Of a stretch of DNA of 64,000 nucleotides, positions 1 to 64,000 are shown in pieces. The DNA comes from Aldrovandia affinis (lineage: Eukaryota > Chordata > Actinopteri > Notacanthiformes > Halosauridae), in NCBI GenBank assembly GCA_029706075.1, contig JAINUG010000134.1, forward strand, positions 62,001-126,000. The letters are read 5' to 3'. The position numbers and the translations under genes are program-made. Position 1 is the stretch's first letter; every line of letters starts with the position of its first letter. The notes under the pieces were generated by a model. That model was not told the DNA's origin. It worked only from the letters and a program-made list of their open reading frames with translations, and searched no databases.

Positions 1-195
1 CTCACTCAGAAGAAGCAGCTGAGGGGGTGTGGAGCGGGGGCTCGAGTGTCAGCTAACCGCCTCATGTTGTTCTGTGGAAATGAACCTGTGCATTTCTCCA
101 CCTGTTGTCATCTTAACATGCAATTCTAAAGCACAGCTTGGGATGGATTTTAAAATTGGCCCGTGTTTCGAGTATATTTGTGTCATTTCCCCCAG

Positions 196-3100
196 CCCCT
201 GTACGGCCTACTCCAGGCGAAACTACAGCTCATCACACATGCCTACTTTGAGGAAAAAGATTTCTCCCAGATATCTATTCTGAAGGTAAGTGTTTTATGT
301 GAGTGTGGGGCCTGATACAAATTATGTCGTATATTACAACCAGAGGCCATACAGAAAGTGTACTTTAGACCACAGTAACCCTGCCCACACTGTAGAAATA
401 TTAGGGTTTGTAGGAATCTAGGCTCAAAGGCCGTGTACGTGTGGTGTTCTTTTATGTTCTACATTTACATTACATTTCCAGAGTGACTTACACAGTTCAC
501 ATTTCTTTACATACAATCCATTTATACAGCTGGAAGCAATTCAGGTTAAGTACCTTGCTCGAGGGTACAACGGCAGTGTTCCCACCTGGGAATTGAACCT
601 GCAACCTTTGCGTTACAAGCCCAGTTCCTTAACCATTGTGCTAACACTGCCGCTCTTGGTGAAGAGTGTCGTTTGGTGGTCTCTCTCTCTCGCTCTTTCC
701 TTCTATCGCTCTCTCTCTTTCTGTCTTTCTGTCAATTTTTCAAGATGCTTTATTGTCCCTAATACTCTCTCTCTCCCCCCCCCTCTCTCTCCCTCCCTCT
801 CCACAGGAGCTGTATGAACACATGAATGGGTCTTTGAGAGGGACCGCCCTCGAGGGTTCACAGGTGTACCTGGGTGAGACTCTCCCACAATCCTCTCTGT
901 CGAACCCAGAAAACACGGATGCGAATCTACAGTCGGCGCACAATGTGTGACCGAGGCATCGATCCTGCAACCTTTGCGTTAAAAGCCCAGTTCCCTAACC
1001 ATTCTACTACACTGCCGCTACTGCTCTGTGATTACCACGACAGAATAGAAAGTATTGCTAGTCCTGTTAACGCGTTGGTTCTGTTGGTGTACTGGGCACC
1101 TTGCAAATGTCATCCCTTCAACCGCCATCGATCAATGAGTCGTGCATTGTTTATAGCCACAAAGTGCATTCCTAAAGTGTCGGTGAGGACTGCTGGTGAG
1201 CTTGGCGCTTCGTGTGCGGTGTGCTGCGTGGACGGTGTTGTTTTGGTGAATTGATGTGCCCTGGTTCATGGTTATTGCTGAGTAATCCATCTTGCAGGGC
1301 GACATACCTGCTGCGCATTGTTTTGGTGCAGAACCTGTTGAACAGGTGGAGCCTGATTCTCCAGCTGCGAGGTTAGATGTGACCTGTGCTTTGATTTGAA
1401 GGAGCTTCCTCAGTGCTCAGATCCCCCACCACCGCACCCACGCTCGCTGTACAGCAGGTCACCAACGCGAGGCCTTACGGGTGCATTCTGGGATGGCACA
1501 GACATCCTGGAGCCTGCACCCACCCAGATAATATCCCAGCAGGCTTTGCACTGGAGTTTCCACCGGGTCACTGAGGCAGACGGGATGTCAGTGGCTCTTA
1601 ATTTGCAGTTGCTGTGTGCTCCTCTCGGCCCTGTAGTCTTGTTTTTCTACGGTCATATGATCGCAGACTGCGGTCCCCCCCACCCCATGGCTGAAGGCTC
1701 TGAACATTGTGTTTATTGTGCACAGAGGTAATGCAGTGTTGGTGGTGGGAAATGGGCCTGTAACGGTAACCAGGCTGTTTTGGGGTCAGAGCTTGGGCAG
1801 GTCCCCTGAGCGCTATCAGCTGAGTTGTTATTGCATCTGTATGATTTACAGTGCTGAAGGTTAAGGTGACTGTCATGGAACTACTTTCTCTCATATGCTG
1901 ACTCCCACCCCCCCTTTCTTTAGGCCTGTCGCCGAGAGACTTAATACTTCACTTTCGGCACAAGGTAAAAATGAACTTATAAAAAAACGAACTAACTAGA
2001 AACCAAAAACAACACTCAGATGAAATGATTCTTGGCTCAAATGATACTAATTTGCTTTAATATATTTTTTTATATAAACCTTTTTCATAAACTGCATACA
2101 TAAATGTGTAAACTTACATACATACATACATACATACATGCATACAAACATCACACACTCTTATATACATTCAAACATATACACACACATACACATACAC
2201 ATGCATGCACAGACACACACACACACACCCTTTATTTGATTTGGAAGGAGAGGGTATAGTTGGCTTCTGTTCACTCTTCTCTATCTGTCTGCAGGTCCTT
2301 CTTCTGTTCAAACTAATCCTCCTGGAGAAAAAGGTAATGCAAACGAATATACACACAACGATATCTGTATTTTAATTTTAACATTGCCCATTATTGTGAG
2401 TCACACACACACGTCTTCATGTATGGAACTGAACACTTATATCCCTAACTTTATGTTGCATGTTATGTGTTGGTGACTCCGTTCAGCAGATTTCAGTACT
2501 ACAAACATTTGTCTACATATTTGTCTGCTATGCATCTTTCTAAGGAATTGTATTGAACAGCCATTGCTAGTATAGCCTGTTGTTCACTATATTCAGCATA
2601 TTTCTATAATGCAAATATTGTTCATATATTGCTGTAGCTTACTATACAGATATATCTATTGTATGGTGTGTATGTAAGACTAGTTTGGCCACCACTGGCA
2701 CAGTGCCTTGTTACATGTTTTTAAATTCAGAGAGTCTCAATTAGGCTTGTGCAGTCATTCAGGGTGGGCAGCTGTCGTTTATGGAAGGTTGTTTTGGGGG
2801 GGAATAAATGTTGTTACGCGCATGCTGTGCCACGGGAGGCATCCGGCATTCAAGATTTCTGCTTTATTGTCCCTCGAAGAAGGATATACAGTATGTCTCC
2901 AGACCTCGGCATGAACGATACACGGCGCATTGCCCTTAGTGTTAAAAAACTACAATTACAATGAGCAGTTTAGGCAAGTAGCAGATCATTTATACACTTC
3001 TGTAAGTCGCTCTGGTTAAAAGCATCTGCCAAATGAATGTAACTGTGTAAATGTACATGTATTTCTACAGAAGTATCAAAGTAGCAAGTTGCCAAGACAC

Positions 3101-4753
3101 AAATGCATGTTATCAGTGGTCCAAAGCAGGCTTTTGCTGCGTCCTGTGTGTGTTCCTTCAGTAAGTAACACCGCCGAATGGTTTCTGTTCCTCCCAGGTG
3201 CTTTTCTACGTGTCTCCTGTGAACAGGCTAGTGGGAGCGCTGATGACAGTCCTGTCCCTTTTTCCCGGTAAGTGGTTAAATAGTTATTAATAATAATAAA
3301 AAATGAGCATCCTTTCGTCCTTGAAGCGCTACATAAATTAAATGTATTATTATTATTCATTTAAAAAAATGAATTATGGATTTGAAAGGAGGATAAAAAG
3401 AACGGTGAAAAAGTGTTTTTTGTATTTTTACAAAAAGGGAAGGGTTGTAAAAAGGGAAGCCTTTGTGTTTAGACGCTTGTCAGTCTTTAATGATATGAGT
3501 GTGTATGTTTGCTTCTTCTCAAATGGTTTGTGGTGGGTGTACTGCGACGTCTCGCTATATTAGTCTGTGATGTCAGCGATGAAATTCAGTATGAAGCAAG
3601 GGTGGGGGAGGGGCAGGTGGAATAATAATTATTATTATTATTATTATTAATAGCAAAATGGCTTTCATCCTCAACACACCCCAGTATGTTCAGGATGAAA
3701 GCCATTTTGATATTAATAATAATAATAATAATAATAATGGATGTATACAGCATTTTTGATTTGTTATGCTTCTGTCTTGAGCATTGTGTTTACTTGTAAT
3801 AGTTTGGAACAATTTTGAGATATATTTGCTTGGATTTGGTGAGTGTACTGGGAGGGGGGATGGATGGATGGAGAGAGGGAGGGAGGGAGGGATTGTAACT
3901 AGAAGTAGCGAGTGATGTATTTAAGAAACGGTTCACAATTGCCCTCTCAGCTGCCATGGTAACAACGCTCTGCCACCAGATGTTCAATACAGCGCTGTTT
4001 CCTGTGTATAAAACATGCAACGTCTAGCAACGTTTTTCTCAAAGCATTTCACTGCGCTCTCCTCTGCCCCCTGCAGGAATGATCGAGCATGGCCTGGCTG
4101 ACTCCTCCCACTACCGGCCCAAGAGCAGCGCTTCCGAGGAGGCCACCCTGGTCCCGGGAATCCCCGGCTCCGAGGAGTTCGTCTCCGTCTCCGTCACCGA
4201 CATTGCCAACGCCACCCGGGAGCTGGTGGGCGAATCGGCGGAGGAGGGGGAGGAGCCCGGCGAGGGGAGCCCGCTGCTGAGACGCCCAGAGGACTCGCCC
4301 TTCTCGGCGGGGGAAGGCCACCACCTGAAGCCCCCATCCCGCCCCTCGCCCGAATCCTCTGAGAGCGACTGGGAGACGCTGGACCCCAGCGTACTGGAGG
4401 AGGGGGGCGCCAGCGAGCAGAGGGACACGCCCCAGCTGCCTGAAACCTTTGACCCCGAGCCGGGCCTGCCCATCACAGTGCAGCCGCAGTCTGCCAGCGG
4501 CCAGGCCATCCTCACGCCCGGCCTGCTGTCTGGCCTGGAGGAGGACCAGTACGGCCTGCCTCTGGCCATCTTCACCAAGGTCCGTGTGTGTGCCGTTACT
4601 GAGCACCACTTATATACACCTCTGATCCACATATATACATGTACCATACTCACTTATTACACCTCTGGTCCACATATATACATGTACCATACTCACTTAT
4701 TACACCTCTGGTCCACATATATACATGTACCTTACTCACTTATTACACCTCAG

Positions 4754-4789
<36 letters not shown>

Positions 4790-7700
4790 ACGTGCTGTTC
4801 TCAGTCAGACCTGATTCATTCCTTGAGCTCCATGTATTACACCTGAATGATAAATATGCACTTGCTGGATTTATTCAGACGTCAGCTTCACATATTACGG
4901 CTCTAAAGCTAGAAGATATACATACTTTATTTATTCAGATACGAATCGCACATTGTTTTTGTACTCAGCGTTTCGCAATGTATGGCAGGTTTCTTATGAA
5001 CATATTGCCATTGTGTTAGAGGTGTAAGTAGAAGGTTGTTTGTTCAGACACATTAACATAAAGCTTTGTGTTTTTCATATGCATTCATTATTTTGTATGT
5101 GAGGTCATTCAGACTGTGCCTGAAACTAGAATATACGAGTGAGAAGGGAACAGACAGGCATATGGCAGGTTGGCTGATTGAGCTCTGTGAGTGTTTTATG
5201 GGGGGAAAGTTCCAGCATTGGTCTGTGGTTGCTCATCAAACCCAGGAGCCTGCTGGATTAATGGGTGTTATATATCTCTTTCATCAAACCAGGTAGTTAG
5301 CTTTCATTTTGTTCTCGGCCCTGAAGATTTCAGGGAGAACACACACACACAGACTCGCATGCACGCACACGCACACACACATCAGACATTGTTGACTCCG
5401 ATCTCCCTGAGAACGGCCGATTCTTCTCTGGTCTGCTTTATGTAATGATTCAGGACCCCTGTGGCCGTTTTGTGACGTTGTCTTGACGACGTGTGTTTCC
5501 AGGGCTACCTCTGCCTGCCTTACATGGCTCTGCAGCAGCACCACCTGCTGTCCGACGTGACCGTGCGCGGCTTTGTCGCCGGGGCGACCAACATCCTGTT
5601 CCGCCAGCAGAGGCACCTGAGCGACGCCGTGGTGGAGGTGAGCCCTGTCCGCTCTCACCTGTGTTCTCCCCCCCCGCAACTATGCAGAGGTGCTCGCCTG
5701 AGACATTTTTGGACAAACTTGGTCCCCAACCTCCATTCTGTGAGTTTCTGGCTACAAAGACGTTCTCTTACTTCTAAACCTTACAGTTTCAGTACGTTAT
5801 GGATTCACAAAGTGATGATAAGACTTTGAAAAGTGAATTTGACAGTTTAATGAATGAGTCGAACTGCAGTAACAGTTTGGGTGAGCAGATTCTGTTCGGA
5901 CCCAGTTTTGCTCAGAACCCCGTGTCTTCCGGGTGTAGTATGGCAGTGTGGGAGAACCCCAGTAGCTGTTTCAGGTCTCGAGTCACATGTAGCCTGTGTT
6001 TTGCACAGCGACTCTGTGTCTTTGTCCCCCCCCACCCCTTCCTCCTGAATGGCCTACTTTGGCTGCTGGTTCACGTTTCATTCCGGCGGGCGGGAACACT
6101 GGGAAGTGTCTCGCCGCTGCTTGTGTTCCCGGGACTGGCCGTGTCTCCCGGGAAACTGGCACCTTTCAAACACCGCCCAGACTAGAAGGGAGTTTCTGTG
6201 CTCACGTGGACGGGGGCGGTGTCGGCGAACTGTGTGAAAACTGTGAACGTGTACGGATGTTGACATCGAGCAGTCACAAGGTCTAAAACATCCCTGCCGT
6301 CTAAGCAATGCGGGGCCGTGTGTTGCTTGTGTTTGACTGACGCCTGGCCCGTGCGTGCAGGTGGAGGAGGCCCGGGTTCTGATCCAGGACCCGGAGCTGC
6401 GGAAGCTGCTGAGCCTGACCACGGCCGACCTGCGCTTCGCCGACTACCTGCTCAAACACGTCACGGAGAACCGCGAGGACGTGTTCCTGGACGGGACCGG
6501 CTGGGAGGGCGGGGACGAGTGGATCCGGGCCCAGTTCGGCCTCTACGTGCACTCGCTGCTGTCCACCACCTTACAGCCAGGTAACGGACACGGTCACTCT
6601 CGAGAGCGGGCCATCCGTTTCCCAGACCCGACTCAACGCCCTGTGTTCTGGCTGCAGTTTCTCACGCTCGGGGGTGCGCCTTAACCGATGACCATCATTG
6701 CCTCAAAACATTTTTGTTTCATATATGTTCATAGAAAAGGAGCTTTCAAAGCTTTGAAAACTGGAGACCACTCTTGGAGACTGCAGTCCTGATGAGGATT
6801 GCTGATAATAAGCCTTCAATAATTAATACATTTCATTTTTGGGTTTCAACAGTTCCTCCGTCTGACTGACTGATAACACATATATAAATATATAGGCTCT
6901 GTTTCTAAAGAATATTCAGTCTGGGCTTTTCCCAGTTCCAGATGAGGCGTGCACCTGGCGTATTGTAAGACTTGTGTTCAGGTGCTGTTGATTTTGTGGG
7001 TGAGGTGCCACGCCTGGTGCACATTGTCTCAGGCGCACAAAGGAAGAAGGGCTTTTCGAGCTCGGTAAATGCTGCAGTCCGTGGCCTGTTTGAGGACCAA
7101 TGAGAAGACCTTAAAAATGTGACTTAAGAGATGGGCGGAGGAAGTGACCTTGCACCCTACCCCCAAAAACAGATAACGAGAAGCTCCTGGCTGACTATGG
7201 CGCCCCCTTCATCTCCGCCTGGAAGATTACCCATAACTACCGGGTGTGGCACAGCAACAAGCATCCAGCCATGACTGAGATCACCCCAGGGTAGGTGTAC
7301 TTTGATGTCCCACCGTGGATGGGATCTACTGTGAGCCACTGTCAGTCACTGGCCTGTGTGAATCGATCAAAAGACTTTGTGGTTCATAACAACATCTACA
7401 TTTACATTTTAAGCATTTAGCAGATGCTCGTATCCAGAGTGACTTACAAGATGTGCATTAATACATGGTAGGAACAATCATAGTTAGTGCACAAGATCAG
7501 TGCAGTAATACAGCAGTGGACATCATTGCAGGCAGCTGTGTACCATACCTGTAACACTGGGAAGGAAAAGGTTAGTATTTTATTTTTATTTTTTTTATAA
7601 ATGAGAAGGCAGGGATACATATATACAAGAAGTGTTGAGCAAGTCGGCAGTGGTGATGACAGTGGGCTAGATGTACAGAATTCAGTGGTAGTAGAGTCTG

Positions 7701-10700
7701 AAAAGGTGGGTTTTGAGTCTCTTGCAGAAGATCGCAAGTGTGTAACAAGCAAGCAAGCAAGCAAGCAAAAATACTCTTGATTTCTTGAAATTGGCATGCC
7801 ACCGATGAACCGTGGTAGCGTCACACGCTCTGGGGTTTTGTGAGGCCTCCTCCGCCGTATCTCTGCCACTTTGCCCCTCTAATGACCTGGCTGCGTGGAA
7901 CCCTTCATAAGGGCCTCGGCTCGCTGTGATGACATCACAAAGTTGTGCCCCGCATTGGCACAAATCTACACTTTAACCTGTTTTGATATCTCCTTTTTTC
8001 CTTCATTTTTAGCTGCATGAAAGTGGCATGCATGTAAAACAATGTTAAGTCCATGTGAGGTGTTTTGCTTTTTTCGTCAAGAAATTATTTCTCTGTTATA
8101 CATTTCTCTGATAGTGAGTGGGATGGTAATTCATTATTTCTGTTATTTTTTAGCCATCCATTCCAAGGACAGTACAGTGTTGCGGATGTGAAACTACGAT
8201 TCTCACAGTAAGTATTGATATCAAACCTACTTTTACGCACATGACTTTAGTTCCTGTAATGGATCACATTACAACGGCCCATAATGCACATGGAAATCCC
8301 TGTTTTATAGAGGGCAGCTGCACAAAAATATGCAGAGTGCTTCCCTCTTGTGGTAATATCAGGAATTGCAACATATACTGTTTCAGTGTATTCAGCAGGG
8401 ATATTTTGGTTTATTCATGCTAGTAAACATTTAGACCAAAAGGTTTTAAGATGGAGAATCTGCTTATTTTTGCTGAATATCTGATCGAAGCCATGTTATG
8501 TGTTGTTTATATATATATATGCAAAGCTAATGGTAAATTAATTTGACCACTGTGCTGCGCTTTCCACCAATTACAGCTGTGTATTTTTAGACAGATGATC
8601 AGTGGTGGGCACGATAGGACGTTCATTCTGCTATGAGTGTCTCATTCGGTTCAGGCAGACAGACAGACAGACAGAGACCTGTGCCCCTGGACACCAATGA
8701 GAGAGTGGCCCGACAGTCAGTGGCCTTAAGCGTGCCCAATTCTTCCATGATATTCCGGTTGGTAAGGATAGCCCCCACCACCAGCCCTCCCCACCCTGTG
8801 AGCTCCCTCCATCCTGCGCTGTGCGTCGGGGTGTCAGGCTTTTGCCTCGATTAGTTAGACTCGACCTGCGTGCACTTTGCCTGTCCTTATTTGAACCATG
8901 TGCAGGAACAAAATCAGTAGCAGTCTGAGAGTGAAGTTTTGACTGGTAGAATAACTGCACTAAATGAAGCACATCAATCTCTGAGCTCCATCCCGATGAA
9001 GCAGGAAGCTCAGTTCCTCTCTCTCTCACACCTTTGGTGACGTTTCGGAGTCGGGACGTAAAAGGTCGTCGTCAGTTTAACACCGTGCCACCGATGAAGG
9101 CAGTCCGCTGAATCTTTAGCTTCGTGTTAACTGAAAATCACTGAGTGCCGATTGTTCATGAAGGCATGGAAACATGAGGGATGGTGGCTTCGGCCCATGG
9201 CTGGGAGGTCGGGCGGGAGGGGGTTTTCCCCAGAGAGGGGAATCTTTTTAATTCAATTAAAAAGTTTAATTGAAAATGCATTCTGTTTGTGAAAAGCAGA
9301 ACGTTTTTTTCCCCCTCTCTGAAATGGTTTCACAAGTCCCACCTTAAGTCAGGGCTTTGCCACCCACACCTCAAGCAAGGATACTGCATACTACCTGCTT
9401 TGGCTAGAGCTAGAACATGGCGCTGATGACACTTGGGTTGTGGGGTCCCATTGGGGCCACATGAAAAATACTGAAAAATATTTGCATTCACCACCGTAAG
9501 CTGCTTTGGATAAAGGCCTCTGCTAAATGACACATGTTATGTTACACTACAGAAAGCACAGAACTACACGACAGCTGGGAGAGGAGAGGTGCATCTCACT
9601 GGCACCTGGGCTGCATTTAAGACGTCCCCAACGTTGCACTCTTTTGGAAAGTGAAACTTCCACTGCACTGTATTCAGTGTCCAGTGCTGTTACTGTGGCT
9701 GCTAATAGGGCGATTGTGGTGTACGGTGTGACACCGATTCTTAAAATACATCCCTTGCTGCTTCAGGATCCACCGACGGTTACAGCAGTGCAGCAAAGCG
9801 CTTAGCTGGGACACGGTGCCCGAGGTGAATCACAGCAGAATGTGGCGATCATTTCTGCACCTTGAGCATACCCCTGGAGGCCTGTGGGCACCTTGAGCGT
9901 TGTTGGGAGGAGCTAATGCGGCGGTGACCTGATGAACCCTGCCAAAGGGCCGAGCCTGAGCCAATCAGGAGCCCCTCCCAGCACCAGCCCACCAACCCCC
10001 ATGTACATTACATTTGACATTTTAGGCATTTAGCAGACGCTCTTATCCAGAGCGACTTACACAGTTTACTTTTTTTTTTACATACAATCCATTTATACAG
10101 CTGGATATTTTACTGAAGCAATTCAGCTTAAGTATCTTGCTCAAGGATACAACGGCGTTGTCCCCACCTGGGACTTGAACCTGCAACCTTTGCGTTACAA
10201 GTCCAGCCAGTTTATGCAATCACTACAAATGGTCGTCTGTAAACGCAAAGTCTGTTCAACGCATAAACACAACAAAAGAGATTCAGGTTGAAAGTGGCAG
10301 TGAATGGAATGATAATCTAACGGTGCAGTGCCTTTCATGTTTCTGTTTAGGAACCAGGGATACAACAAGGTTTCAACATGGCCATGCCTTTAAAAAATGT
10401 AAAAATAAAGAAATAATTATTCAAACAAATGTATAAGTATAATATATGTTGCCATTTTTGTTCCACAATCCATTGTCATATAGAGAGGGTAAAAATGCTT
10501 TGGATCACATTAAGTAATGCCTGTGCTGGTTCTGGTGGGAGGGCTTTTCATTCTTAAAACCAACATTGGCTCACAGGGATACGGTTTCGTTCTAGGAAGT
10601 GCAGAGGAAATGTAATCTGGAGCGGTTTAAATTGCTCCATCTCAGACACGGCCTCTAGAATTACGTGCTACATATTTCTGCCCCATGCATCTCTCTCAGT

Positions 10701-13700
10701 GCTCATCTATTGATAGCTCTGTGGTGAGAACATGGCCGAACCACCCCACACCCCACACCGATGTATCACGTCTCTCCTCTCCTGTGCTATTCTGCTACCA
10801 CTTCCATCAGTCCCATCTTCAGGCAGCCTGAATACAAACCAATGTAATCCTATAAAAAACAGGGCTGGACAATTGCTATTTTATTGAAGTTTTTGTTAAA
10901 TGTATGGTAAAATACAGGTAACTGCTAAAATGAAAGAAACACTTGAGTAAATAAAGGGTTCTGCCAGCTCTGTTATGGTTTTGGGTGCATTTTCCTGACA
11001 TGGTTATGGCCCACTCAACCCCTTAGAGAGTAGGATTAACACCAATAAATATACAGCCATCCTGAGTGATGACCTTCATCTTATGGTGAAGCATTTCTAT
11101 CCTGATGGGAGTGGTCTCTTTGAGGATGACAATGCCCCCATCCACAGGGCTATGTAAAACTGTGTAAACCATATGCTATGGCCATCTCAGTCGCCAGATC
11201 TCAACCCAATTGAACAGCCTTTTCCACCACTATCAACAAAACACCAAGTAGTTAAATTTCTCATGGAAGAATGGTGTTGCATCCCTCCAATAGAGTTCCA
11301 GACACTTGTAGAATCTATGCCAAGGTGCATTGAAGCTGTTCTGGTGGCCCAACGCCCTATTAAGACACTTTATGTTGGTGTTTCCTTTATTTGGGCAGTT
11401 ACCTGTATATAAATGGATGATGGTAAAATGTGCCTCAGTTATATTTACACTGTACAAGTTCAAAATGGGGTAAAACTAGGAAGAGGGAGCCTTTTTAGTA
11501 TGAAATTATCTATTAAACTGATATGATGCAAATAGTATAATATTAAACTTGATTTGTGTAGCACCTTTTGTGCATTACAGCTAAATTCACAAAAGGTGCT
11601 CTTCGCGCTTGCTGTACATTCAAATGTGTTGAAATTGGGCAATAAAAGCAAAAGAGTAGGTTTGTTCATGCCAGAAGCAAATGAAACGGTTGAAATGTGA
11701 TTTGACAGACACACACAGCAGAGCTCTCTGGGTGAGGATGAGCTTGGTCGTTCCAGAGCCTAGGCTGCACGTGGTAGTACAGAGGTGAGAGCAGAGCAGA
11801 GCAGGCCCACTCAGCTGCTGTTTGTGTTGGCCATCAGGGAGCACGGTGTCTGTGGAACACTAGGGGGGGGGTGTACTGTACCGAGCCGTGCCATGCCGTG
11901 CCATACCGAGCCATACCGGGCCATGCGTTCTCTGAGCTGTGTATGTAGACCTAAGGCTGGATGGTAGGGTGGTGGAAAGGGGGCATGCTTTGGAATTCTC
12001 CAATTCACTATGTGCTTTTTGTGTGTTTGTGTTTGTGTGTGTGTACATACTTTGTGTATGTATGCATGTGTGTGTGCATATATTTTTATTTTCACATGAT
12101 AATTTAGATTTAACTCAAATGAAATGTAAATGTGTTAAAATGGGTTTACTGCACAAAGTCCGTACAGGATATTGTAAATCTAAATGAATCTCTCATGGAG
12201 TTGGGTTTTTGTGTCCTCTCTACTTGCCTCATGGAACAGGCTACAGGGCAGGGCTGGTAGAGGCAGAACATTGTCATGCGCCACAGAGTGTATTGCTTGT
12301 CCTCTCGGCTCAAACAGGACGTCTGTTTGGCTCTCACTCAGCAGAGAACAAGCAAACAAACAAACAAGGCGAAATGAAGGAAGGCTGATTTGGGCACGGA
12401 AGAATGTAGAGAGAGTCAGTCACTGGGGAATGGAACCAGGGGGTGGAGGTGGTTGACGTTACCACGGATACCCGCATGGTGTAACGGATGTGAAAGCGTG
12501 AGTGAGCGATCGATACAAAGCCTCTTCAGTGTGGGAGCGCCCTGCTGAGGGGCTCTTCCTGCCTCCGTTGTGTTGGGCTGGGGGGGTACCAAACATGCCC
12601 CATTTCCTGCTCTTGCCTTGTATCAGAGAGTTCAGGCTTTTCTATACACAGGTGTGTGTGTGTGCGTGTGCGTGTGCGTGATGCAGGCCATCACTGACGG
12701 ATCCAGAAACAAAGCCCCATCTCAGACCTTGGGGGTTGGCCGGGTCCCCCCTCTCCTGTGGAGGTCAACTGACGTACTTGACCAGACATCACACTGCGGC
12801 TCCTTTCATTGGCCTGATTGGTCGGCCTGTCAGTCAGTTACCCAGCCTGGCCCGGCCGACTTCCTGGAACTGAAGTGTTTTTTGTTTCCTCCATCCGTCA
12901 GTGACAGAGGAAACCTCTCTCTCCCGCATCAATAAACACGTGGAGTCTTTTTAGGCACACAGACGGAGTGAGGAGAGAGGGGGCGTTCTCTGCTTCTGTA
13001 CGGTGGCAGCGGTGGGGGGTTTGCGGAGAGACAAATTGGGGTCTGCCTTTCAGAGCCCGTTCCTGTGTGGCGCCATCAGTGACTGCTGTTTGTCCAAATG
13101 GGTTGTGACTGCTCTCTTCTTTCACACTTAAAAAAGAAAAAAAGAGGTGCTCATGACTTCCTAATATAATGTTTGTGCATACATGCATGTTGATGTAATC
13201 TCCAAAGAGTTGTGTGTGTGTGTTTATATACTATATATACTGTGTGTGTGTGTGTTTATTTTAGTTTATTTGATCTTATCAATGGAAGCCACTATTGGAC
13301 AGGAGTATCAAAACAAAGTCACGTGAGGGTCAGTTGGGGCACGGGGTGCCTGCCCTGGAGCCTGGAGGGGGTTTATCTGTTTATTGTGAGCAGCTGAAGT
13401 GTTTATTTGGGTCAGGCAGTGAGTGTTCGGCTTTGTGGGGGGGGTGTTGTTACCATGGCGTCCTAACTCAAACTGAGTGGATTCGGGAAGCGTGGGAGGG
13501 CCCGCGGTGAGATGGAGGACAGAATCCTCTGTGTCAGCACCGACACGTGCTCCTCCGCCCCCTTGTTTTCACTCACACAGTTCTGCTGGAGGAACTCACA
13601 TGTCACCCCACTGGTCCAGGCTGGCTCATTTACACTGCTCTACAGCTGGAACCAGGCTGGTTCATTCGAGCCCTCTCCCACTGTAGAGCTGGAACCAGGC

Positions 13701-15320
13701 TGGCTCATTATTGCTCTTTCCCACTGTAGAGCTGGAACCAGGCTGGCTCATTAGAGCCCTTTCCCACTGTAGAGCTGAACCAGGCTGGTTCATTCGAGCT
13801 CTTTCCCACTGTAGAGCTGAACCAGGCTGGTTCATTATATCCCTTTCCCACTAGAGCTGGAACCAGGCTGGCTCATTATAGCCCTTTCCCACTGTAGAGC
13901 TGGAACCAGGCTGGCTCATTATTGCTCTTTCCCACTGTAGAGCTGAACCAGGCTGGTTCATTATATCCCTTTCCCACTAGAGCTGGAACCAGGCTGGCTC
14001 ATTATAGCCCCTTCCCACTGTGGAGCTGAACCAGGCTGGCTCATTATAGCCCTTTCCCACTGTAGAGCTGGAACCAGGTTGAAATGATGAAAAACATGTT
14101 TCCAAAATAAATCAAACTGAATGCCACAATCCATTGAAAGTTACTGATCAACGTGATCACACCAAGACACGAGTAGCACCATCACATTCCTGTCTTCATG
14201 TATTTGTTATTGTTATTGTTATTGTTTTTATTTTCCAGCTCGGTGCAGAACAGTGAGAGAGGGAAGAAGCTGGGGAACGCAGTGATGACCACCAGCCGTA
14301 GCGTCGTTCAGACCGGCAAGGCTGTAGGTAAGTCAGCGCTGCGTCGACTGTCCTGCCGAGCATTTCACCGGCCCACAATGGGGGGGAGGGGACAGACGAG
14401 TCTCCATCGCAACGTTTCTGCGCCTGTTGCTGAGCAGAATGTGAGTGGTGTTAAAAATCCGCTATCGGGGCTGGCGGATGGCCCAGCGGTCTAGTGCACC
14501 GCGCTTTGGAGCGATGTGCGCTGCCTGTCAGAGACGCGGATCGAAACCCGCGTTTCTACCAGACCGGCCCTGGTCGTCAGCCCGATCGGAGGCGGCATTT
14601 GGCTGTCCGCCTCCGGGGGAAGGGGGAGGGAGAGCCGGCACGAGTCCGCCGAGGAGAAGGTTAATGGAGTCCGTGGAAGATCTCCGTCTCGAAAGAAGGT
14701 GGGGAAATAGGTCCAGGAATACGAATCTCGTTCCCGGAGGACGGGCGGCGGACTCGTGAGGGTGGGGAATTGAAAATAAAATAGAGGGTATAATTGGCTA
14801 CTAAATTGGGAGAAAAACCGGGGGAAAATCAGAAATAAAAAAAATAAAAAATCCGCTATCATCAATCCCCGCCTCCAAAAACTTTATTTTTATTTTTAAG
14901 TTGAGCATCTTTGGTTTGGCATCGCATTGAAACCTCCCTGTCCTGATTGGTTACGTGCCGATTTTAGGGGGCCTTGAGGGCTCCAACCGGTGTAGCTGAG
15001 GCCAGATAGTACTATTAATACCACTGGTTCATTTCACATTCGGTGTCTGACGTGGCTGGTATTTGAAACCAATGTTCTAAAATCTGACCTGCCTGTACCC
15101 ACTTCTGCGCCATATTTATCCCGAGATGTCTGATTGGTCACTGACGGCGTGGGCTTTTTGAATTTCCTGAATTTCTTTTTGGTCTTTGTCCGCAGGCCAG
15201 TCGGTGGGCGGAGCTCTGACCAGCGCAAAGTCGGCCATGTCATCCTGGTTCTCCACCCTGGCTCAGCCCACCGCTGTGACGGGCCCCCCCTGCCCGGAGC
15301 ACCCTGCGGCCAAACCCTGA
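196..15320 (+). CDS. avl9: AVL9 cell-migration/late-secretory DENN protein, 3' 12 coding exons (5' part off window)
   Basis: AVL9 is a DENN-fold protein of the late secretory pathway, linked in vertebrates to polarity and cell migration. Exons, all with AG/GT borders: 196-285, 807-873, 1924-1964, 2295-2333, 3198-3267, 4077-4579, 5503-5637, 6361-6580, 7173-7290, 8154-8207, 14239-14327, 15196-15320. They sum to 1551 nt in one open frame (516 residues plus TGA), about four fifths of the ~650-residue family length. The piece starts at PLYGLLQAKLQLITHAYF, which I place near residue 120 of human AVL9, so the start codon and first exons are upstream. Other matches seen are EGSQVYLGLSPRDLILHF, VLFYVSPVNRLVGALMTV, TADLRFADYLLKHVTENR and SVQNSERGKKLGN. 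Exon phases agree throughout and no frame break is present. The 6 kb intron 8208-14238 is full of repeats. KBTBD2 follows tail-to-tail, as neighbours in human. Exon identity rests on recalled AVL9 sequence, not a search. Confidence 0.95.
462..655 (+). repeat. Teleost interspersed repeat, CATTTAGCAGACGCT family (copy 1)
   Basis: This copy matches 10007-10206 closely over its length, including the shared blocks ACATACAATCCATTTATACAG, AACCTGCAACCTTTGCGTTA and a terminal CACTGCCGCT. Further pieces lie at 946-1022 (3' end only), 2995-3060 and 42776-42835 (reverse), 7393-7475, and 9497-9545 (reverse). No transposase is encoded. The first half carries a well known fish motif, GCAGACGCTCTTATCCAGAG (best kept at 10031). 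I cannot assign the superfamily. Confidence 0.7.
2995..3060 (-). repeat. Teleost interspersed repeat, partial reverse copy
   Basis: GTAAGTCGCTCTGGTTAAAA followed by GCATCTGCCAAATGAATGTA is the reverse complement of the 5' part of the family at 10007-10206. It is intronic in AVL9. Confidence 0.55.
3621..3739. repeat. Hairpin element: 18-bp inverted repeat flanked by (ATT)n/(AAT)n
   Basis: CAAAATGGCTTTCATCCT at 3654-3671 is exactly the reverse complement of 3692-3709, with a 20-nt spacer. The arms are extended outward by (ATT)n on the left and (AAT)n on the right, so the whole unit can fold on itself. It has no coding content and looks like a small MITE or foldback repeat in an AVL9 intron. 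Confidence 0.7.
4077..4579 (+). CDS. avl9: AVL9 large linker exon (acidic, variable)
   Basis: This is the longest AVL9 exon in the window, 503 nt. It joins in phase from exon 3198-3267 (the Gly codon is split) and begins GMIEHGLADSSHYRP. The middle is rich in Glu, Ser, Pro and Gly (disordered linker). It then carries the conserved PSRPSPESSESDWETLDP stretch and ends LEEDQYGLPLAIFTK before a gtccgt donor. The open frame runs on past the donor into a minisatellite; that extension is intronic. The GC content is far above the flanking introns. Confidence 0.93.
4606..4751. repeat. 43-bp minisatellite, about 3.4 copies
   Basis: The unit runs from ACTTATTACACCTCTGGTCC through ACATATATACATGTACCATA and repeats almost exactly three times, then decays into (TA)n(CA)n up to about 4790. 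It starts only about 27 nt after the donor of AVL9 exon 4077-4579. Confidence 0.85.
7393..7475 (+). repeat. Teleost interspersed repeat, partial copy
   Basis: A 5' fragment of the same family as 10007-10206, with CATTTAGCAGATGCTCGTAT and AGAGTGACTTACAAGATG. It sits in the AVL9 intron after exon 7173-7290. Confidence 0.6.
10007..10206 (+). repeat. Teleost interspersed repeat, CATTTAGCAGACGCT family (best copy)
   Basis: This is the most complete of several copies in the window, about 200 bp. It begins at the ACATTTGACATTTTAGGCAT region, carries GCAGACGCTCTTATCCAGAG, a T-rich stretch, and ends in the AACCTGCAACCTTTGCGTTA block. It lies inside the large AVL9 intron. No flanking duplication could be confirmed by eye. 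Confidence 0.7.
10915..11405 (+). mobile_element. Tc1/mariner DNA transposon, internally deleted copy A
   Basis: The ends CAGGTAACTGCTAAAATGAA and its imperfect complement ending GGGCAGTTACCTG are flanked by TA at 10913-10914 and 11406-11407. The interior encodes pieces of a DD34E transposase C-terminal half, including a GEDDNAPIHR-like stretch and MLWPSQSPDLNPIEQ. At 491 bp it has lost most of the gene (a complete Tc1 element is about 1.3-1.6 kb). Related copies lie at 43484-44010 and 57976-58350. Confidence 0.85.
13617..14075. repeat. avl9: 41-43-bp minisatellite, about 11 units, in AVL9 intron
   Basis: Units run GGCTGGCTCATTATAGCCCT then TTCCCACTGTAGAGCTGGAA then CCA, repeated about 11 times with small indels (GAACCA or GGAACCA; ACTGTAGAG or ACTAGAG). 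Variants recur in order (attgctc, tatatcc, tatagcc types), giving a loose higher-order pattern that suggests blocks of several units were copied together. It ends about 160 nt before an AVL9 acceptor. Confidence 0.9.
14467..14846 (+). mobile_element. tRNA-derived SINE with 14-bp target site duplication
   Basis: The head resembles a tRNA: A-box-like TGGCCCAGCGGTCTAGTGCA and B-box-like GGATCGAAACC about 50 nt later. The tail has AATTGGCTACTAAATTGGGA then an A-rich end. The insertion is flanked by perfect 14-bp duplications, AAAAATCCGCTATC at 14453-14466 and 14847-14860, so it is a young retroposition. A related reverse copy lies near 54535-54725. It sits in the last AVL9 intron. Confidence 0.88.
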
Positions 15321-17560
15321 CTGCTCCGCCTGCGACCGCTCCTTCGTCGTCTCCTCTCTTCTTCCTCCCGCTGCTGGGAAACCCCGCCCCTGTCAGCTCA
15401 GCCCTCCAAGAAAGAAGAAGAAGAGGAGGAGGAGGAAGAAGAGGGGTGAACACTGATGTCTTGAAGGACTTTTAACCCCCTGGCCTTTCTGTGATTTTAA
15501 TGTGTGCACACAAACTCAACTGGAGGAGGAGGGTCCACCTCTCTTCCTCTCCCCATTCCTGATGTCAGGTTCAAGCTGCTGTGAATGAAGGGGTGTTGGG
15601 GAGGGGGGTGAGGATGGCAGATAGCTAAACGTACATATCCATATCCCCTGGCAACCTGTGTGTTTGCGGCTTGGTTCTAAACGGCGGTGACGAAGCGTGT
15701 ATATTCAGGAAAAGTGCACTGATCTCATTATTTTTGTGTACACCCGTTTGTGTTCTGACTCTCCGCACCGCTGTGTGTGCTGTGGTACAGTATTTTGGAA
15801 ATAAGAAGAAAAAAACAAACACAAACACACACACACACACACACGACTGACCGGCCACGTGTTGCTTGGGTGCTTCTTTACCAAATGTAACTTTGCAGAA
15901 GGCGGACGCGATATCATGAGTGAGAAACAGAGGGAGAGGGAGAGGGTGAGAGACAGCGAGAGAAAAAACAAAACAAGACAGAGACGCACTGAAGGTTTCC
16001 TGACAGGTGCAGTGTCAGTGTTCAGATGGGATTTGGAGTGGAACCATGTTCAGAGCTGCTATTGGACCAGTTTGCAGTATGTTTACTTGTTTGTTTTGTA
16101 AGTGTATCATATTGCAGGTTGCTCTCACACAGACAGAGTGAGAGGAGGGAAACAGAGGGGGGCTGCTGGGAACTATTACGCGGCACTTTGTGGGGGAAAT
16201 CCACTCTGCTATCACGTCTTTGTGTGCAGGCGTGTGTGGGCTGTGCTGCGTTCACCACACTAGGGCACTTCACCTGAGTGAAGGGTGCAGCAGGAACAGA
16301 CTTTGCTTTAGGCCTCTCTCCGTCCAATGGTAGTGAAGCAGGAAGTGTGTTGGGGGGGTGGGGCAGAGCTTGTGGAAGTTGCTCTGCTGTTTAGAAAGGT
16401 CTGTTCTGTACTTTGTGACGAAAGTTTGCCAAACATTCTGGTTTAGGCGCCCCCCCCTCCCCTCTTTGTGCTAGGCCTATAGATTATAGTGGATATCCTG
16501 TTGTTTGGAGAACATTAAACCCAGAAAGTAGACGATGTTGGACCAGACCCGTCTGTAGGCGGAGTTTCTTCAAGAGTAGGGGTCCCTCTCTGTTTTTACG
16601 TAAATGAGTGTTTTGGGTTACTGCTTGTTCTTTGGTTTTGTTGTGGTGTATTATTACTTTTTTTTGGTCTCTCCTTGTAATATTCCTTATCAGTACTAAA
16701 TGGTGGCTGAAAGGACAGTCAGATTAATTGTGTTTTAAAATGCACAATAATAGTCGTTTTGTCATTCGATACGTCAGAGATTTGGGAGGAACAAAAACAC
16801 AAAGCAAACAAACATTAAAGAGTAACCATGAAGGCCAGGTTGAGGAAAGGTTTTAATTTATTTGTATATTATCTTACTTTGTAAACCTGTACAGAATCAC
16901 TGTCATTTCCTGTTTAGTCATGGCAACACTGGAACAAAATCTAAACCAATGGACCACTTGGTCTATGCATGTGTGCACATAGACCATATGATTATATTTC
17001 TGTATATTTGTTCAATGTACTTGCATTTTTAAATGACTTGGCTCCAATCCCTATTTATATTTGATATCAACTTTAAAAAACTGATGCTGTAATTCCCAAC
17101 AAGTAGGCATGCTTGAAGTCGGTTTAGTTTATTATTATTAAAAGGAAAATGTCTTTGTAGCTATTGCTACAGGTTTTCAACCCTTTTCGTTTCAGTATCT
17201 GTTGTCATGTGGCTTTTAAAATCTGTACTACCTTACCCCCTAATTCGCCGTTTTTGTGTTTGTCGACAGCCGACAGTTGACTTCGTTTTACTGATCGTAT
17301 GCATTTCCTTTATTGCTGTTGTTGACCTTAAATGACTTCATTATCAAAATGATTTTGGTCATCAAAGCTGTTTTTTTGTTCTTTCTCCCCCTCTCCTTTT
17401 GTTTTGCAATATTGTAAACATATATTTAAAATATATGAATGTATTTTAAATGTGAATTATCTTTAGTTCACACAAAAGCTATATTTCTTGACAAATGATG
17501 ACAAAACCTTTGAAATATATATCTGGTATGTTGTATGACGATATTAAATGACAAATGATT
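15321..17560 (+). other. avl9: AVL9 3' UTR and probable polyadenylation region
   Basis: No coding signal is visible after the TGA at 15318-15320. The stretch has a (CA)n run near 15815-15845, a GA-rich run near 15930-15970, and becomes AT-rich after 16600. ATTAAA at 17543-17548 is the best poly(A) signal candidate. The UTR length is inferred from this signal and from the change in composition just after it. Confidence 0.45.
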
Positions 17561-18934
17561 TGATGAAATGACATTCAGGGGTGTCTTCGGGTGGGTGCGA
17601 GGAACCTCTTTCCAAAAGTACAGCCCTTGTACCCTCCGGCCACGTGCACTATTCTTTTATGCGCAGGATTCGTGAAATTCATACATTTTAAAAAGCTAAA
17701 GGGGATTGTTTAGGAATTCAGTCGCTCGCTCTGCTGTCACATTCGACGAACCGCACGGCATTTATTAAATGTACCACTAAAATGTAGGTCAGACAAAACA
17801 AAAGACTGGTTTGAGTGCGCTGCGGAACACGTGCCGGACCAGAAACAATGCGACACGGCAGTGGGGACAGACGGACCCGCTGACCTCCGGTGACCTGTTT
17901 ATCAAAGCACGCAGCTGGCTTCTCGACTCCCGTCGCCCGCAATACTGCACACTTAGGCGATGAAATGCGCTAGGCCACTCGGTTTCAGTGGTGGGCGCGG
18001 CGTGAGGAAAACTTCGAAACGTAGACGCGGGACATTTTATGACAGGATACCATTCTAACAAGCGTATGTTAATAAATACCGGAATACAAAAATGTAATGA
18101 AGCGCATGTGCTCATAGATTTAACAGCGAAACAAGTTGTGGATAAATGCGAGCGGCCTTGTTCAAATGATGGAATGATCGACGCGTTCGACGTGCCTAGC
18201 CTGTAATCGAGGTTATTGGCTAATGTGCGTCCATAAATGATGCATGTTCATCGGCTCAATGTAGTGACATTTAAATTCTACGTGCGCTGAAATGAATAAC
18301 AAGATTAACTGCGCAACTCTGACAAATAAGCACGTCATTCACCTCCTTTCATAAAGCATCGACTAGTTACGATTAATAAAAAATAAATTTAAAAAAAGAT
18401 GCCACTACCAGATTGTCCAAACAGAAAATCTGTTTACGTTCGGACAGTAGAAGAATGTCGCTTTTCAGAGCGCCCGCTCGGATGGAAGCGCAGTCTACAC
18501 TGTGCGTGATTCAGTCTGCTCATGATCTCGTCTGTAAATGACGCCAACGCCTCACAAAGGCATTAGCAGCGGCGATTTTAAACCCTATTTAGCGGGGCTT
18601 TAGCCCCGTCTTTCATCTCAGCCCCCTGAAAATGTTGGGGAATGTAACAGTAAGTTAAGTAAAAATGTAGGCTTGTTTTGCGCATTTGTACATCTCACAT
18701 TCTCATTGGGGTCAAATCCTAGAATCACCCCTGCACACTAGTACCGACCCAGCGTGACTATTCACCCACATTTGGACAGTGTATGCAAATAACGACAATC
18801 GTACACCACGGGAAAGACTGACCGTAGCCCGGAGGCACAACAGACAAGAGTACACAAAGACAGAGACAAGAAAAGCGGCACAGACACACACATGGGCAGA
18901 CACTTTTTTTCGCAAATTTTTCCCCGTTTCGTTT
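17561..18934. other. Convergent intergenic gap between AVL9 and KBTBD2
   Basis: About 1.4 kb separates the two predicted 3' ends. No open frame here resembles a protein and no RNA gene was recognised. A short hairpin, CGGGGCTTTAGCCCCG, lies near 18593-18608. Either UTR could extend into the gap. Confidence 0.5.
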
Positions 18935-19184
18935 TTTTAATAAATTAATGTCATTCAAAATACAGTGCCAAAAGGAACATGATGCAGCCAAACATGCTAG
19001 TAAGGTTTGCCATGAAGCACCTGTGCTCATGTTTAGGTAACGAGGGGCCGTACCCCCACCCCCCTCCCACACCCACCCGCTCCGCTACTGCTAGTGGTTG
19101 CCGTGACGATCCATGGGGAGACGTCCTGGGGCCTCTTCTCTCCCCTGATACCACACAGCAGAGAGATTCCTCAATAGTTCTCAC

Positions 19185-19216
<32 letters not shown>

Positions 19217-20510
19217 CTGATAAAGGAAATGGAGATCTATACACAATCACACTACAGTAATGTCTGATATTAAATTATCATAAAAAACTAATACAAAATA
19301 GACCTGGTTATTCTTTTTGTCATCGTCCCCCTCCAATCCCCATTCCCGTATCCCACCCCCCTCCCCCTGTTCCCCACTACATCGTTTCATTTTTCTTTAA
19401 ACATGGAAAAAAAATATATTTATATATGTATTTCAGCAGCTTGGAGATAACGCATGAGCCCAAAGTCACTGTAGTATATAGTGGATGCATGTGTTGAAGA
19501 GAGACCCGCACCAAAAAAATAAAAGCCAGCAAAATCCTATCAATTCCAGCAGTGCTAGAAAAGAGTAGAGGGAGGGAGGGAGGAGGGCAGGAGGGCAGGA
19601 GGAAGGGAGGGAGCGGGTAAGCTCTGCCTGTATGCAGTCTTATGCATGGAAGACCTGTATCTAAGGATTGACAGGGCAGAGGAGTGGGTTGCACAAGAGG
19701 GCAGAGAGGGGAGGGGGTACAAAAGGGGTGACTGGACCTGCAGTCACCTCCACGAAATCCCGCCTCCCACACGCACGCACGCCCAACCCACCGCACATGC
19801 ACCCACACCCCTCCTTATTCCTATGCAGGGTCGCTCGGAGAAATGGATTACCCCTTTTTATCAGTGAGGGAGGGAGAGACAGCGAGAGAGAGAGAGAGAG
19901 GGAGGGAGAGAGGGAAGGGGTGGTTGGTTGGTACATTGTCATTCTGAAGAGCTTCTCCGTTAAGTGCATTATCTTCATCAACCTCGTCGTCATCGTCACA
20001 AAATCAGCCGTTTTTTTTCTCTTTTTTTCTCGATTATCACATTGTAGAAACAGTAAAACAGACCTTTGATAATACTTAACAGAAGTAGCGACTGACCAAA
20101 AAAAGAAGAAGAAAAAAAAAGTTTTTTTACACTTTTTTTCCCCCCTTCTTTTTTAGAATACTAATATTTAAAGGTAATTTAATGTATATTTTTACTACAT
20201 CAGTCTGAGGCAACAAACTGTAATGTGAGGAAAGTGGCGCGCATGTGTGTGAGAGACGGAGGACACCGGGGCAGGATCTGGGCCGGGGGCAGGGGGTGTG
20301 CCTGACAGAGGAACAAGCTCCGCCCGCACGCGGGACTACTTTCGGCTTCAGATCTTCCCGGAAACGCAGATCTACTGGACACCCCTGGTTTCGGTGGTGT
20401 TGGAACATTTCCCTCCACCCCCACAACACCATAGATCCCTAGGTGTTCAGGAGGTCATATTTGGGATGAGGAGGGAGGGGGGGGTCATGGTGGGGCGGGT
20501 GTCCAAAGAG
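18935..20510 (-). other. kbtbd2: KBTBD2 3' UTR
   Basis: Non-coding sequence downstream of the KBTBD2 stop. It holds a poly-A/T tract (20098-20155), GA-rich runs (19560-19615 and 19866-19920) and a long A run at about 19186-19210. ATTAAA on the minus strand near 18937-18942 is a plausible poly(A) signal. The extent is inferred. Confidence 0.45.
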
Positions 20511-22069
20511 CTATACGTGCGGGAGGGACACCATCTCACCATCCACCTCAAAGTCTTCGGCCCCGTCGGGGGAGAAGAGGTAGGTGGGGGGCTTCCAGGG
20601 GGACTCCTCCAAGCAGGAGGGGTAGAGTTTGCCCACGGCGCAGCGGAAGTCCTTGCCCAGGTCCCAGAGGACACGCTCGGAGACGGGCTGCCGCAGGTAC
20701 CAGCGGTCCAGCTCCAGGTCGTACTGGTAGATGGCGTACTTGGCGCGCTCGTTCATGTGCGTCTCGCGCATGAAGATGCAGAGTGAGCCCAGCAGGGGCA
20801 CTGCCCGGACGCACGGGTCCGAGTAGCGCTTGGCCGGGATGTTGGCGCCCAGGCGCCACTCGTTCTTGGCCACATCGTAGACCTCCACCGTCACCGAGGA
20901 CCCGTCGACGGTGCTGGTGGGCAGCCGGACGCCCGAGTTGCTGACCACGTGCAGGCCGCCCACGTAGAAGATGAGGTCGCCGAAGGCGGCGGCGGAGGCG
21001 AAGCAGCGGCTGGTCTTGCGCATGGCCATCTCGGCCCAGGCGTCGGCGCGGGGGAAGTAGCAGTAGGTGAGGTCGTGGGTCATGACATAGACGCAGTCGC
21101 GCGCCGCCACCGCCGTGCTCCAGTTCCAGGCGCAGGGCAGCGGGCTGACCATGGTCCACTCGTCGCGCTCGCGGTCATAGCGCTCCACCGTGCGCTTGTT
21201 GAGCTCGCCGCCCACGCTGTCACCGCCGATGGCGTAGATGAAGCCCTCGCAGTGCACCAGCGACGGTCGGATGCGGGCGCACAGCATGGGCGTCTTGGCC
21301 ACCCAGGTGTTCTGCTGCGCGTCGAACCAGAAGAAGCCGTCAGCCGAGCGGAAGACCGCCTGGAGGCGGCCGCCCTTGCCGTGGTTGGCGATGGAGGTCT
21401 TGAGGGGATCTGGCCCCCGGCGATGAAGATGTCATTATCCGGGGTGACCAGGGTCCCCACCTTCTGCAGGTCGCCGGGCGGGTTGCTCAGCTTGTACACT
21501 TTCTCCGCCTGCGGGCTGTAGCACACGGCCGAGTGGGGGGGGCACGCCCCGGGGCCGCTGTCCGAGGCGGGCTCGGCCCCCGCCGCCTCCACGAAGATCA
21601 GCATCTCCTCCTTGGTCATGCCCAGCCTCGGCTTGAAGAACTTGGGCATGGACTTGTAGAGGCCCTGCACCACCACGGACTTGTCGTTGGGCGGCAGGCC
21701 CTGGAACCAGGCGCGCTGCGTGACCTCGGAGAGCGCGTCGATGCGGATCTGGCTCAGCACCGAGGACAGGTGCTGCGAGCGCGCCTCCATGTTGTACTCC
21801 AGCCACAGCATGGCCGCCTCGCGCACCGTCTCCTCCTTCTCCACGTTGAGGTTGTCGCTGCTCAGCAGGTCCAGCAGCAGCTCGTGGGACAGCTGCAGGA
21901 AGGCCTCCTGCCGGTACACAGCGGGGAACTTGTGCTCCACCATGCGCTTGGCGCTCTGCTTCAGCTCGGTGCAGCTGAACAGGTCGCCGATGCTCAGCAT
22001 GCGCACGCAGTTGTCTGCGTTGATCTTCTTCACCAGGTAGTCCCGGCACTGGAGCAGGACGTCCTCCAC
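20511..22069 (-). CDS. kbtbd2: KBTBD2 last coding exon (BACK and Kelch)
   Basis: A 1559-nt exon beginning [15 protein letters not shown] after an acceptor whose pyrimidine tract is a run of about 13 C. It encodes the BACK domain, the linker [20 protein letters not shown] and the Kelch propeller. The frame steps by one near 21403-21408: upstream reads [14 protein letters not shown], downstream resumes with [17 protein letters not shown] then [19 protein letters not shown]. The family has about one more base in this G/C run. The stop is at 20511-20513. Confidence 0.93.
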
Positions 22070-25000
22070 CTGGGGGGGGGGGGGACAGGGCAGGTGAGGA
22101 AGGAGTGAAAGTGAGTACAAGCAGGCTGGGAGAAAGCGGCCGGTGAACTCGGAAGTGGAGGACTGGGAGAGACCCCTTCAAATGATTAAAAGACTAAACT
22201 GAAACAAGACTGATCTCGAGCCTGAACACTACTGTGTAATCTGTACTCATTGCATCAGTTTATCAGACACACTTATCCTTACAAAAGTACAACATGAAAA
22301 ATAGTGCAGTGTCTTATGACATTTGAATTAAGGTGTGGGGGGGGATTTTGAAAAAGAAATGAATTTGGTATCTGTCAACGTCAAAGATTTGCTTTACTGA
22401 CGTCTCAAGAAATGCACACTGGTCAGTTTCTGAAACGGTTCAAGTCTAGGGCAGAATCTCAACTTAAACAAGTTACAGTGGAGCAGCTTGGGACAGTGGC
22501 TGGGTAACACAAAGCAAGCTTCAGGATCTATACGACACTCTAGCAGGCTGCGGTGGGCCGAAACGTGACGTCCATCACCGCTCCAATCATTTAGCTGCTG
22601 AAAAGACTTTCCCTTCGGCCGCTCTCCCAGACACGGCCGTTATCGATCGCTGAACATTTCATTTTCAAATCATCAATAACACTTCCTGCTTGATTCATGG
22701 CTCCAGATTCCTCCCGCACCACAAAGAGATTTTCCTCCAGTGGCACAGCTCCAGCAGCGGGAGTCTTGATTAGTTTGCCTTTTTTTTTGCTTTCTTCACA
22801 AATTCTCTCAAGCGTGTTGTGATGAGTTTATGCTGCGCGCCAGAGATTAAATAAGGACAGGCAAGAGCAAACAAAACAACAAGATAAATGATACAGAAAC
22901 ATTTTGAAAGAGAAAGTTTTGTGCGGCATTTGTGGTATAAAATGGCGAGAGCATCGCTTTTGGCTGCAGAGCTTACGCGGGTTCAGCTACTAACGTAACT
23001 GCCTATTCCAAATTTCAGAGAAAAGTGAAGGGAAAGAATGAAAAGAATAGATTTACATGATATTATTGTATTTAATATCAATTTCTGCGCCCAGTGTTTT
23101 TGTTTCACAACGACTTCGATAGAACGATAGAAACAAGAAAGGTAAAAATCGTACGTCATTCCAAAGCCATTCCAATTCCATTCCACAGAACAGCGGATTT
23201 GCTAAATAAATTCCTCCCCCCCCCCCCAACAGTCTTGCCATGGGGAGGATGTAGAGCAGGGGTCTGGCCACTGCTTTAACGGGCAAATCGTTTACCCGAT
23301 CTGACACCTCTGATAAAACAACGTGCTCTGGCGAAGGTGAAACAGCACCGAAGTGTTCACGCGCTGGCCTGATTTCAGGCGAGTCGTGGGTACGCCATCA
23401 AAACGTTGCAAAGTAACGAAGCGGCCTGCGCAGGTCTGTTTCCGGAGCTGCGCTCTCCTTCCTCCCTTGAGAGTTGCCGTGTCCTGAATGTATAGTTTAT
23501 AAAGAAGCAGAGAAACACCCCAGAAACACTTACCCTTGTTGGGAAGTAAACCTAATATTGTCCTGAGACTCAACGGTTCAACCAAGAATGCCAGCAGGTC
23601 TTTTAGGTGCCATTCATTTGCAACAAATTATTGAGCCTCTAATGTAAGTAAGTAAGTAAAATTGTATTTATATAGCGCCTTTCGTACATTTCACATATAA
23701 TGTAGGAATGAACCAGTCTTGGTTTAAAGTGTATATTGGCAATGACCAAATTAAGCCTGGGTAATTTGCTGAAACAAACATGAGCATAACCCCCCCGTAG
23801 CCCAATGGTACGGCCCACAGCGCTCTCACCTGCAGGAAGCAGGCGGTCTCGTACAGGGGCTCCACAGTGCTGTCGCTGATGGCCAGGTGGCCGGTGTAGG
23901 CGTAGGTGATGATGATCTGCAGGGTGGCAGGGTCCACGTTGCGCAGGTGGACATGCGTCTGCTTGCTCTCACTGAGGCCACTCATAAACATGGCCCTGGA
24001 GGGGGGGACATGACGATGACACACTCCTTCAATCCATCAACCAATTTAAAATCATTCCCACACAAAGACACCCCTTTGGCCCAAAACAGGTCAAAATGGG
24101 AGGATAATCAAAATCAGAGAACAGCAACTAAGCAGATAAATGGGGTAAGCAGAACAAGAGGCCACAGGTGGAAATTAGTTCAAGGCAAATTCCGCACAGA
24201 TGTTAGGACATCTTTCTTTACACAGAGAGTTGTCAATGCCTGGAACAGCTTGCCAGGTCGGGTAGTAGAGGCAGAAACACTTGGGCTATTCAAGTCCAGG
24301 CTAGATGCAGTACTAGACACTCCTTAGATTAGGACATGACGAGCCTAGATGGGCTGAACGGCCCGTTCTCGTTATTATGTATTCTTATGTTCTTAACTGA
24401 ATTTTAAGGGGGGAGATGTCTATCTATGCCTGTGGACGTGAACGAACTGCCTGGAGACCTACCCAGAGCAGAGGACAGTGAACACAGTTCTTTGGAAAGC
24501 ATTTAAATGTTTTTTTGTTTGTTTCTGTTTTAAACCCGAGTTGTGAAAGTAAGGCATTAAAGGCCGAAGCAATAAGACCGGTTGCAGGACGGATTCCATT
24601 CAAACGAGTCATGAGCACCTCCCTGACAGGAAGCCAGCGGCGCATACCTCCACCCACGGGAAGAGGGGAGCGACTCCCAACCACCAGCCTCGGACCGGGT
24701 GTGAGCGAGCGCCTAATCCACTTTAACTTCCAAATGTATTTCTAACACACATGAAACTACATGCGAGGCCAGAGACCTAAAAAGAAACAAAAAGTTCAAC
24801 AAAATGACCAGTATTGACTACACATGGCGGGCTGCAGTGTCGTTGGGTAGGGGCTGCAGTGTTGGCCGTGCTCGGGTCCCTGCTCAACGTCACCCCCTAA
24901 AGGCGGCGAGCGGCAGGCATTCAGCACATAGACAATGCAGCACGTCTCAGAGCGACACAAAGAGCCAAACTCATTAAGATCTAAAGCCCTGACAGGCCTG

Positions 25001-28000
25001 CCTATCTATCTATCTAACAAACACACACACGCACACGCGCGCACGCACACACGCACACACGCACACGCGCGCACGCACACACACACATGATGGCAGACAC
25101 AGCGTCCTCTCACAGGAAACAACAAGGGAACTTGTGGGCGGTTAGGGCTAGCAAGGCAGGCGACCAGGGGAAATTTGCACAAATCAACAGTCAGAAGTTT
25201 TATTTGCAGCATGAGGGATTTAGGGGCCCTATTTTTGGAAGGTATAGAAAGGCAAGCTGAGCCATACGCCCCCCCTTCCCCCCCACCTCCACGACGCAAC
25301 GGAGCAGGCTATCTTATTTCCTGCTCTTTTGCAACACACTGGTGCGTGTCCATGGCACGAGCCTGCCCGAACCTTCCGCGTGCACAATACGGCCAACACT
25401 CAACGGAAGACCCTGTCTCTCCATCGCGTCCGCGCCCCCGACACCATCACATCTGCTCCCCAAAAGCCCCCATCCTGACTGGTGAATCACCCTCCCTGTG
25501 TGACCCCCCCGTCTCTCTCCTCAGGTCCACTCTGGTCGTATGCCGTGGCCAGGCCCTCGTTACGTAACGCCGCAGGCATCCGAGAGTTTCCTCACCGGGG
25601 GGACGTTTCCTACCTTTGCACGTTATGAGGAGGATTTCCTTACTCGCTGCCACTCAGCTTAGATATCCTATCCCCCCCCGCTCTTCCTGCAGGGAGGGGG
25701 GGGGGCAGCGGGATGAGAGAGGACACCTCTCTGGGCCCTGCAGGGGAAATGCCTTGCATGTTCACATCGGATAACAAGTGTGTGGGAAATGGGGGGCCCA
25801 AGGGACAACCGGCAACTTTGTCTACAGCTTCCCCCCCCCAAACTACAGCAACGATGTTCAGCGGCCGCCATCCACCAAAACTCTACTTTATTTGACAATC
25901 TTTATGATGAAACCCCATTTAAATAGAGCTTTTTATTTTTATTTATTTATTTAATGTACCATGGTACATACTCGTATTACAATAAACGTCGTAATCGCAT
26001 CTCTGTGGAATTCCAATACTTTGAGGAGCATTCCCAGAACACTGCCATAATCGAGAGACAGAATCCTAATGGGTCTTTCACGTGGGAAAGCTCAGTGCCA
26101 CCAGAGCTCTGGCTGCACCCATGGAGCTCTCGAAAAGCTCCAATTATTTCAACTTTCATCGGTTTCCTGATGCGGTGGACGAGCTCAACCAGTGGTTTTA
26201 CGGATCGAAATGTCGAATGGCCAGAGGGAGGACAGTCCGTCGATGATGAAACACCTTAAACGCATGTTCTTGTAGGAACGTTTACTTTTTGATCACAGAA
26301 CGCAGTATTGGAAACTCTGATAACTAAGACATAAGCCAGCTCAACAAATCTGTCAGCGTCCTGAAATGGCTGTTTGCTACAGAGCTGTGAAGGTAACCTG
26401 CCGCACGACTGCACTGACCACAAACCGTCTCATGGGTGACAAACACTCGCCGAGGCTTCCTCCACCGAAAGCTTCATGGCTTTCTGCATTTCTGCTAGAT
26501 CTGCACGATGGACACGCACGACCAAAACACCACGTACACGCCGAGGTGACTCAATCTCCGCCTTCGGCTGTGAACGCAATGCATCGGACACTGTAACGAC
26601 GCTTCTGCCATGCTCCTTACAAACAAACTAATAAATGAAATGAATAAAATCAAGGCATCTTCACCTTCGGGAGGCCAAATGTGATTAGAGCTCCCACATT
26701 GGCTGCACCTGGCTCGGGGTTCGTAGGCTGCTGAATCCATTTGTAAAATGAGTTTGTGTTTTTAAACCACAGGCACAAACCACCTGGGTTTACTGGAAGG
26801 GCAGCCTCACAAGCCAGGATTACATTGTATATCCTTGCAGAGATGCTGATCATAAAAGCACTGCGTTTGTTGATAAGCCCGCCCATATATTGCCATGTTG
26901 ATCCCCCACTCAATGATTTAATATGAGGAATCACAATCTCTTAGGCTACGTTTACACTGCAGGCCTTGATGCCCAGTTCAGATTTTTTGTCTACATCCGA
27001 TGTTTTTGCCCGCCTGTTTACATCTACTTTTAAAAGTAATCCATATCCGATACCAGTGTTTACAAGGGTTACGAGGGTTTGGCTACCGATACGGAAGTAA
27101 ACAACAACCATGCCGGCATAGCCATACTGTATATAGTCCTATATAAAAATGTAACGAGCACTGGCAAATGTAAATGTCAATTTAAGTTTTATATTTGTAA
27201 ACATTATATTTAAAGGATATGTAGGATTTATTTATTTAAAAGGGACAGGACATAGTAATCAACTAGGGATGTTAATGATTAATGATCAATTAGTCGCCGT
27301 TAAGAATTTGATCGATCAAGCATATCAAATTAACGATTAAGTATCACAGCACAGCAGAGTTATCCAATAGCACTCCAGTGAGTGTAATAATATTGCTTTG
27401 AAACAACAGTTAAAACCTTGTTGATTTTATAAAATATATCTAACAATATTTCACAAAAGAAACTACTTACAATGACAAAACATTACATGATCTTGAGAAT
27501 TACTTTTTTCGCCAGTTCAGCTCAATGGTGAAGGGTGAACAATCAGTGATGGGCATGTATAAGAGGCTCAGAGAGCTAGGCCTGGGCGATGCATTCCCCA
27601 ATGTGGAAATAGGCCTTTGCATGTATCTGGCATTACCGGTTGCAAATTGCTGCGGCGAAAAGTTGCTTTTTTTTATTGAAACATGAGATCAACAGTGAAT
27701 GAAAAGGAAATGAACGTGTTGCGTTGTTTGCGTTGATTGAGATGAATTTACCACTTCCCTAGATTATGACGAAAGTCAGGAGAAAGCATATGTAAATATG
27801 AACATAAGAACACATAATGATGAGAACGGGCCATTCGGCCCATCTAGGCTCATCATGTCCTAATCTAGAGTATCTAGTACTACATCTACCCTGGACTTGA
27901 ATAGCCCAAGCGTTTCTGCCTCTACTACCTGACCTGGCAAGCTGTTCCAGGCATTGACAACTCTGTGTAAAGAAAAACTTCCTAATATAGGCCTTTAACT

Positions 28001-31000
28001 AATTTCCACCTGTGGCCTCTTGTTCTGCTGACCCCACTTATCTTAAAAAATCTTTGGTATTTTACTTTGTTAATCCCTTTTAGGAATTTAAAAACCTCAA
28101 TCAAATCCCCCCTAAGTCTCCGTTTGCTAAGTTTAAATAGATTGACTGCCTTAAGTCTATCATCATAACTTTTACCTTTCATACCAGGTATCAGTTTAGT
28201 TGCCCTTCTTTGGACTTTTTCAAGAGCTTCTATATCTTTCTTGTAGTGCGGTGCCCAGAACAGTATTCTAAGTGCGGTCTGACAATGGCATTATATAACA
28301 TTAATATAACCTCCTTTGTTTTATACTCAATACTTCTTGCTATGTATCCCAGCATCCTGTTGGCTTTTTTCACTGCTGTAGCACACTGCTTTGATGCAGA
28401 TAGGCTTTGATCAACTACAATTCCTAAGTCCTTTTCAAATTGAACATCTACTAACTTTTCTCCTCCCATAAAATACTCCTGTCTAATGTTTTTATTTCCC
28501 ACATGCATAACTTTACATTTAGCAATATTGAACGTCATCTGCCATGTATCTGCCCATTTGGGGATTTTGTTTAAATCATCTTGGATTACTATAGTCAATT
28601 CCAAACAGTTTGCCAAACCCCCAAGTTTAGTATCATCTGCAAATGTAACTATTTTGCTACTAATGTCCATATCAAGATAATTTATGTAAATAAGGAAGAG
28701 CAGAGGTCCCAGCACCAACCCCTGCGGGACAACACTGCCCACAGCCTGGTTCAGGTCAACACACTTTGTAGCCTCTTCGAAAAAGTCCAGGTGGTTTGTT
28801 AGGCATTACCTCCCTTTGAGAAATCCATGTTGGCTCTCCCTTAAAATACTATTATTTTTCAAGAATGATTCCAACGTATCCCTAATAATACATTCCAGCA
28901 TTTTACATGCGATGCAAGTTAAACTGACAGGCCTATAGTTCCCTGGGTCAGTACGGTCCCTCTTCTTATATATTGGAATTATACTACCCTGCTACCCAGT
29001 CATCTGGTATTTCTCCAGTGATTATGGATTGAATGAAAATATCTGTCAATGGTTTATATATAATTTCCCCAAGTTCTTTGAGTACTCTGGGATATATGCC
29101 ATCCGGGCCTGCTGCCTTATTTGTCTTCAGTTTTTGTAGTTTTTGTAATACTTCTACGTCCCTTATCTCAAAGTCCTCCAAAACATTCTATACCTTGTCT
29201 ATACATTTAGGCATATTTATAACCTCTTCTCTAGTAAAGCTCTCCACAAAGTAACTGTTGTGTGTTTGCAATATCCTTATTATTATAAACCAAAGTTCCT
29301 TCCTTATTCTTAATGCACTTAACCTCATCCTTAACTTTCCTTTTTCTACTACAATATTGAAAAAACTTCTTAGGATTACTTTTTGCCTCTTGGGAAATTT
29401 TAATTAAAAAAAAACGCCTTCTGACTGATCTTATTTCCTTTTTAGTCTTAGCCCGCATATTACAATAATCAAACTTGTTTCTCTCCGAGTTATCCTTTTT
29501 ATATACTCTGTACAGTCGTTTCTTCTGCCTCAAAATCTCCCGTAAAGATTTAGACATCAACTTCGGACATCAACTTTTCTCATCCTATTTTTCCTTACTT
29601 TGGGGATGAATTTACACTACATCTACAATAACCCTTTTAAATATAGTCCATTTTTCATTCACAGTTCTGACCCAATCTTTTACCCAATCTATATTACTTA
29701 AATTCTCTCTCATTTTATTAAAGTCAGCTCGTCTAAAATTAAAAATTCGAGAGTTAGAGGAGGCTGTCTTAACTTGCCAAACAATATCAAAAATAACTGC
29801 ACTGTGGTCACTTGCCCCTATTGGTTCTCCTACCTCTGTGCTGCAAATTCTATCAGGATTGTTACACAAAACCAGATCCAGTATTGATTTCCCTCTCGTA
29901 GGCTGAGTAACAGACTGTACCAAAAAGCAGTCATTGACCATATCTAAAAACTCCTCTTCCCATTTGCCCTGACCTGTCACTATCTCCCAATTAATAGAGG
30001 GGTAATTGAAGTCGCCCATTATTATCGTCTCTCCTTCAGCACAGATTTGTTTTATGTTACCAAAGAGCGTACTATTTATGTTACTGGCTGAAGCTGGAGG
30101 TCTATAGCATACTCATATATTAAGGCCCTTCTCACGATCTGCCAATAATCAAATCCAGATGTCCTCACAAATGAGTTTATACCTGGAATGTCCTGCACAT
30201 TAAGATTGTGAATACACTTTCCATTTAAATATCGAACTGAATAAGTAAAGACAAATAATAAAATCAAACGTAAAATGCAACTAAACAAATGAAACGTAAT
30301 GGCCTATACACCTATAAATACATGAGTATCAAATTGCGTATAAATACCTATAAATATATAAAATACCACATAAATAAACCACAACAAAGTAAAATATATA
30401 CCTACCTAAACTAAAAATAATATGTGGCGGTTAAAATGTCGTTGGGCTTCTTTACAAAGTATCGAAATGTGCGCGTTTGTCGGGGCGCGAAAAGAATTGG
30501 TTTGCCTAGTGTAGTCAATCCATTTAATCCAGCCCTGGCTGTCAGACAGCCCTTTTAATTTCAAAAGGAATATTGTTTTCGTTGTTAGCCCTACTGAATA
30601 GCATTTCATCTCCTTCATAATTCTTATTGTTCTATGCTGTTAAAATAGGCCCGTGTCTCAAAAGTTTGAATAAAGCTTTGAAAAAAAAACCCATGCATTT
30701 TGTATTCTCCGTCATACGTGACATTTTGCCGTTAAGAAAAAAAAAAAAAAAAAAAAAGATTAATCGATTCATTGTTGGTTAACATTGGCGACGATCGATC
30801 AAGGACATTTCTTCAAATTAGCATCCCTATAATGAACATATGCGCAAAAAGCGTCAATGGGTACAATTCCAAAGTTATCTCGAGAGCTAGTTTTCATCTG
30901 GTGTCCCTTGGCAGGTGAAAGATTGACAAGATAGATTCATACAGTACAATATAGGAGAGTATAAAAAGAGTGTAGGCCAGATAAACAAGAGCAAAAAAAG

Positions 31001-31785
31001 CTTCCTATTTACAACATTACACGGTTCAAGTTTACATTACACGTTATTCAAATGCGAAAACGTGTCGCATTTTAAATGATGTGAAAATCGGAATGACAGG
31101 GGAATTCCGATCTGTGGGTTTAGAGGACAGTCGCATTGGCAGATGGGATTTATTTCCACATATGAATGTGTCCCAAAACGGATCTGAAAATATCCGATTC
31201 AATATTTATTTTTCCTGTTTACACGTTCATAATACATATCCGATGTGTGCCACATCTGAGCAAAAAATCGGAATTGGGTCACTTTTATCAGACGGTGTAA
31301 ACGTAGCCTCAGAGGTGAATGCTCTAACAGCCAGCCCATGAAAAGTACTTAATCCTTATTTAAACTAATGAATCCTTATTTCAAAAGCTATCACCCTTTA
31401 AAAAAAAAAAAATGCAATCACTATGAGCCGACTCCTGGCAGGGGGCGGAAGTGGCTTACGGGGGAAATGCTCTCTGCCCCCTACGAGGCCAATGCCCTAA
31501 CCACTACCCCAATAACATAGCTGCCTCAGGAGTGGAGTAAGCCTACCCTCCCAGCTATTCAAACAGAACCCCCCCCTCCAATTCAAAACACTGAACAATG
31601 TTCTTTAAGCCCTTACACTACAGGTCCCAACGTGTCCAGTAACCAAATGGCACACACTGTCGGCTTTCCTGGCAATTCGTAGTACGTACCGTTGGTTGTT
31701 CATTCACAAACTTTTGCCATTAGGGAACAAAGGCGTGCATTGTGATGAACAACGTTTTTTTTCCTATGGATGCAAAAAATGCCTT

Positions 31786-31821
<36 letters not shown>

Positions 31822-32162
31822 AACAAACAAACAAACAAACAAACAAATCCCAGGAAGCGGCTTGTTTGCCGAGTGAATTCGGACGCCTGTTTCCTCCCTG
31901 TTCCCCTTAGCAACACTGATCACCCTCTCTATAGGTGGCAGGCCGAGTGACGCATCATCATCGCTGGCGCGGCGCGGAGCGGCACTCACCTGAAGTAGGA
32001 GCTGCACGTGGCCAGCACCATCTTGTGACAGGGGAACTCGGAGTCCTCCACCAGCAGCACCACGTCCGTCAGCAGCTTCTGCTCGTAGAAGAACTTGAGC
32101 TGCTCCAGCAGGGAGACAGCGTAGTCTGTATTGACCGGCCGGCGCTCACTGAGGTCCGACAT
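20511..32162 (-). CDS. kbtbd2: KBTBD2, BTB-BACK-Kelch substrate adaptor of CUL3 ubiquitin ligase
   Basis: KBTBD2 is a CUL3 adaptor, known in mammals to target the PI3K regulatory subunit p85alpha and so set insulin signalling. Coding exons on the minus strand: 32162-31990, 23995-23830, 22069-20511. The start is the ATG at 32162 ([20 protein letters not shown]). The first two exons carry the BTB domain ([40 protein letters not shown]). The long last exon carries BACK ([19 protein letters not shown]) and the Kelch repeats ([20 protein letters not shown]), ending [13 protein letters not shown]. The product is about 632 residues, close to human (623). One base is missing relative to family sequence in a G run near 21403-21408, between IAGGQIP and the Kelch repeats; elsewhere the frame is clean, so an assembly indel is likely. 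The gene is convergent with AVL9 and divergent from buc. Confidence 0.95.
22070..23829. other. kbtbd2: KBTBD2 second intron
   Basis: Intron between the coding exons ending FLQ and starting VEDVLL. I see a short repeat tail near 23644-23690 (TATTTATATAGCGCCTTTCG, a LINE-type 3' end) and otherwise unremarkable sequence. Confidence 0.6.
24090..24395 (+). mobile_element. CR1-clade LINE, 3'-end fragment
   Basis: Translation gives [20 protein letters not shown] and then [20 protein letters not shown], the C-terminal end of a CR1/L2-type reverse transcriptase ORF. It is followed by a 3' UTR with GAGCCTAGATGGGCTGAACG and a short TTATGTTCTTA tail. The same 3' end occurs in reverse at 27797, so the two are one family. 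It is 5'-truncated and inserted in the first KBTBD2 intron. Confidence 0.85.
25018..25088. repeat. (CA)n/(CG)n microsatellite
   Basis: Alternating purine-pyrimidine tract with CACACGCACACGCGCGCACG blocks, in a KBTBD2 intron. Confidence 0.9.
27264..30829. mobile_element. hAT-type transposon relic nested in the outer element
   Basis: It begins TAGGGATGTTAATG and ends with the complement CATCCCTA, flanked by 8-bp duplications TAATCAAC (27256-27263) and TAATGAAC (30830-30837), one mismatch apart. The segment near 27520-27665 reads [20 protein letters not shown] on the plus strand, like the hAT C-terminal dimerisation region. The rest of the transposase is absent or replaced. A CR1 LINE is inserted inside it. 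Confidence 0.78.
27797..30230 (-). mobile_element. CR1-clade LINE, 5'-truncated, nested inside the hAT relic
   Basis: Reading on the minus strand from about 30230: endonuclease C-terminal part ([16 protein letters not shown], then [12 protein letters not shown] and [15 protein letters not shown]), linker ([20 protein letters not shown]), reverse transcriptase ([36 protein letters not shown], the FADDTKLGG catalytic box, [14 protein letters not shown]) and the C terminus [15 protein letters not shown]. Several stops and frame breaks show it is dead. The 3' end matches the fragment at 24090-24395. It is about 2.4 kb of an element normally near 4-5 kb. Confidence 0.92.
31788..31848. repeat. (CA)n(AAAC)n compound microsatellite
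   Basis: A CA run is followed by about seven AAAC units, 140 nt from the first KBTBD2 coding exon on its 3' side. Confidence 0.9.
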
Positions 32163-32399
32163 GGTCGCATCCCATGAATCTCCCCCCAGTTTCGACTCGC
32201 GCGGATACGGGGGACCCCGGGACCAGAATCAGGACACCCTCCACCACCACTCCCCTCCCTCCCCACAATATATATATCGACTTCTCAAATACAAAAAGAG
32301 GGAAACACCCTCGTACTGTTGACAATGAGGAGGGCGAAAAAATATATGTGTCTCTTGCTCTCACTCTCACTCTTGATTTCTCTCTCTCAGGGCCAAAGG

Positions 32400-32720
32400 A
32401 CCTCTGCGGTAAAACAACGGCACGCGCACGCACACAAAACGGGGAGAAAAAAAAATAAAAGAAGAAGAGGGGGGGGGAAAAAGGCACCAAGCCGCGCGAG
32501 TGGCGGCAGTGCTGAGCGCGCTTCCTCCTCTCGGCCTGGTTTTAATGTTATTTGGCTGCGAGCGGAGCTGTCGAGTCAGCGCTTGCAGGGGTGTCTCAGC
32601 GGCGGTCCTCAGTCACTCCGTATCGATTAGGTGTCTGGAGTCTTTCTGCCTGGGACGCGCGATGCGGCGGGCTGGACGGGTGGGAGGGACGGAGGGGGTG
32701 ACGGGTGGTTGTGTGGGGGG
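32400..32720 (-). promoter_or_regulatory. kbtbd2: CpG-rich segment upstream of the KBTBD2 start codon
   Basis: CpG density is high here compared with the surrounding introns (for example GCCGCGCGAGTGGCGGCAG and GGACGCGCGATGCGGCGG). It lies 240-560 nt upstream of the KBTBD2 ATG on the minus strand. It could be a 5' UTR exon or an alternative promoter. Upstream ATGs (ATTCATGGGATGCGACCATG) precede the chosen start. Confidence 0.4.
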
Positions 32721-32829
32721 GGGTCACAGCACATTACAGGGAGCTGGAGGTAGTCAGAGGTGGAGACGGGCCACGCCAATGCCCGCTACATCAGTGCAGT
32801 TCCTGGTCCAATATCTGAGGGAGAGCAGA

Positions 32830-35800
32830 ACATGAAAAACAACCAGTGAGCGCAGAGACTACATAGAGCCCCAGTCAGCACAGAGACAAAACTACACAGA
32901 GCACAGTTAACACATCGATAAGTGTGGAGTGCCCACGAACACACTCTGTTTGGTACACTGCTAATGCTAGGATGTGTTTTCTGCTCAGGAAAAACCACCC
33001 AGGCCCTTGTTTCTAAAAGAGTTATGCACAGCACAACAAATGTTGTTGGATCAGTGATTTCCCAACCAAGTCGAGCACGGTACACTGTGTTTATGAACAG
33101 TGTTTGACTAACGCAAACCTGTGTTCACCTAAAAACTATTCGCACAGGGCATAATACCTGTAATTTCACAAGGCCAAAGCTATTAACAACACCAGTAAAA
33201 AGACCCCTCATTCAGACAATGCCTGCACGCATTTATGCACATTTTACTGCAAATAAAAACAAGGTTCATGTTTCATTCCGACAGGGAATTGTGAGGTCAC
33301 CATAAAATGGTACAGAAAAAAAGTGCTTGCTATTCATCAGGTCAGTTATGGACTAATGTGAGCAATATTGTAAGTCATATTCATTTCTTCGGCATAGCCT
33401 AATTTCAAAGTATTTCGACCATTTCTAATGATACCTCAATTGAAACACTGTTTTAAAATGTCTAAATATATAGTCTCTTGTAGGGACAGTAGTAAATATG
33501 AATTGTGCTATAATTAGGATTCATTTGGTCTGTAGCTGGAGGTTGTGGCCATTTTGGTGTTCTTGGTTGCCACTTAAATTGAGGAGGGTGTTAATATTAT
33601 CAGTTAACTGAATCAGAATCGAATAATTCCGTCTCCATTACATGACCTGACAAGCTGTTACTGGGACTTGGAACTCCACTACGGTTGCTGTTCCAGTTCG
33701 CTACGTTAGAAGTAGTAGCCGCGGTAATATGAATATTACTATCAAATACTCAGTACAAAAATAAATTAGGTTAAATGGTTACCCTGCAGGCCACTTGTCT
33801 GCCCTACTTTAGTTTCTGTGCTACGTTCGTTGCTTTTATTTATGCGGCTGCAAGCTGCGTCGCACTCAAGAGATAGGGTGAAAAGTTTCAGACGGTATCC
33901 GTTTGCGTAGTTTGAATGGGCGCTAACGGCTTCGCGAGGCAGACAATTCAATCCACCGAGACGCTCGGTCTTTCTCCCCGTGTTGGACCAGTCCGCATCC
34001 AGAACCGCCCCCAGCCCCCATGAAAAAATGCACTGTCAACACCCCCCGATCGTTCCCACTGGCCCCCGAGGAGATGGAGCTGACAGCCAGACAGCCTGCT
34101 ACGTGCGCGCCTGTGCAGGGGTGTGGGCACATTGGGTAGACGGCTGAGAGAGGCTAAAAGAATCCTCCATCACAAGACCGCCTCGCAGCAAACGCTGCGA
34201 TTGTGTTTCGATAGCCTTCTCACTAAAATACAAGTTGAAATGTAACAGACGTCGCCGTAAAAGCAGAAGCACTGCGCGATGCACTGGTTTGACGCGTCTG
34301 TTGCTTAATGCGCACACTGCGATCAACACAAACACATCGGCGTGTCTGGCAGATACGCACCTCTGTACGTCTGTATGTTCCGTATGGGTTAAAACTACGG
34401 CCTGACAGTACAGGGATGCTACAGAGTCAGGTTTTTCGAACAGATGTGCCCCGTACTGTGTATTCTGTTTGGGGATTCCCAGGACTCGATCGACATCCAC
34501 GTTCTATAGATGCGTTTTGAATTCCAGACATACGCAGCGAATACGTACACGCATTGGGTTTTCAGTATTCTTACTGAGGGTTCACCTTGAATGAACAAAC
34601 TGTAAAGCTCTACATCTCTGAACAGTTTGAAATTGTATACTGGCCCTTTCGACGAGACAGTTAGGCAATTCAATTAAAACAATGACCGATTGAATACATG
34701 CAAGTAAAAGCACACTTGTCATGTCGTTTCCGTTACATAGACAGCTTGTCAGTGAAGTCCCTGCTATAAGTGAATCGGCCAACATAAATATGATCGCACG
34801 CACACATTGCTGATGTTCATAATATTAGCTTATCTGCAAATAATATATTATAGCTGAATGATTATTTAGCTTTGTTTTGTCCGGAGGGGGCTGCGGGTGT
34901 CTGGTCTAGGTTTAAGTTAGCGCGTGGATGAACAACAGTAGCCATCTTTAGCAAAACGAGGTTAGCCATCTAACCTCAACTACTATTAATGCATAGCGCC
35001 GGGACAGCTTTTTAGTGCTACATATAGTTACAACGATTGGCTATGTATGTAGTTACTAGCCAACTTGGCTACCAAGATAGCCAGCATATTATATAGTAGT
35101 GCGAATGGAACAATCACATTAGTAAACACCGCTGTTTAGTTAAACATTTCCGGCTACGAGACTGAACGCGGCCAGAACATAAATGCTAGCTACCAAGCAA
35201 AATACGATGGCCTTCGACATCAGTCACTGTCTAGCAAACCCGTACGCAGGATGTACGTCCATTATTATAGGAGAAGGCGTATCAAACTATTACAAATTCA
35301 ACAACGTCTTAGGTGGTCGGTATAAGGAAGCTAATTGGAGATTGCTAAGGCACCTAGCTAACTTCATAGCGATAGTTCGTTAACTAGCTGCGTTATCCAC
35401 CCGGCTAGTTATCTAGCAAGTCTAACAGCCGAGGTGATTTGAAAACGATAGGTAGGTAGCTAGGCTACATAGCCAACTGGAGTAACCAAAGTTATTTCGT
35501 TCCCGATTGCCTCATAGATAACGTTAGTTAAAATTAACTGACGTAAGCAGATAAATTCTCGTTAGCTAAAAAAACTTAGCTAGCTAGGTCGCTAACGCGT
35601 TGTTGCCGCTAGTTAGCAGCAAGCTATACAGATCACGGCCCATGCAAAAAAAAAAAAATTAGCAAGCTAACAAGCAAATAGTACTAGCTAGAAGTCACCC
35701 TACCAGCAAGTTGGCTCATTATTCTTCATTAAACATGAAAGCGCTTCACTCAATCTCAATAGCAAGGTAGCTACGAAGACACTTCATTACATCTTATGCA

Positions 35801-36190
35801 ACGCAAAAATAAGTCAAAGTATTGAATCAAACAACATTAGCTAGCCAGTCAGCCAAGGACATAGCAACAGCGTTTAGCTATGACGATCTGCGCAAGTAAA
35901 GAACAAGGTGTAGGCACCAACAAATGCCCACAGCTGCTAGGCCATGTTTTAGCATCGAATAAGGGAACATAATATGACTTTCCGCTAGAAAGAGGATGGT
36001 GGTTATCGTTAGCAAGCTAACTAGCTAGCTAGAAACCTTGGTATTCAACGCCCACCTCTCACACTCAGTACAGAAAGGTTAGCACGCTAGCAACCTGATT
36101 ATAACCCCCTCCTTTCCCCTTCCTGCACCCCCCCCCAAAAAAGCATGGATCAGCAAGAGAGGCCTTTCAGTTCGAAAGCAGTTACCTTAC
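32830..36190. other. kbtbd2: Probable first KBTBD2 intron, GCTAGC-rich in its distal part
   Basis: No coding signal. From about 34860 onward the sequence is crowded with TAGCTAGC-type palindromic words, continuing to 36700. Open frames here are short and lack resemblance to proteins. Confidence 0.5.
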
Positions 36191-36350
36191 CTTATTGTTC
36201 CCCTAGAAACGTTTTCAATTAGATTTCACTGCCTTCTGCCGGGTCCCGCTCACTCTTCCATCCATGCAAGTACAGTAATAGCTGGCGAGCTAGATCATAG
36301 ATCAGAGACAGAAGCGGCAGCTGCGCTTCCCTTCCGGGTCCCTCCTGTCC
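36191..36350 (-). other. kbtbd2: KBTBD2 5' non-coding exon (predicted)
   Basis: On the minus strand GGGGAACAATAAG is followed by GTAAGGTAAC, a strong splice donor at 36190. An ETS-type CCGGAAG lies at 36331-36337 on the same strand. This fits a housekeeping first exon spliced to the ATG exon. The 5' limit is a guess. Confidence 0.5.
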
Positions 36351-36759
36351 GTACACTTACAGGATTTACACCCACACACATATACCCTAATATAAAGCAA
36401 GTTACTAGAGTAGCGCTTTCTGCTAGAAGATCATCACGGCATTTCAAATGTCAATCGGTACTCCAACATGATGCATATTCAAGAGTTAGCTAATTAGCGT
36501 GCTAGTAGTAGTATCAATTATCTTGTATTCGGTCCAGCGAGCTAGCAGCGATGGGCGACGGCGTTTGAGGCGCACAGTTGTTGCTTAGCTAGCTTGCTAA
36601 CTAACAGGCTGACTTCCAAGCAGGATAACAAATGCTAGCTAGCGTCTCTCTCGTCACACGATTAGTTTAAAACAGCTCCATAACTGCGCTTGATATAATT
36701 ATTACCAAAAAAAACAAATTTTGCGTTGTGGTGCCTCATCTAGCCGTTACACAAACTAG

Positions 36760-36880
36760 CAGCTCCGGAAGCCGAATTTACACACAGTCAAAGGCGAGCA
36801 GCACGAAGCCCCTGCAAGACAGCGCAGGCGCACTAGAATACAACAGAGGCCATATGAGGATACTGGGCATGCGCCCAATA
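36760..36880. promoter_or_regulatory. kbtbd2: ETS and NRF1-type promoter motifs upstream of KBTBD2
   Basis: CCGGAAG (36765-36771), GCGCAGGCGCA (36822-36832, NRF1 consensus) and GGGCATGCGCCC (36865-36876, NRF1-like) lie within 120 nt, about 400 nt upstream of the predicted KBTBD2 first exon. This combination is typical of ubiquitous TATA-less promoters. No plus-strand gene obviously starts here. Confidence 0.5.
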
Positions 36881-37680
36881 ATCACCGGTCCAGTATTTCT
36901 TGTTTCCACTGGGAAAGTTTGACCTCTATTGGGGAATGTGGGTATTGTCAGTGTAAGGTTGAAAACGCATTGAGGCAACAACGTAAACATATGGTTAATG
37001 TCAAACCGCAGTTTAGAATCTCCAGCTAAAGCGCACCTCTGCTTTATTCACAAAATTAGATTGGAACAAATATATGAAATAGAATATCCTTTATCGCATC
37101 CCGACACGAAATGTATGTATCCTACCGTTGGGAAGGCATATAGCTCTCATCGTCACGCATTATCATGGCGACATTAATTAAATGTTGAAGTTCAATTCAA
37201 TTCAAGTTCAATTTGCTCAACATAATGAGCGATTTCGCCCAAAATGCTTTACAGGTTTCAGTTCAAATGTGAAGAAGGCATGGTGTTAAATGCTGCTCAT
37301 TGTCAGTTCAAAGTGCGTTCATTTTATTTTATGAAGTCAATTGTTTTTTATATAATTACTTTTACACAACTACACTATTATACATCAAATGAACACGTTC
37401 ATGTTACTTCTGTTTATTTCCTGTTACAGGTTTTGAAGAATGGTAGTTAGAATGTTAGAAGTAGCCTACCGATGCTTAGGGAATTACATTCTGAACAAAC
37501 ACATTGGCAATGCACATAAGAGTAATATAGGACTATCTACAAGTCCATCTGTAATATATTATTTAAATATTCCGTCTATGAGGTGTTTGTTAATTTTCTG
37601 TATTTATTTTAGTTTACCTATTTTTTATCCAAAGAAGATAGGTTTGAAACAGACGTGTCTTTGACAAAGGAATGTTGTTC
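36881..37680. other. Intergenic spacer between KBTBD2 and buc promoters
   Basis: AT-rich and non-coding. A TTCAATTCAAGTTCAATTTG stretch near 37193 followed by CAAAATGCTTTACAG (37240-37255) resembles a LINE/SINE 3' tail fragment. Nothing else was recognised. Confidence 0.4.
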
Positions 37681-37685
37681 CGTAA

Positions 37686-37745
37686 CACCTGTTGAAGTGT
37701 GGACTCATTAAAAAGCAATTGGAGTACAGGTGTAAGTTATAAAAG
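37686..37745 (+). promoter_or_regulatory. buc: Candidate buc promoter: E-boxes and TATA box
   Basis: CACCTG at 37686-37691 and CAGGTG at 37727-37732 precede TTATAAAAG at 37737-37745. Transcription would start near 37770, about 225 nt before the buc ATG. E-box plus TATA is common in oocyte genes under FIGLA-type bHLH control, which suits a maternal germ-plasm gene, but this is inference. Confidence 0.45.
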
Positions 37746-37994
37746 CCTCTCAAGACGCTTAAGATGATAGAGATTTTGTAGCTCTCCAAATTAAGTGCAC
37801 TTTTCTTCCCACTCTGAATTTCATAATCACTTTCACGTTTGAGGTAGTGCGTCTTTCATAGCACATGCATTCGTGGTCATACGTTTTTTGGCAGGACGTT
37901 TGTTAATCCTATTATTTATTATATTTATCTCAACAGTATTACGGTGTTCAGTATCCCGTGCAGCGTCTTTCTGTCCTAGAATTCACGAGAGAAA

Positions 37995-40900
37995 ATGGAA
38001 GGTAAATGTTAACTTTTTACTAAATGCTTAAAATCGTATTTTTTAAAGTGAATTTCAGTTAAAACCACTGCAGTATTAATGAATGGTGCTGTAGTTGGCC
38101 ATATCAATCTTTTTAACTACGCAAGGATCCGAAAGAGGGGAGACTTTGTAAACGAACTAGTTGGTTAACCATTCTCACTCTTCTCTAATTAACCATTTGA
38201 ACTAAAAAGACACGCATGCTTCTTGTATCAAATTACAATTTTGGTACAGCAGATAACTAGGAATGGAATGTTTCCCCTGCACAATACTATCTATCTGTAC
38301 AGTGCATATCTCCGTAAAATACATGGTGGTATAGCTAGTTGGTCAATTTAGACCGTCAGACCACGTTTAGACGACTTCTATCGAATAAACCATAATTTTT
38401 TAGCCTTTTCATAATACTTTAAAAACTCTGCCTTCTAAGCATTTTTATATAGTGCCGGGTTAATGAGACCGACTACTTTCCTTGTTTTGCATCTCTAGAT
38501 TTAATCTTTTTTAAATGTACGAAGTACACGCCGTACACTTTGAGGCTTGCCTTCGATTAGTGTAGCTGTTCTACGTATATCTAACAGCTGTAGCCTAAAC
38601 ACTGGAACTAACCCCATTACTGCCAACTACCAGTCATCTAGTTTGAAATCACTCCAATTTAAATTTTGTTACACCAACTATGTACCCAATTTCACAAGCA
38701 AATTGTATAATTAGCTGATATTGCTAAATTGAGTGTTCATACGCAACGGAAGAATATCGGTTGCTTGTGATTTGATCCAATATCTAGCTTTGGTTGTAGA
38801 TTTTGCCAGAATAAATTGTAATTCGCTTTATTAGCACAGTGCCACAATCTCTTCCCGGTTAGGTTGCTATGAACCTCTAACGTTGCTACGACTCTGCCTA
38901 TACTAGTTGCGTATTTCGGTTGGATACCGGTGCAAATTACAGTTCCCGATGGATTATCGGCCCATTCCACATTGACATAATCTGTTTTCTTGGATACATC
39001 CGTAGCTATATATTTTTTTGTGCACCATATTCGAATCAGAATGTATGCATCCCGGTTTCTTTCTTGTGCTTGGCTAACGTATATTTGCCAGTTGAATTGT
39101 CACCTGCATGCTGGTAGGTCTATATTAAGAATTCGCGTCAATATGGTTTCCAATCTCCTGTTCAACAGCACTCGACAGAATTTACTCTAACATTCTAAAC
39201 GATTCCCTTTTCGAAAAATTGCAGTTTGCTTCCATGTTGTACTTTTGAGTAAGCGTGTATGGATCGTTTCAAAATGACCACGTGTTGTTCACAAGATTTC
39301 CTCATGCTCTGGGAGAATATTGAAAATATGAATGTATTGGAAATGGTTTCATGGAACCCCGTTTATGTATCTTTTTTCTTCTTCCAATGCTGAGACCTTT
39401 CCCTAGAGTAGGGATTTCAAACTCCAGTCCTGGATGGCTGCAGTGTCCAGTGTGTTGTACCTTCCTTTCAATCTCTAGTCAATTTAGACCTTGGAAACAA
39501 GCTGTGTGGACGATTTGACCAATCGATTACTTAAATTAAATGAAGCAGTTGACTGCAAAAACGCATCCAAAAACAAGCAGACACTGCAGTCCTCCTGTGA
39601 GATCCCTGCTCTGTATTGTGCAACTTTCATCCCAAGTGCAGATGCTTCTCATTGTTTGACAGAGGTGAACAATCCTCCGCACTCAATGGGAAGTGGGCAG
39701 CCACATCATCCAGTTAATCACACAAGACCGTTTTTCTACGTTCAACCACCTTCTCAACCTTATTACATGTACCAATGGCATATGAACAATCCGTATGGAC
39801 ACTATGGCTTCCCTGGATCAGGTAGGACATGCATGTTTCCTGTGGTAGGTGTGGGAAGCCTCACACTCACTATTCTACAAATGGGTGGAGCTACCGCGTG
39901 CTGTCTCACTGGTATCAACCAATCAAAAGACTGTTTACCTAACAGAATTCTTTGATTGGTTCAAGATTGGTCACTGACAGCACATGGGGACTCCACCCAT
40001 TATGGTGTTCATGAAGGCTCTCTTCCACTGTGCTTTGTGTGGCAGGATGTACAAGCCCTTGTCTTGTCCAAAGTTCATCAATGTCTTAATCATTTTGAAC
40101 ATTTAAATTCAGATTGTGATATCCTCTTTGGGGCAATACAGCTTTCATTCATTCATTTGCATATAATTTATAAGCTTAACATTTGGTAGTCTGAGGAAAA
40201 TAAAACTATTTGAGAAATGCTGGTGTGAGAATACAGAAGTTTGTTTAATATGTATTTCAAACTGCGCATACTCAACGGATGTACATTTTACAAGAAGTAA
40301 TCATATGCTTGACAGGTTTCTTTTGATGATCAATCATGGCAGCAGTGCAGAAAATGTGCTTTAAAGTGTTGGATTGATTTTGATTCTCAATGTTTTTCTA
40401 CAGGCATCCCTTTTGGGCGTCCGTATATGCCCCCCTACCCATACATGCAGTATCCAGGCTACATCATCCCGCATGCGCCAATGCAGCCAGTTGATTACAG
40501 AAGAATGTACAACCCACACTTTCCCTCTGCCGCGTCCTACGATGTCCGATTCCGCCACCACCACACCCGTATGCGCCGGGAGACGGCCTGCTCGGAGGCT
40601 CAAACTGACCCCAGCGATGCTGTAAACCAGCTCATCGAAAGCCTGGACAAACTCAGGACCCGCAACACGGTTGCTGAGAAGGAGCTGGATTCTGGAATCA
40701 TCTCGCCCAACTCATTTTTGCCGGGGGGAGACTCAAAGCACGAGGGGCCGAGTGAGGACCTTGAGGCTTTACCTGCAAAATCGTTTCCGTCGTCAGATGG
40801 CGCCCGCTTGTCGACATCCGTTGCGCTGTTTGGCACCTCGGCTGGGGCCACATGCAAGTCTGAATTGAGCCAGAGCCGCTTTGAGGAGCTGGCTCAGGAG

Positions 40901-43900
40901 GAGGGCTGGTCTGTGGGCTCTGACGGGGTGCTGCCCCTTGACAGCTCCTCCATTCACGAGGAGAGTGTAGCACAGAAGGAAGAGAAAGAGGAAGAGGAAG
41001 AGAAGAGGAGGAGGAGGAGAGTTTCAATTGCACTGTGTGCCTGAGAAGCTGAGTCTGTCAAGCCTGCAGGTGGATGATTCTGGGAGAGCAGACTGTAAAG
41101 ACCAGACGGGCTGTGGTGTCGAAGTTCAATCTGAATTGGAACAGGGGCAGCAGCCAGGTTCCGCGCAGGACAGCAAAGGGCCCTCGAAGAACATTGCCAG
41201 TCCCGCTTGGCCTTCACCTGACCCACCGCTGCCGCCATCTCAACTGTCCAGCTGGCCGGTGGAAGAAGTTGCTGGAGAAGGCGCTCAGCATGTCAGCCAT
41301 GAGGTCTCTAAGATGCCCCAGGCTTGCTCGGCTGACACGGTGGGAGGGAAGGATGATGTGCCGGAAAAGCCGGGCCCCGAACTGGAGGACCTGCCTTACC
41401 GAATACTGCGGCTGCCCTGCGACAAGGTGACCACGGCCGGGGTGCTGCAGAAGGACAACCCCCTATGGTACATGGACTCCCTGTCCGCCCTCATCCCACC
41501 ACACACCTACCTGTCCTCACTCGGGAACGCTGCCTACTACTACAGCTACTACCCGCCCACGTCCCAGGAGAGGCAGAGCGTCCTCAGCGCCTCGCTGGAC
41601 GAGCTCTCCTCCAGGGATGAAATGTTCTCTACCGACCTTGAGGACATGGATCTGATCTCAGGTCACGTCTATACAGGTGGGAGGCTGGCCGAAGCACACC
41701 ACGAGCCCAAGCAGGCCCCTACTGGTGAGGGGAACGTTAAAACCTGCTCCTTTCGCCAGGAGTGCCTCGTCTGCCCAAAGATGAAAATGTGCGGGACCTG
41801 TGGCTCGAGCCTTCTCAAACAAACAAAGAGGGGCAAGGCCCACCACTCCCCGGGAGCCTACGACTACTGCACAAAAGAGGACACTGACGAAGAGGTGATT
41901 GAGGAGGAAGACGATGAAGACGATGACGATGGCAAAGCACTGAGGAACACCTGTGAGCCCAGGAAGGCCTCCATGAAGAGGCTTTCTCGTTCGAAGAGGC
42001 CCTTGCATCTCCCTCCTGTCCGACAGATGCCCAAACAGAAATGCAAGAAGGGCTGCTGTGAGGGGCCAGGCGACCCCGTCGTTCTGGAGGAGCAGACAAT
42101 CGATTACCCTGCGGCGCCTGAATGCTGTGAAGAGCACAAGGCCATGGCTAAAGCGGAGAAGTACAAGGGCCTAGAACCAAGAAATTCTCAATCCAGACCT
42201 CACCCAGGTAACCTTCTTGCAGACCTCTGGTTCCATGCTCCATTCCTGACACATTGAAAGTGATGTCAAAATCCCAAATTAAGAATTTGAATCATTTCCA
42301 TTATGGTAGTCTTAAAAAAACAAACGCATTTAAAAAAACAAAACAAAAGGGTTAGCCAATGGCTCTCACTATGTAGCTGTAAACCTTGGTTTAAGTTGAT
42401 CACCTGTACTCAAACCATAACTCTCAGGTTTATTTCTGAGGTTCATGTGTATGTATGCATGTATATCTGTACTGAGCCAGGATGATCATTGAACACAATT
42501 TTGATATTTAAGTGCCCTATCACAATCTGTGATTACCTCACCTTACCATATTTTTCCAACTTTTCCTACTCCTCTTCAATTCACATTGCAAGCTTTCACA
42601 CAACCTAAGTTATGCCAGAGATGACCTCCAAATGCATCAATGGTGAATCTGTACTTTGGCTTTGTGTCCTGGTCCAGGCTTTGGTATGGTGTGCAGCTGC
42701 CAACAATGATGTCTATTGCAGTGTTACTACACTGATCTCTTGCACTAACCATGATTCATCTTACCATGTATAAATGCACTTTTTGTAAGTCACTCTGGAT
42801 AAGAGCATTGCTAAATGGCTAAAATGTATGTTAAGTAGACATTTTGGGGGACAGCCTGCTTTGACGTAACAAATCAAAACAGTGGCAGTTTCTCATGGAG
42901 ATGAGTTACTGGAACGTTTTGCCTTTTTAAATCAAATTTTATTTGGAAAATGATTTAAAATGTGTGAACTAGACCATTATAATGTATAGGGCTGAAACAT
43001 CATTCAATGTAATTAGTTTATGGTAGTTGCTGACTCCAGAAAAGCTGAAACATGTCTTGTCCCAGTCAGCATGGCATATTGCATAGGATAGTTCGGGTGA
43101 AAAGCTTTAATCTTGGCTCCCCTCTTGTAGACAGGCAGTGGAGAGAGGGCTCAATGGCTTCGGACCAGGAGAGCTGGGAGAGTTGCGGTGTCAAACTAAG
43201 ACCCAAGTCATGTAAATCCCATCCATCACGAGGACAAGGTAGATTGCCGTTCAAACTGTTTTTGGGAACATTCTGGGAATGTTTTGGCTTACATTTACCT
43301 CCATGGGGTAGCGAACTGGGGTTAGACTGGTTTGGTTTTACGTTTGTGTCCAAATCATTGTGCTGCCTGGAGATCGCAGAGAAGCTAACATTTAAGGGAC
43401 ACTGTTCCCTGTGCCTCTAGTCAGTTCATCAGAAATGTGTGATTTTCTTGCCGTGTCATCATTTACAGTGTGAATAAATTATACCAGTAACTGCAAAAAT
43501 AAAGGAAACACCAACAATGTGTTATAGGGTTTTGGGACACACGAGCTGCCAGAACAGCTTTAATGCACCATGGCAGAGATTCTACATCTGTCCATCCCTC
43601 TATTGGAAGGGATGCAACACCATTCTTCCATGACAATCATTTGGTGTTCTGTTGATGGTGGTGGGAACCACTACAAAATCTGTGTTCAATTGGGTTGAGA
43701 TCTGGGGATTGAGGCGGTCATGGCATATGGTATACATCATTTTCATGCTCTTAAAACCATTCAGTGACCACTTGTGCCCTGTGGATGGGGGAATTGTCAT
43801 CCTGGAAGAGACTACTCCCAACAGGATGAAGATGCTTCACTGTAGGATGAAAGTGATAAATCAAAATGGCTTTGTATTTATTGGCATTTACCTTGCCCTC

Positions 43901-44301
43901 TAAGTGGCTGAGTGGACCTAAAACATGGCAGGAAAATTTACCCCACACCATAACAGAGCCACCAGAACCCTTCATTTACCAAGTGTTTCCTTTAGTTTGT
44001 CAGTTACCTGTATGTCTCCAAACATTCTGCTCTCATTCCTCCAGAGAGGCCCTTGCGTAGGACCACCTGTAAGGCGCTTGTGTGTCAGAGGCCTCGCAGG
44101 ACTGACCTCGAGGACAATGAGGAGGGGGAATTTCCACGATTCCACAGGGGCAGAGGTAAGGCCTTGTCTCTCACTCTGAATGGGATGCTGGCACTGTGAT
44201 GGTGAAGCCTTTTTTTAAACCTGCATGTCTGTGAATTGCCTAATCGCAAGTCTCTGCTTCCCCTAGGGTCCACTCAGAGGAGGCACAAGATGCAAGATTA
44301 A
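37995..44301 (+). CDS. buc: Bucky ball/Velo1 germ-plasm organiser (tandem copy 1)
   Basis: Buc is a disordered, prion-like protein that nucleates the Balbiani body and germ plasm in oocytes. Exons: 37995-38001 (ATGGAAG only), 39663-39821, 40404-42207, 43131-43238, 44045-44155, 44267-44301; all introns are phase 1. The start MEEVNNPPHSMGSGQPHHPV matches zebrafish Buc MEGINNNSQPMGVGQPHHPV, which also explains the 7-nt coding first exon. The BUVE region follows (RPFFYVQPPSQPYYMYQW; PYMQYPGYIIPHAPMQPVDY; ETACSEAQTDPSDAVNQL). Exon 3 has an acidic run, a C-x2-C-x5-C-x2-C cluster and ILRLP plus AAYYYSYYP motifs. The tail ends RFHRGRGSTQRRHKMQD, with RG repeats. Length is about 740 residues, against 639 in zebrafish. 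The frame steps by one base in a GA-rich run near 40978-41025. The neighbour bucL shares the architecture. Confidence 0.92.
40404..42207 (+). CDS. buc: buc exon 3 (main exon)
   Basis: Carries most of the protein. It opens GIPFGRPYMPPYPYMQYPGY, runs through VDYRRMYNPHFPSAASYD, and reads in one frame to the E/R-rich run before a TGA at 41042-41044. Sequence continues in the next frame as QLHCVPEKLSLSSLQVDD, and bucL has EEQCVPSYPDILLVGG at the matching place, so the second frame is true coding. The second part has LPYRILRLPCDKVTT, SLGNAAYYYSYYPPTSQE, CLVCPKMKMCGTC and an acidic block (EEVIEEEDDEDDDD), ending before donor gtaacc. Confidence 0.9.
42776..42835 (-). repeat. Teleost interspersed repeat, partial reverse copy
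   Basis: GTAAGTCACTCTGGATAAGA followed by GCATTGCTAAATGGCTAAAA is a degenerate reverse copy of the 10007-10206 family. It lies in buc intron 3. Confidence 0.55.
43484..44010 (-). mobile_element. Tc1/mariner DNA transposon, internally deleted copy B, in buc intron 4
   Basis: Ends CAGTAACTGCAAAAATAAAG and its complement (CAGTTACCTG at 44001-44010), flanked by TA on both sides. On the minus strand it reads GSVMVWGKFSCHVLGPLSHL and then SLFQDDNSPIHRAQVVTEWF, typical Tc1 transposase catalytic-domain sequence with the DDN-PIHR signature. Its right end lies 34 nt before the acceptor of buc exon 5, so it supplies intron sequence close to the branch-point zone. Confidence 0.87.
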
Positions 44302-44779
44302 ACTGCACCGCATTAACCTAAAAAGAAAAAAGATGAGATGAAAAGGAAATTAATCAAATGTTAAAGAAAAGCACTTATTATGGAATGCACACACAAAATG
44401 CACACTAATGAAATTAATGGGACACCTGTGTTTTTGTATTTGCTTTAGGGGAACCCCCCCCCCTGCACTTCCACTGCCTGATGACTGCATGTTCCAACTA
44501 CTCAAGCCTGGCTGGCGTTGACCTCACTGGGCTCCATATTGACACTTAACCCGCCACGGTTGTCCGTTTCTGGGAACTGGGTCTAAGTCCCCCCCCCTAG
44601 GTGTCAAGGTGGATTGTCCAGTGGTCCTGGCATCCTGGGTGTGGCTTGTTTCAGGCGGTGGAAGCGCAGATCCTTTTTGACTCCAGTAAATTCTTTTCAG
44701 CAGCTGGTGGGTCGGTGTTTCTAACAGCCATTTTTAAGCATTGCGATGTGTTTTGACGTCCGTGTACAACTGCGGTGTT

Positions 44780-44785
44780 AATAAA
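44780..44785 (+). terminator. buc: buc polyadenylation signal AATAAA
   Basis: AATAAA lies 479 nt after the TAA at 44299-44301, followed by a GT-rich stretch (TGTGCTCTTGTGTT) from about 44810. This gives a compact 3' UTR. Confidence 0.6.
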
Positions 44786-44829
44786 ATATTTTGCATTGCA
44801 CTTAAAACTGTGCTCTTGTGTTCTATTTC

Positions 44830-46330
44830 ATTTTAGTGTTTTCATTTTGCGTTTTGACATAACCATGTTGAATTAGGGTTTTCAGTCCTTAGGGGACCAG
44901 GAATCCTTGTTGGGGTGCCACTACTTCACATTACCAATGTTTGATTTCCATATGGGAAAGGCCTGTCCTAACCAAAACAAGTCAATATAAAATTGTGGTT
45001 TCAAGCAGTATAACTTCAGGCATTCCAGAATCCATTGTTCCACATCTACAAATGTCACTCATTCTGTAAAACCTGTTCTTGGCCACTTAAACCCATTTGG
45101 GGGGTTAAATGGGTTAAGTTTACCAAAGTTTATCCTAAAGAGTTTCTGTGAATTTGTGTCCATTTTTATCAGTGCATTAGTGGTAGATGCAGCACAGAAA
45201 CCTGGAGGACTGAAACCATTTCCAGGAGTGCAAATGATACAAGCTGACATTGGCGCACACGTTTCTTTTGAAAGGAAACACTGGTGTGTCTGCCAGGAAA
45301 CTGGCCGCTTGAATTATGCTTACGCTTAACTTAGGCTTACGTATTAACTCTATGGTAAAGGCCACGATGCTTTTGGTGACGTTACCTGTTAACTGGCCCA
45401 GACATGGGCTAAAGTGTTTTTTCCATGCCAATGTGATTACACCTGTTCACTGTTCCTAAGCTGATTGGTCAAGAACTATCAGTCTTAAATAAACCTGGAA
45501 CGCCTCTCCTTCTGTGTGCTGTTTGGCTCTGTAAGTTCAGTTAATTCTGAGGATTCTCAAACATCCCAGTTCATAACTCCAACTGCATTAGTGGAAAAAT
45601 ACTATAATCTTGTTTCACTTGCCATGAACATGCATTTTGGCAGTCTTTGGTATAAAAACAAGGACTGGCACTGTTCAAACTAATTGCTAAATGACATATA
45701 CTGTGTATATATAAACTAATTTGGAGGATCCCTTAAGCACTGGCTTTGTGACATCTAGTGGTAAAACTAAGGTAGTGCTTTGGAATAGCCTCTCAATCAA
45801 TACAAGGTATGACGGGGATCCATCTACAGAACCTCTATTTACATGATATGGATACACGAGTTTAAATTCTGGAAAGGTTGCGCCTATTTATGGCCATCTC
45901 TCCAGCATGATTAACTCGGAAAACCCTTTGCTGTTAAGCGATATTAATAGATTTATCTTTAAAGATATCCCACGCAATTCAAACAAGTGTTAGAAATGAC
46001 CAGTTGGTAGGTATACGTCACTGATTTTTACGGAGCATGTCTGAATTCATTTCTAAATCTTACCCCAAACTGGAATAGGAACAGTTTCCACTGGATGAGA
46101 TCTGTATGGTTTACATATACAGTATTCACATTTAATATTAAGGAGCAGGGACACCTGTTGTGAAGAGGTAGTGTGGACACCGTTTTGCCTTATCGGTATA
46201 AAGCACATTCCTTTTCGACCTCCTCTGTGGTTGAAATACATTTATAGAATATATATAACGACCAATGTACTCGTGAATTGAAAATTAGTTCTTTTCGAAC
46301 ACGCCACGTTTCTCGTCTGATTGGATTTAG
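44830..46330. other. Spacer between buc and bucL
   Basis: Non-coding, AT-rich. A CTCF-like CCACTAGATGTC occurs on the minus strand at about 45753-45764. There is no recognised gene or transposon. A second, minor TATTTATAG near 46526 could serve as an alternative bucL TATA. Confidence 0.45.
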
Positions 46331-46366
46331 CAACCCCATGTGATGGGTCTGGGCCCATTATAAAAC
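46317..46366 (+). promoter_or_regulatory. Candidate bucL promoter: inverted CCAAT, E-box, TATA
   Basis: CTGATTGG (inverted CCAAT) near 46317, CATGTG at 46337-46342 and TTATAAAAC at 46358-46366 form a compact core promoter about 640 nt before the first bucL ATG found. The order E-box then TATA repeats that of buc. The TATA sequence is nearly identical in the two genes. Confidence 0.4.
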
Positions 46367-47007
46367 AATGCCCAGAATCCCCAAGCAACCAACCGAAACT
46401 CCCCGTGCTCTTATGTGCCCATGAAACCCGATAGGTCACTTACGGCACTATATTTTGATTTCAGCCAATGGCAGAGTCTTTCCACTTTATTATTCTAATA
46501 TTATCGTCACCTTCCTTAATGACCTATTTATAGTCAGGTGTTCCCTGGGCGCTTTTTTTTGGCGAACGTCTTCCTTGCGAGTATGTAGGAATATCAGCTT
46601 TGAATCAAACACATTTTTACCGCCAGCTTGTACTTGCAGTTGTATGGACTATGTTTGAATGTTTTGCTATGCAGTTTGTCTCTGGGGTTTAATACGTTTG
46701 GAATTTCAACATTTCTAAAGTCCAAAATGTAACCGTGTTTAGTGACCCTCTCCACGTGCACTTTGTTTTATTTTGTATATTGTGCTGATCGCAATTCGAT
46801 CCTTTGTTGAGTTGAAATTGGCAGATGCTTTCTAAAGTTTGACAAATCAAGTGTTTAAAAAATAGACCAATCTGACCATTTAAATGCTGCTGTATTTCAA
46901 CCCCAGGAAACGTTGGATGGACTAAGAAAATTAATACTGAAATGGTGCATCTGCTTGAATCTTGTTTTTATCTCCCCTCCACACCTCCCACCCCACCCTT
47001 TTCTCAG

Positions 47008-47309
47008 ACATGGCAACTACCCAGCATGCTTTTGGAGCTGGGCCTCACGGCCAATACAACAGCTTTCCCAGGCAAAATGGACCAGAGCCAGGCGGCGGGC
47101 CCCAGAACTCGGCGCACCCGGGCCTTACAGGTCTCATCCTGAGGACCCGCACCATCACCACCACCTGCCCCAACCCCAACCCCAACCCCAACCCCAACCC
47201 CAACCCCAACCCCAACACCGGCCTTACTTCTTTGTGCAGCCCTCCCAGCCCTTCTACCCATACCAGTGGCCTGTGCCTATGCCCTACAATCCGTACTGCG
47301 GCTTCCCTG
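47008..47309 (+). CDS. bucl: bucL exon 2 with PQ repeat in the prion-like N terminus
   Basis: Starts MATTQHAFGAGPHGQYNSFP and ends MPYNPYCGFPG. A His run (HHHHH) and eight Pro-Gln pairs come from (CCCCAA)8 at 47168-47215. The start frame would read this tract as Pro-Asn; the frame of the conserved YFFVQPSQPFYPYQW reads Pro-Gln. The frame must therefore change by one base upstream of, or within, the repeat. The donor gtagga is followed at once by a 10-bp tandem repeat. Confidence 0.82.
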
Positions 47310-50300
47310 GTAGGAGAAATCTCGTTCTCTCTCGTTCTCTCTCGTTCTCTCTCGTTCTCTCTCGTTCTCTCTCGTTCTCTCTCGTTCTCTCTGTTTCTGT
47401 CTCGTGCCCACTTGTTGCGTAATTGGGTTTGTTTTTTAATGAAAGCCGGTAATGGTGTCATCTGTTTCATCTGTTTTGTGTGTTTTTTGCTTTTTGCGTA
47501 CTGCGAGCCCTCGTAGAAGTGCTCCACGGAGGCCTGTCTGTCGGTGAAGGGGTCTCCATAGAGCTCTTATGGCCATGCCTTGGCTGCATTTGAATTGCCA
47601 TGCGTTTAACGGATGGTAGCGATTTCAAGTTTTATTACCAAGTGGGGAGTTGGGGGCAGGCACAGCCTTTACAGAACAGTTTTGGCCCACGATCTTCCAC
47701 TAACTGTCATCGTTTGCAGTTCAGACCAAATCCATGCTGAAAGTCTGGGAGCTAATCTTAATGTTAACATGCTTCACCCCCCCCCCCCTCCCTCATTAAA
47801 AAAATGCATTCAAGTATTGCCTTAAATCTACAGCCTTCATTTCTCTTCCTCAATTTCCCTGTATAATAAAAAAAATATATATATACTACTACTACTGTGT
47901 CCCTGTGACCACTTAAAAGACCGATCTCATTTAATAAGATAAATTAATCTCAATGTCCTTTCTAGATGGATTGAAAGGACTGTGGATTGTGGTGTATTAT
48001 AAGGATATTTCAGGGTCCATGGTGAAACTAAAGTGGCTGTGTTTATAGCAGGGGCGGTGCTAGGTACTGAAGACATTCGGGGCTTAGTCCACGGACAGAC
48101 ACAAGGCATACACGAGGCGGGACTGTGGTGTCCAGTGGTTTATCGCGGTACTTCGTTCCATTACATTATGCTTCTGATTAGTCATAAGAAAAACTAGGGA
48201 GGAAAAAAGTCACATCGCGTGGTTATATATATATTTAAAATATATATTTTAAAAGATCTGGGGCTTTTCTAAAAACATTCGGGGCTTAAGCCCATTAAGC
48301 CACCCCCTCGCGCTGCCCCTGGTTTATAGTCTAGTGGTAGTTTATAGAGCACATAAGTGAGTTTAGAAGATGTATAAGGCTGTATGAGTTCACATACACA
48401 TATCCTGTTCTGACTGTTACATATTGCATACCTGTGGTGGGTGGCTGCGGTAGCACTGGTGCGTTTGTCTCATACCGCTTCACTGTGAGGTCTGAACGTT
48501 TATTTTTACCATGTGGTATTGATCTCACTTGATGGTGCTTTCTAGCCAGAAATTCCTGTATGTATGATGTGCATGTTGATGATCATTATGTGGGCTTGGA
48601 TTCAGTCAGCATTGTACTGTGGAATTGTTCATGTTTCTTCTCACAAAAGTAGTTTTGCAAATTACGGTAATGCAAAAGTCAACTGGCCAAACTGTTTGCA
48701 AATCAAAAAGTGTCCTTTGCATTTATTTTGTAAATGTAATGTTCAGGACGAATGTTGATTGAATCCAGGCCATGGTTGTAACCTTCACTGGGAAAAGCCG
48801 TTGATGCGCACATCACATTTAGCCGAAGTACCAAGCTGAAAAATGGCATGTGTAATAATTAAAGGACACTGCACTCTTAATGCTTCACACCTGTACTGGT
48901 AAAATTCAAAACCGAGACATATCGTACAGGACCTGACAAAGATTCTGTAGGACTGACGCATAAATTTCACCAATAATGGTGTGGGACATGAATTACCAAC
49001 CATCACCATGGACCCTTGTAACCCACTAATGTAGATGCTGCACACTTATTGTCCAAATGAAACGGTGGCCATTTTACATGTTCTCCTGTCCTACAGGTTA
49101 TGGCATGGTCATGCCCCCCTTCCCATCCAGCCCGTACATGGAGGCGCCGGGCTACATAGTCCCCCACGCCCAGCTGCACCTGGCAGACTACAGGCGCATG
49201 GTGAACCCCCACTTCCCCCAGACCATGGCCTACCACACGCGGAGGTTCCGCTACCAGCAGAGCGCCGCCCCCCGCGAGACCGCCAACTCTGAGGTGCAGA
49301 CGGAAGCCCCGCCCGTGTCCCGATGCGAGTCCCGCGACGCCGCCTCCCCCGCCGGGAGCGCTCACCTGGTGGGACCCGACTCGGGCAGGGGGAGCAGCTG
49401 CGCCGACGCCTCATCGCCGCCCCAGAGCCACGGATCCCGCACACAAGCTGGGACCCCCCCCGATCACCCGGATCCTGAGGCCATGCCGACGACCGCTCCC
49501 ACCATGCCCGCCGGCTACGTCTACCAGAAAGAGGAGGTGCGGATTGAGTGCAGCGGCTCTCCAGTGGGGCTGAAGATTGTCCGCTCACATGAGACCAGCG
49601 CCCAGTCAGTGCCTGGCGCCCCCTCTGGAGACCTGGTGCAGTGTGACGTGTGGTCGATCAGCTCCGCCGAGGGGGTCATCCCGCTCTACCGCTCCTCCGT
49701 TCACGAGGGCGAAGTCACAGGGGACCGGTCCTGCCCTGGTGCGGAGGAGCAGTGCGTGCCCTCCTACCCAGACATCCTCCTGGTGGGTGGGCCGCCCACG
49801 TCCCACAGAGAGGAGCTTCCCGCACTCCACAGCTGCGATGCTCCAGCCGAGCTGCTGCCGTCGGAAACCATGGGAAAAGTCATAACGCCAGGGTGCGGGC
49901 AAGGGCCGTGGGGAGAAGCGGAGATGGACCGCCATCATGGACAACGATGACGAAGGGCATGCAGCCAACTCTGTGAAGAACGTCCACTTCAAGATCCTCC
50001 GGCTGCCCTTCGAGATGCAGTACCTGGAGGACCTGCGGAAGCTGGAGGAGTCTGTGTGGTCAGTGGAGTCGCTGGTGCCGTACGTCCCCTCCGCTGAGTG
50101 GATGGTTCAGCACCGCTTTGTGGAGCCCGAGGCGGCAGCCGAGAGTTCGGTTGTCGAGGTTCCCATGGAAACCAGCACCAGCCAATCGGAAGCCCTCCCC
50201 TCCCTGGAGACCAGCCGGGAAGTGGCGGTCGTGCAGAACAGGAGCCAGCAGGAGTCCCTGTCCTCCTTGGACTCCCTGCCACCCTACCTGCCCTCCACAA

Positions 50301-52757
50301 GCTGGCTGGCCGACTTCGGCAATGTGTACTACTACAGCAAGTTGCCCCTGAACGTTCAGGAGCAGGTCACCATTGTTGGGGCTCCCGCAGACCAACTCGC
50401 TGTTTGGAAAACACCTGGCAAAGAGCAGAGGGGTCAGCGCCCCACGACTGCTGCAGCCCCCCACAGGCGGAAGGAGGAGAAGCGCAGGCGTTGCCGGAAG
50501 ACTGAGGGAAGGGGCGACTTGGACCGTGACGGTGCCCCCGCCCCGCCCGACGAGGCGCGGCGGAACTGCGGCCGCTGTTTGACGAAACGAAACGTTTCCG
50601 CCGGCCCGGACCTGACGACGGCTGCGACGGTCAAGAGGCACAGGGCCACTCACCCATCCGCAGCCAGCGATCCGCCCAAAACGCTGACCTGCTCGGCATG
50701 CGAGTGCGGCTCGGTGAAGCCCGCCACCAGGAAAAGGCCTGTCCCGGGTGTCCCAGGCCACCGGGTCGAAGGCGAGGAGATGGAGGATGAAGCTGTTGAG
50801 AACAGAGCGCACCCCACCGTGACCAAACAGCAGCAGCAGGGCGGTGAGCCCGGGATGGCTGTTGACGCACGCAAGCCGGCATCCTCTAAGAGGCACTCGG
50901 AGATGTGCTCCGTGGCACTGTGCTCCAAGCTCCGGGAGCAGAATTGCTCCTGCGAGAACCCCCAGCGAGGTCCCGCCCGAGAAGGCCAGAGGCGGGGCCT
51001 CCTCGCCGACACCACAAAGGAGGGAAACGAGATTGCTGCCCCGTCGATCCCTGCAGCAGACAAATGGAAGACTGCGGAGCAGAAGAGCCATCAGACTGGT
51101 GTGTTCATTTTCACGTGTTCCCATTTCGGTATTACACATACCACTGCTTGTTACTCTGCACCTGAAATCATGTGTTTTAGATGTCACTGTGTTTTACTTT
51201 GAAATTCACTGTTTTGTACTGTGCTTTCTGCGTGTACTTGTGGGTCTGTGGTAAAGCCAAAGTGAAATTTCCCTGTTATGTTGACAGTGAAGTTTTTCTG
51301 GTTGTTGCTATGAGCAAAACTAGGTGTCTGCAGAAAACCCTTGAAATAAAATTGCTTTGAATACATGACATTCTGATTACGTTAGAAATGTACAATCCCT
51401 AGTATTTTCAGGTACTAATTTCATGTAAACTTTGATAGGCAGTGTGTCTGTTAGCCGGCACTGGGTTCATATGCACAATATAAATTGCTCTTGAAATGAC
51501 CTAACTGCTAACTAGCACTCATTTTTCTCTGACAAAGCACATCAGTGCAGTTTTTAGTACAAGTACAATTAACCGGAAGCTTGAATGAGAATGCGGCTTC
51601 TCCTATATTCCTCCTAGTGCACACTAACCGCATTAAACCTTTCCACTGTAATGCGCATATTCTTTTGTTAATTGGACATCTAATCAACTGCAGTGTGTTC
51701 TCTGGAGTGAAGGCTATTGGCCCCTGTTCCGTGCGGAAGGTGATAAACCATAAACCTCACTTCCCTTTCTTAGAGAAGTTATGGAGAGCCACCGTGGCCA
51801 TTTCTGACAGAGAGAGCTCTGAGAATGGAGAGAGGCCAAGAAACGTAAATAAGCCAAAGAAAATGTCTACTCAGACACAAGGTGAGACGGGGATCCTTTC
51901 TTTAACACCTGTTCTTTGGTTGCTGTTAATTTATTTTGAGACTGGGAAACATTCTCATGCATGCTTTTTATTATACTTTTGTTTTTCTCACATTTGTTTT
52001 TAATCATATTATATGCTGTCTTGTTGTTGGTTATTCTTTTTAACTACTTTAATTCTCCAGAGAGGCAGCAATTTAAGATGTCAAACAAGGCTGTTACACC
52101 GAGGTCCCAGAATACAGATTTCGGTGAACCGATTGAAGGATACTATAAGAGGTCAAATTGGACCAAAGGTTGGTTGGTGTTTGGTTTTTGTACCATCTCC
52201 TCTGATTTGTTAAGTAAAATAAAGCACTCCGAATTTCAAATTTTCAAAGATTATACTGGGTTTCAATTTCTGCCAACATTTCTATCACGTTTAATTGACA
52301 AGGTACAATTGCTCTTATTACTATATGAAAATCACAATACTTGCAGAACTTTTTTGTGCAAATTAGAAATGGAGAAATTGGACAGTTGCCGAAGCAACGT
52401 TGTAAGTAACATTGGGCATGGTAATGTAGAAATTGTGATTATCACGACTTTTTTCCTCCTGAAATGTGGTCAGCAGCCAGATTGAATAAAATATAATATA
52501 ATGGCTACCACAGATTTATGCTGCCGGCTTTTCCTCCAGTGTCCAACAGTCACAACTACTACTCCGAGAATTGTAATTAAGTCAATGTAATGTGGTAATG
52601 TGTCAAATGATTGATTTGATTATTTCTTCCAGCATGTCACCATGCAGTGACCTGCAATGCAATGCAGTTTTATTTGTATTCAAATGTATATATTTTTAAT
52701 TATATGGGTGTTTTCATTTCCTTCTCAGGAACCCACAGAAGAGACACCAGATACTAA
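47010..52757 (+). CDS. bucl: Second bucky ball-like protein (bucL, tandem copy 2)
   Basis: Diverged paralogue of the adjacent buc. Exons found: 47008-47309 (ATG at 47010), 49097-51098, 51774-51881, 52061-52168, 52729-52757; introns phase 1, exon 4 the same length as in buc (108 nt). Diagnostic matches: YFFVQPSQPFYPYQWPVPMP, YMEAPGYIVPHAQLHLADYR, MVNPHFPQTMAYHTRRFR, ETANSEVQTEAP, FKILRLPFEMQYLEDL and NVYYYSKLP. It starts MATTQHAFGAGPHGQYNSFP. Because exon 2 begins two bases before this ATG in phase, a tiny upstream coding exon as in buc is possible but was not found. The frame breaks twice: between 47110 and 47170 and near 49890-49950. Net length is about 848 residues. The C terminus, NWTKGTHRRDTRY, lacks the RG repeats of buc. 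Role in germ plasm is inferred from family only. Confidence 0.88.
47168..47215 (+). repeat. (CCCCAA)8 coding hexanucleotide repeat
   Basis: Eight exact CCCCAA units; the other strand is (TTGGGG)8, able to form G-quadruplexes. It is inside bucL exon 2. Confidence 0.95.
47317..47392. repeat. 10-bp tandem repeat (TCTCGTTCTC)n at bucL intron 2 donor
   Basis: About seven exact units of a 10-mer, starting 8 nt after the exon 2 donor. It is pyrimidine-rich on the sense strand. Confidence 0.92.
48049..48321. mobile_element. Non-autonomous hAT element with perfect 8-bp target duplication
   Basis: Left end CAGGGGCGGTGCTAG, right end complement CAGGGGCAGCGCGAG. GTTTATAG at 48041-48048 is repeated exactly at 48322-48329. 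It is 273 bp long with no coding capacity, and lies in bucL intron 2. An internal AT palindrome (ATATATATTTAAAATATATA) lies near 48227. Confidence 0.9.
49097..51098 (+). CDS. bucl: bucL exon 3 (main exon)
   Basis: GC-rich 2002-nt exon. It opens GYGMVMPPFPSSPYMEAPGY and runs in one frame to a TGA at 49948-49950, then continues in the next frame as DNDDEGHAANSVKNVHFKIL. The ILRLP motif shared with buc proves the second frame. It holds two copies of a motif (SVESLVPYVPSAEW at 50060-50101 and SLDSLPPYLPSTSW at 50264-50305), a basic stretch (RRKEEKRRRCRKTEGRG), Cys pairs (NCGRC; CSACEC) and ends AEQKSHQT before donor gtgtgt. Confidence 0.88.
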
Positions 52758-52851
52758 TTTTCACAGAAGCACCATCAACCAATGAAACGGAAGCACTTTT
52801 TCCCATCGACACTATTTATGAACTGCACAAAGCACCTTTTTAAAAACACTG

Positions 52852-52857
52852 AATAAA
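52852..52857 (+). terminator. bucl: bucL polyadenylation signal AATAAA
   Basis: AATAAA about 95 nt after the TAA at 52755-52757, giving a very short 3' UTR. Confidence 0.6.
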
Positions 52858-53363
52858 CACATTTTTGAACAAAGAAATGGCCCTGTGTTTCTGCCAAATT
52901 ATCTCATTTTGTGGGGCATCAGTTTGAAAAGATTTCAGACCTTTAGAAGGTTCCTTTTTGGAGGCTGTTCCAAACAAAATCCTTTCCTGTCCCTCAGAGA
53001 GAGTGAGCGAGCAGATGGGCTTTGTAAATCCGTATTGGCTTCTGCTGTGCAGGCTTTGCGTCTGAAGTCTAATTAATGTCCCAGTTGGCTCTTGAAGGCT
53101 GAGATGTGGTTGTAACTGAGGGCCATGGACAACAAAAGGACCTTCCTTGGCCCAAGTCCCCTCCCCACTCAACTCCTGTTGAGAGTTGCTAATCTGGCCT
53201 CTTGATACCCAGCAGGGTAAAGAAGATACTGGAATAACAACTAGAAAGTTAATTCAAGCTCTAAAGGTAAATTATCAAGCAGAATATACCACCCAAACAT
53301 AGTGGCCTTCCCCCCTCCCCCATAGTGATTCAAGCTAGGCATTTTTTGCAGGGCTGGGTGTAG

Positions 53364-53396
53364 TGCAGTTTCCCTGCTGCAACACTAGAGGGCAGC
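53364..53396 (+). promoter_or_regulatory. CTCF-like motif downstream of the buc cluster
   Basis: TGCAGT (53364-53369) is followed at the usual spacing by ACACTAGAGGGCAGC (53382-53396), matching the upstream and core modules of the vertebrate CTCF consensus. Its position 500 nt after bucL would fit a domain border. Binding is not shown. Confidence 0.45.
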
Positions 53397-53409
53397 CTCT
53401 CAACACTGA

Positions 53410-54330
53410 ATGCTGGAAATTAAGGTTTTGCAACAAAATCCTGCACTACGGCCCATGAGGGCAGGGACACGTTGTGCAGTTGGAAATGCTGTACAATGCT
53501 TGTGCATTAAACATTCAAGTTTTCATGTCGGTGTCAGGCAAACATCCATGTACGTCCAGAAAACGAACATTTTGGTGCCTTCACATTTGGTTTTGAACCA
53601 CGGTTAGCTAGCTGTTGAGTAGTTGACATTGAACATTCTGATCTAGCTATACATATTGCAATGTGTTTTTTAAAATGAATAAAAAATTGACATTTATTTT
53701 GTGTTTGCATGGTAACTTGTTTGACATCAAGCCAGGTGTAGTGTAAATACAGGCCACCCTGGTATCATGGGCTTCTGATACAACTACATTGTATTTCAAA
53801 TATTTGCCTTCTCAGAAGTTTGTTCCTTAAACACTCCTCAGAAGGGTACATTCAGGTGAGGCAGCTATCCAACATTTAATCACAGTGCTTAAGGTCACCA
53901 GCATTATTCCAATGCAAACAGTGGTGGTTAAGTCCGTGTGTTTCAAAACCAAGCGCTGTGTAGCATTTCTTTATAGTAAGTTGAGAGATCGGTTGGATGG
54001 CTCCTTTTTGGTCTTTATTTTGACCTTCTGTGCTTCCTTTTGCAGATAACTTGTGTGGACTTGTCAGTTCTGTATTATCAAAATATACAAATCAAACATG
54101 GTTTTGCTATAATTCCAGTTCCAATATTTCTAAACAACCAAACATGTTTTCCTATTATCCTAACCCTCTAATTCCTCAGGTTTCATGATCTTTGTGCTTC
54201 TGTTTTGAAAGTGAAGTAAAACTTAAAGGGAAGTGAACAGCATTCATTCTAACGTCATGGGAAATGTGAATTGTATTATGCTTGCCAGAGAGAACGGGCT
54301 ATAACGTACGGACTTTGGATTGTTCATGTG
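53410..54330. other. Non-coding AT-rich stretch
   Basis: No exon, RNA gene or transposon recognised between the CTCF-like motif and the first (GT)n tract. Confidence 0.5.
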
Positions 54331-54534
54331 CATGTGTGCGCACGTGTTTCTGTTTGTGTGTGTGAGTGTGTGTGTGTGTGTGAAATAGATGTGAAAATGC
54401 GATCTGCACAAGCATTTCCTCTTCGTTTCCTCGAAGACCTCGGTTTCCTTCTACACTTGGGGGCCCCAGCAGATTTCCTTACGCTGTAGCACATGGCTCT
54501 CAAAGGAGGAACTACTTTTGTTTTGTTCTCAATC

Positions 54535-54725
54535 CTTAAACCCCCCCCCCCCCCCTTTTTTTTTTACTTTACATTTTTTCCCCCGTTTTTCCTCCCAATT
54601 TGGTAGCCAATTATACCCTCTATTTCTTTCGATTTGCCCTCCCCCACAAACTTGCTGCCTGTCACTACGGGGCAAGTTAAATCCCCAAGGCCAGTGATGA
54701 TCCGCCTCCTCCGAGACGGAACTCG
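54535..54725 (-). mobile_element. tRNA-type SINE tail and body, reverse copy
   Basis: CCAATTTGGTAGCCAATTAT followed by ACCCTCTATTT is the reverse complement of the tail of the SINE at 14467-14846 (AATTGGCTACTAAATTGGGA). The A-rich end appears as the T/C-rich block at 54538-54590. The tRNA-like head is degraded or missing. Confidence 0.65.
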
Positions 54726-54805
54726 CCCAACTACTTTCTAGAGACACCCTTTGCACTTCTCGCCAAGCTCGTGCTTGCCCACCCTACCCTCTCCCCTTGA
54801 GAACG

Positions 54806-55035
54806 TGCATGTGTGCGCTTGTCTGTGTGTGAGAATGTGTGTATGTGTCTGCGTGTGTGTGTGTACGCATGCATGTATGATAATGTGTGTGTGTGTGTAC
54901 CTGTGTGTGAGAGTGAGAATGTGTGTATGTGCGTGCGTGCAAGTGTGTGAGAGTGAGAATGTGTGTGTGTGGCTGTGCGTGTGTGCGCGTGTGTGCGCGC
55001 GCGTGCGTGTGAGTGAGAATGCGTGTGTTTGCAGG
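54806..55035. repeat. Long imperfect (GT)n tract
   Basis: About 230 nt of TGTGTG interspersed with GAGAATG and GCGC blocks. It opens spurious reading frames on both strands. Further (GT)n tracts lie at 54340-54385 and 56370-56530. Confidence 0.9.
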
Positions 55036-55529
55036 CATGTGGAGCCGATGTCTGTAGCCGAGTTTACACCTGATCCGTTATGCATGGTGCGGAGGCCGCG
55101 CGGACAAAGTGAAGCAATTGCGGCCGAAATTACACTGCGCGATGGTCGAAATCGAGGTCCTCGTTTTGAAACGATGCATAAAGGCACCGTGGAGGCCACG
55201 TCCGATACACAAACCATGATTGGTTGACTAGCAAGCTGGGAGAGGTGTTTCCGGTAGTTTATAATTGCTTACTGTTGTGCATTGCTTGGTTGTCAACAGT
55301 GCAACGCCGCTTGTTTGAGCTGTTTTTGTGTTTGAGCTGTTGTGCTTTGTATCGCTCCGTCTCTCCCCGTGCTCTTTTGTGCTGCTCCCTAGGTTTGCCT
55401 CTTTGCTATCCCCAACAATGTCTGATATAGACGAGTTGTTGCAAATCCCACGCTATCTATGTTATTTAAGATGCTACCAAATGAAATCTTCAGGTTATGA
55501 TAGTGGATGCTTTGCACAACGAAGGGGTG

Positions 55530-55900
55530 ATTAGAGGAGAAGAAAAAAACATTCTAGTGAATCTGGGGCAAAAATAAAGGAGCAACCAGTCACTTTCGGG
55601 AAGGCGTGGGGAAATGGGACTTTTAACCTGTACAGGAGGCCCAGCATACATTTAAATGTATTAGTAAGACACTCAATATGAAATTTAAAATTCAGATGCA
55701 TGTCCAGCCATATTCCCAAATATTTGTATCTGTCTGCAAACTCTATAGACAGGCCTTTCAAGGCTCTGGATGGGGGCTTTTTACACCCAGAGGAAAAAGG
55801 AATGGCCGTTTTATTATTTGAAATTAATAGTAGTTATAAATCAATTGGGGCATGCTGCAAAGAATTAAAATCTGTCTACAGGTTCATAAAAGCAGTCTCT
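55530..55900 (-). mobile_element. LINE reverse-transcriptase remnant
   Basis: The minus strand reads LKGLSIEFADRYKYLGIWLD and then MHLNFKFHIECLTNTFKCML and GLLYRLKVPFP, the region after the catalytic core in fish LINE ORF2 proteins (YKYLGIWLD, FHI, LYR). Preceding SNNKTAIPF fits the N-x-x-K-T motif. It is a short broken fragment. Confidence 0.7.
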
Positions 55901-56129
55901 TGCAGTATTTAAAATGTAAAGTTGACATGGGAGGAGACCTGCCAACCTGTATGAATTCTGCATGCCGGGCATGTATTTTGAGGTCAAAGTATTCGGGTAA
56001 CACTTTAAACTATGCAAAAATGAGCCTTCAGTTACAACGTGCATCACTAAGGTGTGTCTTGACGCATTTAAATACAGCGCCAAATAAACCCCCCTTGAGC
56101 AATCTGCAGCTCTCACCACCCCCTTGAAA

Positions 56130-57970
56130 CAGATTCTTACACTTCCAAACAATAACAGTAAGTATTTATGATTTTTTTGTATTATGTCAGATGCCATTGT
56201 TTGATCTCACTCAATGTTGGATGCTTATGGACCTGCAGGTTAAGGGGGGAGCGGACTTCCTGTCTACACAATAGCCCCAGTTAACGGCTGAAAAGAACCC
56301 CTTGGAGAACTGGTCACCCTTGAGTACTAGAGGTATGCCACCAGTCCAGGTTGAGGCTGTGGCAGAGTCGTGTGCGTGTGAGTGTTGTGTGTTGTGTGTG
56401 TGTGTGTGTGCGAGTGTTGTGTGCGTATCTGTGTGTGAGGGTAGAGTGTATCGGTGTGTGTGTGTGTGTGTGTAGTGTGTGTGTGAGGGTTGAGTGTTGA
56501 TTTGTGTGTGTGTGTGTGTGCGTGTGTATGTTTGAATGTATTGTGTTTCTATAAGGGGGTGGGGAGATTTCTAATCCGAGGGGGTTTCGACAGCAGCCAT
56601 TTCACAAACCGCCGTCACTGCGTCTCCATAATGCACTTCTTCGGCACTAATTTTCCTCCCGCTCCGCGCCGCTCCACTCTCGCGCTGTCACAGCACACAG
56701 CGCTCCTCCTCTGATAGCCTTCCCTTCCTGGCACCTCACTTCAGATGGCACTTCATGGGTCGTGAAGGACTTGATGGAGGGCTTAGCAGGAGGGATTGTC
56801 TCTGTCCTCCAGACGCCCAATTAGTTGGGATGCAGTTCCCTGCTGTGCACAAGAGTAGGGGAGAGAGATGTTGCTCCAGTGGGCCCAGTGTGTGGTAAGG
56901 AGGTTTAGTGATCTGGGGAGTGCTTCCATTCTTAAAATACTCAAAAATATATACTGCAATACTGTGGGAAATGTCACCGTGGCTGACACTGTGAATGTCA
57001 AAGCTTCAATTACCGAAAAAATAAAATGCAATAAATAATTATAAAATCTATTTTGTGCTTTTCTTTTGGCTGAGAGATGGGGACTATAGGGACAGTGGAT
57101 GATGTTGTGAATGCCAATTCAGTAGCAAGAAAATGAATAATTGATATCTTGTATATACAGTATATGCTTCTATTTTATTTAGGTATATTTAGGTATATTT
57201 GCAGAGAATGTGTTGAGATTGTAGGGAATTTAGCCCAGAACCATCCACTGTTCTCTTGCTAAAATAGCATCCCCATTCCCTTTACTTCCATTTCTAGGCT
57301 GTCTCTCTGACTTCATAACTTCAAGAACCCAGCTAGCTAGTAGTCTCACCACAGTCACTTTGTCTCTAGTGTCTGAAAAGGAATGTTTCTTTAGCAAGTT
57401 TTAATTAAGGTTTTGACCAATGAGTGAGTTGGCTTGAATCGCCACCACCAATTGGAGCCCCACCTACATAGCATCCTGATTCGTCAGAGGAAGTAAACCC
57501 TCTGCAGGAAGGAAATCTCATATCAGAGTATCCACCTGGTCAGGCTTATAGCTCACCTTTTCAGCATAATTTACTCTGTGTGGAGAGAACCAACTGGTGA
57601 CATCATAAGATGATGGACAGAATGATGGTGATCCATTGCTAGTTACTTACTGGGAATCCCGACATTTCAGGGCTAAACACAAGCTCAGTGATCATCCGTG
57701 ACTATTTGAAACAGCAACACTGAAGACAAACCTCGTTCTTCAAAGGGGAAAAGGGCATGCAATCACGTTAGATACTGCACTTAATCCTGAACTGAAGAAA
57801 AACGGTAAAAAAGGAACGAGAAAAAAAGCCTTCCTTTGTGTCACACTTTCAGACACATAGCTAAAGCTATAGCTGCTGTTTATATATCACCTTGCCATCA
57901 GCAGAATGAACCACATTCACCTGTAGCGTATACATTATACAATATAAATTATACAAGTATAGCATACAGT
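56130..57970. other. Non-coding stretch with a GC-balanced island at 56560-56780
   Basis: A (GT)n tract ends near 56530. The next 220 nt are less repetitive and richer in CpG (CCGCCGTCACTGCGTCTCCA, CCGCTCCGCGCCGCTCC), so may be a regulatory element. There is no splice-bounded frame of known family. Confidence 0.35.
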
Positions 57971-57975
57971 ACATA

Positions 57976-58350
57976 TAGGTAACTGCCAAAATAAAGGCAA
58001 CACGAGTAAATGAGGGTTACTGACGGCTCTGGCATGGTGTGGGGTGCATTTTCCTGGCATGGTTAAGGCCCACTCAACCCCTTACAGGGCAAGGTAAATG
58101 CCAATGAATACAAAGTCATTCTGAGTGATCACCTTCATCTTATGATAAAGTATTTCTATCCTGATGGGAGTAGTCTCTTCCAGGATGACAATGCCCCATT
58201 CACAGGGCATGAGTGGTCACTGAAAGGTTTGATGAACATGAAAACGATATAAACCATATGCCATGGCCGTCTCAGTCACCACATCTCAACCCAACTGAAC
58301 ACTGATGGGAGGTTCTGGAGTGGTGCCAGAGACCGCCATGTCATTGCCAA
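57976..58350 (+). mobile_element. Tc1/mariner DNA transposon fragment, copy C
   Basis: Starts AGGTAACTGCCAAAATAAAG, the same terminus as copies A and B. The body matches copy A (GGGTGCATTTTCCTGGCATG; TATTTCTATCCTGATGGGAG; CCATGGCCGTCTCAGTCACC). The right terminus is missing, so it is truncated. Confidence 0.83.
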
Positions 58351-58469
58351 TGTTCACATTACAATGATTTGTAATCATACCTTTTTTAAATATATAATGC
58401 TATCAGAATTGATCTGTATAGTTATATGTTTGTTGTTTTGTCACCTCTCGACACTGTCACTGCAACACT

Positions 58470-58990
58470 GTCTTGTGTCATGCTGATAATTGTGGGGTCC
58501 CTCAAGGCTCCATCTTGGGCCCTATCCTGTTTTTGTTGTACTTGCTGCCCTTGGGATCAATCTTCGCAAAACACAATATTTCTTTTCACTGTTTATGATG
58601 ATGTACAAATCTATCTCTCTAAAGTCAAAAAGTATGGATACAATGCAGCCCTTGCTGGACTGCTTAAAAGATATCAAAACCTGGATGGACATAAATTTCC
58701 TCAATTTAAACGATAATAAAACTGAGATCATTATGTTTGGGCATGCTCTTAGAGATTATCCTGCTGGCATTCTGGGTCCACTAACTGCTAATATCCGTTC
58801 TTCTGTCAAGAACCTTGGAGTCACTTTTGATAGTGCACAATTGAATTGAGAGGTACAGAGAAAGAAGACCTTTCTCCCTGGCTTTAACCGGTTGAGCAAG
58901 GGGGCTTATATTCTGCTGTTTATTTTTTGATGATATTCGACTGTTTGGTTGTTTAAAGGTGCTTTATAAATAAAGTTTGAGTTGAGTTTG
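58470..58990 (+). mobile_element. LINE reverse-transcriptase 3' fragment
   Basis: Reads [18 protein letters not shown], then a degraded DDVQIYL box and LKDIKTWMDINFLNLNDNKT followed by EIIMFG and NLGVTFDSA. The 3' end GTGCTTTATAAATAAAGTTT plus a (TTGAG)n-like tail is typical of fish LINEs. The frame is disrupted in several places. Confidence 0.83.
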
Positions 58991-59649
58991 AGTTGAGAGA
59001 AAGAGAGTAAGGGGGAAACCAAAGTGTATCATATATTCAAAAGGTCACATTTTTCAGCCACACATCAGTGCCACCATTGAGTTTATTGAGTTCAAAAGTC
59101 AAGAGGACAAATTGCTCAGGTGGGTTTGAATCAGGGCCGAAGAGTGAGAGTACGATATTCACAACAGCAGAAATTACCTTTAAGGATATTAAAACTACCC
59201 TGATATTACCTCTCACTTGTTTTGATGGCGCCCACGTACACATTTCCCAAACGCCTTCATATGGTCTACCAACTGAAATCCTGGCAGGGAATCCCACTGT
59301 GGATCGACGGGGGAGATGAATGCATGAAGGGCTGTTGGTTTAATTTCACTGTGCATTTCAGGGGGACAGTAATGAGCTCAGCCTGTCCCTTGGTGTGTGC
59401 ACACAGAATGGATACACCCATAAACTGTAGTTACTGTGGAGACGTGTTGTGAGCGGTTGAGGAAGCGCCCCCCCCTCCCGGAGGGATGATGTGGTGATGC
59501 AATAACCCTGCTGTGCTTTAAAGATTACACAGATGTACTTATAGCATTTAATTATGCTGCCTTCTTTTTTGAGTTGCATTATTTGAACATACCTGTCATG
59601 TCTTTTACAGATCCTCTGCATGGAAACCATCAGAATCAGGCTGTGACAT

Positions 59650-59925
59650 CAACCTGTGGTATGGGCACAGGTCTCTGAACTTGAGGGCTGCAGGTTTGAA
59701 TCCTAGAGCAATACCTCAAGCTGCACAAAAGATTCCGAGGTGAATGTGTTTTATAGCACTACCATCTGTTTTTATGTAATGTTATGATTTTGTGTATAAT
59801 TGTATCATTTTGTTTTATATCTTATTTTTAATTTACTACATTGTCCATGTAAAGCACTTGAGATTGTCACTCTAAAATGAAAAGCGCTATATAAATAAAA
59901 TGTATTATTATTATTACATTCATAA
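59650..59925 (+). mobile_element. Probable tRNA-derived SINE with LINE-type tail
   Basis: A B-box-like GGTTTGAATCC at about 59692-59702 lies 40-50 nt after an A-box-like segment. The 3' end AAAGCGCTATATAAATAAAA then TGTATTATTATTATT is a LINE2-type tail. Similar tails occur at 3321-3358 and, reversed, near 23650. Confidence 0.5.
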
Positions 59926-61130
59926 ACAGTGTTAAGTCACCAATGGCATGGGTGTCAACTGAATGTGTATGGTACTGGTTGGTTGATTAGTTCCGTATGG
60001 AGTTAGTAAAAGACACAGACTAGCTGCACAAAATTATCTATGAGTCAAAACCTCATTTTAAATGTGATGGTGAAGCCATTGTTGTGCAATCTCATTATTT
60101 TTCCACACAGCTGAGGCATTTATTAAAACGTGTTATTTTATTTGCTTCATTTTGGCAGGTATGCAAGCTGTGTGCGGCAGTATCGGCTGGTCTCCTGGTT
60201 CTATCTGAGTTCAGCCCGCAGCATCGAGGACCAACCAGGGCCGGGAAGCATTTTTTGTACAAAACAAAAACAGATTTCCGTCCTGGATTTTCAGTGACGG
60301 AAATCCAGGAACACAGATTACAAACACATGTATCAGGAACAGGAGATGGTCACACTCCACACACACATTTAACGGAACAGGATTTTTTTTTTTTTTAAGC
60401 AACCAAAAGAGAAAGAACAGCTAACAACAAAATATGATTTCACAGGAAGCAAATTGAAGAAAGAAATCTGAAGACACAGCTGGATCACTTGTAGAACAGT
60501 TTTTCTCCAAGGTCTGTACTGAGCCATGTAAACATATTTGCAGCCTATATTTTCTTTCTTTGACACACATATTCTGAATTACACCATGACACCAAAGTCT
60601 TAAGTGCATACATGTAGCCATGATATTGAGGACATACATACATTGACAGTTGTAGAGCCAATACATGTTATTAAGGTCCATTCTTCCATGGTCTACTTGA
60701 GAACGTTGTAAATTTCTGGACTTTGCCCTTTAGCACAAATCTAAGCATTTCTAACTTTACGAGGTCATACGGAATGGACTGCCATATCATATCAGTGGGG
60801 GATTCATTCCAATCTCCTCTGCTCGAATGCTCTATTCCTAGCCTGCACAAGAAGGGCTTGACATATATCTTTAAGTATGTCTTGGAATGGAGATAATATT
60901 TCCAGTATGTGAACTGGAGGATTTACATCAAACAGGCATATTAATCACATTAGAGAAATACATATATATTTTTTAATAATCATTTGGTGACCAAAACACA
61001 CTCCAGCATTCTGTTGCATACAGATATATACAGAAAGAAGGTGAAGCAGTTATGATCATTCCAAGTGAAGCTCCAGATTACTCTTCAGATGGTCCTCTCT
61101 TGTTTTTATATAATGTGGCATAAAATTTGG
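59926..61130. other. Non-coding stretch
   Basis: Contains a T run at about 60380-60397 and a nested inverted repeat at 60271-60308 (GATTTCCGTC against GACGGAAATC). No exon or element recognised. Confidence 0.45.
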
Positions 61131-61135
61131 GTATA

Positions 61136-61536
61136 CAGTACCAGTCAAAAGTTTGGACACACCTGCTGGAAACTAGGTTTATCTCATAATTGACAATGTT
61201 TTACACCGTATATGTTTCTGTAAATATAAGTTTTAGCAGGATATCACCCGACATGTTTTCCCAACTATCCTGCAGCAATTCCCAGAGAAACTTGTGGGTT
61301 GCTTTGCTTTGACTCTTCCTTTCCATTTTGTCCCATACAAGTTCTATAGGATTGAGGTCTGGACACTGGGCAGGCTAGGTCTTTAGTTTGAGTTGTCGTT
61401 CACGTTCCTCCTTCACCAGATAGTTCTTGCACAACTTCAAGGTGTGTTTCAGGTCGTTATCTTGCTGAAGAATGAAGGAGTGCCCAATTGGATGTAATCC
61501 AGATGGAAGGTGTGTCGAAACCTTTGACTGGTACTG
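61136..61536 (-). mobile_element. Tc1/mariner element of the CAGTACCAGTCAAAAG family, internally deleted
   Basis: CAGTACCAGTCAAAAGTTTG at the left and its complement ending GACTGGTACTG at the right, with TA on both sides. On the minus strand the interior reads CPDLNPIELVWDKMERK, a Tc1 transposase C-terminal signature. It is 401 bp long, so most of the gene is lost. Confidence 0.88.
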
Positions 61537-62450
61537 TACATTTTTTGGGTGTGCCTATTTTGACATGATGGAGGGATGGGTTTTTATTTTTAAAATATAT
61601 TTTAAGTGAATTTGTTCAAAGAATTTAAATATGCTTCCATTAAATAGATCACCTGAATCTCAAACTGAGAACCTTTCAGGCTGGAAACAGGTTTATGAAA
61701 CCTTATGACATAGGCCCATGTCTTAATGCCATTAAAGATCTCCCTTGCTATATATATGCAGATATCTGTCAAGTTGCTCCATTAGAGATTAACCAGAGTA
61801 AATGTCTTGTAAAATTCAGACTCATATTGAGTGAGATGTTTTGTAGATCCAGGCAAACACACCTGTATGTCCCACAATTAGCATTTTATATTTATATTTA
61901 TTTTAGGGCCCATCCACCTCTCTCCGTGGATACCTCGTGTCACTTCACGCTCCTTCTCTGCATAAATACTTTTGGCTTATTGGTGATTAAGCTTCTCTTT
62001 AACGTTTATTTTCAGAGTGAAAATCACAGATAAAGGGCAGACAAATGATGAATGATATTGGATTAATTTGATGAATGATTGACAGTGGGAGTGTGGTCCA
62101 TCTCTCTTCATGTCCTCCTTCAAAAGAGTATGGTGCATGTTTATAATTGGTGCTACACTGCTGTGAACTCAGAGGGGGGTCCTGTGCACTCCAGCGTATG
62201 CAAGGCATCCAAAAGGAATGGCTCAGTGTAACGAGGTGCAGTGTTACCATGGTAACCTATTGGCATAATTTCTTTTATTTTATTTTTTCTTCAGAAGCCT
62301 GTTTCGGAAACTGAAATTGTGCAGTTGTGTTACCACTATGACACCTGCACCTGCACATGTGCAGCACAAGCACTGCCTGCAAGCCAGTGACTCTCTTACA
62401 CCTTACAGTCAGTTCACTCAATGCTACAGGAGAGAGCTAGCACCTCCTAG
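61537..62450. other. Non-coding stretch
   Basis: AT-rich. No exon, RNA gene or repeat boundary was recognised. Confidence 0.45.
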
Positions 62451-62454
62451 CATT

Positions 62455-62735
62455 ACAGGAGAGACCTGGCTATTGGAGGAGAGGCGTGTCTCTCACTGAC
62501 CAAAAATGGCGGTCTGTGGGCGCCTGTTGTGTCATTGGGAGGAACTAATTGTGGCAACCTGAGGATCCCTGACTAACTTCAACCCACCCAGCTGTGTCCC
62601 GCCGGTCCAGACTCTTGTCATAGTTGGCTAAGACCCAAGGACGAGGCTCGAACCTTCGACTACTGCTACTTAGCCTGCACTCATGGCGGGCACCTTTACT
62701 GACCAACTCACTCGGGAGTCCCTAGTTTCTTATTT
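62455..62735 (-). mobile_element. tRNA-derived SINE, reverse orientation
   Basis: On the minus strand it begins GGACTCCCGAGTGAGTTGGT, an A-box context like known fish SINEs, with B-box GGTTCGAGCC about 60 nt on. The body includes blocks similar to 9880-9990 (GGGAGGAGCTAAT versus GGGAGGAACTAAT), so a relic of the same family may lie in the AVL9 intron. Confidence 0.6.
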
Positions 62736-62739
62736 ATTG

Positions 62740-63420
62740 AGGTTAGATTTCTACTCCAAAAAAGTGAATACTACACATCAGGGAGGATCAGGGTGGAACT
62801 GTCTGAGCTTGAGCACACTGAATAAAGCATCATCTGCATTACGCACAATTCATTCGCCATTTTCCCCCCTTCAAGTTAACACCACTTATTAATACACATT
62901 ATTATTTAGTAGACACTGTTATCTAGTGCATACAGTATAATCAGGCTGGATGAACAGAAATTGTCTGCAGTACCATCAAAATGAAGTGTCACACACACAC
63001 GAGCCGTAGGAATGGGGGTGGCCTGTAAAGTCAAAGTGTCCTCCAGTAATGGAGGAATGGCTGCTGTTCTTCAGTATAAACCCTAGCTTAACCACAAAGG
63101 TCCACTCAGAACTCAATTATCCTTTGCAGTGAAGGGCTGGGGAAACAAAGTGGGTCTGGAATGCAAGAGATCGTAGAGCCAGTCAAATGTAATGGGGATC
63201 TGTGGTCAGGGGTAGGCAGCCAGGACTAAGGTTAATACCCCCTACTCTTTCACAAAGCCCTGAGATTGTTAATCTTTAACCACAGGCAGCGAGTCGGTTC
63301 CTTGGTTTAACTTCTCCTCCAGAGGACGGGCAGCAGAGTGCCTCCCTTACTGCACTGGACTGGATTGTCCTTGGTCCTCAGGGGAAGACTCAGCCTCTGA
63401 CCTGTCGATACTGACACCTC
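62740..63420. other. Non-coding stretch
   Basis: Nothing recognised beyond a short (CA)n at about 62990-63000. Confidence 0.45.
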
Positions 63421-63424
63421 TTTC

Positions 63425-63538
63425 TGGCAGCAATCTGCCTTTCCCAGGAGATCTCCCATCCAAGCACTCTCCAAGCTCAGCCTCACTTCGCTTCAGCTGT
63501 TTGACACACAAAGGCTGCTGGGTTAGTATGGCTGCTGT
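63425..63538 (-). mobile_element. 5S rRNA-derived sequence (SINE3-type head or 5S pseudogene)
   Basis: CCCAGGAGATCTCCCATCCA then AGCACTCTCCAAGCTCAGCC, TTCGCTTCAGCTG and GTTAGTATGGC resemble the reverse complement of vertebrate 5S rRNA (GTCTCCCATCCAAGTACTAA ... GGTATGGCC). Divergence is too high for a working 5S gene. Confidence 0.55.
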
Positions 63539-63539
63539 C

Positions 63540-64000
63540 TCCACAATACATGTGTGGGTGTATCTGATGTGCATGGCTCTAGGTTCTATGGCTCAGGTAG
63601 AAAATGACAGCGGCGAGCATGGGCTCATCTCCTGTCTGTTTCCTCACTGCACAAACAGGAAGGCTGAGAGATCTGCCCATTTATTCAGATTGTAGCTTTT
63701 TGCTCAAAGATATACAGGTCAACCCCATTATGCTTGATCGATAGCCTTTTTTGGCACACACTGGTGTTAAAAGCTCAGGGATGTGGTCCAGTCAGCACAG
63801 GGTGAACCCTACAGTCCGGGCATGGCTAGTTTGAATTTGGGCATTGTCATCAGCCAGCTATGACTGCTGGCGTAAGGTAGCTCAAGATAGCAAGAGTTCC
63901 TTGGGTTACTGCTACCTTAGCCTAGCAAGCCAGACCTTTTTTTTACCAACTCTTGCAGATATAACGCCTGGCAGTAAAAAGCACTGTGTTGGGTGATAAG
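63540..64000. other. Non-coding right edge
   Basis: No exon or element recognised up to the window end. Confidence 0.4.

Follow-up and report, generated by a model that had tools for sequence, protein, structure and literature searches.

Organization of the locus

Two genes of the Buc/BUVE family, buc and bucL, lie head-to-tail on the forward strand at 37.7-52.9 kb of the window, the stretch of 64,000 nucleotides of the Aldrovandia affinis genome that we analyzed (C380:62001-126000). Positions without a contig name refer to this window, and the genome searched comprises 1.22 Gb in 2576 contigs. The gene order of the block is LSM5-AVL9-KBTBD2-buc-bucL, placing buc in synteny with kbtbd2, avl9 and lsm5. 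The tandem of two Buc/BUVE-family genes proposed by the first-pass annotation is borne out by homology and gene structure.

KBTBD2 occupies the reverse strand upstream of buc (20514-32165), and is identified by its BTB exon and by matches to the solved structure of human KBTBD2 in the PDB (E = 3.8e-167 and 1.5e-116). When the kelch part of KBTBD2 was used as a query against its own genome, it recovered itself with 731.9 bits, and none of 14 other matches exceeded 67.4 bits. No further close copy of KBTBD2 was found in this search, which scored only the best candidates and leaves absence unproven. The AVL9 exons (4061-6576, + strand) match PF09794 at 5476-5679 (E = 4.4e-14) and 6337-6576 (E = 2.2e-18), and the piece at 4061-4615, with no Pfam match, is assigned from its position and by eye. 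LSM5 is located approximately 11.5 kb upstream of the window at C380:50154-50504 (PF01423; LSm5 chains of the PDB). Beyond the window, the contig also carries an RNF31 gene (HOIP UBA family) at C380:27625-29507, and a second RNF31-like locus is found at C125:2304183-2304524.

Two mobile-element traces lie among the neighbors. The UnaL2 family takes its name from an eel, and a UnaL2 LINE 3' element is found on the reverse strand at 10020-10073 (Rfam RF00436, 66.1 bits). Also on the reverse strand, 27982-30112 contains open frames that by eye resemble a decayed non-LTR retrotransposon.

Skugor et al. (2016; PMC5080839) described a tandem buc-bucL in the kbtbd2-avl9-lsm5 region of the spotted gar. 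The same source places a single buc next to kbtbd2, avl9 and lsm5 in the elephant shark; in teleosts, it places buc2 beside the kbtbd2-avl9-lsm5 block and buc1 between rnf31 and rnf152. Judged from the sequence, the pair in the window is a further member of the known gar-type arrangement. In contrast to the gar, the Aldrovandia genome has a second buc, two RNF31-like loci, and an RNF31 gene on the KBTBD2 contig. Gene 1 of the pair is linked to KBTBD2; in the zebrafish, by contrast, buc is assigned to buc1, the paralogue with rnf31 and rnf152 as flanks.

The linkage to KBTBD2 had been put forward as a fixed anchor for sorting the copies. This anchor is not new, because the gar tandem pair in the kbtbd2-avl9 syntenic region was already published (PMC5080839). 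It is also less simple than supposed, given the second buc at another locus and RNF31 on the KBTBD2 contig. That RNF31 is found on the contig of the kbtbd2 block goes beyond the literature we found, and therefore these markers fail to part buc1 from buc2 cleanly here.

Structure and motifs of buc

The coding region of buc (37995-44301, + strand) consists of six exons, assigned from splice sites, phases and matches to bucL and to the second buc: 37995-38001 (the coding part of exon 1), 39663-39821, 40404-42207, 43131-43238, 44045-44155 and 44267-44301, which carries the stop. All five introns are GT-AG and phase 1. Exon 4 has 108 nt and exon 5 has 111 nt. Upstream, the TATA-like box TTATAAA at 37737-37743 (+ strand) may act as the core promoter, and an E-box, CAGGTG, is located at 37727.

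The N-terminal BUVE region of buc extends from RPFFY to QTDP (39725-40612, + strand), contains intron 2, and was aligned with those of bucL and the second buc. The region is aromatic and prion-like, as judged against the published description rather than the zebrafish or Xenopus sequence. Its aromatic content (Y, F and W) is 16.8% in the N-terminal 125 aa vs 4.6% in the part of exon 3 that follows a break in the reading frame. The interval of this break (40971-41044, + strand), where the open frame changes, includes an (AGGAAG)n array at 40977-41020.

Zebrafish Buc binds Vasa through residues 372-394, of which D379, E386 and S389 matter (PMC8533965). The corresponding region of buc, ERQSVLSASLDELSSRDEMFSTDLED, is located at 41568-41645 (+ strand) and follows the motif as described in that paper. 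Set against the residues named in the paper and its helix letters ERQS and RDEM, the stretch SLDELSSRDEMFSTD contains equivalents of all three, D379, E386 and S389. The C-terminal tail, encoded by exons 4-6 (43131-44301, + strand), has three RG in 84 aa, within the motifs SRGQ and HRGRG. In zebrafish, three dimethylated Buc arginines are bound by Tdrd6a/c (PMC8060454), and the recruitment of Tdrd6a is attributed to the Buc C-terminus (PMC8533965). Our count refers to the presence of RG motifs alone.

Gene 1 resembles zebrafish Buc in its BUVE region, its Vasa-binding D/E/S residues and its C-terminal RG motifs, a likeness drawn through published motif descriptions and not through sequence. By description likewise, it resembles the buc homologue Velo1 of Xenopus, which has a BUVE prion-like N-terminus; the accessible part of the published description mentions no tandem partner of Velo1.

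Structure and motifs of bucL

The assigned exons of bucL (47008-52757, + strand) are 47008-47309, 49097-51098, 51774-51881, 52061-52168 and 52729-52757, the last of which holds the stop. The candidate start is the ATG at 47010. Both exon 4 (51774-51881) and exon 5 (52061-52168) are 108 nt long, and all four assigned introns are GT-AG and phase 1. Re-reading of the splice sites in both genes agrees with the earlier description of phase 1 internal introns, an exon 4 of 108 nt in each, and an exon 5 of 111 nt in buc and 108 nt in bucL. Upstream, we tentatively place a putative promoter, with TATTTATA at 46525, and a non-coding exon 1 ending near 46577 (46525-46577, + strand), whose donor GTATGT was read by eye.

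The BUVE region of bucL, from RPYFF to QTE (47219-49305, + strand), has one intron inside and was delimited by alignment with buc. Directly before the BUVE core, a pure (CCCCAA)8 array in coding exon 2 (47168-47216, + strand) encodes a PQ run. Another array, (TCTCGTTCTC)8.6, is found at 47320-47405, just past the splice donor of exon 2. The aromatic content is 14.7% in the N-terminal region vs 4.0% in the post-break part of exon 3.

The open frame of bucL changes in exon 3, in the interval 49886-49950 (+ strand). A probable second break lies in exon 2 (47010-47131, + strand), where the ATG frame differs from the BUVE frame. This break assumes the start at ATG 47010, and none is needed if an upstream exon enters in another phase.

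Downstream of the exon 3 break, a W-x3-SL-x-PY-x-PS-x2-W-like motif is duplicated within bucL, with copies at 50036-50104 and 50240-50308 (+ strand). Their local alignment score of 64 was reached by none of 2000 shuffles (mean 24.4, maximum 49). By eye, this motif appears to be single in both bucs.

On the other hand, the Vasa-binding pattern [RK][DE][DE][MLI][FY][ST] is absent from all three frames of bucL exon 3 downstream of the break. In the bucL block aligned to the Vasa-binding motif, the D is kept and the RDEMFS part is missing. The C-terminal tail contains no RG motif in 81 aa; RG dipeptides do occur in exon 3, outside the tail. What is new here is that buc keeps the Vasa-binding motif and the C-terminal RG cluster, whereas bucL keeps the BUVE region without both and has the motif duplication. 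Our literature search, which covered its sources in part, found no published statement on Vasa-binding or RG motifs of BucL.

As a divergent Buc paralogue, gene 2 is comparable to the BucL of teleosts (zebrafish bucL2, salmon bucL and medaka bucl), to which we liken it by description only. The internal motif duplication and the PQ run set it apart from teleost BucL, again by description only. Unlike zebrafish BucL2, in which the core is reported as not conserved, it has kept the BUVE core.

Comparison of buc and bucL

BLASTP aligned the N-terminal parts of buc and bucL with E = 6e-32 and 95 identities over 259 positions. Matches were also recovered for the YYYS block (E = 3e-07) and for the ILRLP block (E = 3e-04), so the N-terminal aromatic block and the ILRLP/YYY motifs are common to both genes, as had been noted at first reading. 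Over a 141-column alignment, the two BUVE regions are 50% identical. bucL is a BUVE paralogue that has diverged from buc and lies in tandem with it.

A Pfam scan of four buc/bucL pieces, with bucL exon 2 excluded, gave no family above its cut-off; PF14812, at E = 0.1, fell below its cut-off and was rejected. A shared promoter was likewise rejected. The local alignment of the two upstream regions scored 14; shuffles averaged 17.4, and 198 of 200 of them reached 14. The upstream similarity is thus no better than that of shuffles, and neither the 10-mer ACACCTGTTG common to both regions nor the TATA/E-box pairs provide evidence.

A second buc in the genome

With buc exon 3 as a query, the genome gave four matches at three genes, namely buc, bucL and a locus on the reverse strand of C2245:4737130-4737659, which is 61% identical over query residues 1-127 of buc. 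We refer to this locus as the second buc. With bucL as a query, three matches were obtained, bucL itself and the two bucs. A further bucL was not found by this own-genome search, in which only the best candidates were scored and absence is unproven, and no bucL was found near the second buc in the 90 kb read around it.

The assigned exons of the second buc are bounded by GT-AG sites, and its exons 4 and 5 have 114 and 120 nt. It retains the Vasa-binding block SLDELSSRDDMFSTD, and its tail has five RG in 88 aa. One frame change occurs, in exon 3. Within C2245:4690003-4776200, it is flanked by a GAD-like gene, one of whose two pieces matches PF00282 below the cut-off of that family, and by an OSBP-like gene, with one of five pieces matching PF01237; the remaining pieces of both were assigned by eye. 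We also considered whether 196 kb of C380 and 90 kb of C2245 belong to one protein-coding paralogon and rejected this, as the non-buc matches looked repetitive by eye among the best 40 ORF matches.

Predicted roles of buc and bucL

Buc proteins organize the germ plasm, which sets the germ line aside in fish and frogs. The subsets of buc and bucL that were retained differ among teleost lineages, and we found little functional work on bucL in the literature. As one genome contains three family members, the two bucs and bucL, the copies can be compared within a single species. A bucL without the Vasa-binding motif but with the self-assembly domain offers a concrete test of the role of bucL.

We consider it quite probable that the locus holds an old ray-finned tandem pair in the LSM5-AVL9-KBTBD2-buc-bucL block, in which buc is the organizer, bucL is a recruitment-poor relative, and the frame breaks are most likely assembly indels. 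From its motifs, the product of buc is predicted to be a germ-plasm organizer, whose BUVE region would self-assemble the Balbiani body. Its central motif would bind Vasa, and its C-terminal RG cluster would bind Tudor proteins. BucL, which bears a BUVE region, would probably enter the same assemblies without the Vasa-binding and tail RG motifs. It seems that bucL lost the partner-recruiting parts, and we infer a scaffold-type BUVE relative with reduced partner recruitment. We speculate about an old division of labor, in which Buc is a scaffold recruiting Vasa and Tudor proteins, and BucL, with its duplicated SL-PY-PS motif, co-assembles and tunes the solidity or client richness of the Balbiani body; in this specific form, the idea is tentative and rather unlikely to be right.

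Alternatively, bucL may act outside the germ line and serve another function. Skugor et al. made this suggestion for bucL2 of the zebrafish, in which the BUVE motif is not conserved and whose role in germ-line formation they doubted (PMC5080839), and a bucL that has lost the Vasa-binding motif and the RG motifs of the tail would fit such a role here. However, the BUVE region is kept in the Aldrovandia gene at the identity to buc given above. In medaka oocytes, moreover, bucl RNA gathers around the Balbiani body (PMC10984276), which leaves room for a germ-line role of bucL. We regard a function of bucL outside the germ line as unlikely.

Interruptions of the reading frames

As assembled, neither gene has an uninterrupted reading frame, with one break in buc and one or two in bucL. 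The first-pass annotation held that both copies were kept. This is likely but less than certain, because the frames of both are broken in the assembly.

As a control, we read the conserved neighbor KBTBD2. It shows one frame break in 21080-21431 (- strand), around 21380-21480 near a run of C, with human residues 112-332 and 323-623 matched in different frames. Programmed frameshifting or a small intron as the cause of the breaks was set aside, since KBTBD2, an unrelated neighbor, breaks too. Past the breaks, the open frames continue for 428 and 438 codons, slightly beyond the exon ends. Between buc and the second buc, dN is 0.29 before and 0.45 after the breaks with a dS of about 1.4, which points to constrained amino-acid change on both sides.

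One or both genes might instead be recent pseudogenes, translation stopping in exon 3 of buc and in exon 2 or 3 of bucL, with the buc on C2245 taking over. The breaks themselves are what this would predict, and salmon buc1b and primate buc are pseudogenes according to PMC5080839. In addition, 8 of the 14 other kelch-type matches in the assembly fall within open frames no shorter than 600 aa, and therefore indels are not everywhere. Several observations speak against decay, namely the similar breaks in KBTBD2 and in the second buc, the long frames past the breaks, the constraint before and after them, and the short tandem array within the break interval of buc. Recent loss of buc or bucL thus appears quite improbable.

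Assembly indels are likelier than pseudogenes or real lesions, though unproven, because the frames past the breaks are long and constrained and because KBTBD2 and the second buc each break once too. What speaks against assembly indels is the large number of breaks, three probable ones in the window pair and another in the second buc.

Age and order of the duplications

We compared the three genes over the columns common to all of them, 178 in the N part and 383 in the C part. The identity between buc and the second buc is 62.4% and 47.5%, respectively. It is 40.4% and 25.8% between buc and bucL, and 38.8% and 24.5% between the second buc and bucL. In each part, the two bucs form the closest pair in 1000 of 1000 bootstraps. 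Among the sites that distinguish the two bucs, bucL shares the residue of buc at 49 and that of the second buc at 41 (p = 0.46), as expected had bucL branched off first. The equal distance of bucL from both bucs suggests that the tandem duplication is older than the split between the bucs, an order drawn from three sequences of one genome with the root not fixed and a faster rate of bucL possible. The gar lineage split off before the teleost genome duplication.

The published tandem pair of the gar fits the order in which bucL branched first (PMC5080839). A later origin of bucL, from the window buc and after the genome duplication of teleosts, with fast evolution making it seem old, is very unlikely: the sole bucL found adjoins the window buc and no bucL match was found in the 90 kb around the second buc, but bucL is not particularly close to the window buc (49 vs 41 sites, p = 0.46), and the gar already has the tandem pair (PMC5080839). 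The earlier view of an old duplication with large divergence holds at approximately 40% (N) and 26% (C) identity between bucL and buc; these values and the equidistance from both bucs rule out species-specific duplicates of near-zero age. With its second buc and two RNF31-like loci, the genome has probably undergone a further duplication.
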